Assembly: GCF_027580225.2 (NCBI RefSeq)
Contig: NC_073354.2
Location: 32,012,001 to 32,076,000, forward strand
Source of the DNA: Misgurnus anguillicaudatus
Lineage: Eukaryota; Chordata; Actinopteri; Cypriniformes; Cobitidae
Reading direction: 5' to 3'
Length of the DNA stretch: 64,000 nt
The position numbers were made by a program, and so were the translations under genes. Positions 1 through 64,000 of this stretch are shown here, one piece after another (position 1 is the stretch's first letter; every line of letters starts with the position of its first letter). The notes below the pieces were generated by a model. The model worked only from the letters and a program-made list of their open reading frames with translations, was not told where the DNA came from and searched no databases.

Positions 1-610
1 TCAACTTTTTTAAAAAAAATAGGCTAATTTTTCAGCTCCCCTAGAGTGAAAGATAGGAATTTTATTATTTTGGAATCCAATCAGCTGATCTCCAGGTCTG
101 GCGGTACCACTTTTAGCTTAGCTTAGCTTAGCATAATCAATTGAATCTGATTAGACCATTAGCATCGCGCTAAAAAATAACCAAAGAGTTTTGATATTTT
201 TCCTATTTAAAACGACTCTTCTGTAGTAACATCGTGTACTAAAACTGACGGAAAATTAAAAGTTGCGATTTTCTTGGCCAATATGGCTAGGAACTATTTT
301 CTCATTTCTGCGTAATAATCAAGGACTTTGCTGCGTACCATTGCTGCAGGAGGTGTAAAGATTTTACTATCGAAAGTATTCAAGGGGACTATTTTCGGAC
401 GCTGCGTAATACCATTGCTGTTGTAGCCATGGTAAGGCAGCAAAGTCCTTGATTATTACGTCAGAATTAGAGTACAGTTTCTAGCCATATCGGACTAGAA
501 AATGGCAACTTTTAATTTTCCGTCTGTCTTAGTACACAATGTAACTACAGAAGAACAAGTTTTAAAAAGGAAAAATACTGAAACTCTATTTTTGAGCGTG
601 ATGCTAATTT
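1..610. repeat. fold-back (inverted-repeat) element
   Basis: The stretch around 315-350 and that around 430-465 are inverse copies (both contain the palindrome-related taatcaaggactttgctg / cagcaaagtccttgatta), with a short loop near 380. The arms extend outward: the left arm near 240-280 and the right arm near 500-545 are also inverse copies. A further copy of the outer sequence lies at 41945-42230. The element may start left of the window. Confidence 0.75.
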
Positions 611-3544
611 TTAACGAATGCAGACCTTCCGCTAGGGAAACCCGATTACTTTCGGTTGTAAGATAAGACAAGACATACAGAGGTATGAACACATTATTTG
701 GTTTAATCATTTATAATGTCATTCAAATACATATTTATGTTAAATACTTGTGTAACATTAAACTATACCTGTTTTGGAGCACCCGGGTTACCGTGTGTTA
801 TTAGTTTTGAGCGGATGTTATCTGGGAATAACCAACCTGCTGATGTCGCGACTGGCCAATCAGAATCAAGCTTTTCATTATTGTCGTGGTGTGGACATTA
901 TTTTCTAAAATTTAGAAAAAAAAAATTTACTTTCTTTATAGTTAAGAGTTATCATCTTTGGTGTGAATGGTCCTTAAGTGTGTATATGTTTTCTCAGTGG
1001 TATTAAAAAGCAGTTTTTCTGTCTATTATCTATCTGTCTGTGTCTTTATCTACAAGTATGTACTTTTATGTCTTAATGTTTCAATTTATTCTCTTACCTA
1101 TCCAAACGTGTTTATGCCATATATCACACATAAAATTATGTAGAAAAGTCCTGGCTGTTAAGTAAAAAGCGTTTGATGATTTATAAATGGCTTGATCCCA
1201 GTAGGAGTACTGAGCTTTGTAGATATTCAGTGACCCACATTTCAGCATCTCGCACACAACCACGCAGCATAAATCACAGAGAATCTGACAGAAACCCAAA
1301 TCAAAAAGTGTACTGTGCTTGTTCATTGATCTGCACAAACAGAGATTTGAATCACTGATCAGCCCAACATGATGTTTCCTGATCTCCACTTGCAAAAACT
1401 GCAACACCAAACTATTTTTTATCTATGATCTGACCCATTACAGTTTATATTGTGATGATTGATTCTTTCAGACTGATACTGACTGGGTTGTCACAGTTAT
1501 TCAGCAGTAACATACAGCAGACGCTCATCCGTGCATTTGGGGATTGTCGGACTGGATCACCCGTAGCCCCGGGCTCCAGCAGTCCCGGTTTCCTCCGCCT
1601 CTCTCTCCTCCACCCCAGTGTGAATCAGAACCAGATGAGGTTATTCTAAGCATCCTAATCTAACCTCTCAGGAATGGCCCATCCAGCTTATTGTACTGCA
1701 TGGCACAGAAAATATTAGGAGTTTCAGAGACTATACAAGGAGAGAGTGAACATGTTTTATACTTTTTTATGTTGAACACTGCAGGGCGAAATTCTGTAAT
1801 CATTATGTGTCGTCTGTGCATTGAAAACATTTTGGATCTGTTCCTGTAGTCATTCGGTGCATCCCTAAAAGATATACCTTAAACACACCTTAAGTTGCAT
1901 CAGATGAAAGTGGCTTCACTTTAAAGGACTGTCAGTATCAGTGTGTATTGTCCAGGTAAAGAGATTAATAAATCATAAATATAAACAGTTAGTCTTGTGT
2001 TTGTGGTTCAGACTTTTGCAGCACTCACTTGAAGTTAAATGATATGTTACAGAGCTTGCAAAATCGCTAGCTCGACATCCCAGGGCTGTTGTGAATTTAT
2101 GTCGGGCTACCAAATTGTATCTCAGTTTTTTTTTTATGTTTTTGCATTTTGCTCTCAAATTTAGTTAGGTGATATATTGTATATAATTCGGGCAGCGGGT
2201 ATTAAAATCGCGTTTGAATGTGCACTCGCGTTTACATGTACTTTCACGTTACATTTGCGAACTGTACAAGGAGCGGCAGTAATGATTTGTCATTGATGTT
2301 CTGAACCTGTTGCACTCAATTTCTACCGGCGTCGTCTTGTCAGTCATTACTATGCTCACGTAAAAGTGAAACTGTCAGGAAATGAAGTGAAAGCATAATT
2401 AACCACATTATTTCTTTAGTGTGCACGACTGATATGCGCGCTCCTCTGCACGCACTTCTCCCGGTTCTGCTGTTCACAAGTATTTGTCATTTCGTTTTAC
2501 CTCAGAGACAACATTGTTTTAGCTTTTCTTTATTTTCTTTCTTCATTTAGTAACATAATCATATGAGAAGGAAAATATATTTGAGTGATTTTCGATTAAC
2601 TTGACATCTATGTGAGGAGAATATGATGTTAAAAGCTTTTGATTGTTGTGAAAACGGATAAGTTAGGCGAATAAACTGCAGTGGTAAGATCTGTTAAACT
2701 AAAGTGAATGAATTTTTCTATTTTTGCAAGTGGATAGTGTGCGGGATCTCTCTATTTTTCTATGTGTCTTCATTTAGTAACTTAAAAGAACTAAATATTT
2801 TTAGTGATTTCCATCAATACGATCAATTTTTTGATTGTTGTAAATTTTAATAATGTATAGGCGACTAGACTGCTGTGGTATCTGTTAACGTAAAGGGAAT
2901 TAAATGATTATTCCTTTTCAATAAATCTGTTTTATGTTTTCTATATTGTGTTGAAGTCACTGATTATTTATATATATTTGATTAAATACAATGTTATCTA
3001 AATACAATGTGTAATTTGTTGAGGTGTTTCATTAAAACATCAGGGGAATGATAAACTAACCTAAAATTAATGTTATATTTTCTTAAAGAAAACTTTCATG
3101 GATAACCAAAAACAAACCTTGGAAAATTACATTCTGGAAACCAAAAACTAACATTAGAGGATGAGCAGGAACATTTGGCTTGCATGGAAATCCAGAATTT
3201 ATCAATATTCTACATTAAATGTATTTTTTATTTGGGCTACTTATATTTATTTTGGGCTACCAAAAATCGAAGAGTACCTGCCCGAAGGGCTACCAGGGAT
3301 TTGAACATTTTTGTGAGCCCTGATGTTGTGTTTATGTCACACTGAAAGCTGAAGTGAAAGTAGTCTGACTCCACCTGGAAAACCAGGTAATTCCCTATGT
3401 TGTGTTTAACCGGTTCAGTTGGGATGTGACAGTACTCCTCATGTCTAGCTGGTTGTCTGTCATGTCAACACATATGCATTGTGAAGATCTCAGAAAAGCT
3501 GAAAAAAATGGTGTTTAGTTGAAAATAATGAATTCAATTTTGTA
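611..3544. other. non-coding, upstream of the first visible cep85l exon
   Basis: No exon-like frame with splice sites was found. The short open frames here lack codon structure or conserved motifs. AT-rich, with repeat-like debris near 2600-3300. Confidence 0.6.
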
Positions 3545-3742
3545 GAAAAAAATGATTCATTGAATTTAATCAATTTTTTTAAGGTAAGCGGTTGCAATAA
3601 ATTTATTTAAGCTACATTTAAACAAAAGTTTTATATTTTATTTTAGGTTACTAATCTTTTTTGTTTAAATGTAGCTTAAATAAATTGATTGCAAGCGCTT
3701 ACCTTAAAAAAATTGATTAAATTCAATGAATCATTTTTTTCA
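3545..3742. repeat. palindromic MITE
   Basis: A left arm (3550-3627) and right arm (3659-3735) are near-perfect inverse copies, including ttaagctacatttaaac and its complement, with a loop of about 30 bases. It ends in catttttttcagtgta. No ORF. Confidence 0.85.
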
Positions 3743-4421
3743 GTGTAGTAGATCTTATATTTAATATACCTGTATATAAAGACTAAAGCCAGTCATATGT
3801 AATATGACTGTGAAGTATAGGACATTTTTGAATGCAAGCAGAAATGCTTGCATGCTCAAGTGAGTAGGCAGGGTGTGAAAAGAAAGCTGGGAACAAAAAG
3901 GACATTTTGTGAAGAACAGAAGGATACAAAGAAAAAGAAATTGTCAACAAATGACAATTTTTTCATATAATGCCCAAATTAGAAACAAACCAAGTCTTAT
4001 TCAGAAAGGATGAATGGATCAGCCTGCCTCATTACACAGACACTAAACCCCTCTCATATTATCTGTCTTAACACTATAGATATACAATATTTCAGATTGC
4101 CTTAGGGATGACATATTTTTGTAGGCCAACCCGGATGTTAGGGGGACACTGGTTCCCTCTCCAAAAGCCCATAATGTTTTCACATAGACTTTTGGACTTT
4201 TAGTTTAATCTTATTAACCCAATAAAGTTTGAAGGAGCTGTGGAAAGCTCAGTGGAGATGTGATGTCGAGGGACAGCTGGTGTAGTTTGCTTGTAGCCGA
4301 AGGTTAGCGTTTAATTTCAAGTAAAGTCTTCAAAATTCATAAAAGTTGTGTTCATCTGTGAAGATTATCTTGGACAAAACATTTTAAAACATGTTTCCTG
4401 ATATCTTCAGGCGTGATGACA

Positions 4422-4832
4422 TTTAAAGGGGACATTTTTAAGATGTCAAATAAATATTTGGTGTCCCCAGAGTATGTATGTGAAGTTTTAGCTTAAAATA
4501 CCATTTAGATAATTTATTATAACATGTTGCCACATGTTGAGCAAAATGTGCTGTTTTGGGTGTGTCCTTTTAAATGCAAATGAGCTGATCTCTGCACTAA
4601 ATAGCAATGCCGTGGTTGGATAGTGCAGATTAAGAGCCAGTACTATCCCCTTCTGACATCACAAGGGGTGTCAAATTTCAATGACTTATTTTTTCACATG
4701 CTTGCAGAGAATGGTTTACCAAAACTAAGTTACTGGGTTGATCTTTTTCACATTTTCTAGTTTGATAAAAGCACTTGGGACCCAATTATAGCCCTTAAAA
4801 TAGTAAAATTTTCATGAAATGTCCCCTTTAAA
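4422..4832. repeat. MITE with AAAGGGGACAT ends
   Basis: Ends are inverse copies: tttaaaggggacatttt at the left and aaatgtccccttta at the right, with TTTAAA at both borders. About 410 bases, non-coding, a non-autonomous DNA transposon in form. Confidence 0.8.
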
Positions 4833-6051
4833 GTCCCAGACAAAGTCTGTAGTCCCATGTATCAACTAGATATAGCAACCACCCTTTTAAAGACATGTAA
4901 AAGCTTTTAAAAAGTTATAAGAGGAGGTAATACTGCTGTGTTTTATGTTGCAGAATAAACGCAAAAATATTTGGTGCTTATGTTAACCCAAGATCTTATT
5001 TAAGGGTTTAACCAAAACCCTTTGACTTCAGGACCAAATGCTAACTCGCTTCTGGGTTTTGCCTACAAAAATACTTCATCACGGCACTCTTATTTATATT
5101 ACAAGCAGTTATACCTTGAAATAATCCTAATTTCAAGAGGTGTATTTAAAAGTGATTTCTGTGTGTTATTTTACCAAATGATTCAGAGTCAGTGTGAGTT
5201 TAGTCAGTCTTTATCATGACGTGTTGCCTGGCAGCGTTGAGGTCTCTGGAAAGGATGAAAGTGAAGTTATTTGATCCCGGGGAAATCTTGTGGGATGTCT
5301 GCCTGTATTAGGTCATCTCTATCCATCTCTCCATCCACCATTTCTGTGTCTCCGGGTAAAGACTAAAATAAAACATTAAGTGCTTCATTTTGTCTTATTA
5401 GCAATTTTTTATACGTGATCCTTTCATAAACCTTGTTTAACCCCTATTTCACAATGTTGCTTTAAGGGAAACAAGCCCATTTTCTTTCCTTTGCAAGTAC
5501 ACAATGCATATAAGATGACAATAAATGTGTTACTAATGGATACATATTTAGCCTATAGCCGTTTGATGGACTAAATAACCAATATTAACGATGAATGAAT
5601 GCACATTTTTGCACTGTAAACCTCACAAAAAGCTATTTATATCCATTAACATATGTATGTGTTAGTTAGTAAACATTTAAAACCTTTACAGACATATACA
5701 TTGTATGTGTGTTATTGATATTTAAATTTGTTTGTTGCCATGATCCAATCTTATGTATATATATATATATATTGAATACTGTTACTTTTGTATGGTGTTT
5801 ATATTTTATTTATTCTTTATTAACCATTATTAACAAGTAAAGTTTTAGTATTTAACTAAAATATAAGAAAAATAAAAAAAGCTTGTAGCCAATATAGCAA
5901 ATCAGTAACGTCCGGTAAGTGTTTATGTTTAAATCGAAGATCTATTTTCTTGTATGACCAGCTGTTAAGAGAAGAACTGAAACTGTCCAGGGTGTGTGCT
6001 TGTTAGACCCAAATATGTCCAAATTTAAACTCTCATTCTCTTTCACTTCAG
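4833..6051. other. non-coding sequence before the large cep85l exon
   Basis: AT-rich, with a TA microsatellite at about 5754-5772. No exon for the missing N-terminal part (a His-Ser-Ile-Ala-Ser type motif followed by Val-Glu-Asp would be expected) was recognised. Confidence 0.55.
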
Positions 6052-6767
6052 ATCACTCCAGCTCCAGCGGCACGCTGTCCTTCCAGCCTCTGCGTGCTCA
6101 AGGTTCGATCCCAACGGCCCACGTCATGCCATCACCCTCCAGCTCCAAGCTCAGCACACCTTCTGCCCCCACAAGCCCCTGGAGCAGCTGCCAACTCCCT
6201 TCTCCCCTCGACACCCCCCTGGACATGAAAGACCCCCGGCCGGTCCGTCGGTGGTCCTCCCTCACTCGACTCACGGGCCAGGAAAAGGCCACCCCTTCCG
6301 GGAGGCCGCCGTGCCGCGTGGACCCGCACGGGTCATTGGATCGCGGCTTGCTGTACGGCTACCGTCAGGACCCGCTATATTCAGACAGCTTTCTCTCCCA
6401 GGGCCTACACAAGCTATCCACCAACTCAGACTTTTCAAATAAGTATGACCTGGGCAGCACTAACACCTTGGGTAAAACGGACTCATCCTGCTCTTCTCCG
6501 CTTAAGCCCAGCACGTTAGACCTCACCTACAGTGCCTTACCGGAGAGCAAGACCCCTACCGTCAGTTTGGTGGGGCCCGGGCAGAGAAGTCCATCACTCA
6601 GGCACCAAGCCGTGGGAGGGTCGCCCATCCAACCGGCCGTACGGACTCAGATGTGGTTGAGCGAGCAAATGGAGTACCGGCCGGGACCGGAGGGATGTGG
6701 GATCGGCACGTGGCAACAAGAACAGCAGCAGAGAGAGAGGTTACGGCAGGAAGCAGAGCTCCCACAG
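6052..6767 (+). CDS. cep85l: cep85l large N-terminal exon
   Basis: The acceptor is ttcacttcag, ending at 6051; the donor is CACAG|GTCAGT after 6767. It starts with the last two bases of a split Asp codon and ends in phase 0 (238 whole codons). The product is Ser/Pro-rich and probably disordered. It carries the conserved TAHVMPS block, the basic stretch [22 protein letters not shown] and RTQMWLSEQ, all matching the CEP85L N-terminal half. An open frame continues upstream to an ATG at 5994, but that stretch is intron-like with a strong polypyrimidine tract, so I do not take that ATG as the start. Confidence 0.93.
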
Positions 6768-9700
6768 GTCAGTTTGGATATATTGTTTTTGATAGGGAAA
6801 AATATGCAGGGAATTGAAAGCTAATTGGGTGATTCTCACGAAATCAAGATTTAGAAGGTGTCCAGCATCAGAATTTTTTAAAAAGCCCTTGAAGCCAATT
6901 TTTTTGCACATATAAAATTACGGGTCTGAACTTACTAACCATTATTTCCTATATAATTATTTACATTTTTTAGATTATAATGATCAAAAATTATCATTAC
7001 CGTAATATGATATTACATTAAATATATGCATTTACAAGCTCATGTTTCGGTAATGAGAACTAAAACGTTGTCAGAGTACTATGATAAACAAAATTTCAAC
7101 TTTTATCTGGAAAGAAAAAATAAGAAATGCTTACCTGGTAGCCATCTTGAGTGTCACATTCAATTATGTCCCTTTCTAACTATTTTTTTTTAAATGTTAG
7201 TTCCTTGGGGGCTTAAACAAAGATTGAATATTGTTGCGGAGGATGAGAAAATTGGTCTTGGACACATTTATATTCCTTATTATTGTCTCTACATTTACCA
7301 ATGATCACCAAACACCACATGTTTCTTTACTGTAAATGTTTATAGTATAACATGCATTGAAGCTTTTTATTTTTTAGAGTTTTTTATTATAAATATTTCC
7401 ATGTCAAAGAACCCAAATCCAGTCATGGACACGTTGCAGTAATGAAAATTTTCCCTTTTATCTGGAAAAAATAACAAAATTGGTTTGTGTGATGCCAACT
7501 GAAATCATGTGCAAAATAGTGCATGAAGAGATGTTTGTAACTGTATGCTTATTATTTTGATAGCATTTACTTTTTTTTATCAAGATGTTTTATGACACCT
7601 CATAAGTCTAATTTCATGAGGATCAACCAATTGTGTTGTGTAATTGTGCCCATAAGGGAGAAGTTACAGAAGTGTGTTGTTTTGCTAAATCTGAAAGAAG
7701 GTTCACACTGCCCTCTAGTGGGGAAACAATGATACAATGAATTGAAATGCAAGTCTAATCTGACACAAAAAGCATCCGTTTATTAGTTCCCATTTGTAAA
7801 CACACATTCACAATATTTCATCTTCACTTTAATAATATATTATTCACACATATATTTTCCAAAAAGAATAATAAACACTGTGATAAAAATGACATCTTGA
7901 ATCATGTGATGGGAACAAAACAAATACTCAGACTTTCACTTTATGTGATATTGATTAGATGTAATGAAATAAGTCAAAAATCGAAGCAGTCTCAGTCTTT
8001 GTATATTTACAACACTTTGTGATTGTGAATAATATATGATGATTACAACTATGGCTATTATAATATAGATATTTATAGCCAAACCAGTGTTTTTTTTTAA
8101 ACAATTAATACAATTCCTCTGTTTATTATTTATAAGGAGCGCATATCAACACGTTTTATCACGCAAAATTAACACTGAATAGATGGCAGATGAAAAATAC
8201 TATAGTCAGGGTTCCCACGGGTCCTTGAAATTCTTGAATCTTGAAAGTGCTTGAATCTATTTTATGCAATAAGTTTTCTGGAAAAAAATCCATATTATTC
8301 CCTGTGTATGTAATGTAGGATAATATAAAATTTCTAGCCTTTTAGGCACACGTGCTAAACTGTTCGCTTTAAATGCTTTTATCTTCTGTATGCAAATGTT
8401 TATTCATACCAAAATGCTTTTTTGCATAGTTGTGTTTGACACATGAAAACGTCTCGGGTTACGTATGTAACTGTTGTTCCCTGAGAAGGGAATGGGACGC
8501 TGTGTCTCCTTTGCCATAATTCCTGCCTCCCTGTTACACCGTCTATGGCAATATTTCAGATAGCGATATACTTCCTGGCTCACGCGTCACCCTGTCTTTG
8601 TCGTTAAGCCTCACCATTGGTTGAATTTGATATACACATTCAGACGCACTTATCCTTGGAGGCGTCCCCAAAGTGTCACCGCGAGTTCCCTCGAAAGGAA
8701 CGGTAACAATGTATCTTAAAAAGTAACACGATGTAACCTTGCTCTCACTTGAAATGTGTCCCCACATTTAGTCCTTGAATTTGAGGGTATTGGACCTGGA
8801 AAGTCCTTGAAAGGTCCTTGAATTTGAAGGTGTGGGAACCCTGTATAGTATATTATTGTATTAACTATGGTAAACTGTAGTATAATATAATATAGTCTTG
8901 AATTTGAGGGTATTGGACATGGAAAGTCCTTGAAAGGTCCTTGAATTTGAAGGTGTGGGAACCCTGTATAGTATATTATTGTATTAACTATGGTAAACTG
9001 TAGTATAATATAATATAGTTTAATTACTATAGTATACTATATTATTTCCTATATTAAAGTTCAAAACACTATAGCTTCTAGCAATTGTATTTAATATTAT
9101 GTGACTTGTGCACAATTTAATGCAACTAACCCTAAATCGAACCTTTACCCTTTAGTAAGTGTATGTTCTTAATCATTATTACACTCTAACATGGACACTG
9201 CAAAAATAAAGTGTAACCAAATTTTGTGTACTATAGTAAATGTCATTGTTTATGCTGTAGTGTTTTTATGTGGGTTAGTTTAAAAGTTTTATTTGGTGTG
9301 TGAGGTGATTTGAGCAAAAATGTCTACTAGTTTTTTAGTCCCAGGTTTTTTTTATACTATATTTTTGTATATGCTTAATCCTGCTTATGTTGTTTTTATA
9401 TCAGTATCAGTCAGTGGCCACTAGAGGGTGCAATGATATAGGAAGCAGTAATATGCTGTCGGTCTCGGTTCAACTGCAATATATTTTATATAGATGAGCT
9501 TATCGGCTTTTGCTTCTTTATTATTATTTATTGTAGCACTTCAGTAAGCTACTAGAAAATGCTGAGCATGTGTAAAGTGCTGTAAGCAATCTTTTTTATA
9601 ATATAACCTGACAGACATCACTGAAATAGGTGTCCTGACAAATCACACCTGTCTCGAAACATGTTCTAGCCAGAAACTACATAGATAGAAACACTCTCTG

Positions 9701-12700
9701 CCTGTCAATCATTTTGCATCACCCTTATTAGTGGACGGGCTTTGGGGAGAGAGAGAGGGTGGACAGAGAGAGATTGCCCAATAGATCATATTGTTTACAG
9801 CATATTTCAATTGGTTTAAGAAAGATAATATAAAACACCTCAGCTGCCCTTACGGTACATTCACACGGGGCGTAAGCGTTAACGCTTCTCATTATTTATT
9901 TTTAATGGGTGACGTAATGCGTTGCTGAACTGAATTGTGGATCCGTCAACGCACCAGAAGATGAACACTTCTCAACTTTTCAAGCGCCAAGGCGTGCGTC
10001 AGTCAATCAGATCGCCTTATGCAAATAACCTAGTGGGAGCCAGCCAGTTACGTTTATGCAAGACCGGAGCACTGTGATTGGCTGTTGGCCATGTTTCAGA
10101 CGTTAACGCTTTCGCCCCGTGTGAATGCACCGTTATTCTAAATCCTGATTATTTTGGCGATCACATGACTGGGTCACATGAGCTTGACCAGAATGAGCAT
10201 GAGCAGTAGAGCCACAACGATGAGCAGAAAGTTGAGCAGCAGGTTTAGTCCTCGGTTAGTGGTCAGATCCATACTGAGCAGGTGAAGACTTGACTGGGTT
10301 GGAGAATTCGGGTGTAGGTTGATATGTGGTTGTGCAGTCGTTGGGTCCTGGATTTTGGAGGATAGGAGGACGAGCAGGTTACATTGCGCCGTGATGTCTC
10401 CACTTTAGCCGTGGAAAGAGATAAACATGATTGACATACTGATATGAGCTGACAGAAGACATAATTTGAAGACATTTCATAATAATAATAATTACTGTTG
10501 TCAGCTTAACTGTCAGTCAAGTCTCATGAAACCCTTCAAGAAATGTAAATAAATACATGCAACTAATTGATAATAACCAATTATGAAAATAGTTCATCAC
10601 ATGCTCCCACATCAGTGTTGTTTTGGAGAGCGGACACACATCCGCTTCATAAAGCGCGAGCTGTGGGCTCATAAAGTTAGTAAAAATTAAAAAAAATGGC
10701 TTTTGCACTTTTAAAAGTTCCCGCAAATAACCTAATTTAGGATTTTATTTAGCTATAATACTGTAAAAAAATAAGTTGCACTTACATTTTAAGTTTAAGA
10801 ATAATTCATTTTAAACTTTCTTGACTAGTAAGGAGTTGCTATAAATTATAAAAAAATTAAGTTTACTTAGTTATTTCAACTTTATTTTTACTCCTCACTA
10901 GTCAAGAAAGTTGAAATTAATTGTAATTTAAAATACATTTATTAATAGGGATGCATCGATAGGATATTTTTGGACCGATACCGATTTAAACAGACAACTT
11001 CTGGCCGATACCGATATTAAACACTACTAATAAAATACTATACAGTTGGTCTATTAGCTAGTTTATTTCTGCATCAAATTATTTTTACTAAAAATGGATT
11101 TAATCTAATTAACATTCAACTGACCAACATAATAAGAGAGGCACAAATTAAGCTAAAACAAATATAATAAGACAGCATAACAACCTTCAAAGGTGGTTTT
11201 TGTTATTCAGCATTTATTTTATTAACAACATTGGCTCATTTTTTACATATAATGGATTTCTTTATGCAGTTAAGTAATAAACAATCGGTATCCGCCTTTC
11301 TCGTGCTATTGCCGATATGCCGATGGTTTCAAATTCATCAAAAACCGGCCGATAAATATCGGCGGCCGATACATCGGTGCATCACTATTTATTAATTAAT
11401 TTTTAAAACTTAAAAAATGTAAATGCAACAAGGAATTTTTACAGTAAAATGTAGGTTTTTATCAGATTAGTCGATTAATCGGAAAAAATAATCGTCTAAT
11501 TAATCGACTATGAAAGTAATTGTTAGTTGCAGCCCTATTATTATTTATTAACTCTTTCCCCACCAGTATTTTTAGAACCACTTTCAAACTAAAAAAAGTT
11601 TCATCCGATCTTCATTTGTTATCTTTAAATCACCTCTCAAATATGGGTCGGATTCTTCAAAAATACCAAATTTTAAGCAAAAAGCTGAGATAATTGCATT
11701 ATTGTGAAGGACTTTAAATAGAATATGGATTGCCGTAAAAACACGTCATTGGCAGGGAACTGTTTTCTCTGGCTTGGAAAGAGTTAATGACGTTATCGTT
11801 TTCCAATTTTTCAAATTAAAGAAATGAGAACACAAGACTTATTTTGCATTACAGTAATATGACTCGCATTCATACTTAATTGTCATTAAAGTGTCACAAT
11901 AAATTATATTTTTTATGCCATTTGTTTCTTTTATTTTCTTTTTGGACCGAGTGTGACATTTTCCCGACAGGTTTCATGAGATTCACCCAATCTGCTAATT
12001 CCTCATTATGAAAATTAATGATTTATTCTTGTATATATGTGAATAACCCAGTTAGTAAAGTGGAAAATCAGCAAAACACAAAAGCAGCACACTTTTATTG
12101 CACACACGTGATCATATCGTGTTTATTGAGCAAGTGAAGTCAAGTTTGGCACAGTGCATAAAGACAGATGTCATCTCGTGGCCCACAGGTGACATGCAGT
12201 GATGGGGTGGTGACAAGAAATGGAGATAAATGCATGCAGCATCAGTTCACAGTGATGATACTGGAGCTCCAAGGCCGGTGTAGTTGTTATAAACTACAGG
12301 AGCACTTTCTTGTTTTGTTTATTATTAACATTATTAACATTGCATTAGTGATAGTCTGTTCCTGTTTATCGGCCAGGCTGATATCAACCAGTATTTGGGT
12401 TAGTTTTGATTTACGCATTGGTTGTTTTACAAAAGTGTCTACTAAAATCAACCAACAGCCTGGTGGATGCGTAGTACAACATTTTCAATATTCGTGTTAT
12501 TTGCTACACTGTCACTGGGGCAATACCCTTTAAAAAGGTCCCCATGTGTACCATTAGGTACAGATATGTATACATTTGGTACCTCCAAGGTGCCCTCTTT
12601 AGGTGCAAAGGTGTATTTTTTAAAAGGGTAACCCCCCAGTGACAGATAGGGACCAATTTTGGACCACTTTTTTTCTCTGACTGTAATATTATCAGCTTTT

Positions 12701-15700
12701 AACCACTCTGCTCACTTACCACTAATCTATAAGCTATATAACTTCTCTTAATGTTATTTACAAACAATTTAGACAAAGATCATGCTGTTTACAACATGAT
12801 TGGCCCCTCTGTACAGTCCTTCACCCTTATTGGCTCAAGGAAAAACTATGGCCCCTCCCGCTCACATTAACAAGAAAATGATGTAGATGAGAAGCAGGCA
12901 GATGAGGATGAGGCAAAAGTTGACGAAGAGATCCTGCATTTTTTGCTTGGCCTGCTGGGGAACCTCCATGGTGGACGCTCGCCGAATGGCCGCCCGCGTT
13001 ATGTGCTGCACCTTCTCCATGCTGAGGCGGGCTGTGTTTTAGTGCACAAAGAGGGGAGGGGTGCAGAAGAGAGAGAGAGAGAGAGAGAGGATGGATGGCA
13101 GTACCGCAAGGTGGAGTGGCGAGCCGTGCAGGGAGGAAAGATGCTGGTTGTCGTGGAGACGGAAGAGGTTATCCGTTGATGCGGGGCTGATGGGAGGAAG
13201 GAAGAAAATGAATGAGTGAATGTGCACCCAATAATAAAACGTGGCAGTCATGCAGATTTTGACTAGTTGATGTTTCAAAAGATCAAAATTCAAAAGGATC
13301 CAAGTACCTCCAAAGGGATTTTGTAACCTTATGCTCAAAAAAAAAACTTAACCAAAGAAGATTTTACTGAATATTTGACAACCCTTATTTTGAACAATTG
13401 CAGTATGAGACTTTAGTCCCACGTATTATTTCACATAGACCTTTACATAACTGCTTTTACCGTGTAGGAGTGTGCGTATATTTCTTTTCATTTCTCAGGC
13501 TTCGAATAAATAAAAGAAAAGCTTTTAGGAAGACATTTTAAAGAGATGATTTTCCTTGTTACAAAACAACCTAAATCGGGATTTAGCACTTCGTCTCCTG
13601 CAGAAAGATTAGATAAAAGCATGTTTTGTCAAAAGATTGGGCGCCCTTGATTATAAGTCTACATGTTAGAGGATCTCTCCTCTTATCTATCGCGTTCAGA
13701 CTGTTTTTTAATCTTGTCTCCTCAAATCTACAGGGAGGTTTGTGAAGATCCGCTTTTGCAGATGAATTTGGTATCGTCTCTTGTGTAACGTTATGGATAC
13801 AGAAACACCTGTGGCCTGTATTCTCATGGGTTGTGGTGTGCTGTTATCTGTTCTGCCAAATGTTATTCTTAGGAATGACCTTTGATGGTCACGATATTCC
13901 ATTTAAATTGTGGCCAGCCTTTACTCCGAATCCCTACGGAGCCTGAATCTATTTAACCAACTACAACTTATTGCCAAGAGGGCATTGGAGGCCTGGGATG
14001 TTTTTGCTGATGGATAGGCAGGCTGTGTCTATTTTTGCTATATGGGATATCTAGTGTTTTTGGAAAACATCAGCTTGTTGTTGAACGTAGCTTAGGTAGT
14101 AGAGGACTGTGCTAGCAACACCAAGGTCACCAAGTTTGTTTCCAAGGAAATACCAGTTTGCACTGAAAGTCAATCTGCCAACATGTAATGGTGGTCAGGG
14201 GAACCTAAAACGCTATTGAAGACCGGAGTCATTTGCATTCATTTTTATGCATTTAGCAGAAGCTTTTATTCAAATGAGGGAGCATTTAACATTTACTTAA
14301 AATATCTTTCATGGTGTTTGAAGAAACACTTTAAAAGTGTAAGAAAAGGTTTGGTGACCGTCGTTGGGCTTTCATCAGGGTAGACTGCTTATTTACTTGA
14401 TTTAAATGAGATCGAGGCCATACGAGATGGATTTACTCATATCGAACTTTCCCAATTCAAGTTTTTTCCCTGAAATTCACTGGGATTCGAACCCACAACT
14501 ATTGCGCTGCTAATGCAATGCTCTGCCAATTTAGCTACATGAACACTAACCTAACCATTGGCATTCGTATCAAATTAAACATGTTTGCCAGTGTCAATGA
14601 GGAAGAAGCTTCAGTAAATAAGTGAGTGACCACAGAGTCTAAAGTCTTTTCAGGCGCCCGGCGTAGGGGTCAAGTGATGCGAGAGATTAACGCTCTCCGT
14701 AATGATGACGGGCTCTGGAGAGATGTTTGTCAACACCACGGGCCGCGGGCATTCCAACACCCTAGTGCCTGCCCAAGGGTCGTGTCCCCGTCACTACTGA
14801 GAAAGATAATGTCATTAACATCATCTCGAGAGGGTATCGAGCAGGTCAATGTCCTCTTCACGTGTCCAGATTATCCTTCCTCATATGGTCATTCACGATA
14901 GGAATGTTCAAAATAACATTTTGTAAAACCGTTGACAAGTTGATTTGTTGGTTTTGAGCTCATCTGACTCATGATGGAATGCATTTCTTAGGGGTGTTTA
15001 CATAAGACAAAAACATCTAGACCAAGAGTAAAATTGACATTATAGTCGCTTTTATCCAAAAAAAATTGACTTACAGTGCATTTAAGGAATACATTTTATC
15101 AGTGTCATCAAACCCATGACCTTTGAGTTGCAAACACAATCTCAGAATTTGATTTTGAGACTTTATCCTTTAAGAAAGACAAAATTTTATTGGATGGCTT
15201 CCATATTTCTGCTGTATTTTATTGTATTACAAAATTGCCTGTTTTAATAACAACTGTCATTATTTTATTTATTACTCCGTAAATTTTTTTATCCAATTAG
15301 TTGATTAATCGCAAAATAATCGTCTGATAAATCGATAATGAAAATAATCGATAGTTGCGTCCGTACATGATACACTTTTTAAAAATGCCAAATTCGTTTG
15401 TTGTGGGACCCTTAATAAAAAGTGCAGACAACGCAAAGTAGATATTTAGGTTTTTACCCAATTAGTCGATTAATCACAAAATAATCGTCTGGTTAATCGA
15501 TTATGAAAATAATCGATAGTTGCGGCCGTACTTGATACACTTTTTAAAAATGCCAAATTCGTTTGTTGTGGGACCCTTAATAAAAAGTGCAGACATAACG
15601 TAAATATTAGTAAAACTCAATGTTTGACTTTTGCACTTTTAAAAGTACATGCAAATACCCTCATTAAGGGTTTTATTTAGCTATAATAAGTGAAAAATCA

Positions 15701-18700
15701 AAGTAGATATTTAGGTTTTTACCCAATTAGTCAATTAATCACAAAATAATCGTCCGGTTAATCGATTATGAAAATAATCGATAGTTGCGGCCGTACTCGA
15801 TACCCTTTTTAAAAATGTCAAATTCGTTTGTACTGGGACCCTTAACAAAAAAGGGTCTACACTAAAAGTGCAAAAATGACATACAATTAAAGATATTTGT
15901 CTGCATGCATGTCTGCTGTCGTCGAACCGCAAGATAAATGCACAGCATGCTCATTACGAACCCAAAATATAAAAAGAAATCATGTAGATAAACTATTTAA
16001 CTAGACGATTGTAGATCAAAGTAGATATTTAGGTTTTTACCCAATTAGTCGATTAATCACAAAATAATCGTCCAGTTAATCGATTATGAAAATAATTGAT
16101 AGTTGCATCCGTACTTGACACACTTTTTAAAAATGCCAAATTCGTTTGTGGTGGGACCCTTAATAAAAAGTGCAGACATAACATACAATTAAAGATATTT
16201 GTCTGCATGCATACAATTGTACTGTCGTCGAATCGCAAGATAAATGCACAGCATGCTCATTACAAAACCAAAATATAAAAAGAAAACATGTAGATAAACT
16301 ATTTAACTAGACGTTTGTTAGACACAGCTAGTCAACCATCAGCAGATTTCAGCGTGCACGGATATTTTTATTTAATTCTTAAAATATCAAAATCAAAAAC
16401 GTAAATATTAGTAAAACTCAATGTTTGGCTTTCGCACTTTTAAAAGTACATGCAAAAACCCTCATTAAGGGTTTTATTTAGCTATAATAAGTGAAAAATC
16501 AAAGTAAATATTTAGGATTTTATCCAATCAGTTGATTAATCGAACAACAATCGTCAAGTTAATTGAAAAATAATCGATATTTGCGTCCGTACTTGACACT
16601 TTTTAAAAATGCCAAATTTGTTTGTGGTGGGACCCTTAATAAAAAGTGCAATACAAACATACAATTAAAGATATTTGTCTGCATGCATACGAATCGCAAG
16701 ATAAATGCACAGCATGCTCATTCCAAAACCAAAATATAAAAGAAAACATAGATAAACTATTTAACTAGACGATTGTTAGACACAGCTAGTCAACCCTCAG
16801 CAGATTTCAGCATGCACGGATATTAGATTCAGATTTGTTTTTCTTTTTGAAATCTCTGAGGCCATCCTTTGGCAAAAACCTCATCTCATCATCATTAAAA
16901 TTCACTGAGGCCGCCAAGAATTTAAGTAAAGCAAAAATAAGATGGAATCAGACCGAAGAAGGAAATGATGTTCAAAGCTGGCCGGAGATTTTCTCAAGCC
17001 TGAGCATGTTTATGTGCGTTTATTTTTTACCCTCTGCTGGCAATTTCCCCGTACAAATAAGTCCACTCGGAGTGCACTCCATTGCTTTTAACGCTGAACT
17101 TTCCATGATGGCATCACAGAGCAATGCAGTGCTGTTTTTTGGCTGGGTGACGCCTCACAGGGCATTACTGCTAAACAGGTAGGACCATGCCTGTGGTGGT
17201 CGATCTAAATACTATTCACATAAAAAATTCAGTGTGAGAATAACAATGCATTATAAATAGTGCAGTGGTTTTTTTACTCCCCACCCTCAGTGTACATTTA
17301 TGTAACTACAGCACAAACTATCTAAAATATTTGCATAACGAAATGCTTCAGGCCTTGGCAAAAACAAACCATTTTGGATGTCTGCAGCCTGTGGCGTAGA
17401 TCCTGTCTTTACTATGCTCCTTTGTACGCTGTTAACCTTTTCTGCTTTGCAGGGCTGCAGTGAAGCCGTCAGCTCATTTCTACTAAAATAAAGGGCAATC
17501 TCATTTCCCCACAGAGTGGAATTGTGGGATGTTTTGTGCGGGTCGGTCGCTTTAGGTTACGTATGGTTGATTTGCGTCCGGTGAACAATGTTTCACAAGT
17601 GCACAGAACAGCCATCGAAAAGACCAAAATCACAGAAATGTGATTAATATAAGACTCCCCAGCTGGCCACTTCATGCAGTACTGCGTAAAGTTATGAATA
17701 TAAAATACTTCAGCCGGGACCAGGCAATGATGTGTTATTGTATGGGGCACAATAAAATTAAATTGCATTGCTTTATGTTCAGATTTTTATTAAAAACTGA
17801 TAAATTGATCTTTCTCTGTCCTGGGTTGCACAATGCTAAATGTTTTACATCGTAAAGCCATAGAAATAGCAATGATGTAGGTAAAGAAATACACGACATG
17901 ACCTAAAATTTAAATAATATCAAATTAACATATATTTTTATGTTACTTTAACTCAGTGCTTCTCAAATAGTGGGGCGGGACCCCCAGGGGGGGCTCGAAG
18001 CGACACCAGGGGGGGCGCGCGAGACCCCGGGGAAAATACTTTTTCAGGAAGTGATTTTTTTTGCACTGTCACTTAAAGACATTACACCCCAATCACGCTG
18101 ATAAGCCGCTTGAGTTTTTATTATTATTTATTGATTATATTTAATTTAATTTTTCAGTATCAAATGGTCAAAAAATATTATACTTTAAATAAGGATTGTT
18201 TTTTTTCAGGCAAATTGATGCATTTTAAGTCTTTTTTGTTACAGACTAAAAAACAATGTTAATAAAGTTATTCTTTGTTGTAAGTTGATCGATATTTCTA
18301 TTTTTGTGTTTTCTTTAATGTTAATAAGGATACAATGTTTTGCAGATGTGTCATTTTATAGACAAATTATACTATTTACAGTCGCGGCGGAGAGTTGGGG
18401 GTGCGAAATGTTTACTTCTTCCTAGGGGGGGCGTGACAGAAAATTATTGAGAAGCACTGCTTTAGCATAACAAATTAAGTTCAATTTCAACTTGTTTTTA
18501 TAAGTTACATCAACTTATCACAAGTCAAAACTTAAAATAGTAAGTTGATTGACTTGCATAATCAAGTATGTATTTTCCTGCTGTTTTACCTCCGTGCACA
18601 CTTACTATAAGTGGTTGTCATGCAAAAAATGTGGATTAAATTGATTCAGTATTATAAGGTAAAATATCATAGTACTTTAAAATATACCCCTCCGAAAAAT

Positions 18701-21700
18701 ACAATTCATTGATGAATGGAAAATCTACCTCTTAAAAACAATGAATATCCACAGCACGTTTTATTTTGTAAGAATATTTAGCTTATCCTTTTACCAAAAG
18801 AAGTGAAATTAGAAAATGTTGCGTACCTGAAACTGCAGATAGACAGCCAAAGTACTGAAGTTCAATCCTGTTGCTTTGATTTTACAGTTGGGAAGAGAAG
18901 GATCTGTCAGGGATGCGAGTTCAGAAGTTTATGGTAGGACAAATGAAGGGGTGGAGTATATGAGGAGGGGAACGAGATGCGTAGGAGGGCTCTGATCGCT
19001 CTCATTATTTCTCCCATCTTTTATTCGGTCACAGATGTATCCTCAGATATGAATAGCATGCTAAACATTGTCTCTAATGGAATAACTCTTCCAGCACATG
19101 CACAGTCACTCCCCCTTATCGATTAAAAAAACAACCTTGATATTACATTAAACTGTAGTGGAATTACATCAGCGTCTTTCTTAATACAGCTTCTGAATTA
19201 ATGATTGCAAAACATACACATTTTAATTGTGCATATTTGTGACCCTGTCTGTGAAATCCACGTTAAAGTCTGATTTTACATTGTTTTTGATCTTTGACAT
19301 GACCTTACACATTTATATTATATTTTCAAAGAATGTCTTTTATGTAGAAAAACGTTGGGTCAGGTTTTCACCGAATGGGTCACATTTGCTTCAGTTGACT
19401 TGGTTGAATTTACTTTGTAACTGTATCCATCTGACTAGACATTACAGTCAAAGAGGATTAATACAGATATTCGATTGATGTTGCGTCTAGAACAGGGTGT
19501 GCTCGAATGGCCGCTTCCAATGAGAAGATTGCTTACAAAATCTCCTAAAAGTCCAGAAGCCTCTATAAACTTCTTAAACCTGTGGTTAAAACTATTCTCT
19601 GGAGACCTTTCTTGAAGATGTTGGGTTTTTGGTCATTGTTTAAGGTCTATTTTGAGATTTGAGTTTCTTCTTCCTTATATGGAGCTTTATTTCTCTGGAG
19701 TCAGCGAAGCTCTTAGCATTATTAAAAGGGCAGCGATGTGGACATTAAAAACTGAGAGGGCATTATGATGACATTTAATTGCAGCTACGTCTGTGCAAAC
19801 TCCTCTCTGCGAGGTCCAGACTGCCCCCACGCCCCTCCAGACCAAAACCCATTTCTTAAATGCCAGGTTTTCTTACTAGGCGTCTTCCAGGCTTAATCAA
19901 AAGACAGCCGGCTTCTCCAGCCACGACCATCATTTTTGGCTCTTTTCCATTGCATAGTACCCCACAGTTTGGTTTGGGTCAGGTCGGGTCAGCTCACTTT
20001 GGCTTGGTTAGGTTTTCCATTGAGTTTAGTAACACTTCGGAGTGGGAGGGATTATAGGCGTGTCATTATATTTGGGCCGCCTACTGCTGTGACATCATGT
20101 GAGAGCATCGTTGTACATTCCCATACATTCGTTTGTTTCAGCCACAACATTAAAATTGACCAACACAAATAAATTATTACTACCTAACTTTTGGTATCAG
20201 CTCGGGTCGCTTGGAACCTCGACCGAGATGGTACTAAAAAAAGTATCAGGTACTACGTACTGCACCCAGTGGAAAAGCCCCCAAAAGTAAGCTGACCCAA
20301 ACCTTGGGGTACTATGCATTGGAAAAGTGCCATTAAATAGCATCACCTATATTTCCAGCCTGGAAATATAAAAAACAAGAATCTATTAATTTTAATGTTT
20401 TAACACGCAACCTTTTCAAGATCATCTCATAATGATGGTGCTATCGTTGTCCCGCTACCCTAATCCCAGTGAAAACACTGGATACCATTTGGCTCTGTAA
20501 AGGTAATACATGCTGTTCTTTATGCAAAGCTCATTTAAATGCAGTAGGTCCTAACGGGTGACCTTGCGGTACCTCATTTACAGAGCATTTATGGCACGTT
20601 AAAGCCTAGCTGCCATGTGCATGCATACACATTGTCCAATTGCCTGTTTCATGCCCTCTGGCCAGTGTTGGAAAGTTCGCTTGTTGGGCACAATACATTT
20701 AGGTCTCACCTCATTGTTCAGCTTAGCACACTCGCTTGCCGGATCCATCAGCTGTCAGCAGGACACAGAAATGGAGGTGCCTTTGGGTTGTGTGTTTGTA
20801 CAGTGGACCCACAAGGTTACACTTAAAAATGAATGTCATTGCATTGTATTAAAACAAGTGGCAGCTGCAAACAAATAATGCTCGAGAAAATGATGAATGC
20901 ATTTTTCCTGCACATTTTTGCAGTTTCTGTAAAACTAGCAAGACTCAAGGTTTATCTTAACATTTAAAGTCTAACATGCTTTAAGTTTGTGGTATACTAA
21001 TTTCAAATAAATGCCATTTGCTGTTAGCCTGGGATAATCCAGACAACTTCCGGCTTTAACCAGGCTAACTTGCTATGATATTTTCATAAAAAATCCATTG
21101 GAATGGCTTGAAATGTGCAGCCTTGTACGATGCGTTGACATAATTTCCACTGAAACAGGAATTTGGGCGGGGCGTATTGACTGTCTCCTCCCCCTTTTAA
21201 TACGACCAGTAGTGTGAAGTTTACCCCACAGCCTGGAATCCGATGAGAAGCTTTGTGCAGAGTGATGTCATAAAAATCGTTGATCCTTATTGGTGAAAGT
21301 GAGAGAATGTAATTGCTAATTTATAGACGGTTTCACCGGACGCACGCACTTTGGCGCTGTAATGTGTCTGGCCGGAACTTAACTTCGAGTCTCTGTTTGT
21401 TTAATGGTCTGGCTAGTGGCAAAACTGAACTTTGGACCTTGTTGAAAATAACAAATGTTATGGTTTCTTAAAGACGAGGGGAGACTATGCGAAGGGAGAT
21501 TTGGCAGCTGATCTGTAACATTGTATACACTATATAGTACACATTTTACACAGTAACGTTAGCTCGGTGTAGTTATGATTTGAACTAAGATAGTCAACTT
21601 GTTGTTTATTTTGTTTGTTATCAGAAATAAACTTCTCTAAAATGGCTCTATTGTTATTGATTGTTTGCGGAAGTCTACCGTAAGTTACGTTTTAGGGTTG

Positions 21701-24700
21701 TGCCGATAAACGATAGTATTGTGTATCGACGATCATCAGACATATCGCCAATAGAGGGCTTTCATGACGATAGTTGGTGATGGTTATTATTATTTTCATT
21801 ACATTAGCATGCGCATTGCGTGCTTTTCCTCGCATGAGAGGTTGTGGGCTTTACTTTGCGCGAGGGACCTTGTAATGTGCACGGATTCCTTCTCGCACGC
21901 AACTGGACTTAATGCGTGCGCATCTTGGACTCTTGCTCAGACCTGAATGCGTGCGGCATGGGCTCTTTCTAGCACCTGAACTTGCATGATTCGGACTCTT
22001 CCTCGCACATGAGCTTGTAATATGCGCGGCTCTGACATTTCCTTGCACTGGAGAGGTTGTTAGCGCGCACAGGGTTAAAACCAGCGAGTGTCTTGTTCCC
22101 GCTCCCTGGCACGCAAACATTTTTAGAGCACTTGGGTTTTAATGGCGCGCTTGGATTAATGGCATCAGTTTTAAGAAGGTTGCGGTCATTACAGTGTTTC
22201 CCTTGCTTCTTTTTTGTCCACCAATCAAGTGACTTGTCATAAATGAGTAAAAAATTAACAAATAAAATAAATGAGTAAACTACTGCCCCACCCTCCGATA
22301 CTATCGTGTATCGTCGATCTCACAGGCTGACGATGGGACGATCTCAAAATGGGGCATATTGCCCAACACTATTACGTTTGTTTCATGAAAGCCGTTTGTT
22401 TATGTTGTCACTGTTGAAACCGTCTATAGTCGTGTGTAGGTTCTACGCAGTAGGCTGTGTTTAGCTTTGCTTAGCCTGACATGCACCCAAAATTTTAACA
22501 CGGGATACTGCCTACTTCTGGTCTACATGTGTAATTGCACGTCGTTCTCCAGACGTATGAATGAAAACAGACACTGTTGAACTTGCCCTGCATCTTAAAT
22601 GGTCAGATCACAGCCTTTATTACCAATTCTGGGTACAGTCACATTGCAAGCAGCCATCGTGTCTCCTCTGTGTTACCCAGGCGTGTCAAGAGGCTGATGG
22701 ACGGCTGTCTGGAGGGCCTTAGAGAGAACACAGTGACAGGGTGTGATGGACTTCAGGGAATTGGCAGCAGATTAGCTGTGCAATGTGACAGAGTGTTGCC
22801 GTTGAGTACCATGTAGCCAAATGGCTCCAGACCTTTGCTGTGATCTTTGCTACATTTTAGAAAGCGGATATTATTATCCTGATCACCAAGGGCATTACAC
22901 CTTTGGAAGCAAAGACACTTTTTGTTGGCTACCAAGCTAAGCCATGTTTCATAGTCCTTTTAGATATTTGAAGTAACAGTTTATTGCTCAGAGGTCATAA
23001 CTTGGACAGCGAAATAACGGAGCAATGCAAATTTATAAAGTAAACGCTTCGGTGTTTGGAGAATTTCTGATATTTGAGTGGACACTTCATTGTTAAGGAG
23101 AAAGGTTTGAGATGTCGAAGTGATCTCATTTGCATTTCTTTCCTATAGGTATTCACAGTTGTGGATATCTAGAAGACCTAAGGGAGATAAAATTAAAGCA
23201 TTTTGCATTTTCTGGCATCAGTCTCCTGTAATGAATGATGGTACTTCCTCGTGCAGCTGTTCTGTATCAGACTGTTTAAATGGCCATGTGGAGAGAGACA
23301 AACAGAAGACTGGAGTCTGGAGTATCGAGGAGCAGGTGGAGGAATACGTTTAGACTCATAAAGCTTTGTGGTTTATGCCATGGCATAAACTGAGATAAAC
23401 ACAGGCATTTATTTTCATTTTCATGTCCACATTGCGGCAGGACAGCCACTCTTTTCTTTGGCGTTTATCTATCTTCTACCATTAAATATTTTGTATTGAT
23501 TACTCATTTGTCGTAGTGAAAAAATGTTTTTTTACATAAAACCACTATTGACAGTTTGGTGACACACGCGTATGTAGATGTATGGGATGCTAGTCCATAA
23601 ATGTAATCCTGGACCACAAAATCAGTCATAAATTGCACGGGTATATTTGTAGCAATAGCCAACAATACATTGTATGGGAATAAATGATTTTTATGCCAAA
23701 AGACACCATAAATATATCAAACATTTTATTTATTATTAGTAATGTGTGTTGCAAGGACTTCACTTGGACAACTTTAAAGGCAATTTTCTCAATATTGAGA
23801 ATTTTTTGCACCCTCAAATTTTAAACATTCTAATCTCGGCCAATTATTATCCTATCCTAACAAACCATGCATCAATGAAAAGCTTATTTATTTAGCCTTA
23901 TATTGTTTACTTTATATTATTTAGCTTTAACTGATGTATACATCTCAATTTCAAAAGAATTATAACTGGTTTTGTGGTGCAGGTTCACAAATTTGCATAC
24001 ATTTAAAGCTTTAATCCGTAACTACCAGTGTTCAAAACTCCTTACCACAACTTACAATGGTAAACTAACTTATAATAATGCTTAATAAATTGAATTGTCA
24101 TGTCAGATTTTGTGGAACATTTTAGTTTTTTGTTTTTTTAATTGATGTAAAATAGGGCTGCACGTTTTCAAGTTTTTAATTAACCGTTAACGGACACCCT
24201 TAGCGGTTAATACTCGGTTAACCATATTATGCGCAAGGCAACCCAGAGATACAGACACACGAGAAAGGGGTAGTTGATATTTTAACACCTTTAATAACTG
24301 GTTGGACCACATTTACAACAAAATTAATTTATAGAAATAAAACGCAGTGGTAAGGACAGAGCAGCTTAAGTATGTCACTGACTTTGCGTTCGCGTGGATG
24401 GTAGGCTGGGCGAAGGTACTCGCAGGCTCCGCGGCCGCCTCCCTATGATGCCCGGGTGTTGGCTGGGTTTGTCGCGATAGTCGGTGAAACGGGGATTACC
24501 GGTGCTTCAGTCTCTCACTGGTTAGATCACTTGCCCACCCCGACACTGTCTTTCACCGTCGTTTTGATATTTTCTTGTAATTAAATCATTTAGCTTCGTT
24601 AGCGAGAGCAAACACTTACAACTGAATGTGTCTGCAGCCTTAATTCACAGCGGACCTGAACGCGCGTCACGTCACAAAGCAGCAGGTGTCAGATTTCATT

Positions 24701-27700
24701 TATTTCTGTCAGAGTTTGCGAGGCGAGCTGACTGACCAGATGATGACAGAAGCCGCGTGCTTACTCGTTTTTGTTATAATGCACACATATGATGTTTAAT
24801 ATAAGCGAGATAGTTTTGTTGTATTTTTTTATCAAGAAAAATAATAAACCCATCATTCAAGCAGCGCTTTATGGAGGAGTAGCCGGTTGCAATGCTTGGA
24901 CGAGTTCTGCGAGAATTACCTGCGCACATTGACTCAAGCACTTAATTAAACCAGCTGTTGCCCTCGCATTGCATGCAAATTCATACGCGATTTAATGCTG
25001 CTTACGCAAGCGCTGCATTCAAACAATTGCGTAATTAAAAAGTGAAAGTAAAATGCGCAGGTCTGCATGCATTAACCGGTGGGAAAATTCTGTCACCGCA
25101 GCAACCCTAGGTTGTACATGAAGTATAAGCACTGGATTGCAATATTTGCATTTTGTCCTGTCATTCTCGATTTTAAAGTGCTCCCACGCTGTGCTTTTCT
25201 TTGCCCGCTTCATATTAGAAAACTGGTCATGACTACTTCTTGTGGACATTACAAATGTCTGGGAGCACTTTGGCGGTCTCTGGTGGTGCAAAAATGTATT
25301 ACAACTAGGGTTGGGTACCGTTCACATTTTTACCGGTACCGGTTCCGATACCGGGAATTCGATACCGGTACCCAGCGGTACCTTTTTCGGTACTTTACTC
25401 TGACTTAAAGGTGCAGTGTGTAATTTTTAGCGGCATCTAGTGGTGAGGTTGCAAACTGCAACCAACGGCTTAGTCCATGTCTCACCCCTCGCTTTTGAAA
25501 CGCATAAAAAAGCTACGGTAGCCGCCACCGGACAAACATTTCATTGTTGGAGACAACTTAGTAAAAGAAATTGTCCTTTAAGGGCTTCTGTAGAAAACTG
25601 GCAGCACAAAATGGTGACTTCCATGCAAGGGGACCCTCAGAATATGTAGATAAAAAGGTCTCGTTTTAAGGTAATAGACACATAACGGTTCATTATGTAA
25701 GGTCTTTATACACCCCTGATTATATAGTTTTGTATATTATTTTGCATTTCTGTAAAAAGATCCTTCTAAAAATTACTCACTGCACCTTTAAGTGACTTTC
25801 GGTGGACATAATAAGCCCAAACCTCTCATTTTCAACATTATGTTATTTATTTCAAAATGTTTAATAATACACACAATCTTTACAAAAAAATCCCTATAAC
25901 ATCCAGGGCATATGTCTTACATATAAATAAATAAATAAATAAAATATATAAGTAAGACAAATGGTCAATGATCTGAGGTATTGAGCACAAAGTTTTACGT
26001 CATTTCTGACTTTTAGCGTGAACACACAGTCTTTTAGGCTTTCATTGATAAAACTAAAAGCGGCTGATCTCCGCAGTTTCATTTTGCGAACGCATGAAAG
26101 TTGCGCAGTCTTATTTCATTAATTGCGCTAAAAATCAGAGAAAGCGCCAACATATTCATGTACAAAACACTGTGCAGCATGTTTACTTAAAACACAAGCA
26201 GCGCCAAATTAGTTCGCGTCCATTTAAACAGTCAGCTCCAGCTCGCGTTAAAACGAAAGCAGAGGGACTTCCCCGCAGTCTCCACGGACCACCACAAAGT
26301 AATCAGAAGAGAAGCGGTCGAAAGTGGACAAAAGAGACGGACTGGTGTTGATAAATACCAGGTGTTTACAGAATTTGTCTCTCGTCCACTTGTGATCCGA
26401 TCGACGAAAACGCATCTTAATAAGCCCTCTTGTGCTTTTAAATACACATTGTGTGAGTGCTTCCTCAGGTTGGATGTATTACTGCCTTGCACTTACTGTT
26501 ACAAATATTGCAGGTAGCATTGTCTGCATCATCCTTTGTGAAATTTAACCACACGTTAGATCGCTTTTTGTTAGCCATTAAGCAAGTTGCAAAGGGGTGT
26601 CACCAAGTTCCCACACGGTCTCTCTCGCGCGCGTGCGCGCGTACCAGACGCGGCGCGCTGACATGTTCTCTCAGGTACCGAAATTGAGCACCGATTGATT
26701 TTATGTGAATCGATACTGGGTAGTACCGACGCAATTCGGTCGGTGCCTATAAAAGTACCGAGTTCGGTGCCCATCCCTAATTACAACTAAATTTAATGCA
26801 CGCTATTGATGCCACTTAACCGAGCAAAATATTTCACTCGGTTAAACAATTTTTAACAGTTAATCGGTTAACCATGGACACCCCTAATGTAAAATCAATT
26901 TAAACCAACCTGCAATTTTATGTTTCAAACAGAGATGGCAATAGAGAGCCAAAAGTTGCCACTTTAAAGAGCACCAATGGTCCGATTCATGATTTTACAT
27001 TTCCTTTGCTGTGTTAGTGTGTATTAGTATGTTAACGATAAGCAAATGGTACAAACCCCAAAGTAAACAATGACGCAAGTTATCGTCTTTAATGTAAAAC
27101 TCTTTTCTGGACTACAACAAACACACGGATTGTAGGCAACAGTTTTCTTTCTGGGATTGGTGATGTAGACAAGACCGACATGATTATAATTCCTCACGCT
27201 TTGGACTCACAGCCTGTAAGTTAGCTCCTGTTAGCATTGCATTGTGAGCGAATCCTTCAAGGAGCATCACATTTACGGCAAACGGCAGAGGTATTCAGAT
27301 TAGCTGGCCAATCAGGGACACAGAGCTTTTCGAATCTGTGCGTTTCAGGAAGAAAGTGAAATCTGGAGCTACAAAAATGTACGATATGTGGAAAATTATG
27401 TGTTTTTAACCATAAACCACGCAAACACATTGCAATATAGTGCTCACAGAAAAACACTGAGGTTTTTTCTGATTGTTGCGGGCAAAAATCCTTGATCTTG
27501 TGGCACATTTTTAAAAAATGTGATGGAATATGCGGGATATTTATGCAATTTTATGCAATAAAATTGCAGGAACTTGGAAAAATTGTGGGAAGTTTCAAAA
27601 ACAGCCTTTTGCAGCTTTTTTATGATGTTCACGTCACATTCATAACGTTCCCATGACAACAAAATTTTTCAACTTTCTGCTAAGATATATGTGATTTTTC

Positions 27701-30700
27701 CTATGAAAATGGTGGGATTATGAAATCAGGCAAGCCCTGTTTTTTTTGCGAATGGAAATCTGCAATTTATGCAGCGAAAGTGCGGCGCATTCAAAAAATG
27801 CAGCCACCGCATAAATATGCAGAATTTGGCGGATTATGCATTGAATCATGCGATTGCATAATTACGTTTTTCTGGAGGGACTGGTATAATACCAAATACA
27901 CAAAATAACGTTGTTTTTTAGCAAAGAAATAGGTGCTATTTAAGGTCAGTTCAATCTGAAATTACAATTCTTTTAGCAGTGAAAGTAAACAGAAACTTGT
28001 GAAAGCCATATAGATGCTTTCATCAGAGGCACATTAACGTTGCCGCAGTTACGCGCCTAAACCAAAGTGAACTTCCGGTCTGTATTTATCTATCGGTCTG
28101 GCTATTGGTTAAACTGATCTCGGAAACAAATACATTGTCGAAAATGAAATGTTTTGGTTTCCTAAAGACGAGCGGAGACGATGAGCATGGATCACAACTG
28201 TGTGGAGAGGATTGGCAGCCAGGCAAAAATTCAAGGACTTGTAGCTAACATTGTATACATGTTTTACACAGTAACATTAGCTCAGTGTAATAGTTGATAT
28301 GGGGTAATTTACCTGTCATTGAAGTTGCGTTTAGTCTACAAAAGCCGTTTCTTTATCTATACACTTTAATTCTACTGTATACACTTTGTTTATATTGTGT
28401 GTTACAGACGGTTTAAAATTACATCAGGGTCATTTTTGGTAAATTATACCGTTAAATACATTGTGGCATAACAAGACCTAGTTTCTGGTGAGGAGGAAAA
28501 GCGATGACAACTCTCCCCAAACAGACAAGCTGGTGGAGAATGACAGCTATGTCCTGGCTTACGCACGCTCTGCTCGCCAATGGAAAGCCTGGTGTCCACT
28601 GTCAACAAGCAGACGTAACGCAAAAGCCAAAGAATTAAAAGACTTGACTTGAATTTTCTGAGGATGTTTTACTATGCACACTAACTAAAGCACAAAGAGA
28701 AATACATTTATATAAACCTAATAGACTTCCCTAATAGACCAATCGGTTGCAAGATAACTACTATGTAGTGTGATACAGCGTTAAACTGTGTTTTTCACTT
28801 CCTCTCATTCAGACCAGGTCGTGTGATCTGCCAACCAGTATTTGTTTGTTGCTTCTTCCATCCACCCAAATGATTATCGTCTAAGCGGCTGATGCGCAGA
28901 GCGCACGTATTGTGGAGTTGTGCGGCAGCCCCCTGAGTTTACCTCACGTTGACTGTTAAAAATATCCACAGCTATGTCAAGAGGTGACTAAAAGCTGGCA
29001 ATGAACGCGGCACCTGTTTCTTATCACCGCTCTGTCTGCTGCTGGGACTAAAACCTCTCCAGAGGCAAATAAAGGCATGTTTGTATGCTCGAGTGTGCCA
29101 TGGATATGTGCGGCATTCATGGGCTTGGCATTTCTCCGGGGTTGAGGTGGGCGAAACAATATGGACCATTTTAAAGAGTTGACGTATGTAACATGGATCT
29201 GTTTGATAACATTGTCTGCTGGTCAGAAAAAATACACGAAAACACGTCAGACCCACTTTTAAAAGGTTTTGTATCCAAGCTCTTCATATATTTATCAGTT
29301 TGTGTGTTTGCTGGGATCAAACCTACAACTAGGGCTGTCACGATTATGAAATTTGGCTGACGGTTAATTGTCTAATAAATTGTGATGGTTATAACGATTA
29401 ATTGGCTGTTTTAGGGCTTTGACGATTATGATGATTAATTGTCTGTTTTTGTTGTTTTGACATTTAATTCTTATACATTTTTTTTGTTTGTTCATGAAAT
29501 AATTGTCACACATTGTTGGGACTATTTAAATTAAAGCTTTTGCAAGGTTTATCTGGCAGTAAATATTAATACACATAACACTTATTTAAAAGTAGCCTGA
29601 CACTGTCTCATTTATACAGCCACTGCAGCTCCCCCTTGTGTTTTTTAGAAAGATGTGCAATCATTGCGGTGATTAGAAATCATCACGATGAGGTCAAACA
29701 ATCGCGATGAGATGATTATTTAATTATTGTGACAGCCGTATCCACAACCTTTATGCTGCTAATCCAATGCTCAACTAGTTGTGCTACAGGAACACTACTA
29801 TGTTTGAGATATAAGAGTTATACTTTACATAATATAAAGTGTGCATTCAATATACTTATTGTGACAGTAGTATATGAGTCAGTGACAAAAAAATCGATTT
29901 GGCAAGATGAAAAAATTCAAAAACCTTTAAAAAAACTTGTTTTAAAAGCATGCATCAGGTATATTTCAATGCACATAGATTATATATCGTCGCTGCCCGA
30001 TGAAACTCACGTATATCAAAAGCAGTTAAATGTAGCATTGTCATACTTGGTACAGCATCTTTACATGTAACCATATTCTTGCCAGTGTGATGATATAATC
30101 CACAATTGACCAAAATTGAGTTTAAATGGACATACGTGCATATTTTACAGTAACTGTGGTCGATACGCGTTCTTCCGATCATTAATTAGAATGCACAAGT
30201 CGCGTTTCATATTGACAGATGACTACGCTCAGTTTATTAAATAGCCTACGTCTTAGTTAAATACGCTTACTTTATTTAATATTAATTATACGTGTATTAA
30301 ATGTCTCTTGCAAGCTATGAAGGGACAATGAATCAATACACTGATATGGTAATGCTAGACAGCAGGGGCGTCAGTTTGTGTTGAGAAGTGTTGGGACAAA
30401 AGATCAGATAAAAAACATTATTGCAGGACGGGGAAAATATTGAATAACGGCGCATCAAAAATGGGCATAGCGTAGGCCAGTCAACAACAAGACAATACTC
30501 AGCATAAAACCCTCAACAATGTCGACTGCACACATGCAACAGTCTCTGCAACCCCAGCTCAATCGCACAATGCCAAAGCACCATACCGTAGAAAACAGCA
30601 GCGCGTTTAATAAATGATTACAATGAATTTCATTACATATGTACAAGAAAACACACCATAAGCATACAACGCAACATATGTGACCCTGGACCACAAAACC

Positions 30701-33700
30701 AGTCTTAAGCATCGCTTGATTTTTCAGTACATTTTAACCAAACGCCTTCAAAAGCGGGGGGATGTCCCCAGCGTAAATAACACTATGCTAAACAGATACT
30801 TTGTTTGCACAATCGCACCGTAATTTAGTCACTCCTAGATGTACGTCTGGCGTCAGGGGGAACGTTTACCTCGATGAAGGAAAGATATTGTCTCACAGGC
30901 TATGTTTATTCGGCTATATCCAGTGCTGAGCTTCGATGAAACTTTACGAGACCGGCGAGACGCTACACAGGCGGGAGATACGCGGCGTGATTGACAGCTT
31001 TGACACCAAATGGATATACGTGTAAATCAGATGACATGATTTCACAAGTTTTCATTGGCCATTTAGGTATGTGACGCATACTGTATACAGAAATGAACCT
31101 GGACATTCAATCCGTCGAAAAATCTCAAAATCGTCAAAATGGACATACATGGTTTTCATCGGACAGCGATATGTTGATTTTATTACATTTGCCCCATTTT
31201 TATGAAAGTTAAGACTGAATGGACCTGAAAATGTCAAATGGTGTAACCGCCAATTGCGCCAAAGAATTAGAAATATTAAATATTTTATCCACCTTGATGG
31301 CATGTAATCATCAGAAAAATCATTTTAAAATATCACAAGAAAATACATTTGATTAGTTATTTCTAAATGTAAATTTTAATGTGTTTTTTATTTGTCCGGA
31401 CATATGCTTAAAAAAACAGCTCTGTTTTCTAAATAATCTTTGACAAATGATGTAAAAAATTTATGTTAAAAAAAATCACAAAATTATACAAAGGCGGAGT
31501 TCACGATGTTTGAAAGCCTATGTTGATATTTGAAATCACCTAAACAAATACGCCCCTACCCCAATAGAATCTGGACCTTCTGTTGATAGACCCGCCCCAC
31601 ACATACTCAACCCGGCAAGGATGTCGGTTAGTAGACACGCTCCTTACTGCTGATTGGCTATAAGTGTGTTTTGGTAGTCGGCCCGTCTCCTTTTCCAAAG
31701 CGTTTTTCAAACATCGTGGACTCCGCCTTTAACTAGATGATTATATTTTATTCCACATTTTTTATGAATATATTTATATTTCATTTCAAATAAACTATAT
31801 TACACCAATTGAGACAGACCGTTTACACCACATCAACATTGTTGCAATTATCCCCCAAATATTCTTTCAAAATAAAATAAAACCAGAAATTTTAGACTTG
31901 GTCCTCAAAAAAGAGAATGTATGCAAGTAATCTGCAAATTTATTTTGAAATTTTAACCCTTTTACATTAAATGAACCATACGGACACAAAATAATTAACT
32001 TCACGTCATTGACCCATATACGTGTGAGATAGGAGGATGTCTTTTGTTTGGATGGCTACATTATTGTAAAAACCTTGGGAAACACTTATCTGAGAGATCT
32101 TTAAAAAAATCCTCATGCATTTGTTTTCTGTAATGCTGAAGGACTTGCTGATGGAAGTTCATTGTCGGTTGTGATTATTATGACTGAGTATGCTAATTAC
32201 AGTGTGCTCGGCGTAAGTACACACTAGCTTGACCCTGCATGATGTAAACTGAATGAAGTGTACTAATGCTATAATTATTGCTTTGTGTAGACGCTGAGTG
32301 GAACATCTTTGCCTGTCAATACTCTAGTAAAAATTAAGGAGGGACTCCTGAGACAGAGAGAACTGGAGATCGACCGGTGAGTACCCAAAGATACACTAAA
32401 AATAAAATGTGCACTTCACTAAACACAACTCTTTCAAATCTTTTTTAAGTAAGATCATGTCAAAGATTGATATCAATGATCGAATGATTTTGAGACTTGG
32501 ATTTCATACGCAGGGTCACAAATTTCTTCATATATAAACATTAACATTAAAAAATACTATAGTATACTTCAGTAAAATATCTCGATTTTTTATAGTAAAT
32601 ATTTTACAGGGTTCCCACAGGTCCTTGAAATCCTTGAAAGTTTGTGATTCTGGGGAAAAAATTCAAGGCCCTGGAAAGTATATACATACATAGATACAGG
32701 TCATTGAAAGTGCTTGAATCTTTTTTATGCAAGAAGTTTTCTGGACAAAAATCCAAATAATTCCCTGTGTAGTGTAGAATAATATCATAAAAAAAATTAA
32801 GCACACGTGCTAAACTGTTCCCTTTAAATGCTTATATCTTCTGTATGCCAATGTTGATTCATACCAAAATACTTTTTTGCATAGTTGTGTTTGACACATG
32901 AAAACATCTCGGGTTACGTATGTAACGGTTATTCCCTGAGAAGGGAACGAGACGCTGCATCTCCCTTGCCATACTTCCTGCGTCCCTGTAACGCGTCTTT
33001 TTTGTTAAGCCTCACCATTGGTTGAATTTAATTCATTGGATTCGTTTATCTCTATTTTAACACCAATTGATGTTCACACTATATCAATCCTACATTCAAA
33101 ATATTCAAAACATTAATTTTATTTCAACGAAATACATTATCTGTACCCGGAGGTTTCACAGTGGTCTGTCACATCCAATACAAAATTAAAGCCTTGCGTC
33201 TTCTCCCAGTCCCCGCCTCTTCCCATCATTAGCTCTTGTTCCTAGGCAGGTGGCAGAGGACGTTATGTTACCCACAATGCTATTTCATTAATTTAACATG
33301 ATGGCAGCTGTGGTAAGGACTGTGACCTTATAGTGACTGCTGTGACCTTATAGTGACTGCTGTGACCTTGAGCAGGTGTAATTATAGCACCATGCTGCTG
33401 CCACCCATAATGCTTTGCTCTCAGGTTAGCTATGACAGACGGGACACACGCACACACACACACCTGTACACACCGTGCTAAAGTGTCAGGTCGGTGTACC
33501 TGCCAAGAATTGCACACGAGGGAACAAGCACACATCCGGATGTGACTGGTGCCAATAGTTTGTGTGTATGTGTGTGTGTAACATAATTCTTGGTGCATTT
33601 CAATATCTTAACAAAAATTAAAACCCCTATTTGTCATTAAATCTGACATTGAGTTGTCATTGATCAGTGCAATATGCTTTTTTAAATGAATCATAAACTG

Positions 33701-35550
33701 ATGTGCCACAAGATGGCGCTGTGTTCAGTTCTCTGATCTTGCTTGTGTTCAGTATTCTCAACTCGATGTGGTATTGTTTAACAGCAATGCTTGTCTTATT
33801 TTGCTGAAAGGCAGAAAAATGTCCCAACCAAGTACAACAAGCTTGCTTTAAAGTGTTAGGTGTGTTAAAACATTTCTTAGTAGAGGCAATTCTGCCTGCC
33901 ACATTATAATATCAGCCTCAAGCAATCCTGTCCATACCATTTTTTTCTCATTTTGTTTTATTAAATAACTTTTCTGTCTAGTGACAGGAAACTACATTTA
34001 CACTGTGAGATTGAAGAATCACTTTGATGAATCTGTAGCATCTTACTAATTTGTATTTCTTATTGAATTGTAGACAAAAGCAACAAATCCTTCAGCTTCA
34101 TGCAAGGATCAGAGAAAATGAAATACGGGCGCAACAAGTCCTCCAGAACCAGAGAGGGCGCTATGATGATTCATATCTGCTCAAAGCCAAGGTATGTCTA
34201 ACTAAATAAATAAGGAACAGTGTTGTAATAAACTGATTGTTATTAAGGCACTTACATCCCTGCTAGTTTTTGTTGATTTGTACTACATTTAAATGTATTA
34301 CCAATTGAGCAAAAGAAACAACCTTGATGTATTAATCAGCTGTATTTTTAAAGGATAAATAAAGAAGGTGCTTGATTTTTAGCATAATATTCCTGTTATT
34401 ATACAGTACATAAACCATTGGTTTCTTTTATTTTGTGCAGATTATAAAGTTTTTGTGTAGATATTTGCTGAATATCCTTTATTTTCCCTATTTAAGGTCC
34501 GCGCTATTTTTAAATGTTAGCTCGTGCAGATAGACGCCATTGATCGTTGCATTGTGCCAGCTTTGAAAATGTTATGTTCTCATCATATGTGGATGCCCCC
34601 TTAAGAAACACAGTGGACCTAAATGATAAAGATGAACAACTAATTGATTTTGTACCCTTTAATTTGCATATATTAATTGAAGCTGCTTTGAAACAATTAC
34701 AAATTGTGAAAAGTGCTATATAAAATTGAATTGAGTATACCTTGTATGTACCTGCTGCTTACGCCTGTGTTCTCTTTTCAGGACTCTCCGTACGACAGTC
34801 CCGTATCCAGCCAGAGTCCGAAATCTCAATTGGTCGAGCGGATCAGTCCCATGTGCTGTGAGAACGGCGATCTGGGCCGTAAATTAGCCGCGGCAGAACT
34901 GGAGGTCATTCACGTTAGCGAATTTCTCAAACAGAACACACAGAAGTACACTGAAGATATCAAGAAACTGGAGGAGAAGGTGAGAATCCACTGGACACGA
35001 GTACATCCAGATCCATAGTCTTGTGATTGGATCCAGTTTTAGTATTAGACGGCAATATACTAATGCTAAAATATATTACCCTGGGCCACAAAACCAGTCA
35101 TAAGGGTAAATTTTTTGAAACATCTGAAAGCTGAATAAAATAGGTATTTGGCCAAGATACATCTATTTGGAAATCTGATATCTGAAAAAATCTAAATATT
35201 TAGAAAGTCGCCTTTCACCTTCCAATGCAATGACTTTATTTTATTTTTTTGGGGGGGGGGGTATTTCACCCCACTTTTTGGGAGCTTGGGGATCATTGAT
35301 AAAATATCCATCATACAATTTATCCCCCCACCACCCCTGACCCAGAATTTATTTTGTTGCCTCAGCCAGGGCAACACTGTGCTATAATGATACAAAAACA
35401 CCAAGTTTTTATATGATAAATTACATAAGGAAAGCAATATATACATTAGAAAAAAAACATCGATCACAAATGATTCCAGCCAAACATGCTGACTACTAAC
35501 TGTAACTAACACTGTATGTGTAAATGTTTCCCACATTTTCATATAAACAA

Positions 35551-35597
<47 letters not shown>

Positions 35598-38500
35598 GGC
35601 ATTATATTGCCAGAACAAAAGTGTTCTAACTGCATAATTTTGCACATTAAAGGGACACAAGGCAGCATTTTTTTGTAAATAAATCATCTTCGTAAGTCGG
35701 TATATGGTTAAATGACTCATTACATGATGAATGAAGACCCTCTCGCCCGCCCCTATCTTCTGTAGGAAGAATACCCCACTTGCAAGTTCGCTGTATCCGA
35801 CCCGGTGTCCTTCAGTCTCGTAAAGTCTCAGATATAGAAAGCATTTACTCCCAGACACTAGGGGGAGATAGTAGAGAAATAATACTCAGACTTGCCTGGT
35901 GTGCCTTTAAATTAGTCTGCGATTGATGTTTGTTAGAGTTATGGGCCGTTCACAAATCAAGTTCGTTATTTTAAATGTAGGCGCGCGATATTCACGCTCA
36001 TAATGGTCGCGGCGTGCATGCTGTGCGACACGTTCGTTTTTTCCAGTTAAAAACTTTGAAACTTTTCAGAATGCCGCAAGCGCACTGCAGCGACATGTGA
36101 CAAAACCCTACGCGTAGGGATGGGACGATTATCGGTTTCACGATTAACCATGATAAAATGTCCTGACGATTAGTATTATCGTTTAAAATGTAATTATCAT
36201 TAGAACCGTGTTTGATTACCGTGGTTTTGGAAACTCGCATTTTCAAAATCACTGTCTAGTCCAACCAGAACCAGTTTGACGCACATGCAACATTTTTTTT
36301 TTGCACAAGAAGGCATTTAAGGGATAATGTATTGTATTCATTTACGGTAAACTTATTAGACAGATTTATTTATTTTTGTACCACAGAAATAATTTCAGGG
36401 ACATGAAATATTAAATTGTGATTTTCAAAAATATATTTTTTTATGTTTTCAGTGTGTATATCAGTTCTTTTTAAATATTTCCATCTGATTTTAACAAAAC
36501 CGTGATAACCGTGATAACTTTGGTCACTATGATCATGATAGGAAATTTTCATACCATCCCATCCCTACCTACGCGCCTATCGTTTTCCACGTCGTTTTTA
36601 GGCATGACATGTGAACGCCCCCTAAACTTTCTAATGCATATATTGCTTGTTTCCATATATAACTTATCAGATAGAAAACCTTGATGTTTTAGTACCCTTA
36701 TAGCCCTGGGGCAACAAACAAAAAACACGTCTAAGTATGAAAATAAAAACAAAAAAGTCTTCAGACGATCAAACATACTTCTTAACATACTGATGCACAC
36801 ATACACATATTTTTTTCTGTACAGTTATTTCAACTTAAACAGGTTAAAAAGAGATATTTATCCTGCCAATTGGTGGCACTCCATCCCATGTGGCTTTGCC
36901 TCCAACCCCAAACAAAAGGTCACAACCACTTCAGCCCCTCATTTCATTGGACAGACATGTCAGGTGATATTATACATATATTTCTTTAAAGAGCACCCAT
37001 TTCATTGCTAAAAATATATATATTTTGTATATTTGGTATAATACAATGTGTTTGCAAGGATTATGATTAAAAAACACATTATTTTCCACTAGGGGTGGAA
37101 CGGTACACACAAGTCCCGGTTCGGTTCGTACCTCGGTTCAGGCTTCACGGTTCGATTCACTTTCGGTACAATGGAGGAAAAAAGCAAAACAAAAATGAAG
37201 AAGGCATTTTTTTTAAGCTAATCTTAAAAACATAGGTGTCCTTATCAGTGTTATTTTGAGATGTCATGAATATGAACTGAAATGCATTTAACATACTATC
37301 TCGTATTTCAAAAATATATACCACTTTAAGTAATCTTGTACTCATCTTTCATACAAATAGGGGTTCAAATGTATTACAAGTGTTACCTAAATACATTTTT
37401 AAATTACATTTTTGGCCTTATTTCATATTAATGTACTAAAGAACAAAAAATAGGCTTGTAGGATGAATTAATAGGTGTGTACGACTTCACGAGGCGCTGC
37501 AAGAAACGACAAGTGTATGACGTCAGAGTAACGCCAGAGCGATATGAAATCAGCCTCCTCCGCAAGATTTCTCGCGGAACTCTGACGCGGATGGCGCTGA
37601 TTTAGCACACTTAAAAAACTGAAAGCAGCTGAACTCAACAGAACTGCCCTGCGTATGCCTGTTGTATATAGCAGGACAATTTATCTCCTACTTCTCAGCG
37701 TGAGAAATACAAAGTGTGGCGTTTGAACTGACTGAAATGCGTGTTTGTCAAGGTGAATGCGTGAGACTTGAGAGCCCTGATTAGATGTATTTCCACTCAC
37801 ATACCTGACAACTGCTGAACAACGCCGACGCAAAGTCCTCGTCTTTTCCACCACTCTCTCGCCTGTACTATTGTAACTGACTGGAAAACTGAAGTTTTGC
37901 CAAACTTGCGATCTTAAAGGGGCCGGCGGATCCTCACCACCATTTGCCATACTCGCTGTCGCTGCTATTTCACTCACTGGACCGTGAACCTGACAAAAAG
38001 CTGCAGAGTGCCAGAATGTAGACGGGCTCTGATAGAGCGCATACATAGGCGGAGCTCGGCTGCATCGGCGCCAATCAGAGCTTCAGAGCTTAAGCGGGGC
38101 AACAGATTAGCTGTCCATAAAGAACCCGCGTATCCAACAGTAGTTCCGCATTACATGAATTATTTTGCACGCAAGTTTTTTTTATTTTCATACCGTGTAT
38201 TCTCCGTTTAAATTCATGCACCGAACCGTGACCCCCGTACCGATTCGGTTCGAAACGAATACATGTATTGTTCCACCCCTATTTTCCACAAAACAAAAAT
38301 GTTTGTAGCTCCAGATTTCACTCTATTCCTGAAACGCACCGATTTGAAAAGCGATGTGTCTTTGATTGGCCAGCTAATCTGTACGTGTGATTGGCCTGAC
38401 ACACGTGACGCTCCTTACCATGTTTAAAAGATTCGGTCACAATGCAATGAAAACAGGAGTTAACTTACAGGCTGTGAGTCCGAAGCGTGAGGAATTATGA

Positions 38501-41500
38501 TAATGTCGGTCTTGTCTACATCACCAATCCCAAATTTTTGATAGGATATTTGAAAATAATCTTTACTTAATATCCTAATGATTTTTGGGCTACTACTTTT
38601 GTGCTACTAAAGACTGGTTTTGTGGTCCAGGGTCACAACTATTGTTGTTATCTATGAATTTACTGTTTTACATAAAAGGCAGAACAAATATTGAAGCACT
38701 TATATGTTTTTATTCAGATGCTCAATTACAGTTATTTACTTGCAGTCTTTAATAGTAACATAAGTTTTAATAATTCATTACTAACTTACGAGAGAAGCTG
38801 AATGTGCTGCTTCAAATTTGGGTATAAAAATGTGAATTCAATTTGACATTTATCACTCCAGTTCGAAACGGTGAAATGTTGAAAACGAAAGAGTCCACAT
38901 TACGAAAGGGTCTGCGCTGAAGCTGAGATCATTCACCAGCATGACAGAACAGAGCATCACGTGCTCCTTATGACCTTGTCATAAACAAAATGCACTCGTG
39001 TGGTTCAAATGCTGCGGAAAAACCAAGTGCAAAACTTAAAATCTTTACAGTATGTGTGTGAATGCATGCACAGATTACAGAAAATCATTGGCAGTGTGAA
39101 TGAACTAAAAGTCAAACGATCCCAGACAAATTTTCTGTGTGTTTTCCGTGATCTCGTTGTTAAAGTGGTGCTGTAAAAGATATACGAGATGCATATGATG
39201 CTTCCTTCAAAAGTACCTTGTCCGCCTTTTATAACAGCTTACACATCTCAAGCGTTTACAATGCTGCCTCCGCAGGGAGCTCGCTAGGTTTGGAACAAAG
39301 CCGTTTAGAGGTTAAAGGACTGTGTACCATATCCCCCGCTGAAGCTAACAAGACGCTTTGTGCTTTTGTTCAGATGAAAACCCGCGACCGCTACATCAGC
39401 AGTCTGAAGAAGAAGTGCCAGCGCGAGCAGGAGCAGAATCAAGAGAAGCAACAGCGCATCGAGACGCTGGAGAAATACCTGGCAGATCTTCCCTCGCTGG
39501 ATGAGGTCCAGACGCAGGCTCAGCAGGTACGTGATGTTCTCCTCCCTGCCCTAAATGATACAGGATCACTGCTTACATTTATTGTTAAGATCCGATTCCG
39601 AACAACCAAATCTCCCATGTTTCTTATTTAACAGCGCCTAACTTCTTAACATAGGGCTTAATCGCGATTAATTACATACAAAATTAAAGTTTGTTTTTGC
39701 ATAATATGTGTGTGTGTGTACTGTGTGTATATATTATGTATATATAAATACACACATATATGTATGAATTTAAGAAAAAAAATATTTAGGTATGTTTTTT
39801 ACTTATATATTTATAATATAAAATATATCAAAATATATGAACGCAATAAATCCTTTTTGACTAATTTTGGTAAAAATGTGTTTTCTATACCAAGAAAGTG
39901 ACAAGATGAAAACCACTATTTTCTGTTACAAACTTTCACATAGCATCTCTAGGTTATAAAAACATAAAAAATTCAAATCTATAATTTGATTTTTAAAGAT
40001 TTATTATAAAAACTGATTATTATTTTCCGTAAAATGCAATAAATCCATGACAATTTTTTTTCCAAAATGCTATAAATCTATTGAATCAATATATAAATTT
40101 GCATTGATCTTTGCCATGTTATATTCATTTAGTTGACTAGTGGTATACACTGATAAAAAATAAACATTAATGGCTTTAATTAAAACACTTACTTTGTCAT
40201 ATTAGCAACACTGTCATTGCTGCTGTTATGCGACGTCATCGCTGAACTTTTTTTGACACGATCAGCTGTAAAATGTTTTGGTCCTGCTTGATTTTCGTTG
40301 ACTTTGAGTAAAATAATGGAAAGTTTTTCATAAGATCCCCCTGGGGTCAATGTGTTAGCATGACAGAAGCTTGATGCTGTCGCGTGAAAACAAGCAACAT
40401 CCGGCATTTTTCGTCTCCCGAGTGCCTCTCGCGTAAATTATTAGATTTTGATGGCTTACGTTTCTTCTCGGTCACAAAAAAAACACCACATGTTTATCAA
40501 TGCCATCAAAGTAGTATTATTTTGTTTTTGTTTGTTTGTCGATCACGAAGTACAAGATGAGAAAAACTAGGATTCTGTGTGTATTCAAAGCGCCGCCATT
40601 GTTGTTTACAATGCGTGGAAAGGTGCGCTGTGATTGGTTGAGCGGATTTATTGAATTCTGCAGAGGAGGAGTGGCATTTATCACGTTTTGGGAAAACACG
40701 GCGGATATTGGATTTTGCGTAAAAATTAAGAAATAACTTTTTAATACTGACCTGATATAATACATATATATATATATTTCTTAAATACAAACATTAACGT
40801 GTGTGTATATTTATATATATAAAATAATTACACACAGTGCACACACATAACTCAAAAAACTTTGTATGCGATTAATCGCAATTAATATTTTGACAGCCCT
40901 GAATTTATACGTACAGTGCTTTACATAATTTTAGTGATTTCCTGTTTTCTACATAAAATCATCTTACATAATGTGAAGTACATTCTGTAAAAATATAACC
41001 TTGATTGAAATCAATGTGAAATAAATGACTGAAATCAAACTGCTCCTAATCTCATACTACAATTATAAGACTTTAGTCTGGTTGCAATGGTTGCTTTTCA
41101 GTATGTGTATTAATACTGAAGGTCACCTTGGATAAAACAATGTTAATCTCCGATTACCATGTCAATTGTGTCATTCTTCTCCGGTTTATCTGCAAACCAC
41201 AAATCTGATTGTGGGTCCCAAACATCTTAACTAATCTCAATACATTTAATCAGAGGCAATTAAACGCTGTATTCAATACTAAACTAACAGAGCAGTGTCA
41301 GTCCCTAAGGCACAGATCAGAGCAAACAGCTGCTAATGTGACAGCATGCGTTCATCGTTATATTTGGGAATAATCTTCTTCACGCTTACTCAGTAGCTGC
41401 GTTAACATGGACAATTGTAATCAGTTTAAATGTTCAAAACAAATAAAAATGCTCCATTTAAACACCTCAATCGTAATAAAAAGAGTCAAACCAATTGAAA

Positions 41501-44500
41501 ATCTAAACGGTTTAAGAGGGCTGGTTTATACCTTTTGTAATCCACTTAAAACGACATGTAAACACTTCATCGGATTGATAACTGAAATTGGGACGCTCTG
41601 CGCGTGTGCAATCTTCTTCGTTTCTTTATTATGCCGGTTGGCAAACCCACTTAAAGGTGCATTTCCGCCACCTACTGGACTGGAGTGTATGTGCAATGAT
41701 GTAGAATTGGCGTAATGACGTGACGCAAAGAACACGAGCTTGTATTGTTGATGGAAGTCACATGAATCACTGTCTTGTTGTTTAAATTTTCCCAATCTCG
41801 ATCGCGTTGTCTAGTCAGTCCAGGATTTATACTCTGATCCACAAACGTGCGTGTGTTTGGACTCGCTCTCGCAGACACGTGCAGTCAAGCACGCTTTTTG
41901 GGCACATGTGAATGGGTGTCTATGCTGCTGCTGCCATATCTGCCTAGAAAATCACAACTTTTAATTTCCATTCGGTCTTCGTACAAGATGTAACTACAGA
42001 AGAGTCAAGTTTTAAATAGGAAAAATATTGAAACTCTTTGAGTATTTTTGAGCGTGATGCTAATGGTCTAATCAGATTCAATGGAATATGCTAAGCTATG
42101 CTAAAAGTGCTAGCGCCAGAACCGGAGATCGGCTGAATGGATTCCAAAACTGTAAAAATCAAATGTTTGTCTCTAGGGGAGCTGGAAAATGTGCATATTT
42201 TCAAAAAATTGGAGTGTCCCTTTAAAAATGTGCCATATAAACACGCACACCAATTCGATCACATTATTAAGGGTTCATGTAAACGCAATGATAGATTTAT
42301 CAATCAGAATGATTTCCTTCCGATTGAGGCAAAATGTGTCCATGTAAACTTAGCTACTGTCTCCTGCGTGTTTGTGCAACTCTCACCCTAGCCTAGATCA
42401 AGGTCAGAGCAAGCGTCCTCTTTTTAAAGTTTCTGCTAATGTGACAGTCAACAGCAAACCAAAGTTATAAGAGCGCACATGCTTCAATATTTGATTGACA
42501 GCTGCCTCTGTGGTTTCCTAAAACATAAAAACCACAGTGTGCTGCTCTTTTCTAAAGTCAATTAAATAAAGGCAATCGCATTTTAAACCGTTCTGTGTGA
42601 TCGGTCGCTAAGACTTTTGCACGGCACTGTAGATCAAATAGACATGAGATCGACCCTCAATGCATCTACCCAATTCTGTGTTATTGTTGCTCAGTTGGAG
42701 GAGGTGCAGGGAAAGGCTCGGACGTTGGAGGACACCATCGCCCAACTGGAGAAGAACCTGGAGGAGAACAGAGTCCTCATGGAAGATAAAGACGCCCTTA
42801 TAGAGACCCAGTCCAAGAGGGAGAAAGAGCTCGTGGCTGCTGTTCAAAGGTACTAAAGAAAAAAAATAAATCAATTAGCAAAAATCACAGTTGAAGATCA
42901 AAAGGTAAGTAGTCTTATTAAAATTAAGAGAAGCTGGCATGCAAATGAAGATGAGGTCATCACATTTTAAAGGAAACAGTGGTTTGCTTTAATGTAGAGG
43001 ATTGTTAAGATTTCTCGCTTTAGCCTTTTGACCGACAAACATGTGTCTGTGTGTAGCCTACAAGAAAAGGTGGAGAAATGTCTGGAGGACGGAGTACGGC
43101 TGCCCATGCTGGACCTGAAACAGCTGGAGAGAGAAAACACACGCTTACTACAACAACAGAGTCAAAACAGCATGGTACAGATTTCCCACAATGCACTTCA
43201 GGACACACAAACCTTCTCAAGCTCACACGGTTGATTCAATCTCGTATTTGCTTTCCTTTTAGCTGATCGATAATCAGAAGCAGCAGATTGACAAGCTGAC
43301 TCTGGAGGTGTCGGTGAGAGAATTTATTTTCTACTATTTGGATAAAATTTGTTGATTTACATAATTTAATGCCACACACATCCATGGCTGTAATGGTGCG
43401 TTCAAGTCATGTCAGATATATCGTATTTACAAGAATGCCACCAAAAAGTTGTAACCACGAGTGGGAAACTCGAGATCCATGAGTTAGGGGCGTTTCTTTG
43501 AGAAACATGGCGGAGTCAAAGGATGCTGAAGATTGTCAGGCTTTTTCATTTACAACAAATTAAATTGTTGGCACAAAATGTGATAGCACTGCAATATAAC
43601 AAATAATATGTAACGTTACAGTATACAGTGGCTTCATAAATTCATTAATTATTAACATAAAGGTAATATTTTTCTATAAGTGGAGATAACACACCTTGCT
43701 GTATTTTCATGTAATTTGTTAAAAGAAGGTATACCGCTATCTTGTGCCGACAACAGTCACTTATACTCTCCAAAAACAGGAAGTCATGATCAGCATTGTG
43801 ACATATTTCAGAGTAAAATTAAATATCACACAAGGAAAATAGCTGGCATAGCTTGTGTTTTTCGCTGCATATTGATTGGATCTAGAAAAGTAGGCAGTAA
43901 GTAAAATAAAGTTTTATTCAGAAATTGAACTCGCAGCATAATGACAGTTTGAGGGGGTTAACCGATGCTCCGCCCAAGCTGTCTAGCTGACGTAATCAGA
44001 ATCGACACAAGAGGCTGGAAATAGAAGTCTTTTCGAGTCCATAGAAATGTACCCGCCCCGAAATGACTCAAATCAATTTTTACACAAACACTACGTGCAT
44101 ACTTTTTTTACTCATTTCCCGCCAGCCATTTTTTGAAAAGTTGCCCGCCAGCATTTTTTATGATTTTTACAAAGTTTCTTAAAATGCCTTCAAGGAAAAT
44201 TTTCTTCTAAAAATATATAAACATACAAATATATCAAATAAAAAGAACAGACCCTCTTCTTTCAAACAAACAATAAACAAAACGGAAAAATCTATATTTC
44301 TATATTTCTATCTATATTTTTTTTCTGCTTATAAACTCTTAAATATGGGTATTTTTCTTTAAAAATACTTTTTTTTGCAAAAACACTGCAAAAAACGACT
44401 TACTTATTTTTACTAAAAACAACACAAAAATACTATGTAAAAGTATTTTCTTGATGAGCAAATGACCTAGGAAAATAAGTCTAGTTTTTAGACAAAAATA

Positions 44501-47500
44501 TAAATATAAAAAAGCAAAGAAATCTAAATAGAATAAGAAAAATTTTCTTGAATTAAGCGTATATGAAAAAAGTAAACTTATTTCAAGAAAATGTTTCTTA
44601 TTCCATTGGCAGATTTTTTTTTGGCTTGTTTTAAGCATAAATTTACTTACATTTTAGATTTTTTGTCTAAAAACTAGACTTATTTTCCTAGGTCATTTTG
44701 CTCATCAAAAAATATATCTTAATTTAAGAATTCTGAGATATTTTTACTGAAACAAGACAAAAATACTAAGTAAGAAAGTCTTTTTTTTTTGCAGTGAAGC
44801 TGAAATAATTGCATTTTTTGCTTCAGTTTTTTATAAATTGGGTAAGTGGATAAGCTAGTGGATAATCATGGTATTGCAGATTATTATTAACATAAAAATT
44901 CATCACAATGAAAAAATGCTTTTCAAGAAAAAAATTCTTGTTTTCAGTAAAAATATCTACAGATTCTTCAATTATGATGCTTTCTCTTGATTAGCAAAAT
45001 GACCCAAGAAACTAAGTCTAGTTTTTAGACCAAAAAGATCAAATTTAAGTTATTTTGTGCATAAAGCAAGCAAAAAAATCTGCCAATGGGGTAAGCATAT
45101 TTTTCTTGAATTTTGCTTGTTTTATGCACAAAATCACTTAAATTTGATGTTTGTGGTCTAAGGGCTGGACTTATTTTCTTGGGTCATTTTGCTCATCAAA
45201 AAATACATCTTAATTTAAGAATGTTTAGATATTTTTACTGAAAACAAGAATTTTTTTTCTTGAAAAATATTTTCTCTTAATTGAGAAGATAACTCGTCAA
45301 TGGCGGGGAAAGAGTTAAAGAAAGACCCAACCCGAGACAAACCCAAGAAAATTAGACCCGAATATAAGGTCTCCGGTCGGACCTTGGGTTTTCAGATCTA
45401 AGTGAAGACCTCTAGGCAGAAGTACATTTTCAGATTTTGGTTATAGTTAATGAGGGCACATGAACAAAAAAACGGAAATTGTAAAATTTTCATTGGAGAC
45501 TTAAAACGCACCCAACGTCGTAAACACGACTAACTGGCTCGTAAATGCGAACATCCCAGGAGGACATGAACGCATTATTCTTTAAATGGAAAGATAATGG
45601 GACATTGTTCAGCTTGATGACGTTTATGTTGAATTTGGCGGCCCGGGGGTTTACTTAAGATCTAAACGCTGTCGTTTGTCTTCCTCGCAGTCGCTGGAGA
45701 AGAGGTTGCAGAGGGAGAGAGGGATAACGCAAGAACTCCGAAAACAGCTCGTTGAACGCGAGGAGGAGCTTGAAAACCTCTCCGTGAGTCCTCAGCAGGT
45801 ACAGCACTCCGAACCTCCATCTATCTCCTCAAAGGCACTCTGTAGTGCCCCCGAAGGCAGTTTTGCATGCCACCTCACCTTGCAGATTTCAGACAAAAGA
45901 GCCATTTTACGAGGTTGTTAGGCACCAAAGAGAGGAGACGTTGTGCACCATAAATGCTGATCTTATGTGTTTGAGCTCATAACACAAAACAAGTCCTGCC
46001 GATGTTGGATGCTCTCGACGTTGAAGGATCATTTTTGCACCATTAAATTCTTGCTTCTCCTCCCGCTCTTCGAGACATGAATAAGCGACCGGCCTTCAGC
46101 GCACTATTAGAATTCAAGACGTGTTTTTTCTGAACGCCGTCTGAAGGTGAGAGCGAGCGGGAATTTTCACAGAGGCGAAGTCGTGCTTGATAAAAGCCAC
46201 GTGGTTTACTTTGACTGAAGAGCCAGACGTTATACATTACATCTGTGACAGACAAACATCAATTCTTCCTCTGTCTGACACTGTTTTACCATATTTCATT
46301 TATGTGAACATGTTATATACATACATGCATCCATAAGATCAATGTTCTCCATCATTGTAAGTTTGAGATGTATTATATTTTCACTTTGGTGTAAATGAAT
46401 TAGCAGCCTTACAGCTGTCTACCGTAGATTTGATCCCACAGTGTCCTGTAGTTTATTGGAGACTTTCATCCGTGTTTATGTGATTTCTAACCCGCTGTGC
46501 AAGTGCTGCTAATTCTGCCTCTTACTGTTCAACGATTCAGGCAATTTTCACAAACAATTGCTTCAGATTTCCTGAGAGGTTTGTGCAAAGTAGCCTTTCA
46601 TGAATAACATTACAGTAGACAGGACAGTAAAATGTAAACTTATGATATAGCCTTATTGTCAAAAATCAGCTCTGCCCTTTTTTAAGACTATAAATTCACT
46701 TGGTTGTGTCTCACAGGAGAAGATGTGTAAAGCCTTTCTGTGTATTTTGTTTCTAACAGGACCGAAGGCGGTCAGATGAGGATTTGGTGAATGTGGCTCC
46801 AGGGTCCTGTCTGAAGGAGGCCGGTCCCCTGTTAAAGGAGATGTCCCTGTGTCTGCTGGATCTCAAGGGCCTCTGTAGTGTCCTCAGCCAAAGAGCTCAA
46901 GGCAAAGAGCCCAACCTGGCCCTGCTTCTCGGCATCAAATGTAAATATATTTATAACATGTAGCTGTAGTGATACATTTGTCTCAAAGATCATCCAGTGT
47001 ATTGAATTCACATTTCTATCCCAAAATTCAACTTCTCTCAGAAGTCATTAATGAATCAAGCATAACATTCAATCGCTAAAACCTATTTTTCTATCAAGGA
47101 CTGCAAATAGGGCAACGCGCGTTACGGCTACGTTAGGGCAACGCGCGTTACGGCTACGTTAGGGCAACGCACGTTACGGCTACGTTAGGGCAACGCACGT
47201 TACGGCTACGTTAGGGCAACGCACGTTACGGCTACGTTAGGGCAACGCACGTTACGGCTACGTTAGGGCAACGCACGTTACGGCTACGCTTAGGGCAACG
47301 CACGTTACGGCTACGCTTAGGGCAACGCACGTTACGGCTACGTTAGGGCAACGCACGTTACGGCTACGTTAGGGCAACGCACGTTACGGCTACGTTAGGG
47401 CAACGCACGTTACGGCTACGTTAGGGCAACGCACGTTACGGCTACGTTTGGGCAACGCACGTTACGGCTACGGTAGGGCAACGCACGTTACGGCTACGTT

Positions 47501-50068
47501 AGGGCAACGCACGTTACGGCTACCCTTAGGGCAACGCACGTTACGGCTACGCTTAGGGCAACGCACGTTACGGCTACGCTTAGGGCAACGCACGTTACGG
47601 CTACGCTTAGGGCAACGCACGTTACGGCTACGCTTAGGGCAACGCATGGTATGGTACATTACACAACCACTTACCATAGCAAATAGACTCACCCCAGAAA
47701 ATATATTTGATTTGTTAGTAGCCTAATGGTAAATATGTTGCAGGTGTAGAAATCTACATAAAACAGATATTTACTTTGATGTCAGGGCTAGATTACAGCA
47801 TGAAACCTGTTATGCATACTAATATATTTAATTGCTTAATTGTTGGCAAATTATTAGTGATGCACCGAAATGAAAATTCTTGGCCGAAACGAAAACCGAA
47901 AAAAGGAAACCAAGGCCGAAAAACCGAAACACCAAAATAAATAATTATGCCAATTATTAGTACAATTGCATTTATGGCTATCACTGTGTACTAACTTTAC
48001 TAGGGGTGTGTGACGGATAAACAAACTCACAGTTCGGATCACATTACAGTTTTTGAGGCACAGATCAGATTATTTTTCGGATCAGCAAAAAGCAGGTGGG
48101 AAAAATCTAATAAACAAAGAAATTGCAAACATTTATAAAAAAGAACAAAGTTGTACATTAATAAGGTCTGAAATTAGCATTAGGTACAAAAATCAAATTA
48201 AATGAATCATAACACAATAAATTAAATATATTATTATTTTTTAGAGCTATTTGTCTCTTTGTCATGGGTTGTTTGATCAACATTAATGACACAGACTTAA
48301 GTAGGTTAATCTGACTGTAATCTATACATACACTTAAGACATAAAAAAATGTTTTTATTAGAAAAAGAGTACTGTGGAGATATCTTTGTTTATATGTGCC
48401 CTGTCAATAACAGCAAGATTTTATGTTTGCTTGTTTTTTTTTTAAACGCGTTTCTCTCGTATGTGCACTACCGAGGGAACTTAAACGCGTGCACATACAG
48501 AGACCGAGGGTGAATCCCAAACAGCGCAACAGTCGCTCCACATAAAAACGTTACGTTGTGGTTCATTGCTTGATTCGCCAAATGTATGTTAATGGATTAC
48601 AGTATGAGACACATTTGCGCGATTCTCTCTAAAGTTTACACATCAAGACATGCTTAATCTTTGCAGACGCTTGCAAACAGCTCGACCGTGAGTGAAACCT
48701 GCTTGAGCACGAAGGGGAGGGGTGGGAGACGACTAATCACCATGAGTTTAACCCAAGCGCTAGCACACAGATGGGAGGGGCGCGGTTGACATTTATTTTC
48801 GGTTTACATTTTCGGCTGGATTTTTTATTTCGGCCCGAAACCGATAATGCCATTTTCGGCTGAAATTTTCGGCGACCGAAATTTCGGTGCACCCCTACAA
48901 ATTATTATCATTTTTTTTAGAAATAAAAGCCAAATGCTTGATCATTTTACAGCCACATCATTTTCGTTATGCATTATTAGTTTTGGATGTTTAAAAACAC
49001 AAAAAAAATCTGATTAATCGATCAATGAAGTGCTAGATTAATCGATTACAAAAAGATTCGATAGCTGCAACCCTAGTTAGGGAACGTTTGGTATGTTGCG
49101 TTAGGGCAATGTATGTTACATCAGTGCTCAATGCAAATAATTTTTTATACTAGCCCGGCCAGGTCAGTGGTTATTACTTGCCCTGCCAAAATTTTCACTG
49201 ACCCCACCAAAAAAAAAAGATTTCAGTGTCACATTTAAAATACTAATTCAAAAGTCAAATATAATTGTATACCTATACTTTTTATTCATCATTTGTCAAT
49301 TTTAAATTTAAACTCTTAATTCTCAAATGTCACAATTTCAGAACATTGGGGCAACGTATAAAGACACATTTTTTGTATACGCTGCAAAAAATGATTTTCA
49401 AGAATAAAAATTCTTAGTATTTCTGTCTTGTTTTCAGTAAAAATATCTAAAAATTCTTAAATTAAGATGCTTTTTCTTGATGAACAAAACGACCCAAGAA
49501 AATAAGTCTTGTTTTTAGACCAAAAATATAAAATTTAAGTGATTTTGTGCATAAAACAAGCAAAAAAATCTGCCAATGGGGTAAGCTAATTTTTCTTGAA
49601 TTTAGTGTTTAAGAAAACGATTTTTTTTTTGCTTGTTGTATGCACAAAATCACTTAAATTGTATATTTTTGGTCTAAAAACTGCACTTATTTTCTTGGGT
49701 CGTTTTTCTCATCAAGAAAATGCATCTTAATATAAGAATTGTTAGATATTTGTACTGAAAACAAGACAAAAATACAAAGAAATTTTTTCCTTGAAAATAA
49801 TTTTTGCAATGCATAACCGATCCTGAATTTCTATTACCAATAGTAATTTTTTGTATTTTTCAATAATTCTGTATTTGGTTTTACATCATCTATTTTTTTT
49901 CTAGCTATGAGCTGCTCGGCAGAAGAGAACGAGAAGCCTTTGATGGAGGACGGCCTGCGGGCGAAGCTGGTGGAGGTGTGCCAGCTGAGGAAAGACATCG
50001 ATGAGCTGCGGACGGTGATCTCGGACCGTTACGCACAGGACATGGGCGACAACTGTGTGACACAATGA
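6052..50068 (+). CDS. cep85l: CEP85L (centrosomal protein 85-like), 11 coding exons, 5' end missing
   Basis: Spliced CDS: 6052-6767, 32291-32376, 34074-34191, 34782-34979, 39374-39526, 42695-42849, 43057-43174, 43263-43313, 45691-45798, 46760-46940, 49905-50068. All junctions are GT-AG and the phases chain without a break, giving 681 residues plus a split Asp codon and a TGA stop. From memory of the family, human CEP85L is about 800 residues, so roughly the first 60-120 residues lie upstream. Recognisable blocks in order: TAHVMPS and [15 protein letters not shown] in the disordered N-terminal part; [20 protein letters not shown], which starts the coiled coil; [57 protein letters not shown]; and the C-terminal [17 protein letters not shown]85/CEP85L are centrosomal coiled-coil proteins; CEP85L is linked to microtubule organisation in migrating neurons. 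The antisense pln inside its large intron identifies CEP85L rather than CEP85. The window starts inside an intron or 5' region. Confidence 0.95.
6768..8206. other. start of the large cep85l intron
   Basis: AT-rich intronic sequence with no recognised gene. The segment near 7680-7740 (ccctctagtgg) resembles the end of a dispersed fish repeat. Confidence 0.5.
8207..8843. mobile_element. DNA transposon with CAGGGTTCCCAC ends
   Basis: The left end cagggttcccacgggtcctt and right end gtgtgggaaccctg are inverse copies; a 6-base tatagt flanks both sides. Inside (about 8450-8745) lies a second dispersed repeat with gttacgtatgtaac. Related copies: from 32607 and 55567-56964. No transposase frame. Confidence 0.75.
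8773..9020. repeat. recent ~124-bp tandem duplication
   Basis: The end of the element at 8207-8843 plus its flank (from cttgaatttgagggtattgg to the AT-rich tatagt run) occurs twice in direct order with almost no differences (an acc/aca change), implying a young duplication. Confidence 0.85.
9021..9850. other. intronic sequence downstream of the sarcolipin-like ORF
   Basis: No coding signal on the + strand. On the - strand it would be 3' flank of the micropeptide ORF and holds AATAAA at 9527-9532 and 9517-9522. Confidence 0.45.
9851..10135. repeat. MITE with CATTCACACGGGGCG ends
   Basis: Left tacattcacacggggcg and right cgccccgtgtgaatgca are inverse copies, followed on both arms by the palindrome-like gcgttaacgc motif. 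About 285 bases; lies immediately 3' of the sarcolipin-like ORF. Confidence 0.85.
10174..10272 (-). CDS. candidate sarcolipin-like / PLN-family transmembrane micropeptide, 32 residues
   Basis: An intact 32-codon ORF on the - strand, 2.6 kb downstream of pln and in the same orientation. It starts [10 protein letters not shown], then one hydrophobic helix [19 protein letters not shown] and a short KLM end. Against sarcolipin (31 residues) it keeps the N-terminal Thr5, the Leu-x-Leu-Asn-Phe entry to the membrane, the Leu-Met near the centre and the Leu-Val-basic exit, but lacks the Arg-Ser-Tyr-Gln-Tyr luminal tail. Against residues 30-52 of the pln in this window, 11 of 23 positions are identical with no gap and both end in Leu-Met-stop. 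The ATG follows an acceptor-like CTGCTCAG by one base, exactly as in pln. Candidate AATAAA on the - strand: 9895-9900, 9527-9532 and 9517-9522. No transcript evidence; the short length means chance cannot be wholly excluded. Confidence 0.68.
   Translation of the reverse strand: MDLTTNRGLNLLLNFLLIVVALLLMLILVKLM
10770..10925. repeat. palindromic MITE
   Basis: The segment ttaaactttcttgactagta (from about 10811) and its inverse ctagtcaagaaagttgaaa (to about 10917) form a hairpin, with an AT-rich loop. Non-coding, between the sarcolipin-like ORF and pln. Confidence 0.75.
10946..11387. mobile_element. non-autonomous hAT element
   Basis: Inverted ends tagggatgcatcgat and atcggtgcatcacta, flanked by identical 8-base duplications tttattaa (10938-10945 and 11388-11395). 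An 8-base target duplication is the hAT signature. No transposase frame. Confidence 0.88.
11548..11787. repeat. MITE with TTAACTCTTTCC ends
   Basis: Starts ttaactctttccccacca and ends ggaaagagttaa. A related pair of ends frames 44107-45315. Confidence 0.8.
12094..12861 (-). other. pln: pln 3' untranslated region and poly(A) signals
   Basis: On the - strand, AATAAA occurs at 12122-12127 and 12094-12099. The latter is followed by a GT-rich tract typical of a cleavage element, giving a 3' UTR of about 770 bases. No earlier AATAAA occurs just after the stop. A short MITE at about 12507-12648 would lie within this UTR. The range is inferred from signals only. Confidence 0.5.
12507..12648. repeat. 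short MITE with CACTGTCACTGGGG ends
   Basis: Left cactgtcactggggcaa and right cccccagtgacag are inverse copies, as are the adjoining accctttaaaaa / ttttaaaagggt runs. It lies in the probable pln 3' UTR. Confidence 0.85.
12862..13020 (-). CDS. pln: phospholamban, complete 52-residue single coding exon
   Basis: The - strand ORF reads [20 protein letters not shown] and on to a 52-residue end, the exact length of vertebrate phospholamban. Phospholamban is a sarcoplasmic-reticulum membrane peptide that lowers the Ca2+ affinity of SERCA; phosphorylation relieves this. Visible landmarks: the PKA/CaMKII site R13-R14-A15-S16-T17; Pro21; the cytoplasmic helix; Asn34; Cys36 and Cys41; and the membrane zipper L37, I40, L44, I47, L51 that forms the pentamer. 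Position 46, Cys in mammals, is Tyr here. Position 27 is Lys. The base pair CAT/ATG lies one base after an AG (CCGCCTCAG|C), consistent with an upstream non-coding exon, as in other vertebrates; that exon was not found. The gene sits antisense in the largest cep85l intron, as in human. Confidence 0.97.
13030..14240. other. pln 5' flank, non-coding
   Basis: A GA microsatellite lies at about 13071-13090. Just upstream of the pln ATG (on the - strand) there is a C/T-rich acceptor region with ACTAAAA as a possible branch site. No pln leader exon or promoter could be recognised. Confidence 0.4.
14250..14545 (-). repeat. tRNA-derived SINE, - strand
   Basis: Contains ggattcgaacccacaac followed by gcgctgctaatgcaatgctc, the complement of a tRNA-like B box and anticodon-loop region, and a core near 14250 (tgcatttagcagaagctttt) typical of cyprinid SINEs. 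Not a tRNA gene: the cloverleaf is incomplete. Confidence 0.65.
15040..15130. repeat. SINE core fragment
   Basis: Reads cgcttttatccaaaaaaaat then gacttacagtgcatttaagg, the conserved core of fish SINEs. Truncated. Confidence 0.55.
15285..16815. repeat. cluster of direct repeats built on a TTAATCGATTA core
   Basis: At least five diverged direct copies of a unit containing taatcg-ataatcgtc-ttaatcgattatgaaaataatcgatag and then atgccaaattcgtttg and gggacccttaa. Copies begin near 15290, 15455, 15720, 16037 and 16515; longer units add gcatgctcattac and tagacacagctagtcaacc. Unit lengths differ (about 165-480), so it is a complex higher-order array. The short ORFs here are repeat artefacts. Confidence 0.85.
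16816..17953. other. non-repetitive intronic stretch
   Basis: No transposon ends seen. The 115-codon frame at 16835-17182 has no recognisable domain and no splice context. Could include non-coding regulatory sequence; nothing specific is shown. Confidence 0.35.
17954..18459. mobile_element. non-autonomous hAT element with CAGTGCTTCTCAA ends
   Basis: Left cagtgcttctcaaatagtgg and right attgagaagcactg are inverse ends; the flanks ctttaact/ctttagca are a decayed 8-base duplication (5 of 8). G-rich near both ends. No ORF. Same terminal type as 51785-52309. Confidence 0.78.
18460..19936. other. non-coding intronic sequence
   Basis: No gene or clear element ends recognised in this stretch. Confidence 0.4.
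19937..20331. mobile_element. DNA element with CTTTTCCATTGCATAGTACC ends
   Basis: Left cttttccattgcatagtacc and right ggggtactatgcattggaaa are inverse copies about 390 bases apart. The middle also has gtgacatcatgtgagag. Non-coding MITE form. Confidence 0.85.
20332..21692. other. intronic sequence with a dispersed repeat
   Basis: The 21040-21560 part resembles 28060-28300 (shared ggtttc-taaagacgag, taacattgtatac and acattttacacagtaac words). No gene. Confidence 0.5.
21693..22371. mobile_element. hAT-type element carrying a degenerate minisatellite
   Basis: Ends tagggttgtgccgat and attgcccaacacta, flanked by 8-base duplications ttacgttt (21685-21692 and 22372-22379). Inside, 21810-22110 holds a degenerate repeat of roughly 45-50 bases with recurring ctcgcac and tgcg words. 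Confidence 0.85.
22372..23605. other. non-coding intronic sequence
   Basis: No exon-like or element-like structure recognised. Short frames lack motifs. Confidence 0.4.
23606..23987. repeat. dispersed repeat with GACC(A)CAAAACCAGTCATAA ends
   Basis: Left cctggaccacaaaatcagtc and right aactggttttgtggtgcagg are inverse ends. Interior words ttgtagcaatagccaacaat and tgtgttgcaaggacttca recur at 52318-52560. End-fragments recur at 30675, 35078, 38608 and 51751. Confidence 0.82.
25405..25791. mobile_element. TTAA-flanked MITE inside the inner hAT
   Basis: Left ttaaaggtgcagtgtgtaat and right attactcactgcacctttaa are inverse ends, both bordered by TTAA. TTAA duplication suggests a piggyBac-type target, but the ends do not otherwise prove it. 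Third level of nesting. Confidence 0.82.
26450..26578 (-). pseudogene. hAT transposase BED-finger remnant
   Basis: From an ATG at 26578 the - strand reads [20 protein letters not shown], then ATCNIC, a BED zinc finger with Trp, Phe and Cys-x2-Cys. The frame then stops, and the expected Ser-Asn-Leu-Arg-Lys-His block continues in another frame, so a frameshift has broken it. No catalytic domain follows. Confidence 0.75.
26887..29321. other. intronic sequence with dispersed repeats
   Basis: 27160-27400 is an inverse copy of 38310-38530 (shared tcacagcctgtaagtta, ttggccagcta and tctggagctac words). 28060-28300 resembles 21380-21560. No gene recognised; frames at 28972-29256 are unremarkable. Confidence 0.5.
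29330..29740. mobile_element. non-autonomous hAT element inside a SINE
   Basis: Ends tagggctgtcacgattat and attattgtgacagccgta; flanks cctacaac/tccacaac match at 6 of 8. On both sides are halves of a tRNA-like SINE (gggatcaaac before, tgctgctaatccaatgctc after), so it inserted into a SINE. Confidence 0.75.
29870..32020. repeat. long dispersed repeat, inverse copy at 61500-62170
   Basis: Blocks at 29878-29975, 31190-31310 and 31840-32010 each have an inverse counterpart at 62085-62170, 61935-62060 and 61530-61680. A frame starting [15 protein letters not shown] occurs on the - strand here (31052-31303) and on the + strand at 61853-62071. No known transposase motif; the family is not recognised. 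Confidence 0.75.
32291..32376 (+). CDS. cep85l: cep85l exon starting the coiled coil
   Basis: The acceptor is ctttgtgtag; the donor is CGACCG|GTGAGT. It encodes TLSGTSLPV then [16 protein letters not shown] and ends two bases into an Arg codon, completed by the next exon. It is only 86 bases, too short for simple ORF scans, and was found from the conserved KIKEGLLRQ motif. It follows the 25.5-kb intron that hosts pln. Confidence 0.93.
32607..33060. mobile_element. partial copy of the CAGGGTTCCCAC element
   Basis: Begins cagggttcccacaggtcctt and continues with the same interior as 8207-8500, including gggttacgtatgtaac. The right end is missing or diverged. Confidence 0.7.
33310..33372. repeat. 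short 20-bp tandem repeat
   Basis: The unit gtgaccttatagtgactgct is present twice plus a partial third copy (gtgaccttgag). Intronic. Confidence 0.85.
33373..34073. other. cep85l intron, non-coding
   Basis: Some CA/GT-rich patches near 33447-33475 and 33560-33580. Nothing else recognised. Confidence 0.5.
34074..34191 (+). CDS. cep85l: cep85l coiled-coil exon
   Basis: The acceptor is gaattgtag; the donor is AAG|GTATGT. It encodes [20 protein letters not shown] followed by [20 protein letters not shown], matching the human order RQKQQI-LHERIRDNELRAQ. Entry phase 2, exit phase 0. Confidence 0.94.
34782..34979 (+). CDS. cep85l: cep85l exon (SEFLKQ coiled-coil segment)
   Basis: The acceptor is tctcttttcag; the donor is GAGAAG|GTGAGA. 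It has 66 codons in phase 0 at both ends: a Ser/Pro linker ([16 protein letters not shown]), then a helix with [13 protein letters not shown] and IKKLEEK. The frame reads through into the intron for 13 codons, which is not coding. Confidence 0.94.
35557..35594. repeat. GT microsatellite
   Basis: About 19 uninterrupted GT units in a cep85l intron. Confidence 0.95.
36115..36567. mobile_element. non-autonomous hAT element
   Basis: Ends tagggatgggacgattatcg and taccatcccatcccta with exact 8-base duplications cctacgcg (36107-36114 and 36568-36575). Interior AT-rich; no transposase frame. Confidence 0.93.
37090..38281. mobile_element. hAT element with BED-finger remnant
   Basis: Ends taggggtggaacggtaca and gtattgttccacccct(a) with exact 8-base duplications ttttccac (37082-37089 and 38282-38289). 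A - strand frame from the ATG at 37950 reads [20 protein letters not shown], then [10 protein letters not shown] and SGNTSN, the N-terminal BED-finger region of ZBED/hAT transposases, with the first expected Cys changed. No catalytic domain. Confidence 0.92.
39374..39526 (+). CDS. cep85l: cep85l exon ([14 protein letters not shown])
   Basis: The acceptor is ttttgttcag; the donor is CAGCAG|GTACGT. It has 51 codons, phase 0 to phase 0, and is the most conserved segment: [14 protein letters not shown] and [19 protein letters not shown] are near-identical to human CEP85L as I recall it. The exon begins with ATG where the human protein has Leu. Confidence 0.95.
39652..40901. mobile_element. DNA element with ATTAATCGC inverted ends
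   Basis: Left tagggcttaatcgcgattaa and right gcgattaatcgcaattaata then tgacagccct are inverse related. No clean target duplication seen, so the borders are approximate. A TA/GT-rich tract is near 39707-39760. Confidence 0.7.
40902..42694. other. cep85l intron with one dispersed repeat
   Basis: 41945-42230 is a copy of the fold-back element at the window start (shared acttttaatttcc, gtaactacagaag, tgagcgtgatgctaat words). No exon recognised. Confidence 0.6.
42695..42849 (+). CDS. cep85l: cep85l coiled-coil exon
   Basis: The acceptor is ttgttgctcag; the donor is CAAAG|GTACTA, a weaker site. It encodes [20 protein letters not shown], then [20 protein letters not shown], and ends in phase 2. 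The heptad pattern and acidic/basic alternation are typical of a parallel coiled coil. Confidence 0.93.
43057..43174 (+). CDS. cep85l: cep85l exon ([13 protein letters not shown])
   Basis: The acceptor is gtgtgtag; the donor is ATG|GTACAG. It encodes [19 protein letters not shown] followed by [20 protein letters not shown]. The human counterpart reads [20 protein letters not shown], so the match is direct. It is 118 bases with the first base completing a Ser codon. Confidence 0.95.
43263..43313 (+). CDS. cep85l: cep85l 51-base micro-like exon
   Basis: The acceptor is ccttttag; the donor is GTGTCG|GTGAGA. It has 17 codons, [17 protein letters not shown], corresponding to the human IIDSQQDEIDRMILEIQ segment. 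It is separated from the previous exon by only 88 bases, the shortest intron in the gene. Confidence 0.92.
43314..44106. other. cep85l intron, non-coding
   Basis: Resembles degraded transposon DNA (a gcgttcaagtcatgtcagat word near 43400 is typical of fish repeats), but no ends were paired. Confidence 0.4.
44107..45315. repeat. MITE framed by CCCGCCA / TGGCGGGGAAAGAGTTAA and interrupted by palindromic MITEs
   Basis: The outer ends match the element at 11548-11787. Inside are two palindromes: 44384-44796 (ends cactgcaaaaaa / ttttttgcagtg) and about 44915-45278 (ends ttttcaagaaaaa / ttttcttgaaaa). Both have agtctagtttttagac-type inner stems. Insertion into the older MITE explains its length. 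Confidence 0.75.
45691..45798 (+). CDS. cep85l: cep85l exon with two possible donors
   Basis: The acceptor is cttcctcgcag. It encodes [20 protein letters not shown], then [11 protein letters not shown]. Two in-frame donors exist: TCC|GTGAGT after 45783, close to the vertebrate consensus, and CAG|GTACAG after 45798. Both leave phase 0, so use of the first drops five residues (VSPQQ). I annotate the longer form; the choice is uncertain. Confidence 0.88.
46760..46940 (+). CDS. cep85l: cep85l penultimate exon
   Basis: The acceptor is tttctaacag; the donor is AAAT|GTAAAT. It encodes a Cys/Leu-rich helical stretch ([20 protein letters not shown]) and then [16 protein letters not shown], near-identical to the human C-terminal domain. 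It exits in phase 1. The following intron carries a minisatellite, two transposons and a SINE-like fragment. Confidence 0.95.
47109..47648 (+). repeat. 26/27-bp minisatellite, about 20 copies
   Basis: The unit agggcaacgcacgttacggc-tacgtt (26 bases) is repeated head to tail about 20 times, with a 27-base variant (tacgctt) concentrated at the 3' end and at 47280-47330. The first two units have gcgcgtt in place of gcacgtt. It lies in the last cep85l intron. Because the 27-base units are a multiple of three, they give a false repeated protein frame. A decayed relative (gttagggcaatgtatgtta) lies near 49100. Confidence 0.97.
47855..48897. mobile_element. hAT element with GTGCACCGAAAT ends
   Basis: Ends tagtgatgcaccgaaatg and tttcggtgcacccct(a) with exact 8-base duplications caaattat (47847-47854 and 48898-48905). 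Sub-terminal gccgaaa words are inverted between the two arms. No transposase frame; an internal aggggtgtgtgacgg may mark another insertion. Confidence 0.92.
49379..49811. repeat. palindromic MITE just upstream of the last cep85l exon
   Basis: Ends gctgcaaaaaatgattttca and aaaataatttttgcaatgc. The arms carry gacccaagaaaataagtc and its complement, and tttaagtgattttgtgcat and its complement. Same family as 44384-45278. It ends about 94 bases before the last exon. Confidence 0.85.
49905..50068 (+). CDS. cep85l: cep85l last coding exon and stop
   Basis: The acceptor follows a long T tract (tttttttctag). It encodes SMSCSAEEN, then [14 protein letters not shown] and [14 protein letters not shown], then TGA at 50066-50068. 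The C-terminus matches human CEP85L nearly residue for residue, so the stop is genuine. Confidence 0.96.
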
Positions 50069-51644
50069 TAATGGATGAGAAGGCTGGATTTAAGGAAAGA
50101 CTCAATTCTCATGCAGCTCGTAAAGGGAAAATAATAATAATAAAGTTGGCATAATGAATATAAGTTTTAGGTCTTTGGCTGGACCAAGCTGTGAATCCAG
50201 TTTACAAGGATGTATCGTGTTATATTTATTACTGTGTTGGAGGCCACATTGTATTAAGGCCGCAAGTTCCTCACACTGTGTGCTTGTATGTAAGAGTTTA
50301 ATGGTATGATTTGTCTTCGAGGGAATGTGTTGTTTAAAGTGCCTTATGTTTTCTGACTATATCATCTCCTGTGTACCTCCAAACTTGTCATTTATACCCA
50401 AAGAAGCTGGCACATCCTCACCCCAACATGTCGCAGGTCGACATTTCCAAGCATCTTACATTTTATCTGAATGTTGTGCATCTGAAGTTTGTTTGTTGGT
50501 ACTTTAACTTATCGATGCAGATATGAGCAATTTGGGCTTCCATAAAAGTGTTTCACTTAATAATATAAGACAGCAGAGGAATTCAGGTTAATGTATTCAG
50601 GACACCATTTAACATTTTTAAGTAGATTGCAATTTAGTTTTTTTTTTCAGAAATGCTGCAGCACTGTTCACAAGTTGCATGCATCCAAAGTCAAAGATAC
50701 AAGAGGGAACGTTCTGCAAATATTTCGTTTGACCTCCTGAACGCTTATTCAAGACTCATTTCATATAGATCAGATATAATACTTATGTAAAAAACAATGC
50801 AAACTTACTCACTCAGGTATTTTAAGATTTTTGTTGAAATTTTGGATTTTAACTCTTTGAGAGCTGTGTGGTCTTAAGTGTCAATTTCAAGTTGACCCAA
50901 GCAGAATTTTTAATTCTGTAACGTTAAAGTCCATCGGTCATGTCAACTTTTGCACATGCTTTATACACACCAAGGTGACTGACAAATGTCTGATATATAC
51001 AAACATCTATATTAATTCTGCTTATGCATCATGACTATAACGTATTTAAAATATTTAGCATGGGGGGTTTTGTCATAATGTGCTCATATCTTGTGCATGT
51101 GTATAGATTGTCTTTTATGTATTTAAGACATTAGGAATAAATAGTACTGGGTACTGGGCTATGCAACAACCTCAAGTTAACCAGCATTACACATTTTTAC
51201 AGATATTATTGTAGTAAATCTGTGCCTTTATGAATCTATGCAGCAGTGATGTTTTCATTGACATTTTCCATAACTGTTAAAGTTTTATTTCATAAAGGTG
51301 CAGTTAAGCTAAGCCATATTCTCAAGCAATGCATATTTATTCTCAGGCGGCGAGATGCTAATATCCTGACAGAGAATGTGTGTGTATCTGATAGCATGTG
51401 GACGTATGTTTGTGTTGCGTACTATTACAAAATAAGTCACGTGCATGGATTGACATGACCGAGTTACTGTGGACTGAAAGCCGCCGGTTGGCTTTGCAGC
51501 GCGTGTTAAATTCAACGTCTTTTAAAGTTTTTAAGCTTTTTGTTTTCCAGCTAGATTTTACAAATGCCAAAGTTCTATTTATGTACAATTTCTTAAAAGT
51601 ATTTTTCCATTTTGTAAAATGCATTTGTACAAATGTCAAATAAA
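50069..51644 (+). other. cep85l: cep85l 3' untranslated region with several poly(A) signals
   Basis: After the stop there is no further coding signal. AATAAA hexamers lie at 50139-50144, 51136-51141 and 51639-51644. The first is only 71 bases after the stop, which would give a very short 3' UTR; the last is followed by a T-rich stretch. The sequence up to about 51.65 kb has no recognisable transposon, as expected if it is a long 3' UTR. End choice is inferred. Confidence 0.6.
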
Positions 51645-51750
51645 GTATTTTTCTACTACTGGTTTGTTTAATCTGTTTGGTAATCAAATCAAAGTGACAA
51701 GGTGGCTTTTGGGGAAAGTCTATTTTTGGTTACTTTCATTTTTTCAAATA

Positions 51751-52560
51751 TGTGACCCTGGAGCACAAAACCGTGTCACTAGGGCAGTGTTTCTCAAACT
51801 TTTTCTGCCATTCCCCACTTTGGAGGTGGGGAAGGATTCCGGACCCCACCTGTCTCCAATTACCCCAACAAAATTGTAATCAAGTAAGCTTTAAGTTTAA
51901 CTGTTGAAATGTATTTAATTACAACACATTTTAAAACATAACATTATTAAACTCTTTTCTTTTAAACGCCATACCAGCTTCTAAGGCTATATTCAATAAA
52001 CACTTTAGATAAAGAAAATAAACGTGCAAGTGTATTATCACTTTGCAGGAATGAGACTTTGCTCAAAAGTAAATAATAATAATAATGCAACTGTGTTTGC
52101 ATTTTGACAAAAGTCATCATACTTTCTTTTCGGCTGGCTTTTTGGCTGATTAGGTCCACTGTCTATCTCCAGTTTTCTTTTCATTCTGTCTCACAAACTT
52201 ACCATTGTTAAATTTAACAAAAAATTACAAAATTTCCTCCCTTTGTCACGCCCCACTTATGTTTTAATTTTCCACCAGTAGGGCCCACATCACACTTTGA
52301 GAAACGCTGCACTAGGGTATATTTGTAGCAATAGCCAACAATACATTTAATGGGTCAAAAAAGATACTCCATAAAGATTTTGTAAATGTCCGAACGTAAA
52401 TATCAAAAATGTATTTAGTAATGTGTGTTGCTAAGGACTTCATTTGGAAAACTTTAAAGGCCATTTTCGCAATATTTAGATTTTTCTTGCACCCTCAGAT
52501 TCCAAATTTTAAATAGTTGTATCTCAGCCAAATACTATCATATACACTGAAAAAAAAGTA
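51751..52560. repeat. dispersed repeat interrupted by a hAT element
   Basis: tgtgaccctggagcacaaaa at 51751 and ttgtagcaatagccaacaat at about 52322 are continuous in the copy at 23606-23987; here they are separated by the element at 51785-52309. Confidence 0.85.
51785..52309. mobile_element. non-autonomous hAT element with CAGTGTTTCTCAAA ends
   Basis: Ends cagtgtttctcaaacttttt and cactttgagaaacgctg with exact 8-base duplications cactaggg (51777-51784 and 52310-52317). No transposase frame. Confidence 0.93.
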
Positions 52561-53759
52561 AAATTTACTTTATTTTTCCTTTGCAAGTTTTTGCACTCAG
52601 TAAACTTAGCAAATTCTACTTATCGTTTTTGTTCATTTAAATCCGCTTTTAAGTTAACCAAGTAAAGTAAAATTACGCTGTAAAAAAATGTTATGTTTAA
52701 TTAATATGTATAATAAATAAAATTTGATGTATATGATTGTTACCAAAACATTTTACGTAGTTTTAAAAGGTTACTCCGTTAATAGGATCTTCCAGATTTA
52801 ATCACGTAATATTTATTTTATTTATTTATTAATATATACCACATTATGTTGAGCAAGTAAGAAGAGAATTAACACACATGATTTTCATAGTGTCACCTAT
52901 TGTTGATTACACAAGCACCACTTTTCTGAATGATGTAACCACAAAACTTAAAATAGAAACTCTAAATCTCAAAGATAATTTAACATTAAACACTAAACAA
53001 GTCTTTTTTTAAAAACACATAAAATCACATTTAATTTCAAATTTTACTCTCCAAATGCAGTACCAAGCAAAGCATGCTGGGAACTACAAGTCCACTGCCT
53101 AGTTAGTTATATTTACTTAAGGAATTTAACTTAATAATTTTATGTTGAAACTACTTGTATTATTTCTTACAAAAAATTTAAGTAATAATAAATAAACACA
53201 TTGTTGAGTAAATTTTACTTCGTTTTATCATGTAAAATCCACTTTCATTTGTGTTATTTTTACATTTTACAAAATTTAATAGAATTTACTCTTTTTTTTT
53301 TTTAGTTAAATTTACTAAAGCACATTAGTCCTGCATTATGTGGATTTATGAATGCTTTGACATTTTAAGATTCAAAAAAAATGATACACAAGCAGTTTTT
53401 TTAAGTATGAAGGTGCTTTAATAGTAAGCCTACAACCTTGCAATTGATGTACTTGAGCTATTATGTAAATCATGGTCAGTGACAATAAAAACAACTCATG
53501 AGAGAGACGCGTGATCATTTGAGCTAAAACTGACAGATTTCATAACAGCAAGATAAAAGCATCTCTTCATTATTGCACTTAAATAGCACACGATTACAAA
53601 ATGATCAATAAGGCTAAAACCTCCAGAGTGGAAAAATGCAAAAAGTAAGAAAATGCAAGTAAAATCCTGTAAAAACACCTAACAAAGAGGATTAAAAACA
53701 AACTCATTGAGTCAGCTTATAAAAAGTCAATAAAAACAGATTTGGTGTGTGTAACAGTC
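52561..53759. other. convergent intergenic region / 3' UTR of the unnamed gene
   Basis: Lies between the two tail-to-tail genes. Repeat-like ends tgaaaaaaaagtaaaattta (52548) and actcttttttttttttagtt (53289) frame a probable MITE. The - strand gene's poly(A) site was not placed; TTTATT (AATAAA on -) occurs near 52815. Confidence 0.45.
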
Positions 53760-53932
53760 CTAAACCACACGCAGTTCACAGGCCACCAGTGAGCCAAGAT
53801 GGCTTAGACTGGCCTGAGCACATTGTAAAACCATTTCCTTCACCGCCTGCAGATAAATCTCCTGACCTGAGTTCAGGTACAGCCACATGAGTCGACTCAG
53901 CTGGGCGGTCAACGAATCCCCGTGTAAACTCT
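53760..53932 (-). CDS. unnamed gene, last coding exon
   Basis: The acceptor is TCTGTACAG. It encodes ESLHGDSLTAQLSRLMWLYL, then LQAVKEMVLQCAQASLSHLG and VACELRVV, then TAG. The intron before it (53933-58633) holds a 3.3-kb hAT insertion with further elements inside. Confidence 0.85.
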
Positions 53933-56900
53933 CTGTACAGACACAACACAAAAGTATGATCACTATCAAACTCCGCGTCATACCGCATTACCACCTTGGG
54001 TGTGCATTATTTTCTCATGATTCAACGTCAATTACTCCTTACTTAGACTGTGTCTAACAGCAGACACAAAGTTATCTGCATCTGTCTTTTCTATGCTACC
54101 TTTGCTTTGTCGTTGCATCTGACACATGCAGACAGTATTTTCAGACAATATTCAACAAAAATGCAGACATTATATGAACATGTGAAGTGTGTCAAAATAA
54201 AGGCAACTCATATGGACATTTTACATGTGACAATAAGGCATTTTATCATTAGCCATTCAATCAATGCATTAACTCATGTATTATTACACCTCATGGGAGT
54301 GGCATATTTTAAGAATTGGTGTTTAGGGTCACTGGGCTGGTTTTATAATGAAGACCTGGCAACCCTAAATTCACTAAGCCAATCACAACAATCCTAGTAC
54401 AAATAAAAAACATTGTGTTTTATACTTCTCCATAAAACCCCATGAGTTAAGCACTTATCTCTTCTTTAGCGATTGTAAACTTGTTTTTGCATCTAGATGA
54501 CAGCCGAAAAAATCCCTAAAGATTGTAAACGAGACAAACTGCCCAAGTCTAAGCCCACATATAAACTGACCATCCTTTCTTGCCCACAGAGGGACAAAAC
54601 GCCTCCCTCATAAATCCTAATCAAGAACCTCAAATCATCATTCCTCTGACCGATTAAACCATCTCACTGACCTCCATTAGTCCGGAGCTAAAATATTGTA
54701 GCTTTTCTGACATTTCTGCTACATCCGAGCATTCTTGTGCCGAACAGAATGAATATGTAAATTCGATTAACACTGAAATCAGTTCAGCTCAGAGTTTCAC
54801 AAATACATCATGGTGAACCTGGGTGTCAAGCATCGCTAAACCAAGCTGAATGAGCTATACATCCAACCCTAACAGACTTATTTTCCTTTACACCACATTT
54901 AATACGGTGTCTTGGTCATTTTCTTTTATTAGGGCAAGGCCTTAGGCATAATGCTTACATTGGTAGCTGGCAGAGATGGGAAAAGTATACACACATCCTT
55001 TACTCAAGTAGAAACACAGATACTCAAGATTAAAAATACTCTGGTAAAAGTTAAAGTACAGACTACAATTTTTACTTTAGCACGTGAGAGACGATACTTT
55101 ACTTTTACTTACTAAAACGGGTAGTATTCATGACTACTTTTTACTTGTCACACTGGTAACTGGACCTCACATCATACAAAAAGATTTCAGCTTACTACTC
55201 TCACCTTTTGTGTTTAAAATGGAGGAGGTTTTTCCTCATCTCTTGACTGTGACAAAAGTCACTTTTTTTAAACAAATGTTACATATGTTAAGTAGGAATG
55301 CTCCAATCGATCGGCCGCAGATCGGTATTGGCATTAAATAATTCGATAGGTACTCCCTAAATTTGCCAATCTCATGAACCGATCTTTCTGTTTACTTTTG
55401 TTATCATAGAGTTCCTGAATGCGGCTGCAATTAGAGAGCATTTTTACGCAGTGCTAGCATTTATACAGCTCATGTGCGACGTGCAGATTTGGATTTCTCT
55501 CTTTGCCGTTACAGAGATGTGTGTATTTTTCTATGAGGAAGACTGTGAAGTGTTTTCAAAGACATACAGGGTTCCCACGCCTAGTTAACTTTAATTTCAA
55601 GGACGTTTCAAGGACTTTCCAGGTCCAATACCCTCAAATTCAAGTCCTACATGTGGGAACACATTTCAAGTGAGAGCAAGGTTACATCGAGTTACCTTTT
55701 AAGATACATTGTTAAAGATTCCTTTCGAGGGAACTCACGCTGCGTCACTACGGTGACACTTTGGGGGCACCTCCAATGCTATGTGTGTCTGAATGTGTAT
55801 ATCAAATTCAACCAATCGTGAGGCTTAACGACAATGACAGGGTGATGCGGGAGCCAGGAAGATTATCGTTATCTAAAATATTGCCAAAGATGGCGTTATC
55901 CTCCACTGTCTGGAGAATAACTAGCCAATTGATAAAACATCTCGGAGAATAGCGCAGACGCGCTTCACACCGCGAGCGTGCATGCGCACTACGTGGTCGA
56001 AATGAGATAAAGACGTGGTCCATCATGTCTGGAAGATAGCCAGTTGATAAAACGTGTGTCCGTGAGAACTGGAAGTGGACTTATGTTTTGGGGTTATTTA
56101 AGCCTGTTATTGTATTAGTCTATAGTTCTTGCAAATTTAAAGTAAGTTAGCTGGTGAACTGCTAGGGTTTCACGTGCCTGTTGCTCACTTTATTTATGTG
56201 CATTATTTACATGCTACAGTAGTTACACTCCTTTAAGACAATGTAATTAATAGTGGAAAATAATCAGTTTAAAATTTTTGCGCTATCTATAATCGTTCCG
56301 CAGACTTTCTACAACATCTGCTTCAGTTTTGTGTTTATTAACCCTTTAGGTTCTCTTCATCACGCAGCTATTCCCGTTAGAAGTAAAACATTTAATTCAT
56401 CAATAATCTAGTATGTGTTAATTTTTTGTCATAGTTTCTTCAAAATTAAGTTTTATTTGAGTGTTTTAAAAATAAATGTTATTTATTTATTAAATTAAAA
56501 TATTTTAATTTTCATCATGACGCATACGCCCCGCCCCTTTGAATACCACGCCCGCGGCAACGTCCACCCGCCCAACCCTACCACCTTAACTAACAATTGT
56601 CGTTATGGCAAGGGAGACGGAGGGTCTCCTTTCCTTCTCAGGGAACAACAGTTACATACGTAACCAGAGACTTTTTCATGTGTTAAAGCATTTTGGTATG
56701 AATTAATATTCGCATACAGAAGATATAAGCATTTAAAGCAAACAGTTTAGCATGTGTGCTTAACAAGTATAGAATTTATATGATATTCTACACTAAACAG
56801 GGAATATGGATTTTTTTCCAGAAAACTTCTTGCATAAAATAGATTTAAGCACTTTCAATGACCTGTATATCTATGTATGTATATTTTCAAAAACTTCCCA

Positions 56901-59900
56901 GGGCCTTGAATTTTTTCCCCCAGATTCACAAACTTAAAAATGTTAAGGACCCGTGGGAACCCTGTTGATCACCACACACCTAAACAAGCCAAGAAAAATA
57001 CAACCGAATTAGCAGCTGGGAAGGGCTACTGCCTACCTGTATGATGTGATGTGCCAGTGTCGGAGATATGAGCTTCACAGACTCGGACACACGCAGGGGC
57101 GGAGAGAGGGAGAGATCGCATGGGAAGTTGGGAACAAGACAAATCTCCTGAACGGATATTTTTATTAAAAAAAATACAGAGTAAAACTAAAGTAACGAGC
57201 CTGTTCTGAAAAATATTAGAAGTAGAAAGTACAGATATTTTTTTAAAAATGTGAGGAGCAAAAGTAGCCTGACGTTGTCATACTCAATTCTAGTCAGAAT
57301 TTGAGTCTGATACCGCTCCATTGAGCTATAATTATGAGGCGTGTTCTCAACCAAAAAATGCCTCTGATTGGTCGTAGGTCTATCCAATTGAGTGCAGAGC
57401 AACAAGGTGTGAGACGTATGTTGAAATTACGTCTTTTGCAGCCTGACCGAACTGCTAGTTATTTCGCTACAATGACACCAACGTTGTGATTATACTAAGT
57501 CCGAGTTAGCGAATGTAGATCAACAACTACTATGTACACAACATTTCGTTTATATCACAACATTAAGTATTTACTAAGTCATACAGTAAGACTATCTCTT
57601 ACCATTTGTACGTTAGGTGAACTTCATCCACGACGATAGCTACCCATTACGTTCACTTGAAAATATTGGAGCCTAGCATGTCCCTCCACTTATTCAGCAA
57701 CCACAATTCCGGGCTTCCGAAAAGAAGCTGGCAACGACCGCTAATTATATCCATCTCGTCATGCACGCCGAGTTGCATCGCCGTGATACCCATTTCAGTT
57801 GCGACCAACTTTTGCCAAATCCCGTAGGAAGGACGGCAAAAACATCAACAAATGCCTTGCTCGCGTAATGCTCTGTCGATATCTTTTAGAACAGACTCAA
57901 TGTCAGAATCCACACATCTGAATTCTACAGCGGCAGCCATTTCATTGTAAACAGATTCAACACACGCACTCTTTGGTGACGTGGTTCATTACGTTACTGT
58001 TGCTTATCTGTCCATCATCGTATAAAGCCCACCCTGAATTTGATTGCTAGACCCAAAGCTGATCGAACCATAGTAGCTCCTCAACGCAGAAACCCCAGAC
58101 CGATCTTCCCGTTCTCAAAATCTGGTAGGCGGGGCTAAGATCGGCTGGCACCCAGGCTAGAGCAAAAGTACAAATACCAGAAAAATCTACAAAAGTACAG
58201 TAACAAAGTATTTATACCTCATTACTTCCCATCTCTGGTAGCTGGCCATTTCAGGACTTACACGATGCATGTAATCGCTATGCTAGGAACAATATATACA
58301 AATGCTAGACACAGGGGACTGAAGATTAAAAAGTTTGGATCTGCTGAATAAACACAGAAACAAGTAAGTTTGGCAAGACAGCACCAGATGATGTTGGATG
58401 TTAATGAGCAAATCTAAAGAAAACAGTAATACGCCCAAGACAGCAGATAAGACCTAAGGGTCTCACTTATCCCCATGCTAAATTAAGCTTGGCTGTTGGC
58501 TTTGTAAGAATGTCAATACAAGCCATTGGAACCATCTAATGAGTTGCTTGGTCTAGTCATTTAGATAGATTTATATTTATAAACAGGCCTGTTTTGTTGT
58601 CAGTGGATTAAGTATAGTGCTAACTGAAGTCACCTTGAGAGATCTTTGTGTCAAACTCCAGCAGCGTGTAGAGTTGGTCAGGTAGTATCTGTCTGGCCCA
58701 GGCATTCTCCTCCAGGTAAATCCAGTCACGAATAAGCCTCTTTCTCCGCAAGAAACCTTGCACGTGATCCAGATAGACGGCATTACCTGACACCAGATAC
58801 AGTCTGAGGAAGAAAAATTAAACAAACATTTTGCTTGCATGTGCAGAATCCCAAAACAGTAGCTGAAGGCTACAGATTTTCTTGGTTTAACTGTTGGTTA
58901 CATATAGCCATGTTTTGTGGTAAAGTCCTTACATTTAAAGAAAAATATGCATACGAAGTTGTAAGATAAGGCAACCTGCATGTTTATTTCGTTTAATATT
59001 TCAGTGATTCTTGGGAATTTGGATAAAACAGGTTTAAATTTTGAAAAAAATAAATAATTAAATTACAAAATCTGAAAGTATATCATTATAGATCAAGGTC
59101 TTCGCTGTTCAGCAATTTACCGGTGCAACCCCCCCTGTTCGTATTTTATTCATAAAATAGGCGTTTTTCCAGTTATTACTCACACAACATTTACTTTAAG
59201 CCTAAATGGAAAAAGTAATGATTTTTTATTTAATAAACATATTTTTGTATTAATAGAGACTATTAATTTAATAACTCAACAGCACTGAAGAAACATATTG
59301 TAAGCATATTCATTTAAAACAAATAAAACTACATCTGACGGTGGTGACACTAATCTGACGGTGGTGACATTGGCCTCATTATTCCAAAACGTATACCACT
59401 CAAGTCAATGGCTTCTTGCTTAAACTTTATGTAAATATTTGGTCCAAAAAATAACAATCCTCAGCACTGTGATGAACAAATATCAAATCATAACTTCCTA
59501 AAATACATAAAACCTGACAGAAAAGAAAGAAAACCTGACGGTGGTGACAAAGACCTAATATAGATTAAAAAATAGATGAGTTGTTCACATTAGCCATCTT
59601 GTTGCCCATCTGTTGCTAGCTACTTCAGACCTCTTCTTAAAAATTATACATTTATTTCATATTCTTATCTAATATTTTTAAACAAAGATGACGGTGTTGA
59701 CATGTTATGGTTGTCACAGTAAATGTCCAAAAATCTGAACAAGTTTAAGAGAAAATAGCAAACATACAGGAGCTTGAGTGATCTTGAAGCATGCAGTAGA
59801 GCTGAAGGTTTGAAAATGGGGTCTTCAGGGATGCAGTTGACCCTGTAATTGTCTGATTTTATTGCTTTTTATAAAAATCTGATGGTGGTGACGAATATGT

Positions 59901-62900
59901 GGGACACATTTTAAGCAATCACAAAATAATAGTAAATATTGTTCAAAACTCACTGTTTGTAGTTTTTAATACATATTACAATGTACCCTTTCATGTGGTA
60001 AATATATTATTCAATTCAACTATTACTTTTTTAATCAAGTTGAAATGATTATCTCTTAAACGAGGACAGCTGATTTTGTAGGCAATGGGCCAGCATATAA
60101 TCATTAAATTAATAAAAATTAAAAAAAAACTATAAAAGAACCTTACATACAGTATGTGCAAAGGACCCCCTGATTATAACATTGATTCTTTTTCTTTATG
60201 AAAATGTTATTAATTTCCAACAGAATTAGCACTTTTCTTAGGGGGACATGTTTTTGCCAAAGTTTCAAGAATTTATTTCGTTTTGTTTTGTATAGCCCTT
60301 TTCATTTTTTCTGCACCCATTGCGACTGCGAGCAGCAGCCCAACCTGCCTCCACTTTTAAAATTAGTGTGCGTTGATAATAAATGTTTAAACTAACATTG
60401 TGATATGCTGAAAAAATATATTTTATATAGATGTTATTATAGGCAAGTGAAGTGTTGATTTGAGAGGCTCAATTGATCAAACATGTCGTCAACTTGCTGT
60501 TGGCCACTCATCATAAAAAAACTTTAACAAAAAAAAAATGCTCTAAGTAAAAAAGAAATACAACTATTTTGGCATTTAAAACAAAACTGAACTGCTTTAA
60601 TTGCTGCAAGAGTAGTACAGCTGTGCAAGGAATAACGCAAGGAGTTATTTTTTGCTATTTCTTGCGAATTTCTTTTGCAAAATCTATGCGTAATGATTTA
60701 AAATGTTTTAAAATGATCGGAGAGAATGGGCACTGTGAATATTACAAAAATAAAATATTTATTAGCCTATATAATTTTTTTGAGTTAAACTGGACCAACA
60801 TGAACAAACAGATAATGTTTTATCACGACAATACAGTTTTATATAAAATACATATTAGAGTTCTCAACGTGACAACCCGACGGGACCCGCGGGATCGGGG
60901 CAAAAATATAAGCAAATGTGTCGGGTCGGACCTCGGGCTTAATCTTTTCCGCTCAGCATCGGGCCGGGTTTGGACGGATCATTCATTTTGATGTGTTGGG
61001 TTACAGAAGTTTAAAAATAACTTGTTACCCCTGTATACTGGATAGACACAGTGGATTCGGGCTGACTTTAGAGCGGAGTTCAGTCCATGCTTTTTGAGAT
61101 CAGTCACCCTGCACTTCAAAGATGTCATCGATGTGCTGCGGATCTCACCCCATCAGTTACTGCAGGCTGTTTGTTTGAAGCTGTCAGCGATACCCGCATC
61201 TCAACCCTGCACACTCTCTGGCCTTCAAAGCAAAGACTGAAATCCAAGCACTAGTAAAGCTCAAGCTCTTCCTTACTTGGTTTTATCAAAAGTGATTGCA
61301 ATTTAAACGACACAGCATCTATTTATGGCTTCGGTAGTAATCTTAAAAAAATTACAGGTTCCTTAGGACACCACAAAAAAAGTGGCTATTGGTATATGGC
61401 AAGCATTAAAATCCTAATCCCATATATTCATGAAAGAGAACAGACAACAGGGAGTATTTCTACAGTTACCAACGCAAGGTCATGGGTTCGATCCCCAGTG
61501 AACAAACACTTGGCTCAATGACGTGACGTTATTATTTTGGATACATTTAATGTAAAAGGGTTAAAATTTCAAAATAAATGTACAGATTACTTGCATACAC
61601 TCTCTTTTTGAGGACCAAGTCTAAAATTTATGGTTTTATTTCATTTTGAAAGAATATTTGGGGGATAATTGCAAAAATCTCAATGTGGTAACCGGCCTAC
61701 GTCCACTAGTATTTTTTTATTAAATATATTCATAAAAACGGTGGCATAAAAAAATAAAATATAATCATCTAGTTTAGTGAAATGATTTTTTTTACATACA
61801 TTTTTACATAATTTGTCAAAGATTATTTAGAAAACGGAGCTGTTTTCAGCACATGTCCAGACAAATATTACAAAAACGCTACCTTTCGAAATATCTAAAA
61901 AAATATATTTTTAAAAATTTTTATGATTACGCTTACATGCCATCAAGGTGGATAAAATATTTAATATTCCTCATTCTTTGGCGCAATTTGGGGTTACACC
62001 ATTTGACATTTTCAGGTCAATTCAGTCTTAACTTTCATAAAAATGGTGCAAAGGTAATTTTTATTGCATAAAATTAACTTAAATACACTGTGCATGGAAA
62101 TAAACCTGATGCATGCTTTTAAAACAATTGAATTTCTCATCTTGCCAAACCGTTTTGGTCACTGACCCACTTATAACATGTATTCCTCGTAATGCCAAAT
62201 GCATAAATGTAAAACAAGCAGACCCAAGCAGAACTGACTTGTAATAGGGGAGAGTCTCAATCATTTTCCAGTTGACGTAATTCACGGCCGTCTCCTCCAG
62301 CGTGCAGACGCGGGTCATCTGGATTTTGGCCACCTGCCAGAAGCGTTCGCGGTCGACGAGTTTCTCCTGCATCTCTCGTCTCAGCAAAAGATAAACACCC
62401 TCCAGCGTGTCTTCATAAACCTGCCAACAACACAACACTTTGTTAGCGCACGTCGACCGTGTGCCAAATAAGGACACCGAATATTCTGTATGCCCTTGCT
62501 TCCAACCAAGCGCATGCACATCGGGGAGCAGGCCAAATTTTGCATATTCGTACAACAACAGAGGTGCAACCGCAATCAAAATAGGTTTTGTATGCAGCGT
62601 GACATGTTGCTGCGGTTATTAGCATTTCAGATCAATGCTAATACTGCAAAAGCCATCATACTATAATGCAGCATGTTGGCTATGGAAAGTGCACCACAAA
62701 ACCAAGCTATTGAGGTTTGCTGATGTTAAAAATAAGTCAATTAAGATCTCGCTGGACCTTGTTTGTGTCCTTGAACGCTCATGTGTGTTGCAAGACGGCG
62801 TACAATCTTGGGAGAGCCTGCACTCGCACGCGTGTGATTGAGTGGGACATGCACGGATACGTCTATAATCCATTTAGACAGCCATTAGATAGGAGCGTCT

Positions 62901-63703
62901 GCTCAAGCTGTGACCTGTGAAATCATTTGCACTGGCTAATGAAATGAGAAATCAGAACAATGCGGCAATATTTAAGATCACATCTTCAGAGGAACTTATT
63001 TGGAAAACTTGAGGTGGAGAAGAGAGATATCGGCGAGTGAAGAAAATGAAAAAAGAAACGTGCCAAATTTATTCAAACACAACAATGCCCTTCCGGGACT
63101 AAAGATTTTATCTTGAAGAAAAAAGTAATTAACTCATATCTGCTTTTTATACGGTAACCTAGTAACTCTGTACCTTCCTTCGTTTCAGTCGGCCCCAGTC
63201 ACGACCCAAGATCCAAGCCACGAGCGACTTGCACATGGAGAAGTAGTTTTCAACAGTCTGAATCCCTGATGGAAAGAAACGAGCCGAGTCAGAACAAGAG
63301 ACGCAGATATTCCCAAGGCCCGAAGACAGGCAGAAACTTTCTCCACCAGAAAAGCCAGTATACATTCCTCAAGGAAAAACTGAATACATAATATAATCAA
63401 AATCAAGGTTTTCAACATCAAGATGATTCTAATCCCATAACCTACCCAAACTCTCGTCTCCGCCGGCCAACCTGCCTCTCCAGTAGTCGCTGGTGATGGG
63501 ATGGAGAGACGCCAGATATCTCACATCACAAAGCGTCTCTCCCCAGGTAGCCACCTTCCTCTTGCTGTGTTTCTTCCACTGCAGGAAAATGGCTCGCAGC
63601 TGCTTGTTGTACGGCGCTGGCTGACGAAACAGCCAGTAAGTGAAGAGCCACTGGAACCTGCATTGGACGTACTGATGATACATGGACTCCAGCTCCGTGT
63701 GAT
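53760..63703 (-). CDS. unidentified conserved protein, last five exons (290 residues)
   Basis: Spliced - strand CDS: 63446-63703, 63174-63265, 62239-62420, 58634-58803, 53760-53932, stop TAG at 53760-53762. All four introns are GT-AG and the phases fit. The product is helical and unusually rich in Trp, Tyr and Arg, with blocks such as HTELESMYHQYVQCRFQW, VAWILGRDWGRLKRRK, VDRERFWQVAKIQMTR, YLDHVQGFLRRKRLIRDW and SRLMWLYLNSGQEIYL, ending VACELRVV. I see no transmembrane segment, zinc site or nucleotide-binding motif. The first exon seen starts with two bases of a split codon, so more exons lie beyond 64000. I do not recognise the family. It converges with cep85l, about 2-3.6 kb apart. Clean frames and splice sites argue for a living gene. 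Confidence 0.85.
55567..56964. mobile_element. CAGGGTTCCCAC element nested in the 3.3-kb hAT
   Basis: Ends cagggttcccacgcc and cgtgggaaccctg are inverse copies. The interior holds the inverse of the 8207-8843 element plus a longer insert (about 55680-56670) with gttacatacgtaacc. Confidence 0.8.
57265..58159. mobile_element. element with TAGCCTGACG / CCCAGGCTA ends nested in the 3.3-kb hAT
   Basis: Flanked by identical 9-base duplications gagcaaaag (57256-57264 and 58160-58168). Terminal TAGCCTG/CAGGCTA are inverse. No transposase motif. A 9-base duplication differs from hAT and may mark another superfamily. Confidence 0.8.
58634..58803 (-). CDS. unnamed gene, exon D
   Basis: The acceptor is TTTCTTCCTCAG and the donor TCTCAAG|GTGACT. 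It encodes LYLVSGNAVYLDHVQGF, LRRKRLIRDWIYLEENAWAR, then a Leu-rich helix ending FDTKISQ. The first base completes the Lys codon from exon C. Confidence 0.85.
58804..61500. other. intron of the unnamed gene
   Basis: The word ctgacggtggtgac recurs at about 59337, 59355 and 59534, with variants near 59690 and 59880. 60860-60980 holds a gtcgggtcggacctcggg repeat fragment related to 45320-45390. A tRNA-like SINE remnant (gggttcgatccccagtgaac) lies near 61485. No exon recognised. Confidence 0.55.
61500..62170. repeat. inverse copy of the 29870-32020 repeat
   Basis: Colinear inverse blocks as described for the partner. It ends about 70 bases from an exon of the unnamed gene (62239). Confidence 0.75.
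62239..62420 (-). CDS. unnamed gene, exon C
   Basis: The acceptor is TTGTTGGCAG and the donor TACAA|GTCAGT. It encodes VYEDTLEGVYLLLRREMQEK, VDRERFWQVAKIQMTR, then TLEETAVNYVNWKMIETLPY, ending two bases into a Lys codon. The frame stays open past the donor, but the phase and the next exon support this splice. Confidence 0.85.
62421..63173. other. intron of the unnamed gene
   Basis: No repeats or other gene recognised. Confidence 0.5.
63174..63265 (-). CDS. unnamed gene, exon B
   Basis: The acceptor is TTTCCATCAG and the donor AGGAAG|GTACAG. It encodes IQTVENYFSMCKSLVAWI followed by LGRDWGRLKRRK, ending in phase 0. Confidence 0.85.
63446..63703 (-). CDS. unnamed gene, first exon visible in the window
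   Basis: On the - strand the acceptor is CTGCCTTTAG and the donor GAGTTTGG|GTAGGT. There are 85 whole codons plus two bases at the start and one at the end. The product begins HTELESMYHQYVQCRFQW and includes LFRQPAPYNKQLRAIFLQW and TLCDVRYLASLHPITSDYW. It is dense in aromatic residues. Confidence 0.85.
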
Positions 63704-64000
63704 CTAAAGGCAGCAAAAGACAGAAACAAAGCTAATATAAGAAACAGTAGGTGCATTTTAATTTAAGATGAGAAAAACTTTTGCGCCATTTTCTAGATGT
63801 CGACAAAAACTAATGCATTAATGACAGCGTTCCAATTGACCGATGTTATCTGCTGTTATGAAAAGGCAACGGTGATGTGATTTGTTTATTTAATATCGTG
63901 TATACCAAGACATGCCAAGCAATATAGACACAGGCTTTTAATAGGATGGTGTATTAAATAAGCATTAAATCAGATAGGAAATACCAAGTGAGTCACAGTT
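63704..64000. other. intron at the right edge of the window
   Basis: Follows the acceptor of the first visible exon of the - strand gene. Nothing recognised. Confidence 0.5.

Follow-up and report, generated by a model that had tools for sequence, protein, structure and literature searches.

In the DNA of Misgurnus anguillicaudatus, we found on the minus strand, downstream of the phospholamban gene (pln), a 32-codon ORF with its stop codon (10174..10272), which takes the name MDL from the residues at its N-terminus. Taken together, sequence, profiles, conservation and AlphaFold2 modeling indicate a putative PLN-related membrane micropeptide. We consider it probable that this conserved micropeptide frame is part of the pln transcription unit, in which it would form an alternative last exon, and its product is predicted to be located in muscle or ER membrane and to inhibit SERCA. 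All coordinates refer to the window, that is, the whole stretch of 64,000 nucleotides that was analyzed.

The ORF was found intact at the place and on the strand given by an earlier sequence-only reading, with 32 codons followed by a stop codon, and the 11 identities counted there over 23 gap-free positions between ORF residues 10–32 and PLN residues 30–52 were correct. Because leucine-rich helices match by chance, shuffle controls were run. None of 5000 shuffles of the whole ORF reached its ungapped score against PLN, 4 of 5000 shuffles of residues 10–32 alone did so, and 2 of 5000 gave 11 identities in the fixed register. The window was also divided into 2180 six-frame pieces (stop to stop, at least 20 aa) and scanned with a PLN profile of 19 sequences, including the window's own pln; pln came first (E 2.6e-35) and MDL second (E 0.0012). 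When 177,635 distinct PDB sequences were searched with a profile of the MDL family, three matches were obtained at E values up to 10. Each of them was phospholamban, with a best E value of 0.18, and the MDL–PLN signal is therefore weak but specific. A chance hydrophobic ORF was considered, given that leucine-rich 32-codon ORFs arise easily and that the Pfam score of MDL is under the cut-off, but this explanation was rejected on the basis of the shuffles, the window-wide profile scan and the recurrence of the same 32 positions in 14 further records, and its probability appears negligible. Judged from the sequence evidence, the MDL ORF is real.

Relatives were collected by protein searches, in which a 41-codon query yielded 3 proteins and a profile of those yielded 10, and by a joint PLN and MDL profile, which yielded 145 matches, the best 120 of which were taken. 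Of the 121 proteins collected, the window's included, 15 contain the 32 positions of MDL without insertions or deletions. Lack of the frame in relatives would have spoken against the sequence-only reading, but 14 records besides the window have it. The named holders are Anguilla anguilla, Conger conger, Albula goreensis, Aldrovandia affinis, Acipenser ruthenus, Electrophorus electricus, and Alligator mississippiensis; among the best 120 of the 145 matches, no frame-holding match was named as mammal, bird, shark or spiny-rayed fish. In viral contigs, none of 535 pattern matches was a relative. Residue 32 is the exact C-terminal end in 11 of the 14 further records, and in the other three (P0006, P0029, and P0038) a W follows. 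A W directly after the PLN end is likewise common in Logan ORFs of PLN itself, and for this reason we infer that W after MDL residue 32 represents TGA. All 15 records end with Val-Lys-(Leu/Met)-(Leu/Met), and 16 of the 32 columns are invariant among the 14 distinct MDL sequences.

The conservation begins abruptly. For the 13 sequences with at least 15 residues before the Met (78 pairs), the mean pairwise identity was 81% inside MDL and 13% over the 15 residues just upstream, and this drop across the Met indicates that MDL probably starts there. The nearest relative, P0006, is identical to the window at 32 of 32 positions in MDL and at 27 of 43 aligned residues in the leader, which in the window is open and in frame with MDL (10273..10404, minus strand) and, by this alignment, has diverged from that of P0006. 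Only the Anguilla record P0003, a free-standing chain of 32 residues with an odd Pro13, has this Met as its first residue. In contrast to P0003, the genome model P0026 of Anguilla contains a PLN tail but not the MDL frame. These comparisons show an ancient frame whose sequence has changed very little among sturgeon, eels, electric eel and alligator.

The pln coding sequence, encoding 52 amino acid residues (12862..13020, minus strand; PF04272, E 9.4e-32), is located 2.6 kb upstream of MDL on the same strand. It is flanked on both sides by exon-like ORFs on the plus strand (5958–6824, 34710–35018, and 39164–39631), which we take to be cep85l; in Pfam, no family was above the cut-off for these three ORFs and one minus-strand ORF. 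Linkage of the frame to pln, as claimed in the sequence-only reading, was found over a great evolutionary distance in gene models and isoform names. The gene models, from NCBI and elsewhere, are predictions. Gene models from Aldrovandia, Albula, Acipenser, and Conger have PLN residues at the beginning and MDL at the end of one protein, and these fused models place pln and then MDL on the same strand in sturgeon (Chondrostei) and Elopomorpha (Aldrovandia), as in the window. The Bagarius gene model P0015 passes through MDL in a shifted frame, with 13 consecutive compatible residues versus at most 7 in 2420 shuffles, the allowed letters having been widened at position 3 (Ile) after the record was inspected by eye. 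Alligator P0008 and Electrophorus P0019, which carry MDL behind a different N-terminus and in which no PLN domain passes the Pfam cut-off, bear the name "cardiac phospholamban isoform X1". For Electrophorus, isoform X1 (P0019) and isoform X2 (P0035), a PLN ending with ISFCAM, list contigs of equal size (32,540,680). The isoform X1 names suggest that the annotation pipeline joined PLN and MDL to one gene.

Since four gene models run from pln into MDL and the Alligator and Electrophorus records are named isoform X1, it is more likely that MDL is a last exon used alternatively by pln than that it is a gene of its own. The sequence-only reading had proposed an unannotated tandem duplicate of pln. 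Its duplicate origin was retained, as MDL likely arose as a duplicate of pln; its status as a separate tandem gene was not, since the isoform X1 names and the spliced PLN tails point to an alternative last exon. "Unannotated" holds for the window as read, but elsewhere the frame already sits in databases inside pln gene models.

The spliced tails are related to the end of the PLN coding sequence. The donor-like sequence ATGTGAGC (12860..12867, minus strand), presumably used in Misgurnus, holds PLN codon 52 (ATG) and the stop codon (TGA). Its donor-like point falls after AT, and splicing there would replace Met-stop with Ile and a tail. Ile52 with a tail was present in 13 of 108 PLN-type proteins, four of which end with ISFHGM; three of these four are named carp or goldfish. 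The ISFHGM-tailed PLN is said to be the zebrafish isoform of Gorski et al., from JBC in 2015. No paper with SFHGM or zfPLN was found in the open literature. P0006 contains SFHGM in frame with MDL and 45 residues before it; at the matching place, the window has SFHG followed by a stop codon (C-TCT-TTC-CAC-GGC-TAA; 10405..10420, minus strand), which by homology would be the start of the downstream exon and the counterpart of the carp and goldfish ISFHGM tail. For these reasons, the tail and MDL are probably encoded by a single exon. The carp and goldfish protein seemingly takes its tail from the same downstream exon as MDL, as judged from P0006, but it is a tailed PLN, whereas MDL would be a second, shorter product. 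Separately, 29 of the 108 PLN-type proteins, P0042 among them, have Leu-Leu-Ser-Ser ends (23 ending there and 6 continuing with W); where named, they are mostly from spiny-rayed fishes.

At the putative position of the splice acceptor of the relatives (10421..10422, minus strand), just before the tail, the window has AT, whereas the protein sequences of P0006 and of the Electrophorus isoforms X1 and X2 (the latter P0035) imply AG. The exon would therefore have to be entered at another AG or be lost in the window. Candidate acceptors in the sequence are two alternative AGs (10439..10450, minus strand; AG ending at 10449 and 10439) and the acceptor-like AGTCTTCACCTGCTCAG (10274..10290, minus strand; AG ending at 10274), which ends one base before the ATG of MDL. 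Joining of the pln donor to the AG ending at 10449 would give PLN a tail that starts with Ile-Ser-Tyr-Gln-Tyr (10427–10448, minus strand), in which Ser-Tyr-Gln-Tyr resembles the sarcolipin tail; this was taken as chance. The AT in place of AG, together with an inverted-repeat element 40 bases after the MDL stop codon, would fit a decaying remnant whose exon has lost its splice acceptor in this species. We give this explanation little credence, as the ORF is intact and identical to P0006 at all 32 positions despite a leader that differs at 16 of 43 aligned residues, and other AGs lie nearby.

The same gene models and acceptors bear on whether MDL is a free peptide. It might be made solely as the second helix of a PLN–linker–helix fusion, as in the in-frame fusion models of Conger, Albula, Aldrovandia, and Acipenser, where the linkers of Albula, Aldrovandia, and Conger have a TAPS[CS]G stretch in common; in the window, an in-frame fusion would also result from use of either of two acceptor-like AGs that follow TAA, or of the one directly preceding the ATG. 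However, the Anguilla record is free-standing with 32 residues, the carp and goldfish tail stops at SFHGM, and the linker is unconserved outside these records (13% over 15 residues), with conservation beginning at the Met. We consider translation solely as a fusion quite improbable and regard the alternative last exon encoding a separate MDL peptide as the better account. The halosaur, bonefish, sterlet, and conger PLN models (P0005, P0007, P0011, and P0012) that fuse PLN and MDL were probably annotated incorrectly, unless such a two-helix protein is really made.

The surroundings of MDL contain repeated sequences. An inverted repeat at 9852–10133, with 33-nt arms that are 94% complementary and 216 nt apart, is MITE-like and begins 40 bases after the MDL stop codon; on the minus strand, it holds ATTAAA (9906) and AATAAA (9900), a candidate polyadenylation signal for an MDL transcript. 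Between pln and MDL, a stretch rich in GATACCGAT and ATCGGCC (10930–11400) resembles a transposon remnant, and no inverted repeat of at least 14 nt was found in it. An open frame of a repeated unit at 47373–47726 (plus strand) is minisatellite-like.

MDL was compared with phospholamban. On PF04272, MDL scored 16.2 bits (E 0.0073), below the curated Pfam cut-off of 25 bits, and human sarcolipin (SLN) also scored 16.2 bits; P0008, P0009, and P0038 contained no PLN match at E values up to 1. MDL shares with PLN membrane domain II a gap-free register (residues 10–32 versus 30–52), the same last residue and the same locus. In the Asn-Phe register, the invariant MDL residues Leu11, Asn14, Phe15, Leu17, Ile18, Leu22, Leu24, and Val29 align with PLN Leu31, Asn34, Phe35, Leu37, Ile38, Leu42, Leu44, and Val49, respectively. 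A PLN-type membrane domain with Asn34 and the inhibitory face is thereby present in MDL (Leu11, Asn14, Phe15, Ile18, and Leu22, all invariant). MDL differs from PLN in having neither the cytoplasmic domain Ia/Ib nor Cys, in the basic Lys30, which falls on PLN residue 50 and SLN Arg27, and in its own invariant N-terminus MDL..(N/H)(R/K)G. In none of the 15 records do the 32 residues include the Arg-Arg-Ala-Ser phosphorylation site or the cytoplasmic domain. Conservation and register thus bear out the proposal of a PLN-related, sarcolipin-sized micropeptide frame beside pln that does not have the phosphorylated domain.

The likeness to SLN consists of a length of 31–32 residues, a short N-terminus, Asn-Phe at the membrane entry and a basic residue at the luminal exit. 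MDL differs in its linkage to pln and in an N-terminus unlike MERSTQE. PF05366 of Pfam did not match MDL at E values up to 10, a profile of three mammalian SLN sequences found pln in the window but not MDL at E values up to 1, and the Arg-Ser-Tyr-Gln-Tyr (RSYQY) luminal tail was absent from all 15 MDL records. In profile comparisons with the same three-sequence mammalian SLN profile, the probabilities were 91 for MDL–PLN, 60 for MDL–SLN, and 95 for PLN–SLN. By family membership as these profiles define it, MDL is neither PLN nor SLN.

These results also bear on a stricter reading, in which MDL would be a PLN-linked sarcolipin and an ohnologue of SLN. It draws on the equal size, the likewise missing cytoplasmic domain and Lys30 in the register of SLN Arg27; in addition, SLC35F1 is presumably a neighbor of human PLN, as its paralogue SLC35F2 is of SLN. 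Nevertheless, the SLN profile and PF05366 results are against it, MDL is closer to PLN than to SLN while PLN and SLN are closer to each other, and RSYQY is missing. Ser or Thr occurs at position 4 or 5, the site of SLN Ser4/Thr5, in 6 of 15 records. We regard an SLN ohnologue as unlikely, and identity with sarcolipin in the strict sense was rejected, with Pfam, profile and tail all against it. Furthermore, zebrafish and Xenopus are reported to have an SLN with the N-terminus MERSTQE (PMC6011225). MDL would therefore be an addition to SLN in fish, and with a separate SLN in zebrafish, the "sarcolipin-type" identity assigned in the sequence-only reading fell on this count as well as on the profile and tail results.

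MDL is predicted to be a single short membrane helix without any other domain, as are the SERCA regulins. AlphaFold2 gave one helix over residues 2–31 with a mean pLDDT of 89.7, and the 19-residue hydropathy maximum was 3.29 at MDL 11–29. The other regulins DWORF/STRIT1, MLN, ELN, and ALN are single-helix micropeptides acting on SERCA (PMC13368986, PMC8396278), and MDL resembles them in this form, to which the comparison was confined; no close sequence match was noticed among them.

As an alternative last exon, MDL would be expressed as follows. If splicing of a 5′ exon skipped the PLN exon, the resulting mRNA would encode the 32-aa MDL. The PLN exon left unspliced would give ordinary PLN, whereas use of the donor-like site within its stop codon would yield a PLN whose luminal tail differs. 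MDL may then occupy the SERCA groove as PLN does, with Asn14 in place of PLN Asn34. PLN Asn34 and SLN Asn11 are required for inhibition, and SLN inhibition depends on the RSYQY tail (PMC8396278); PLN Leu31 and SLN Leu8 are given as inhibitory contacts (PMC13368986). MDL does not have RSYQY, and a PLN-type rather than an SLN-type mechanism is therefore expected. Without the segment carrying Ser16/Thr17, MDL would be a brake not releasable through the PLN switch. Because MDL has Asn at the position of PLN Asn34 and no RRAS segment, we infer that it would be a sarcolipin-sized SERCA inhibitor beyond the reach of the phosphorylation switch of PLN.

The opposite effect was also considered, namely that MDL binds SERCA without inhibiting it and displaces PLN as a DWORF-like competitor. 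MDL would compete for the same groove, and its origin from the same locus would make it a possible built-in antagonist. However, the activator DWORF is distinguished by a Pro in place of Asn34 (PMC13368986, PMC8396278), whereas this Pro is not present in MDL, in which Asn14 is invariant. A DWORF-like role is accordingly rather unlikely, and inhibition in the manner of PLN is preferred.

Six vertebrate SERCA regulins, PLN, SLN, MLN, ELN, ALN, and DWORF, are counted in reviews up to July 2026 (PMC13368986). MDL is likely, on its sequence features, a further one. No description of the MDL peptide was found in titles and abstract starts of the open literature, a scope in which subscription papers and preprints are mostly not included. 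With slightly less than even confidence, we propose that pln of bony vertebrates is a multi-product gene encoding PLN, a tailed PLN formed by use of the stop codon as a splice donor, and, from the alternative last exon, a seventh SERCA regulin acting as a constitutive sarcolipin-sized brake; the exon would date from the bony-vertebrate ancestor, and SLN may be a surviving copy of it at a duplicated locus. If this is true, two regulators may be affected together whenever pln is knocked out or introduced as a transgene in fish and reptiles, the tailed PLN forms of fish would be explained as splice products, and the question of the origin of PLN and SLN would gain a concrete locus.
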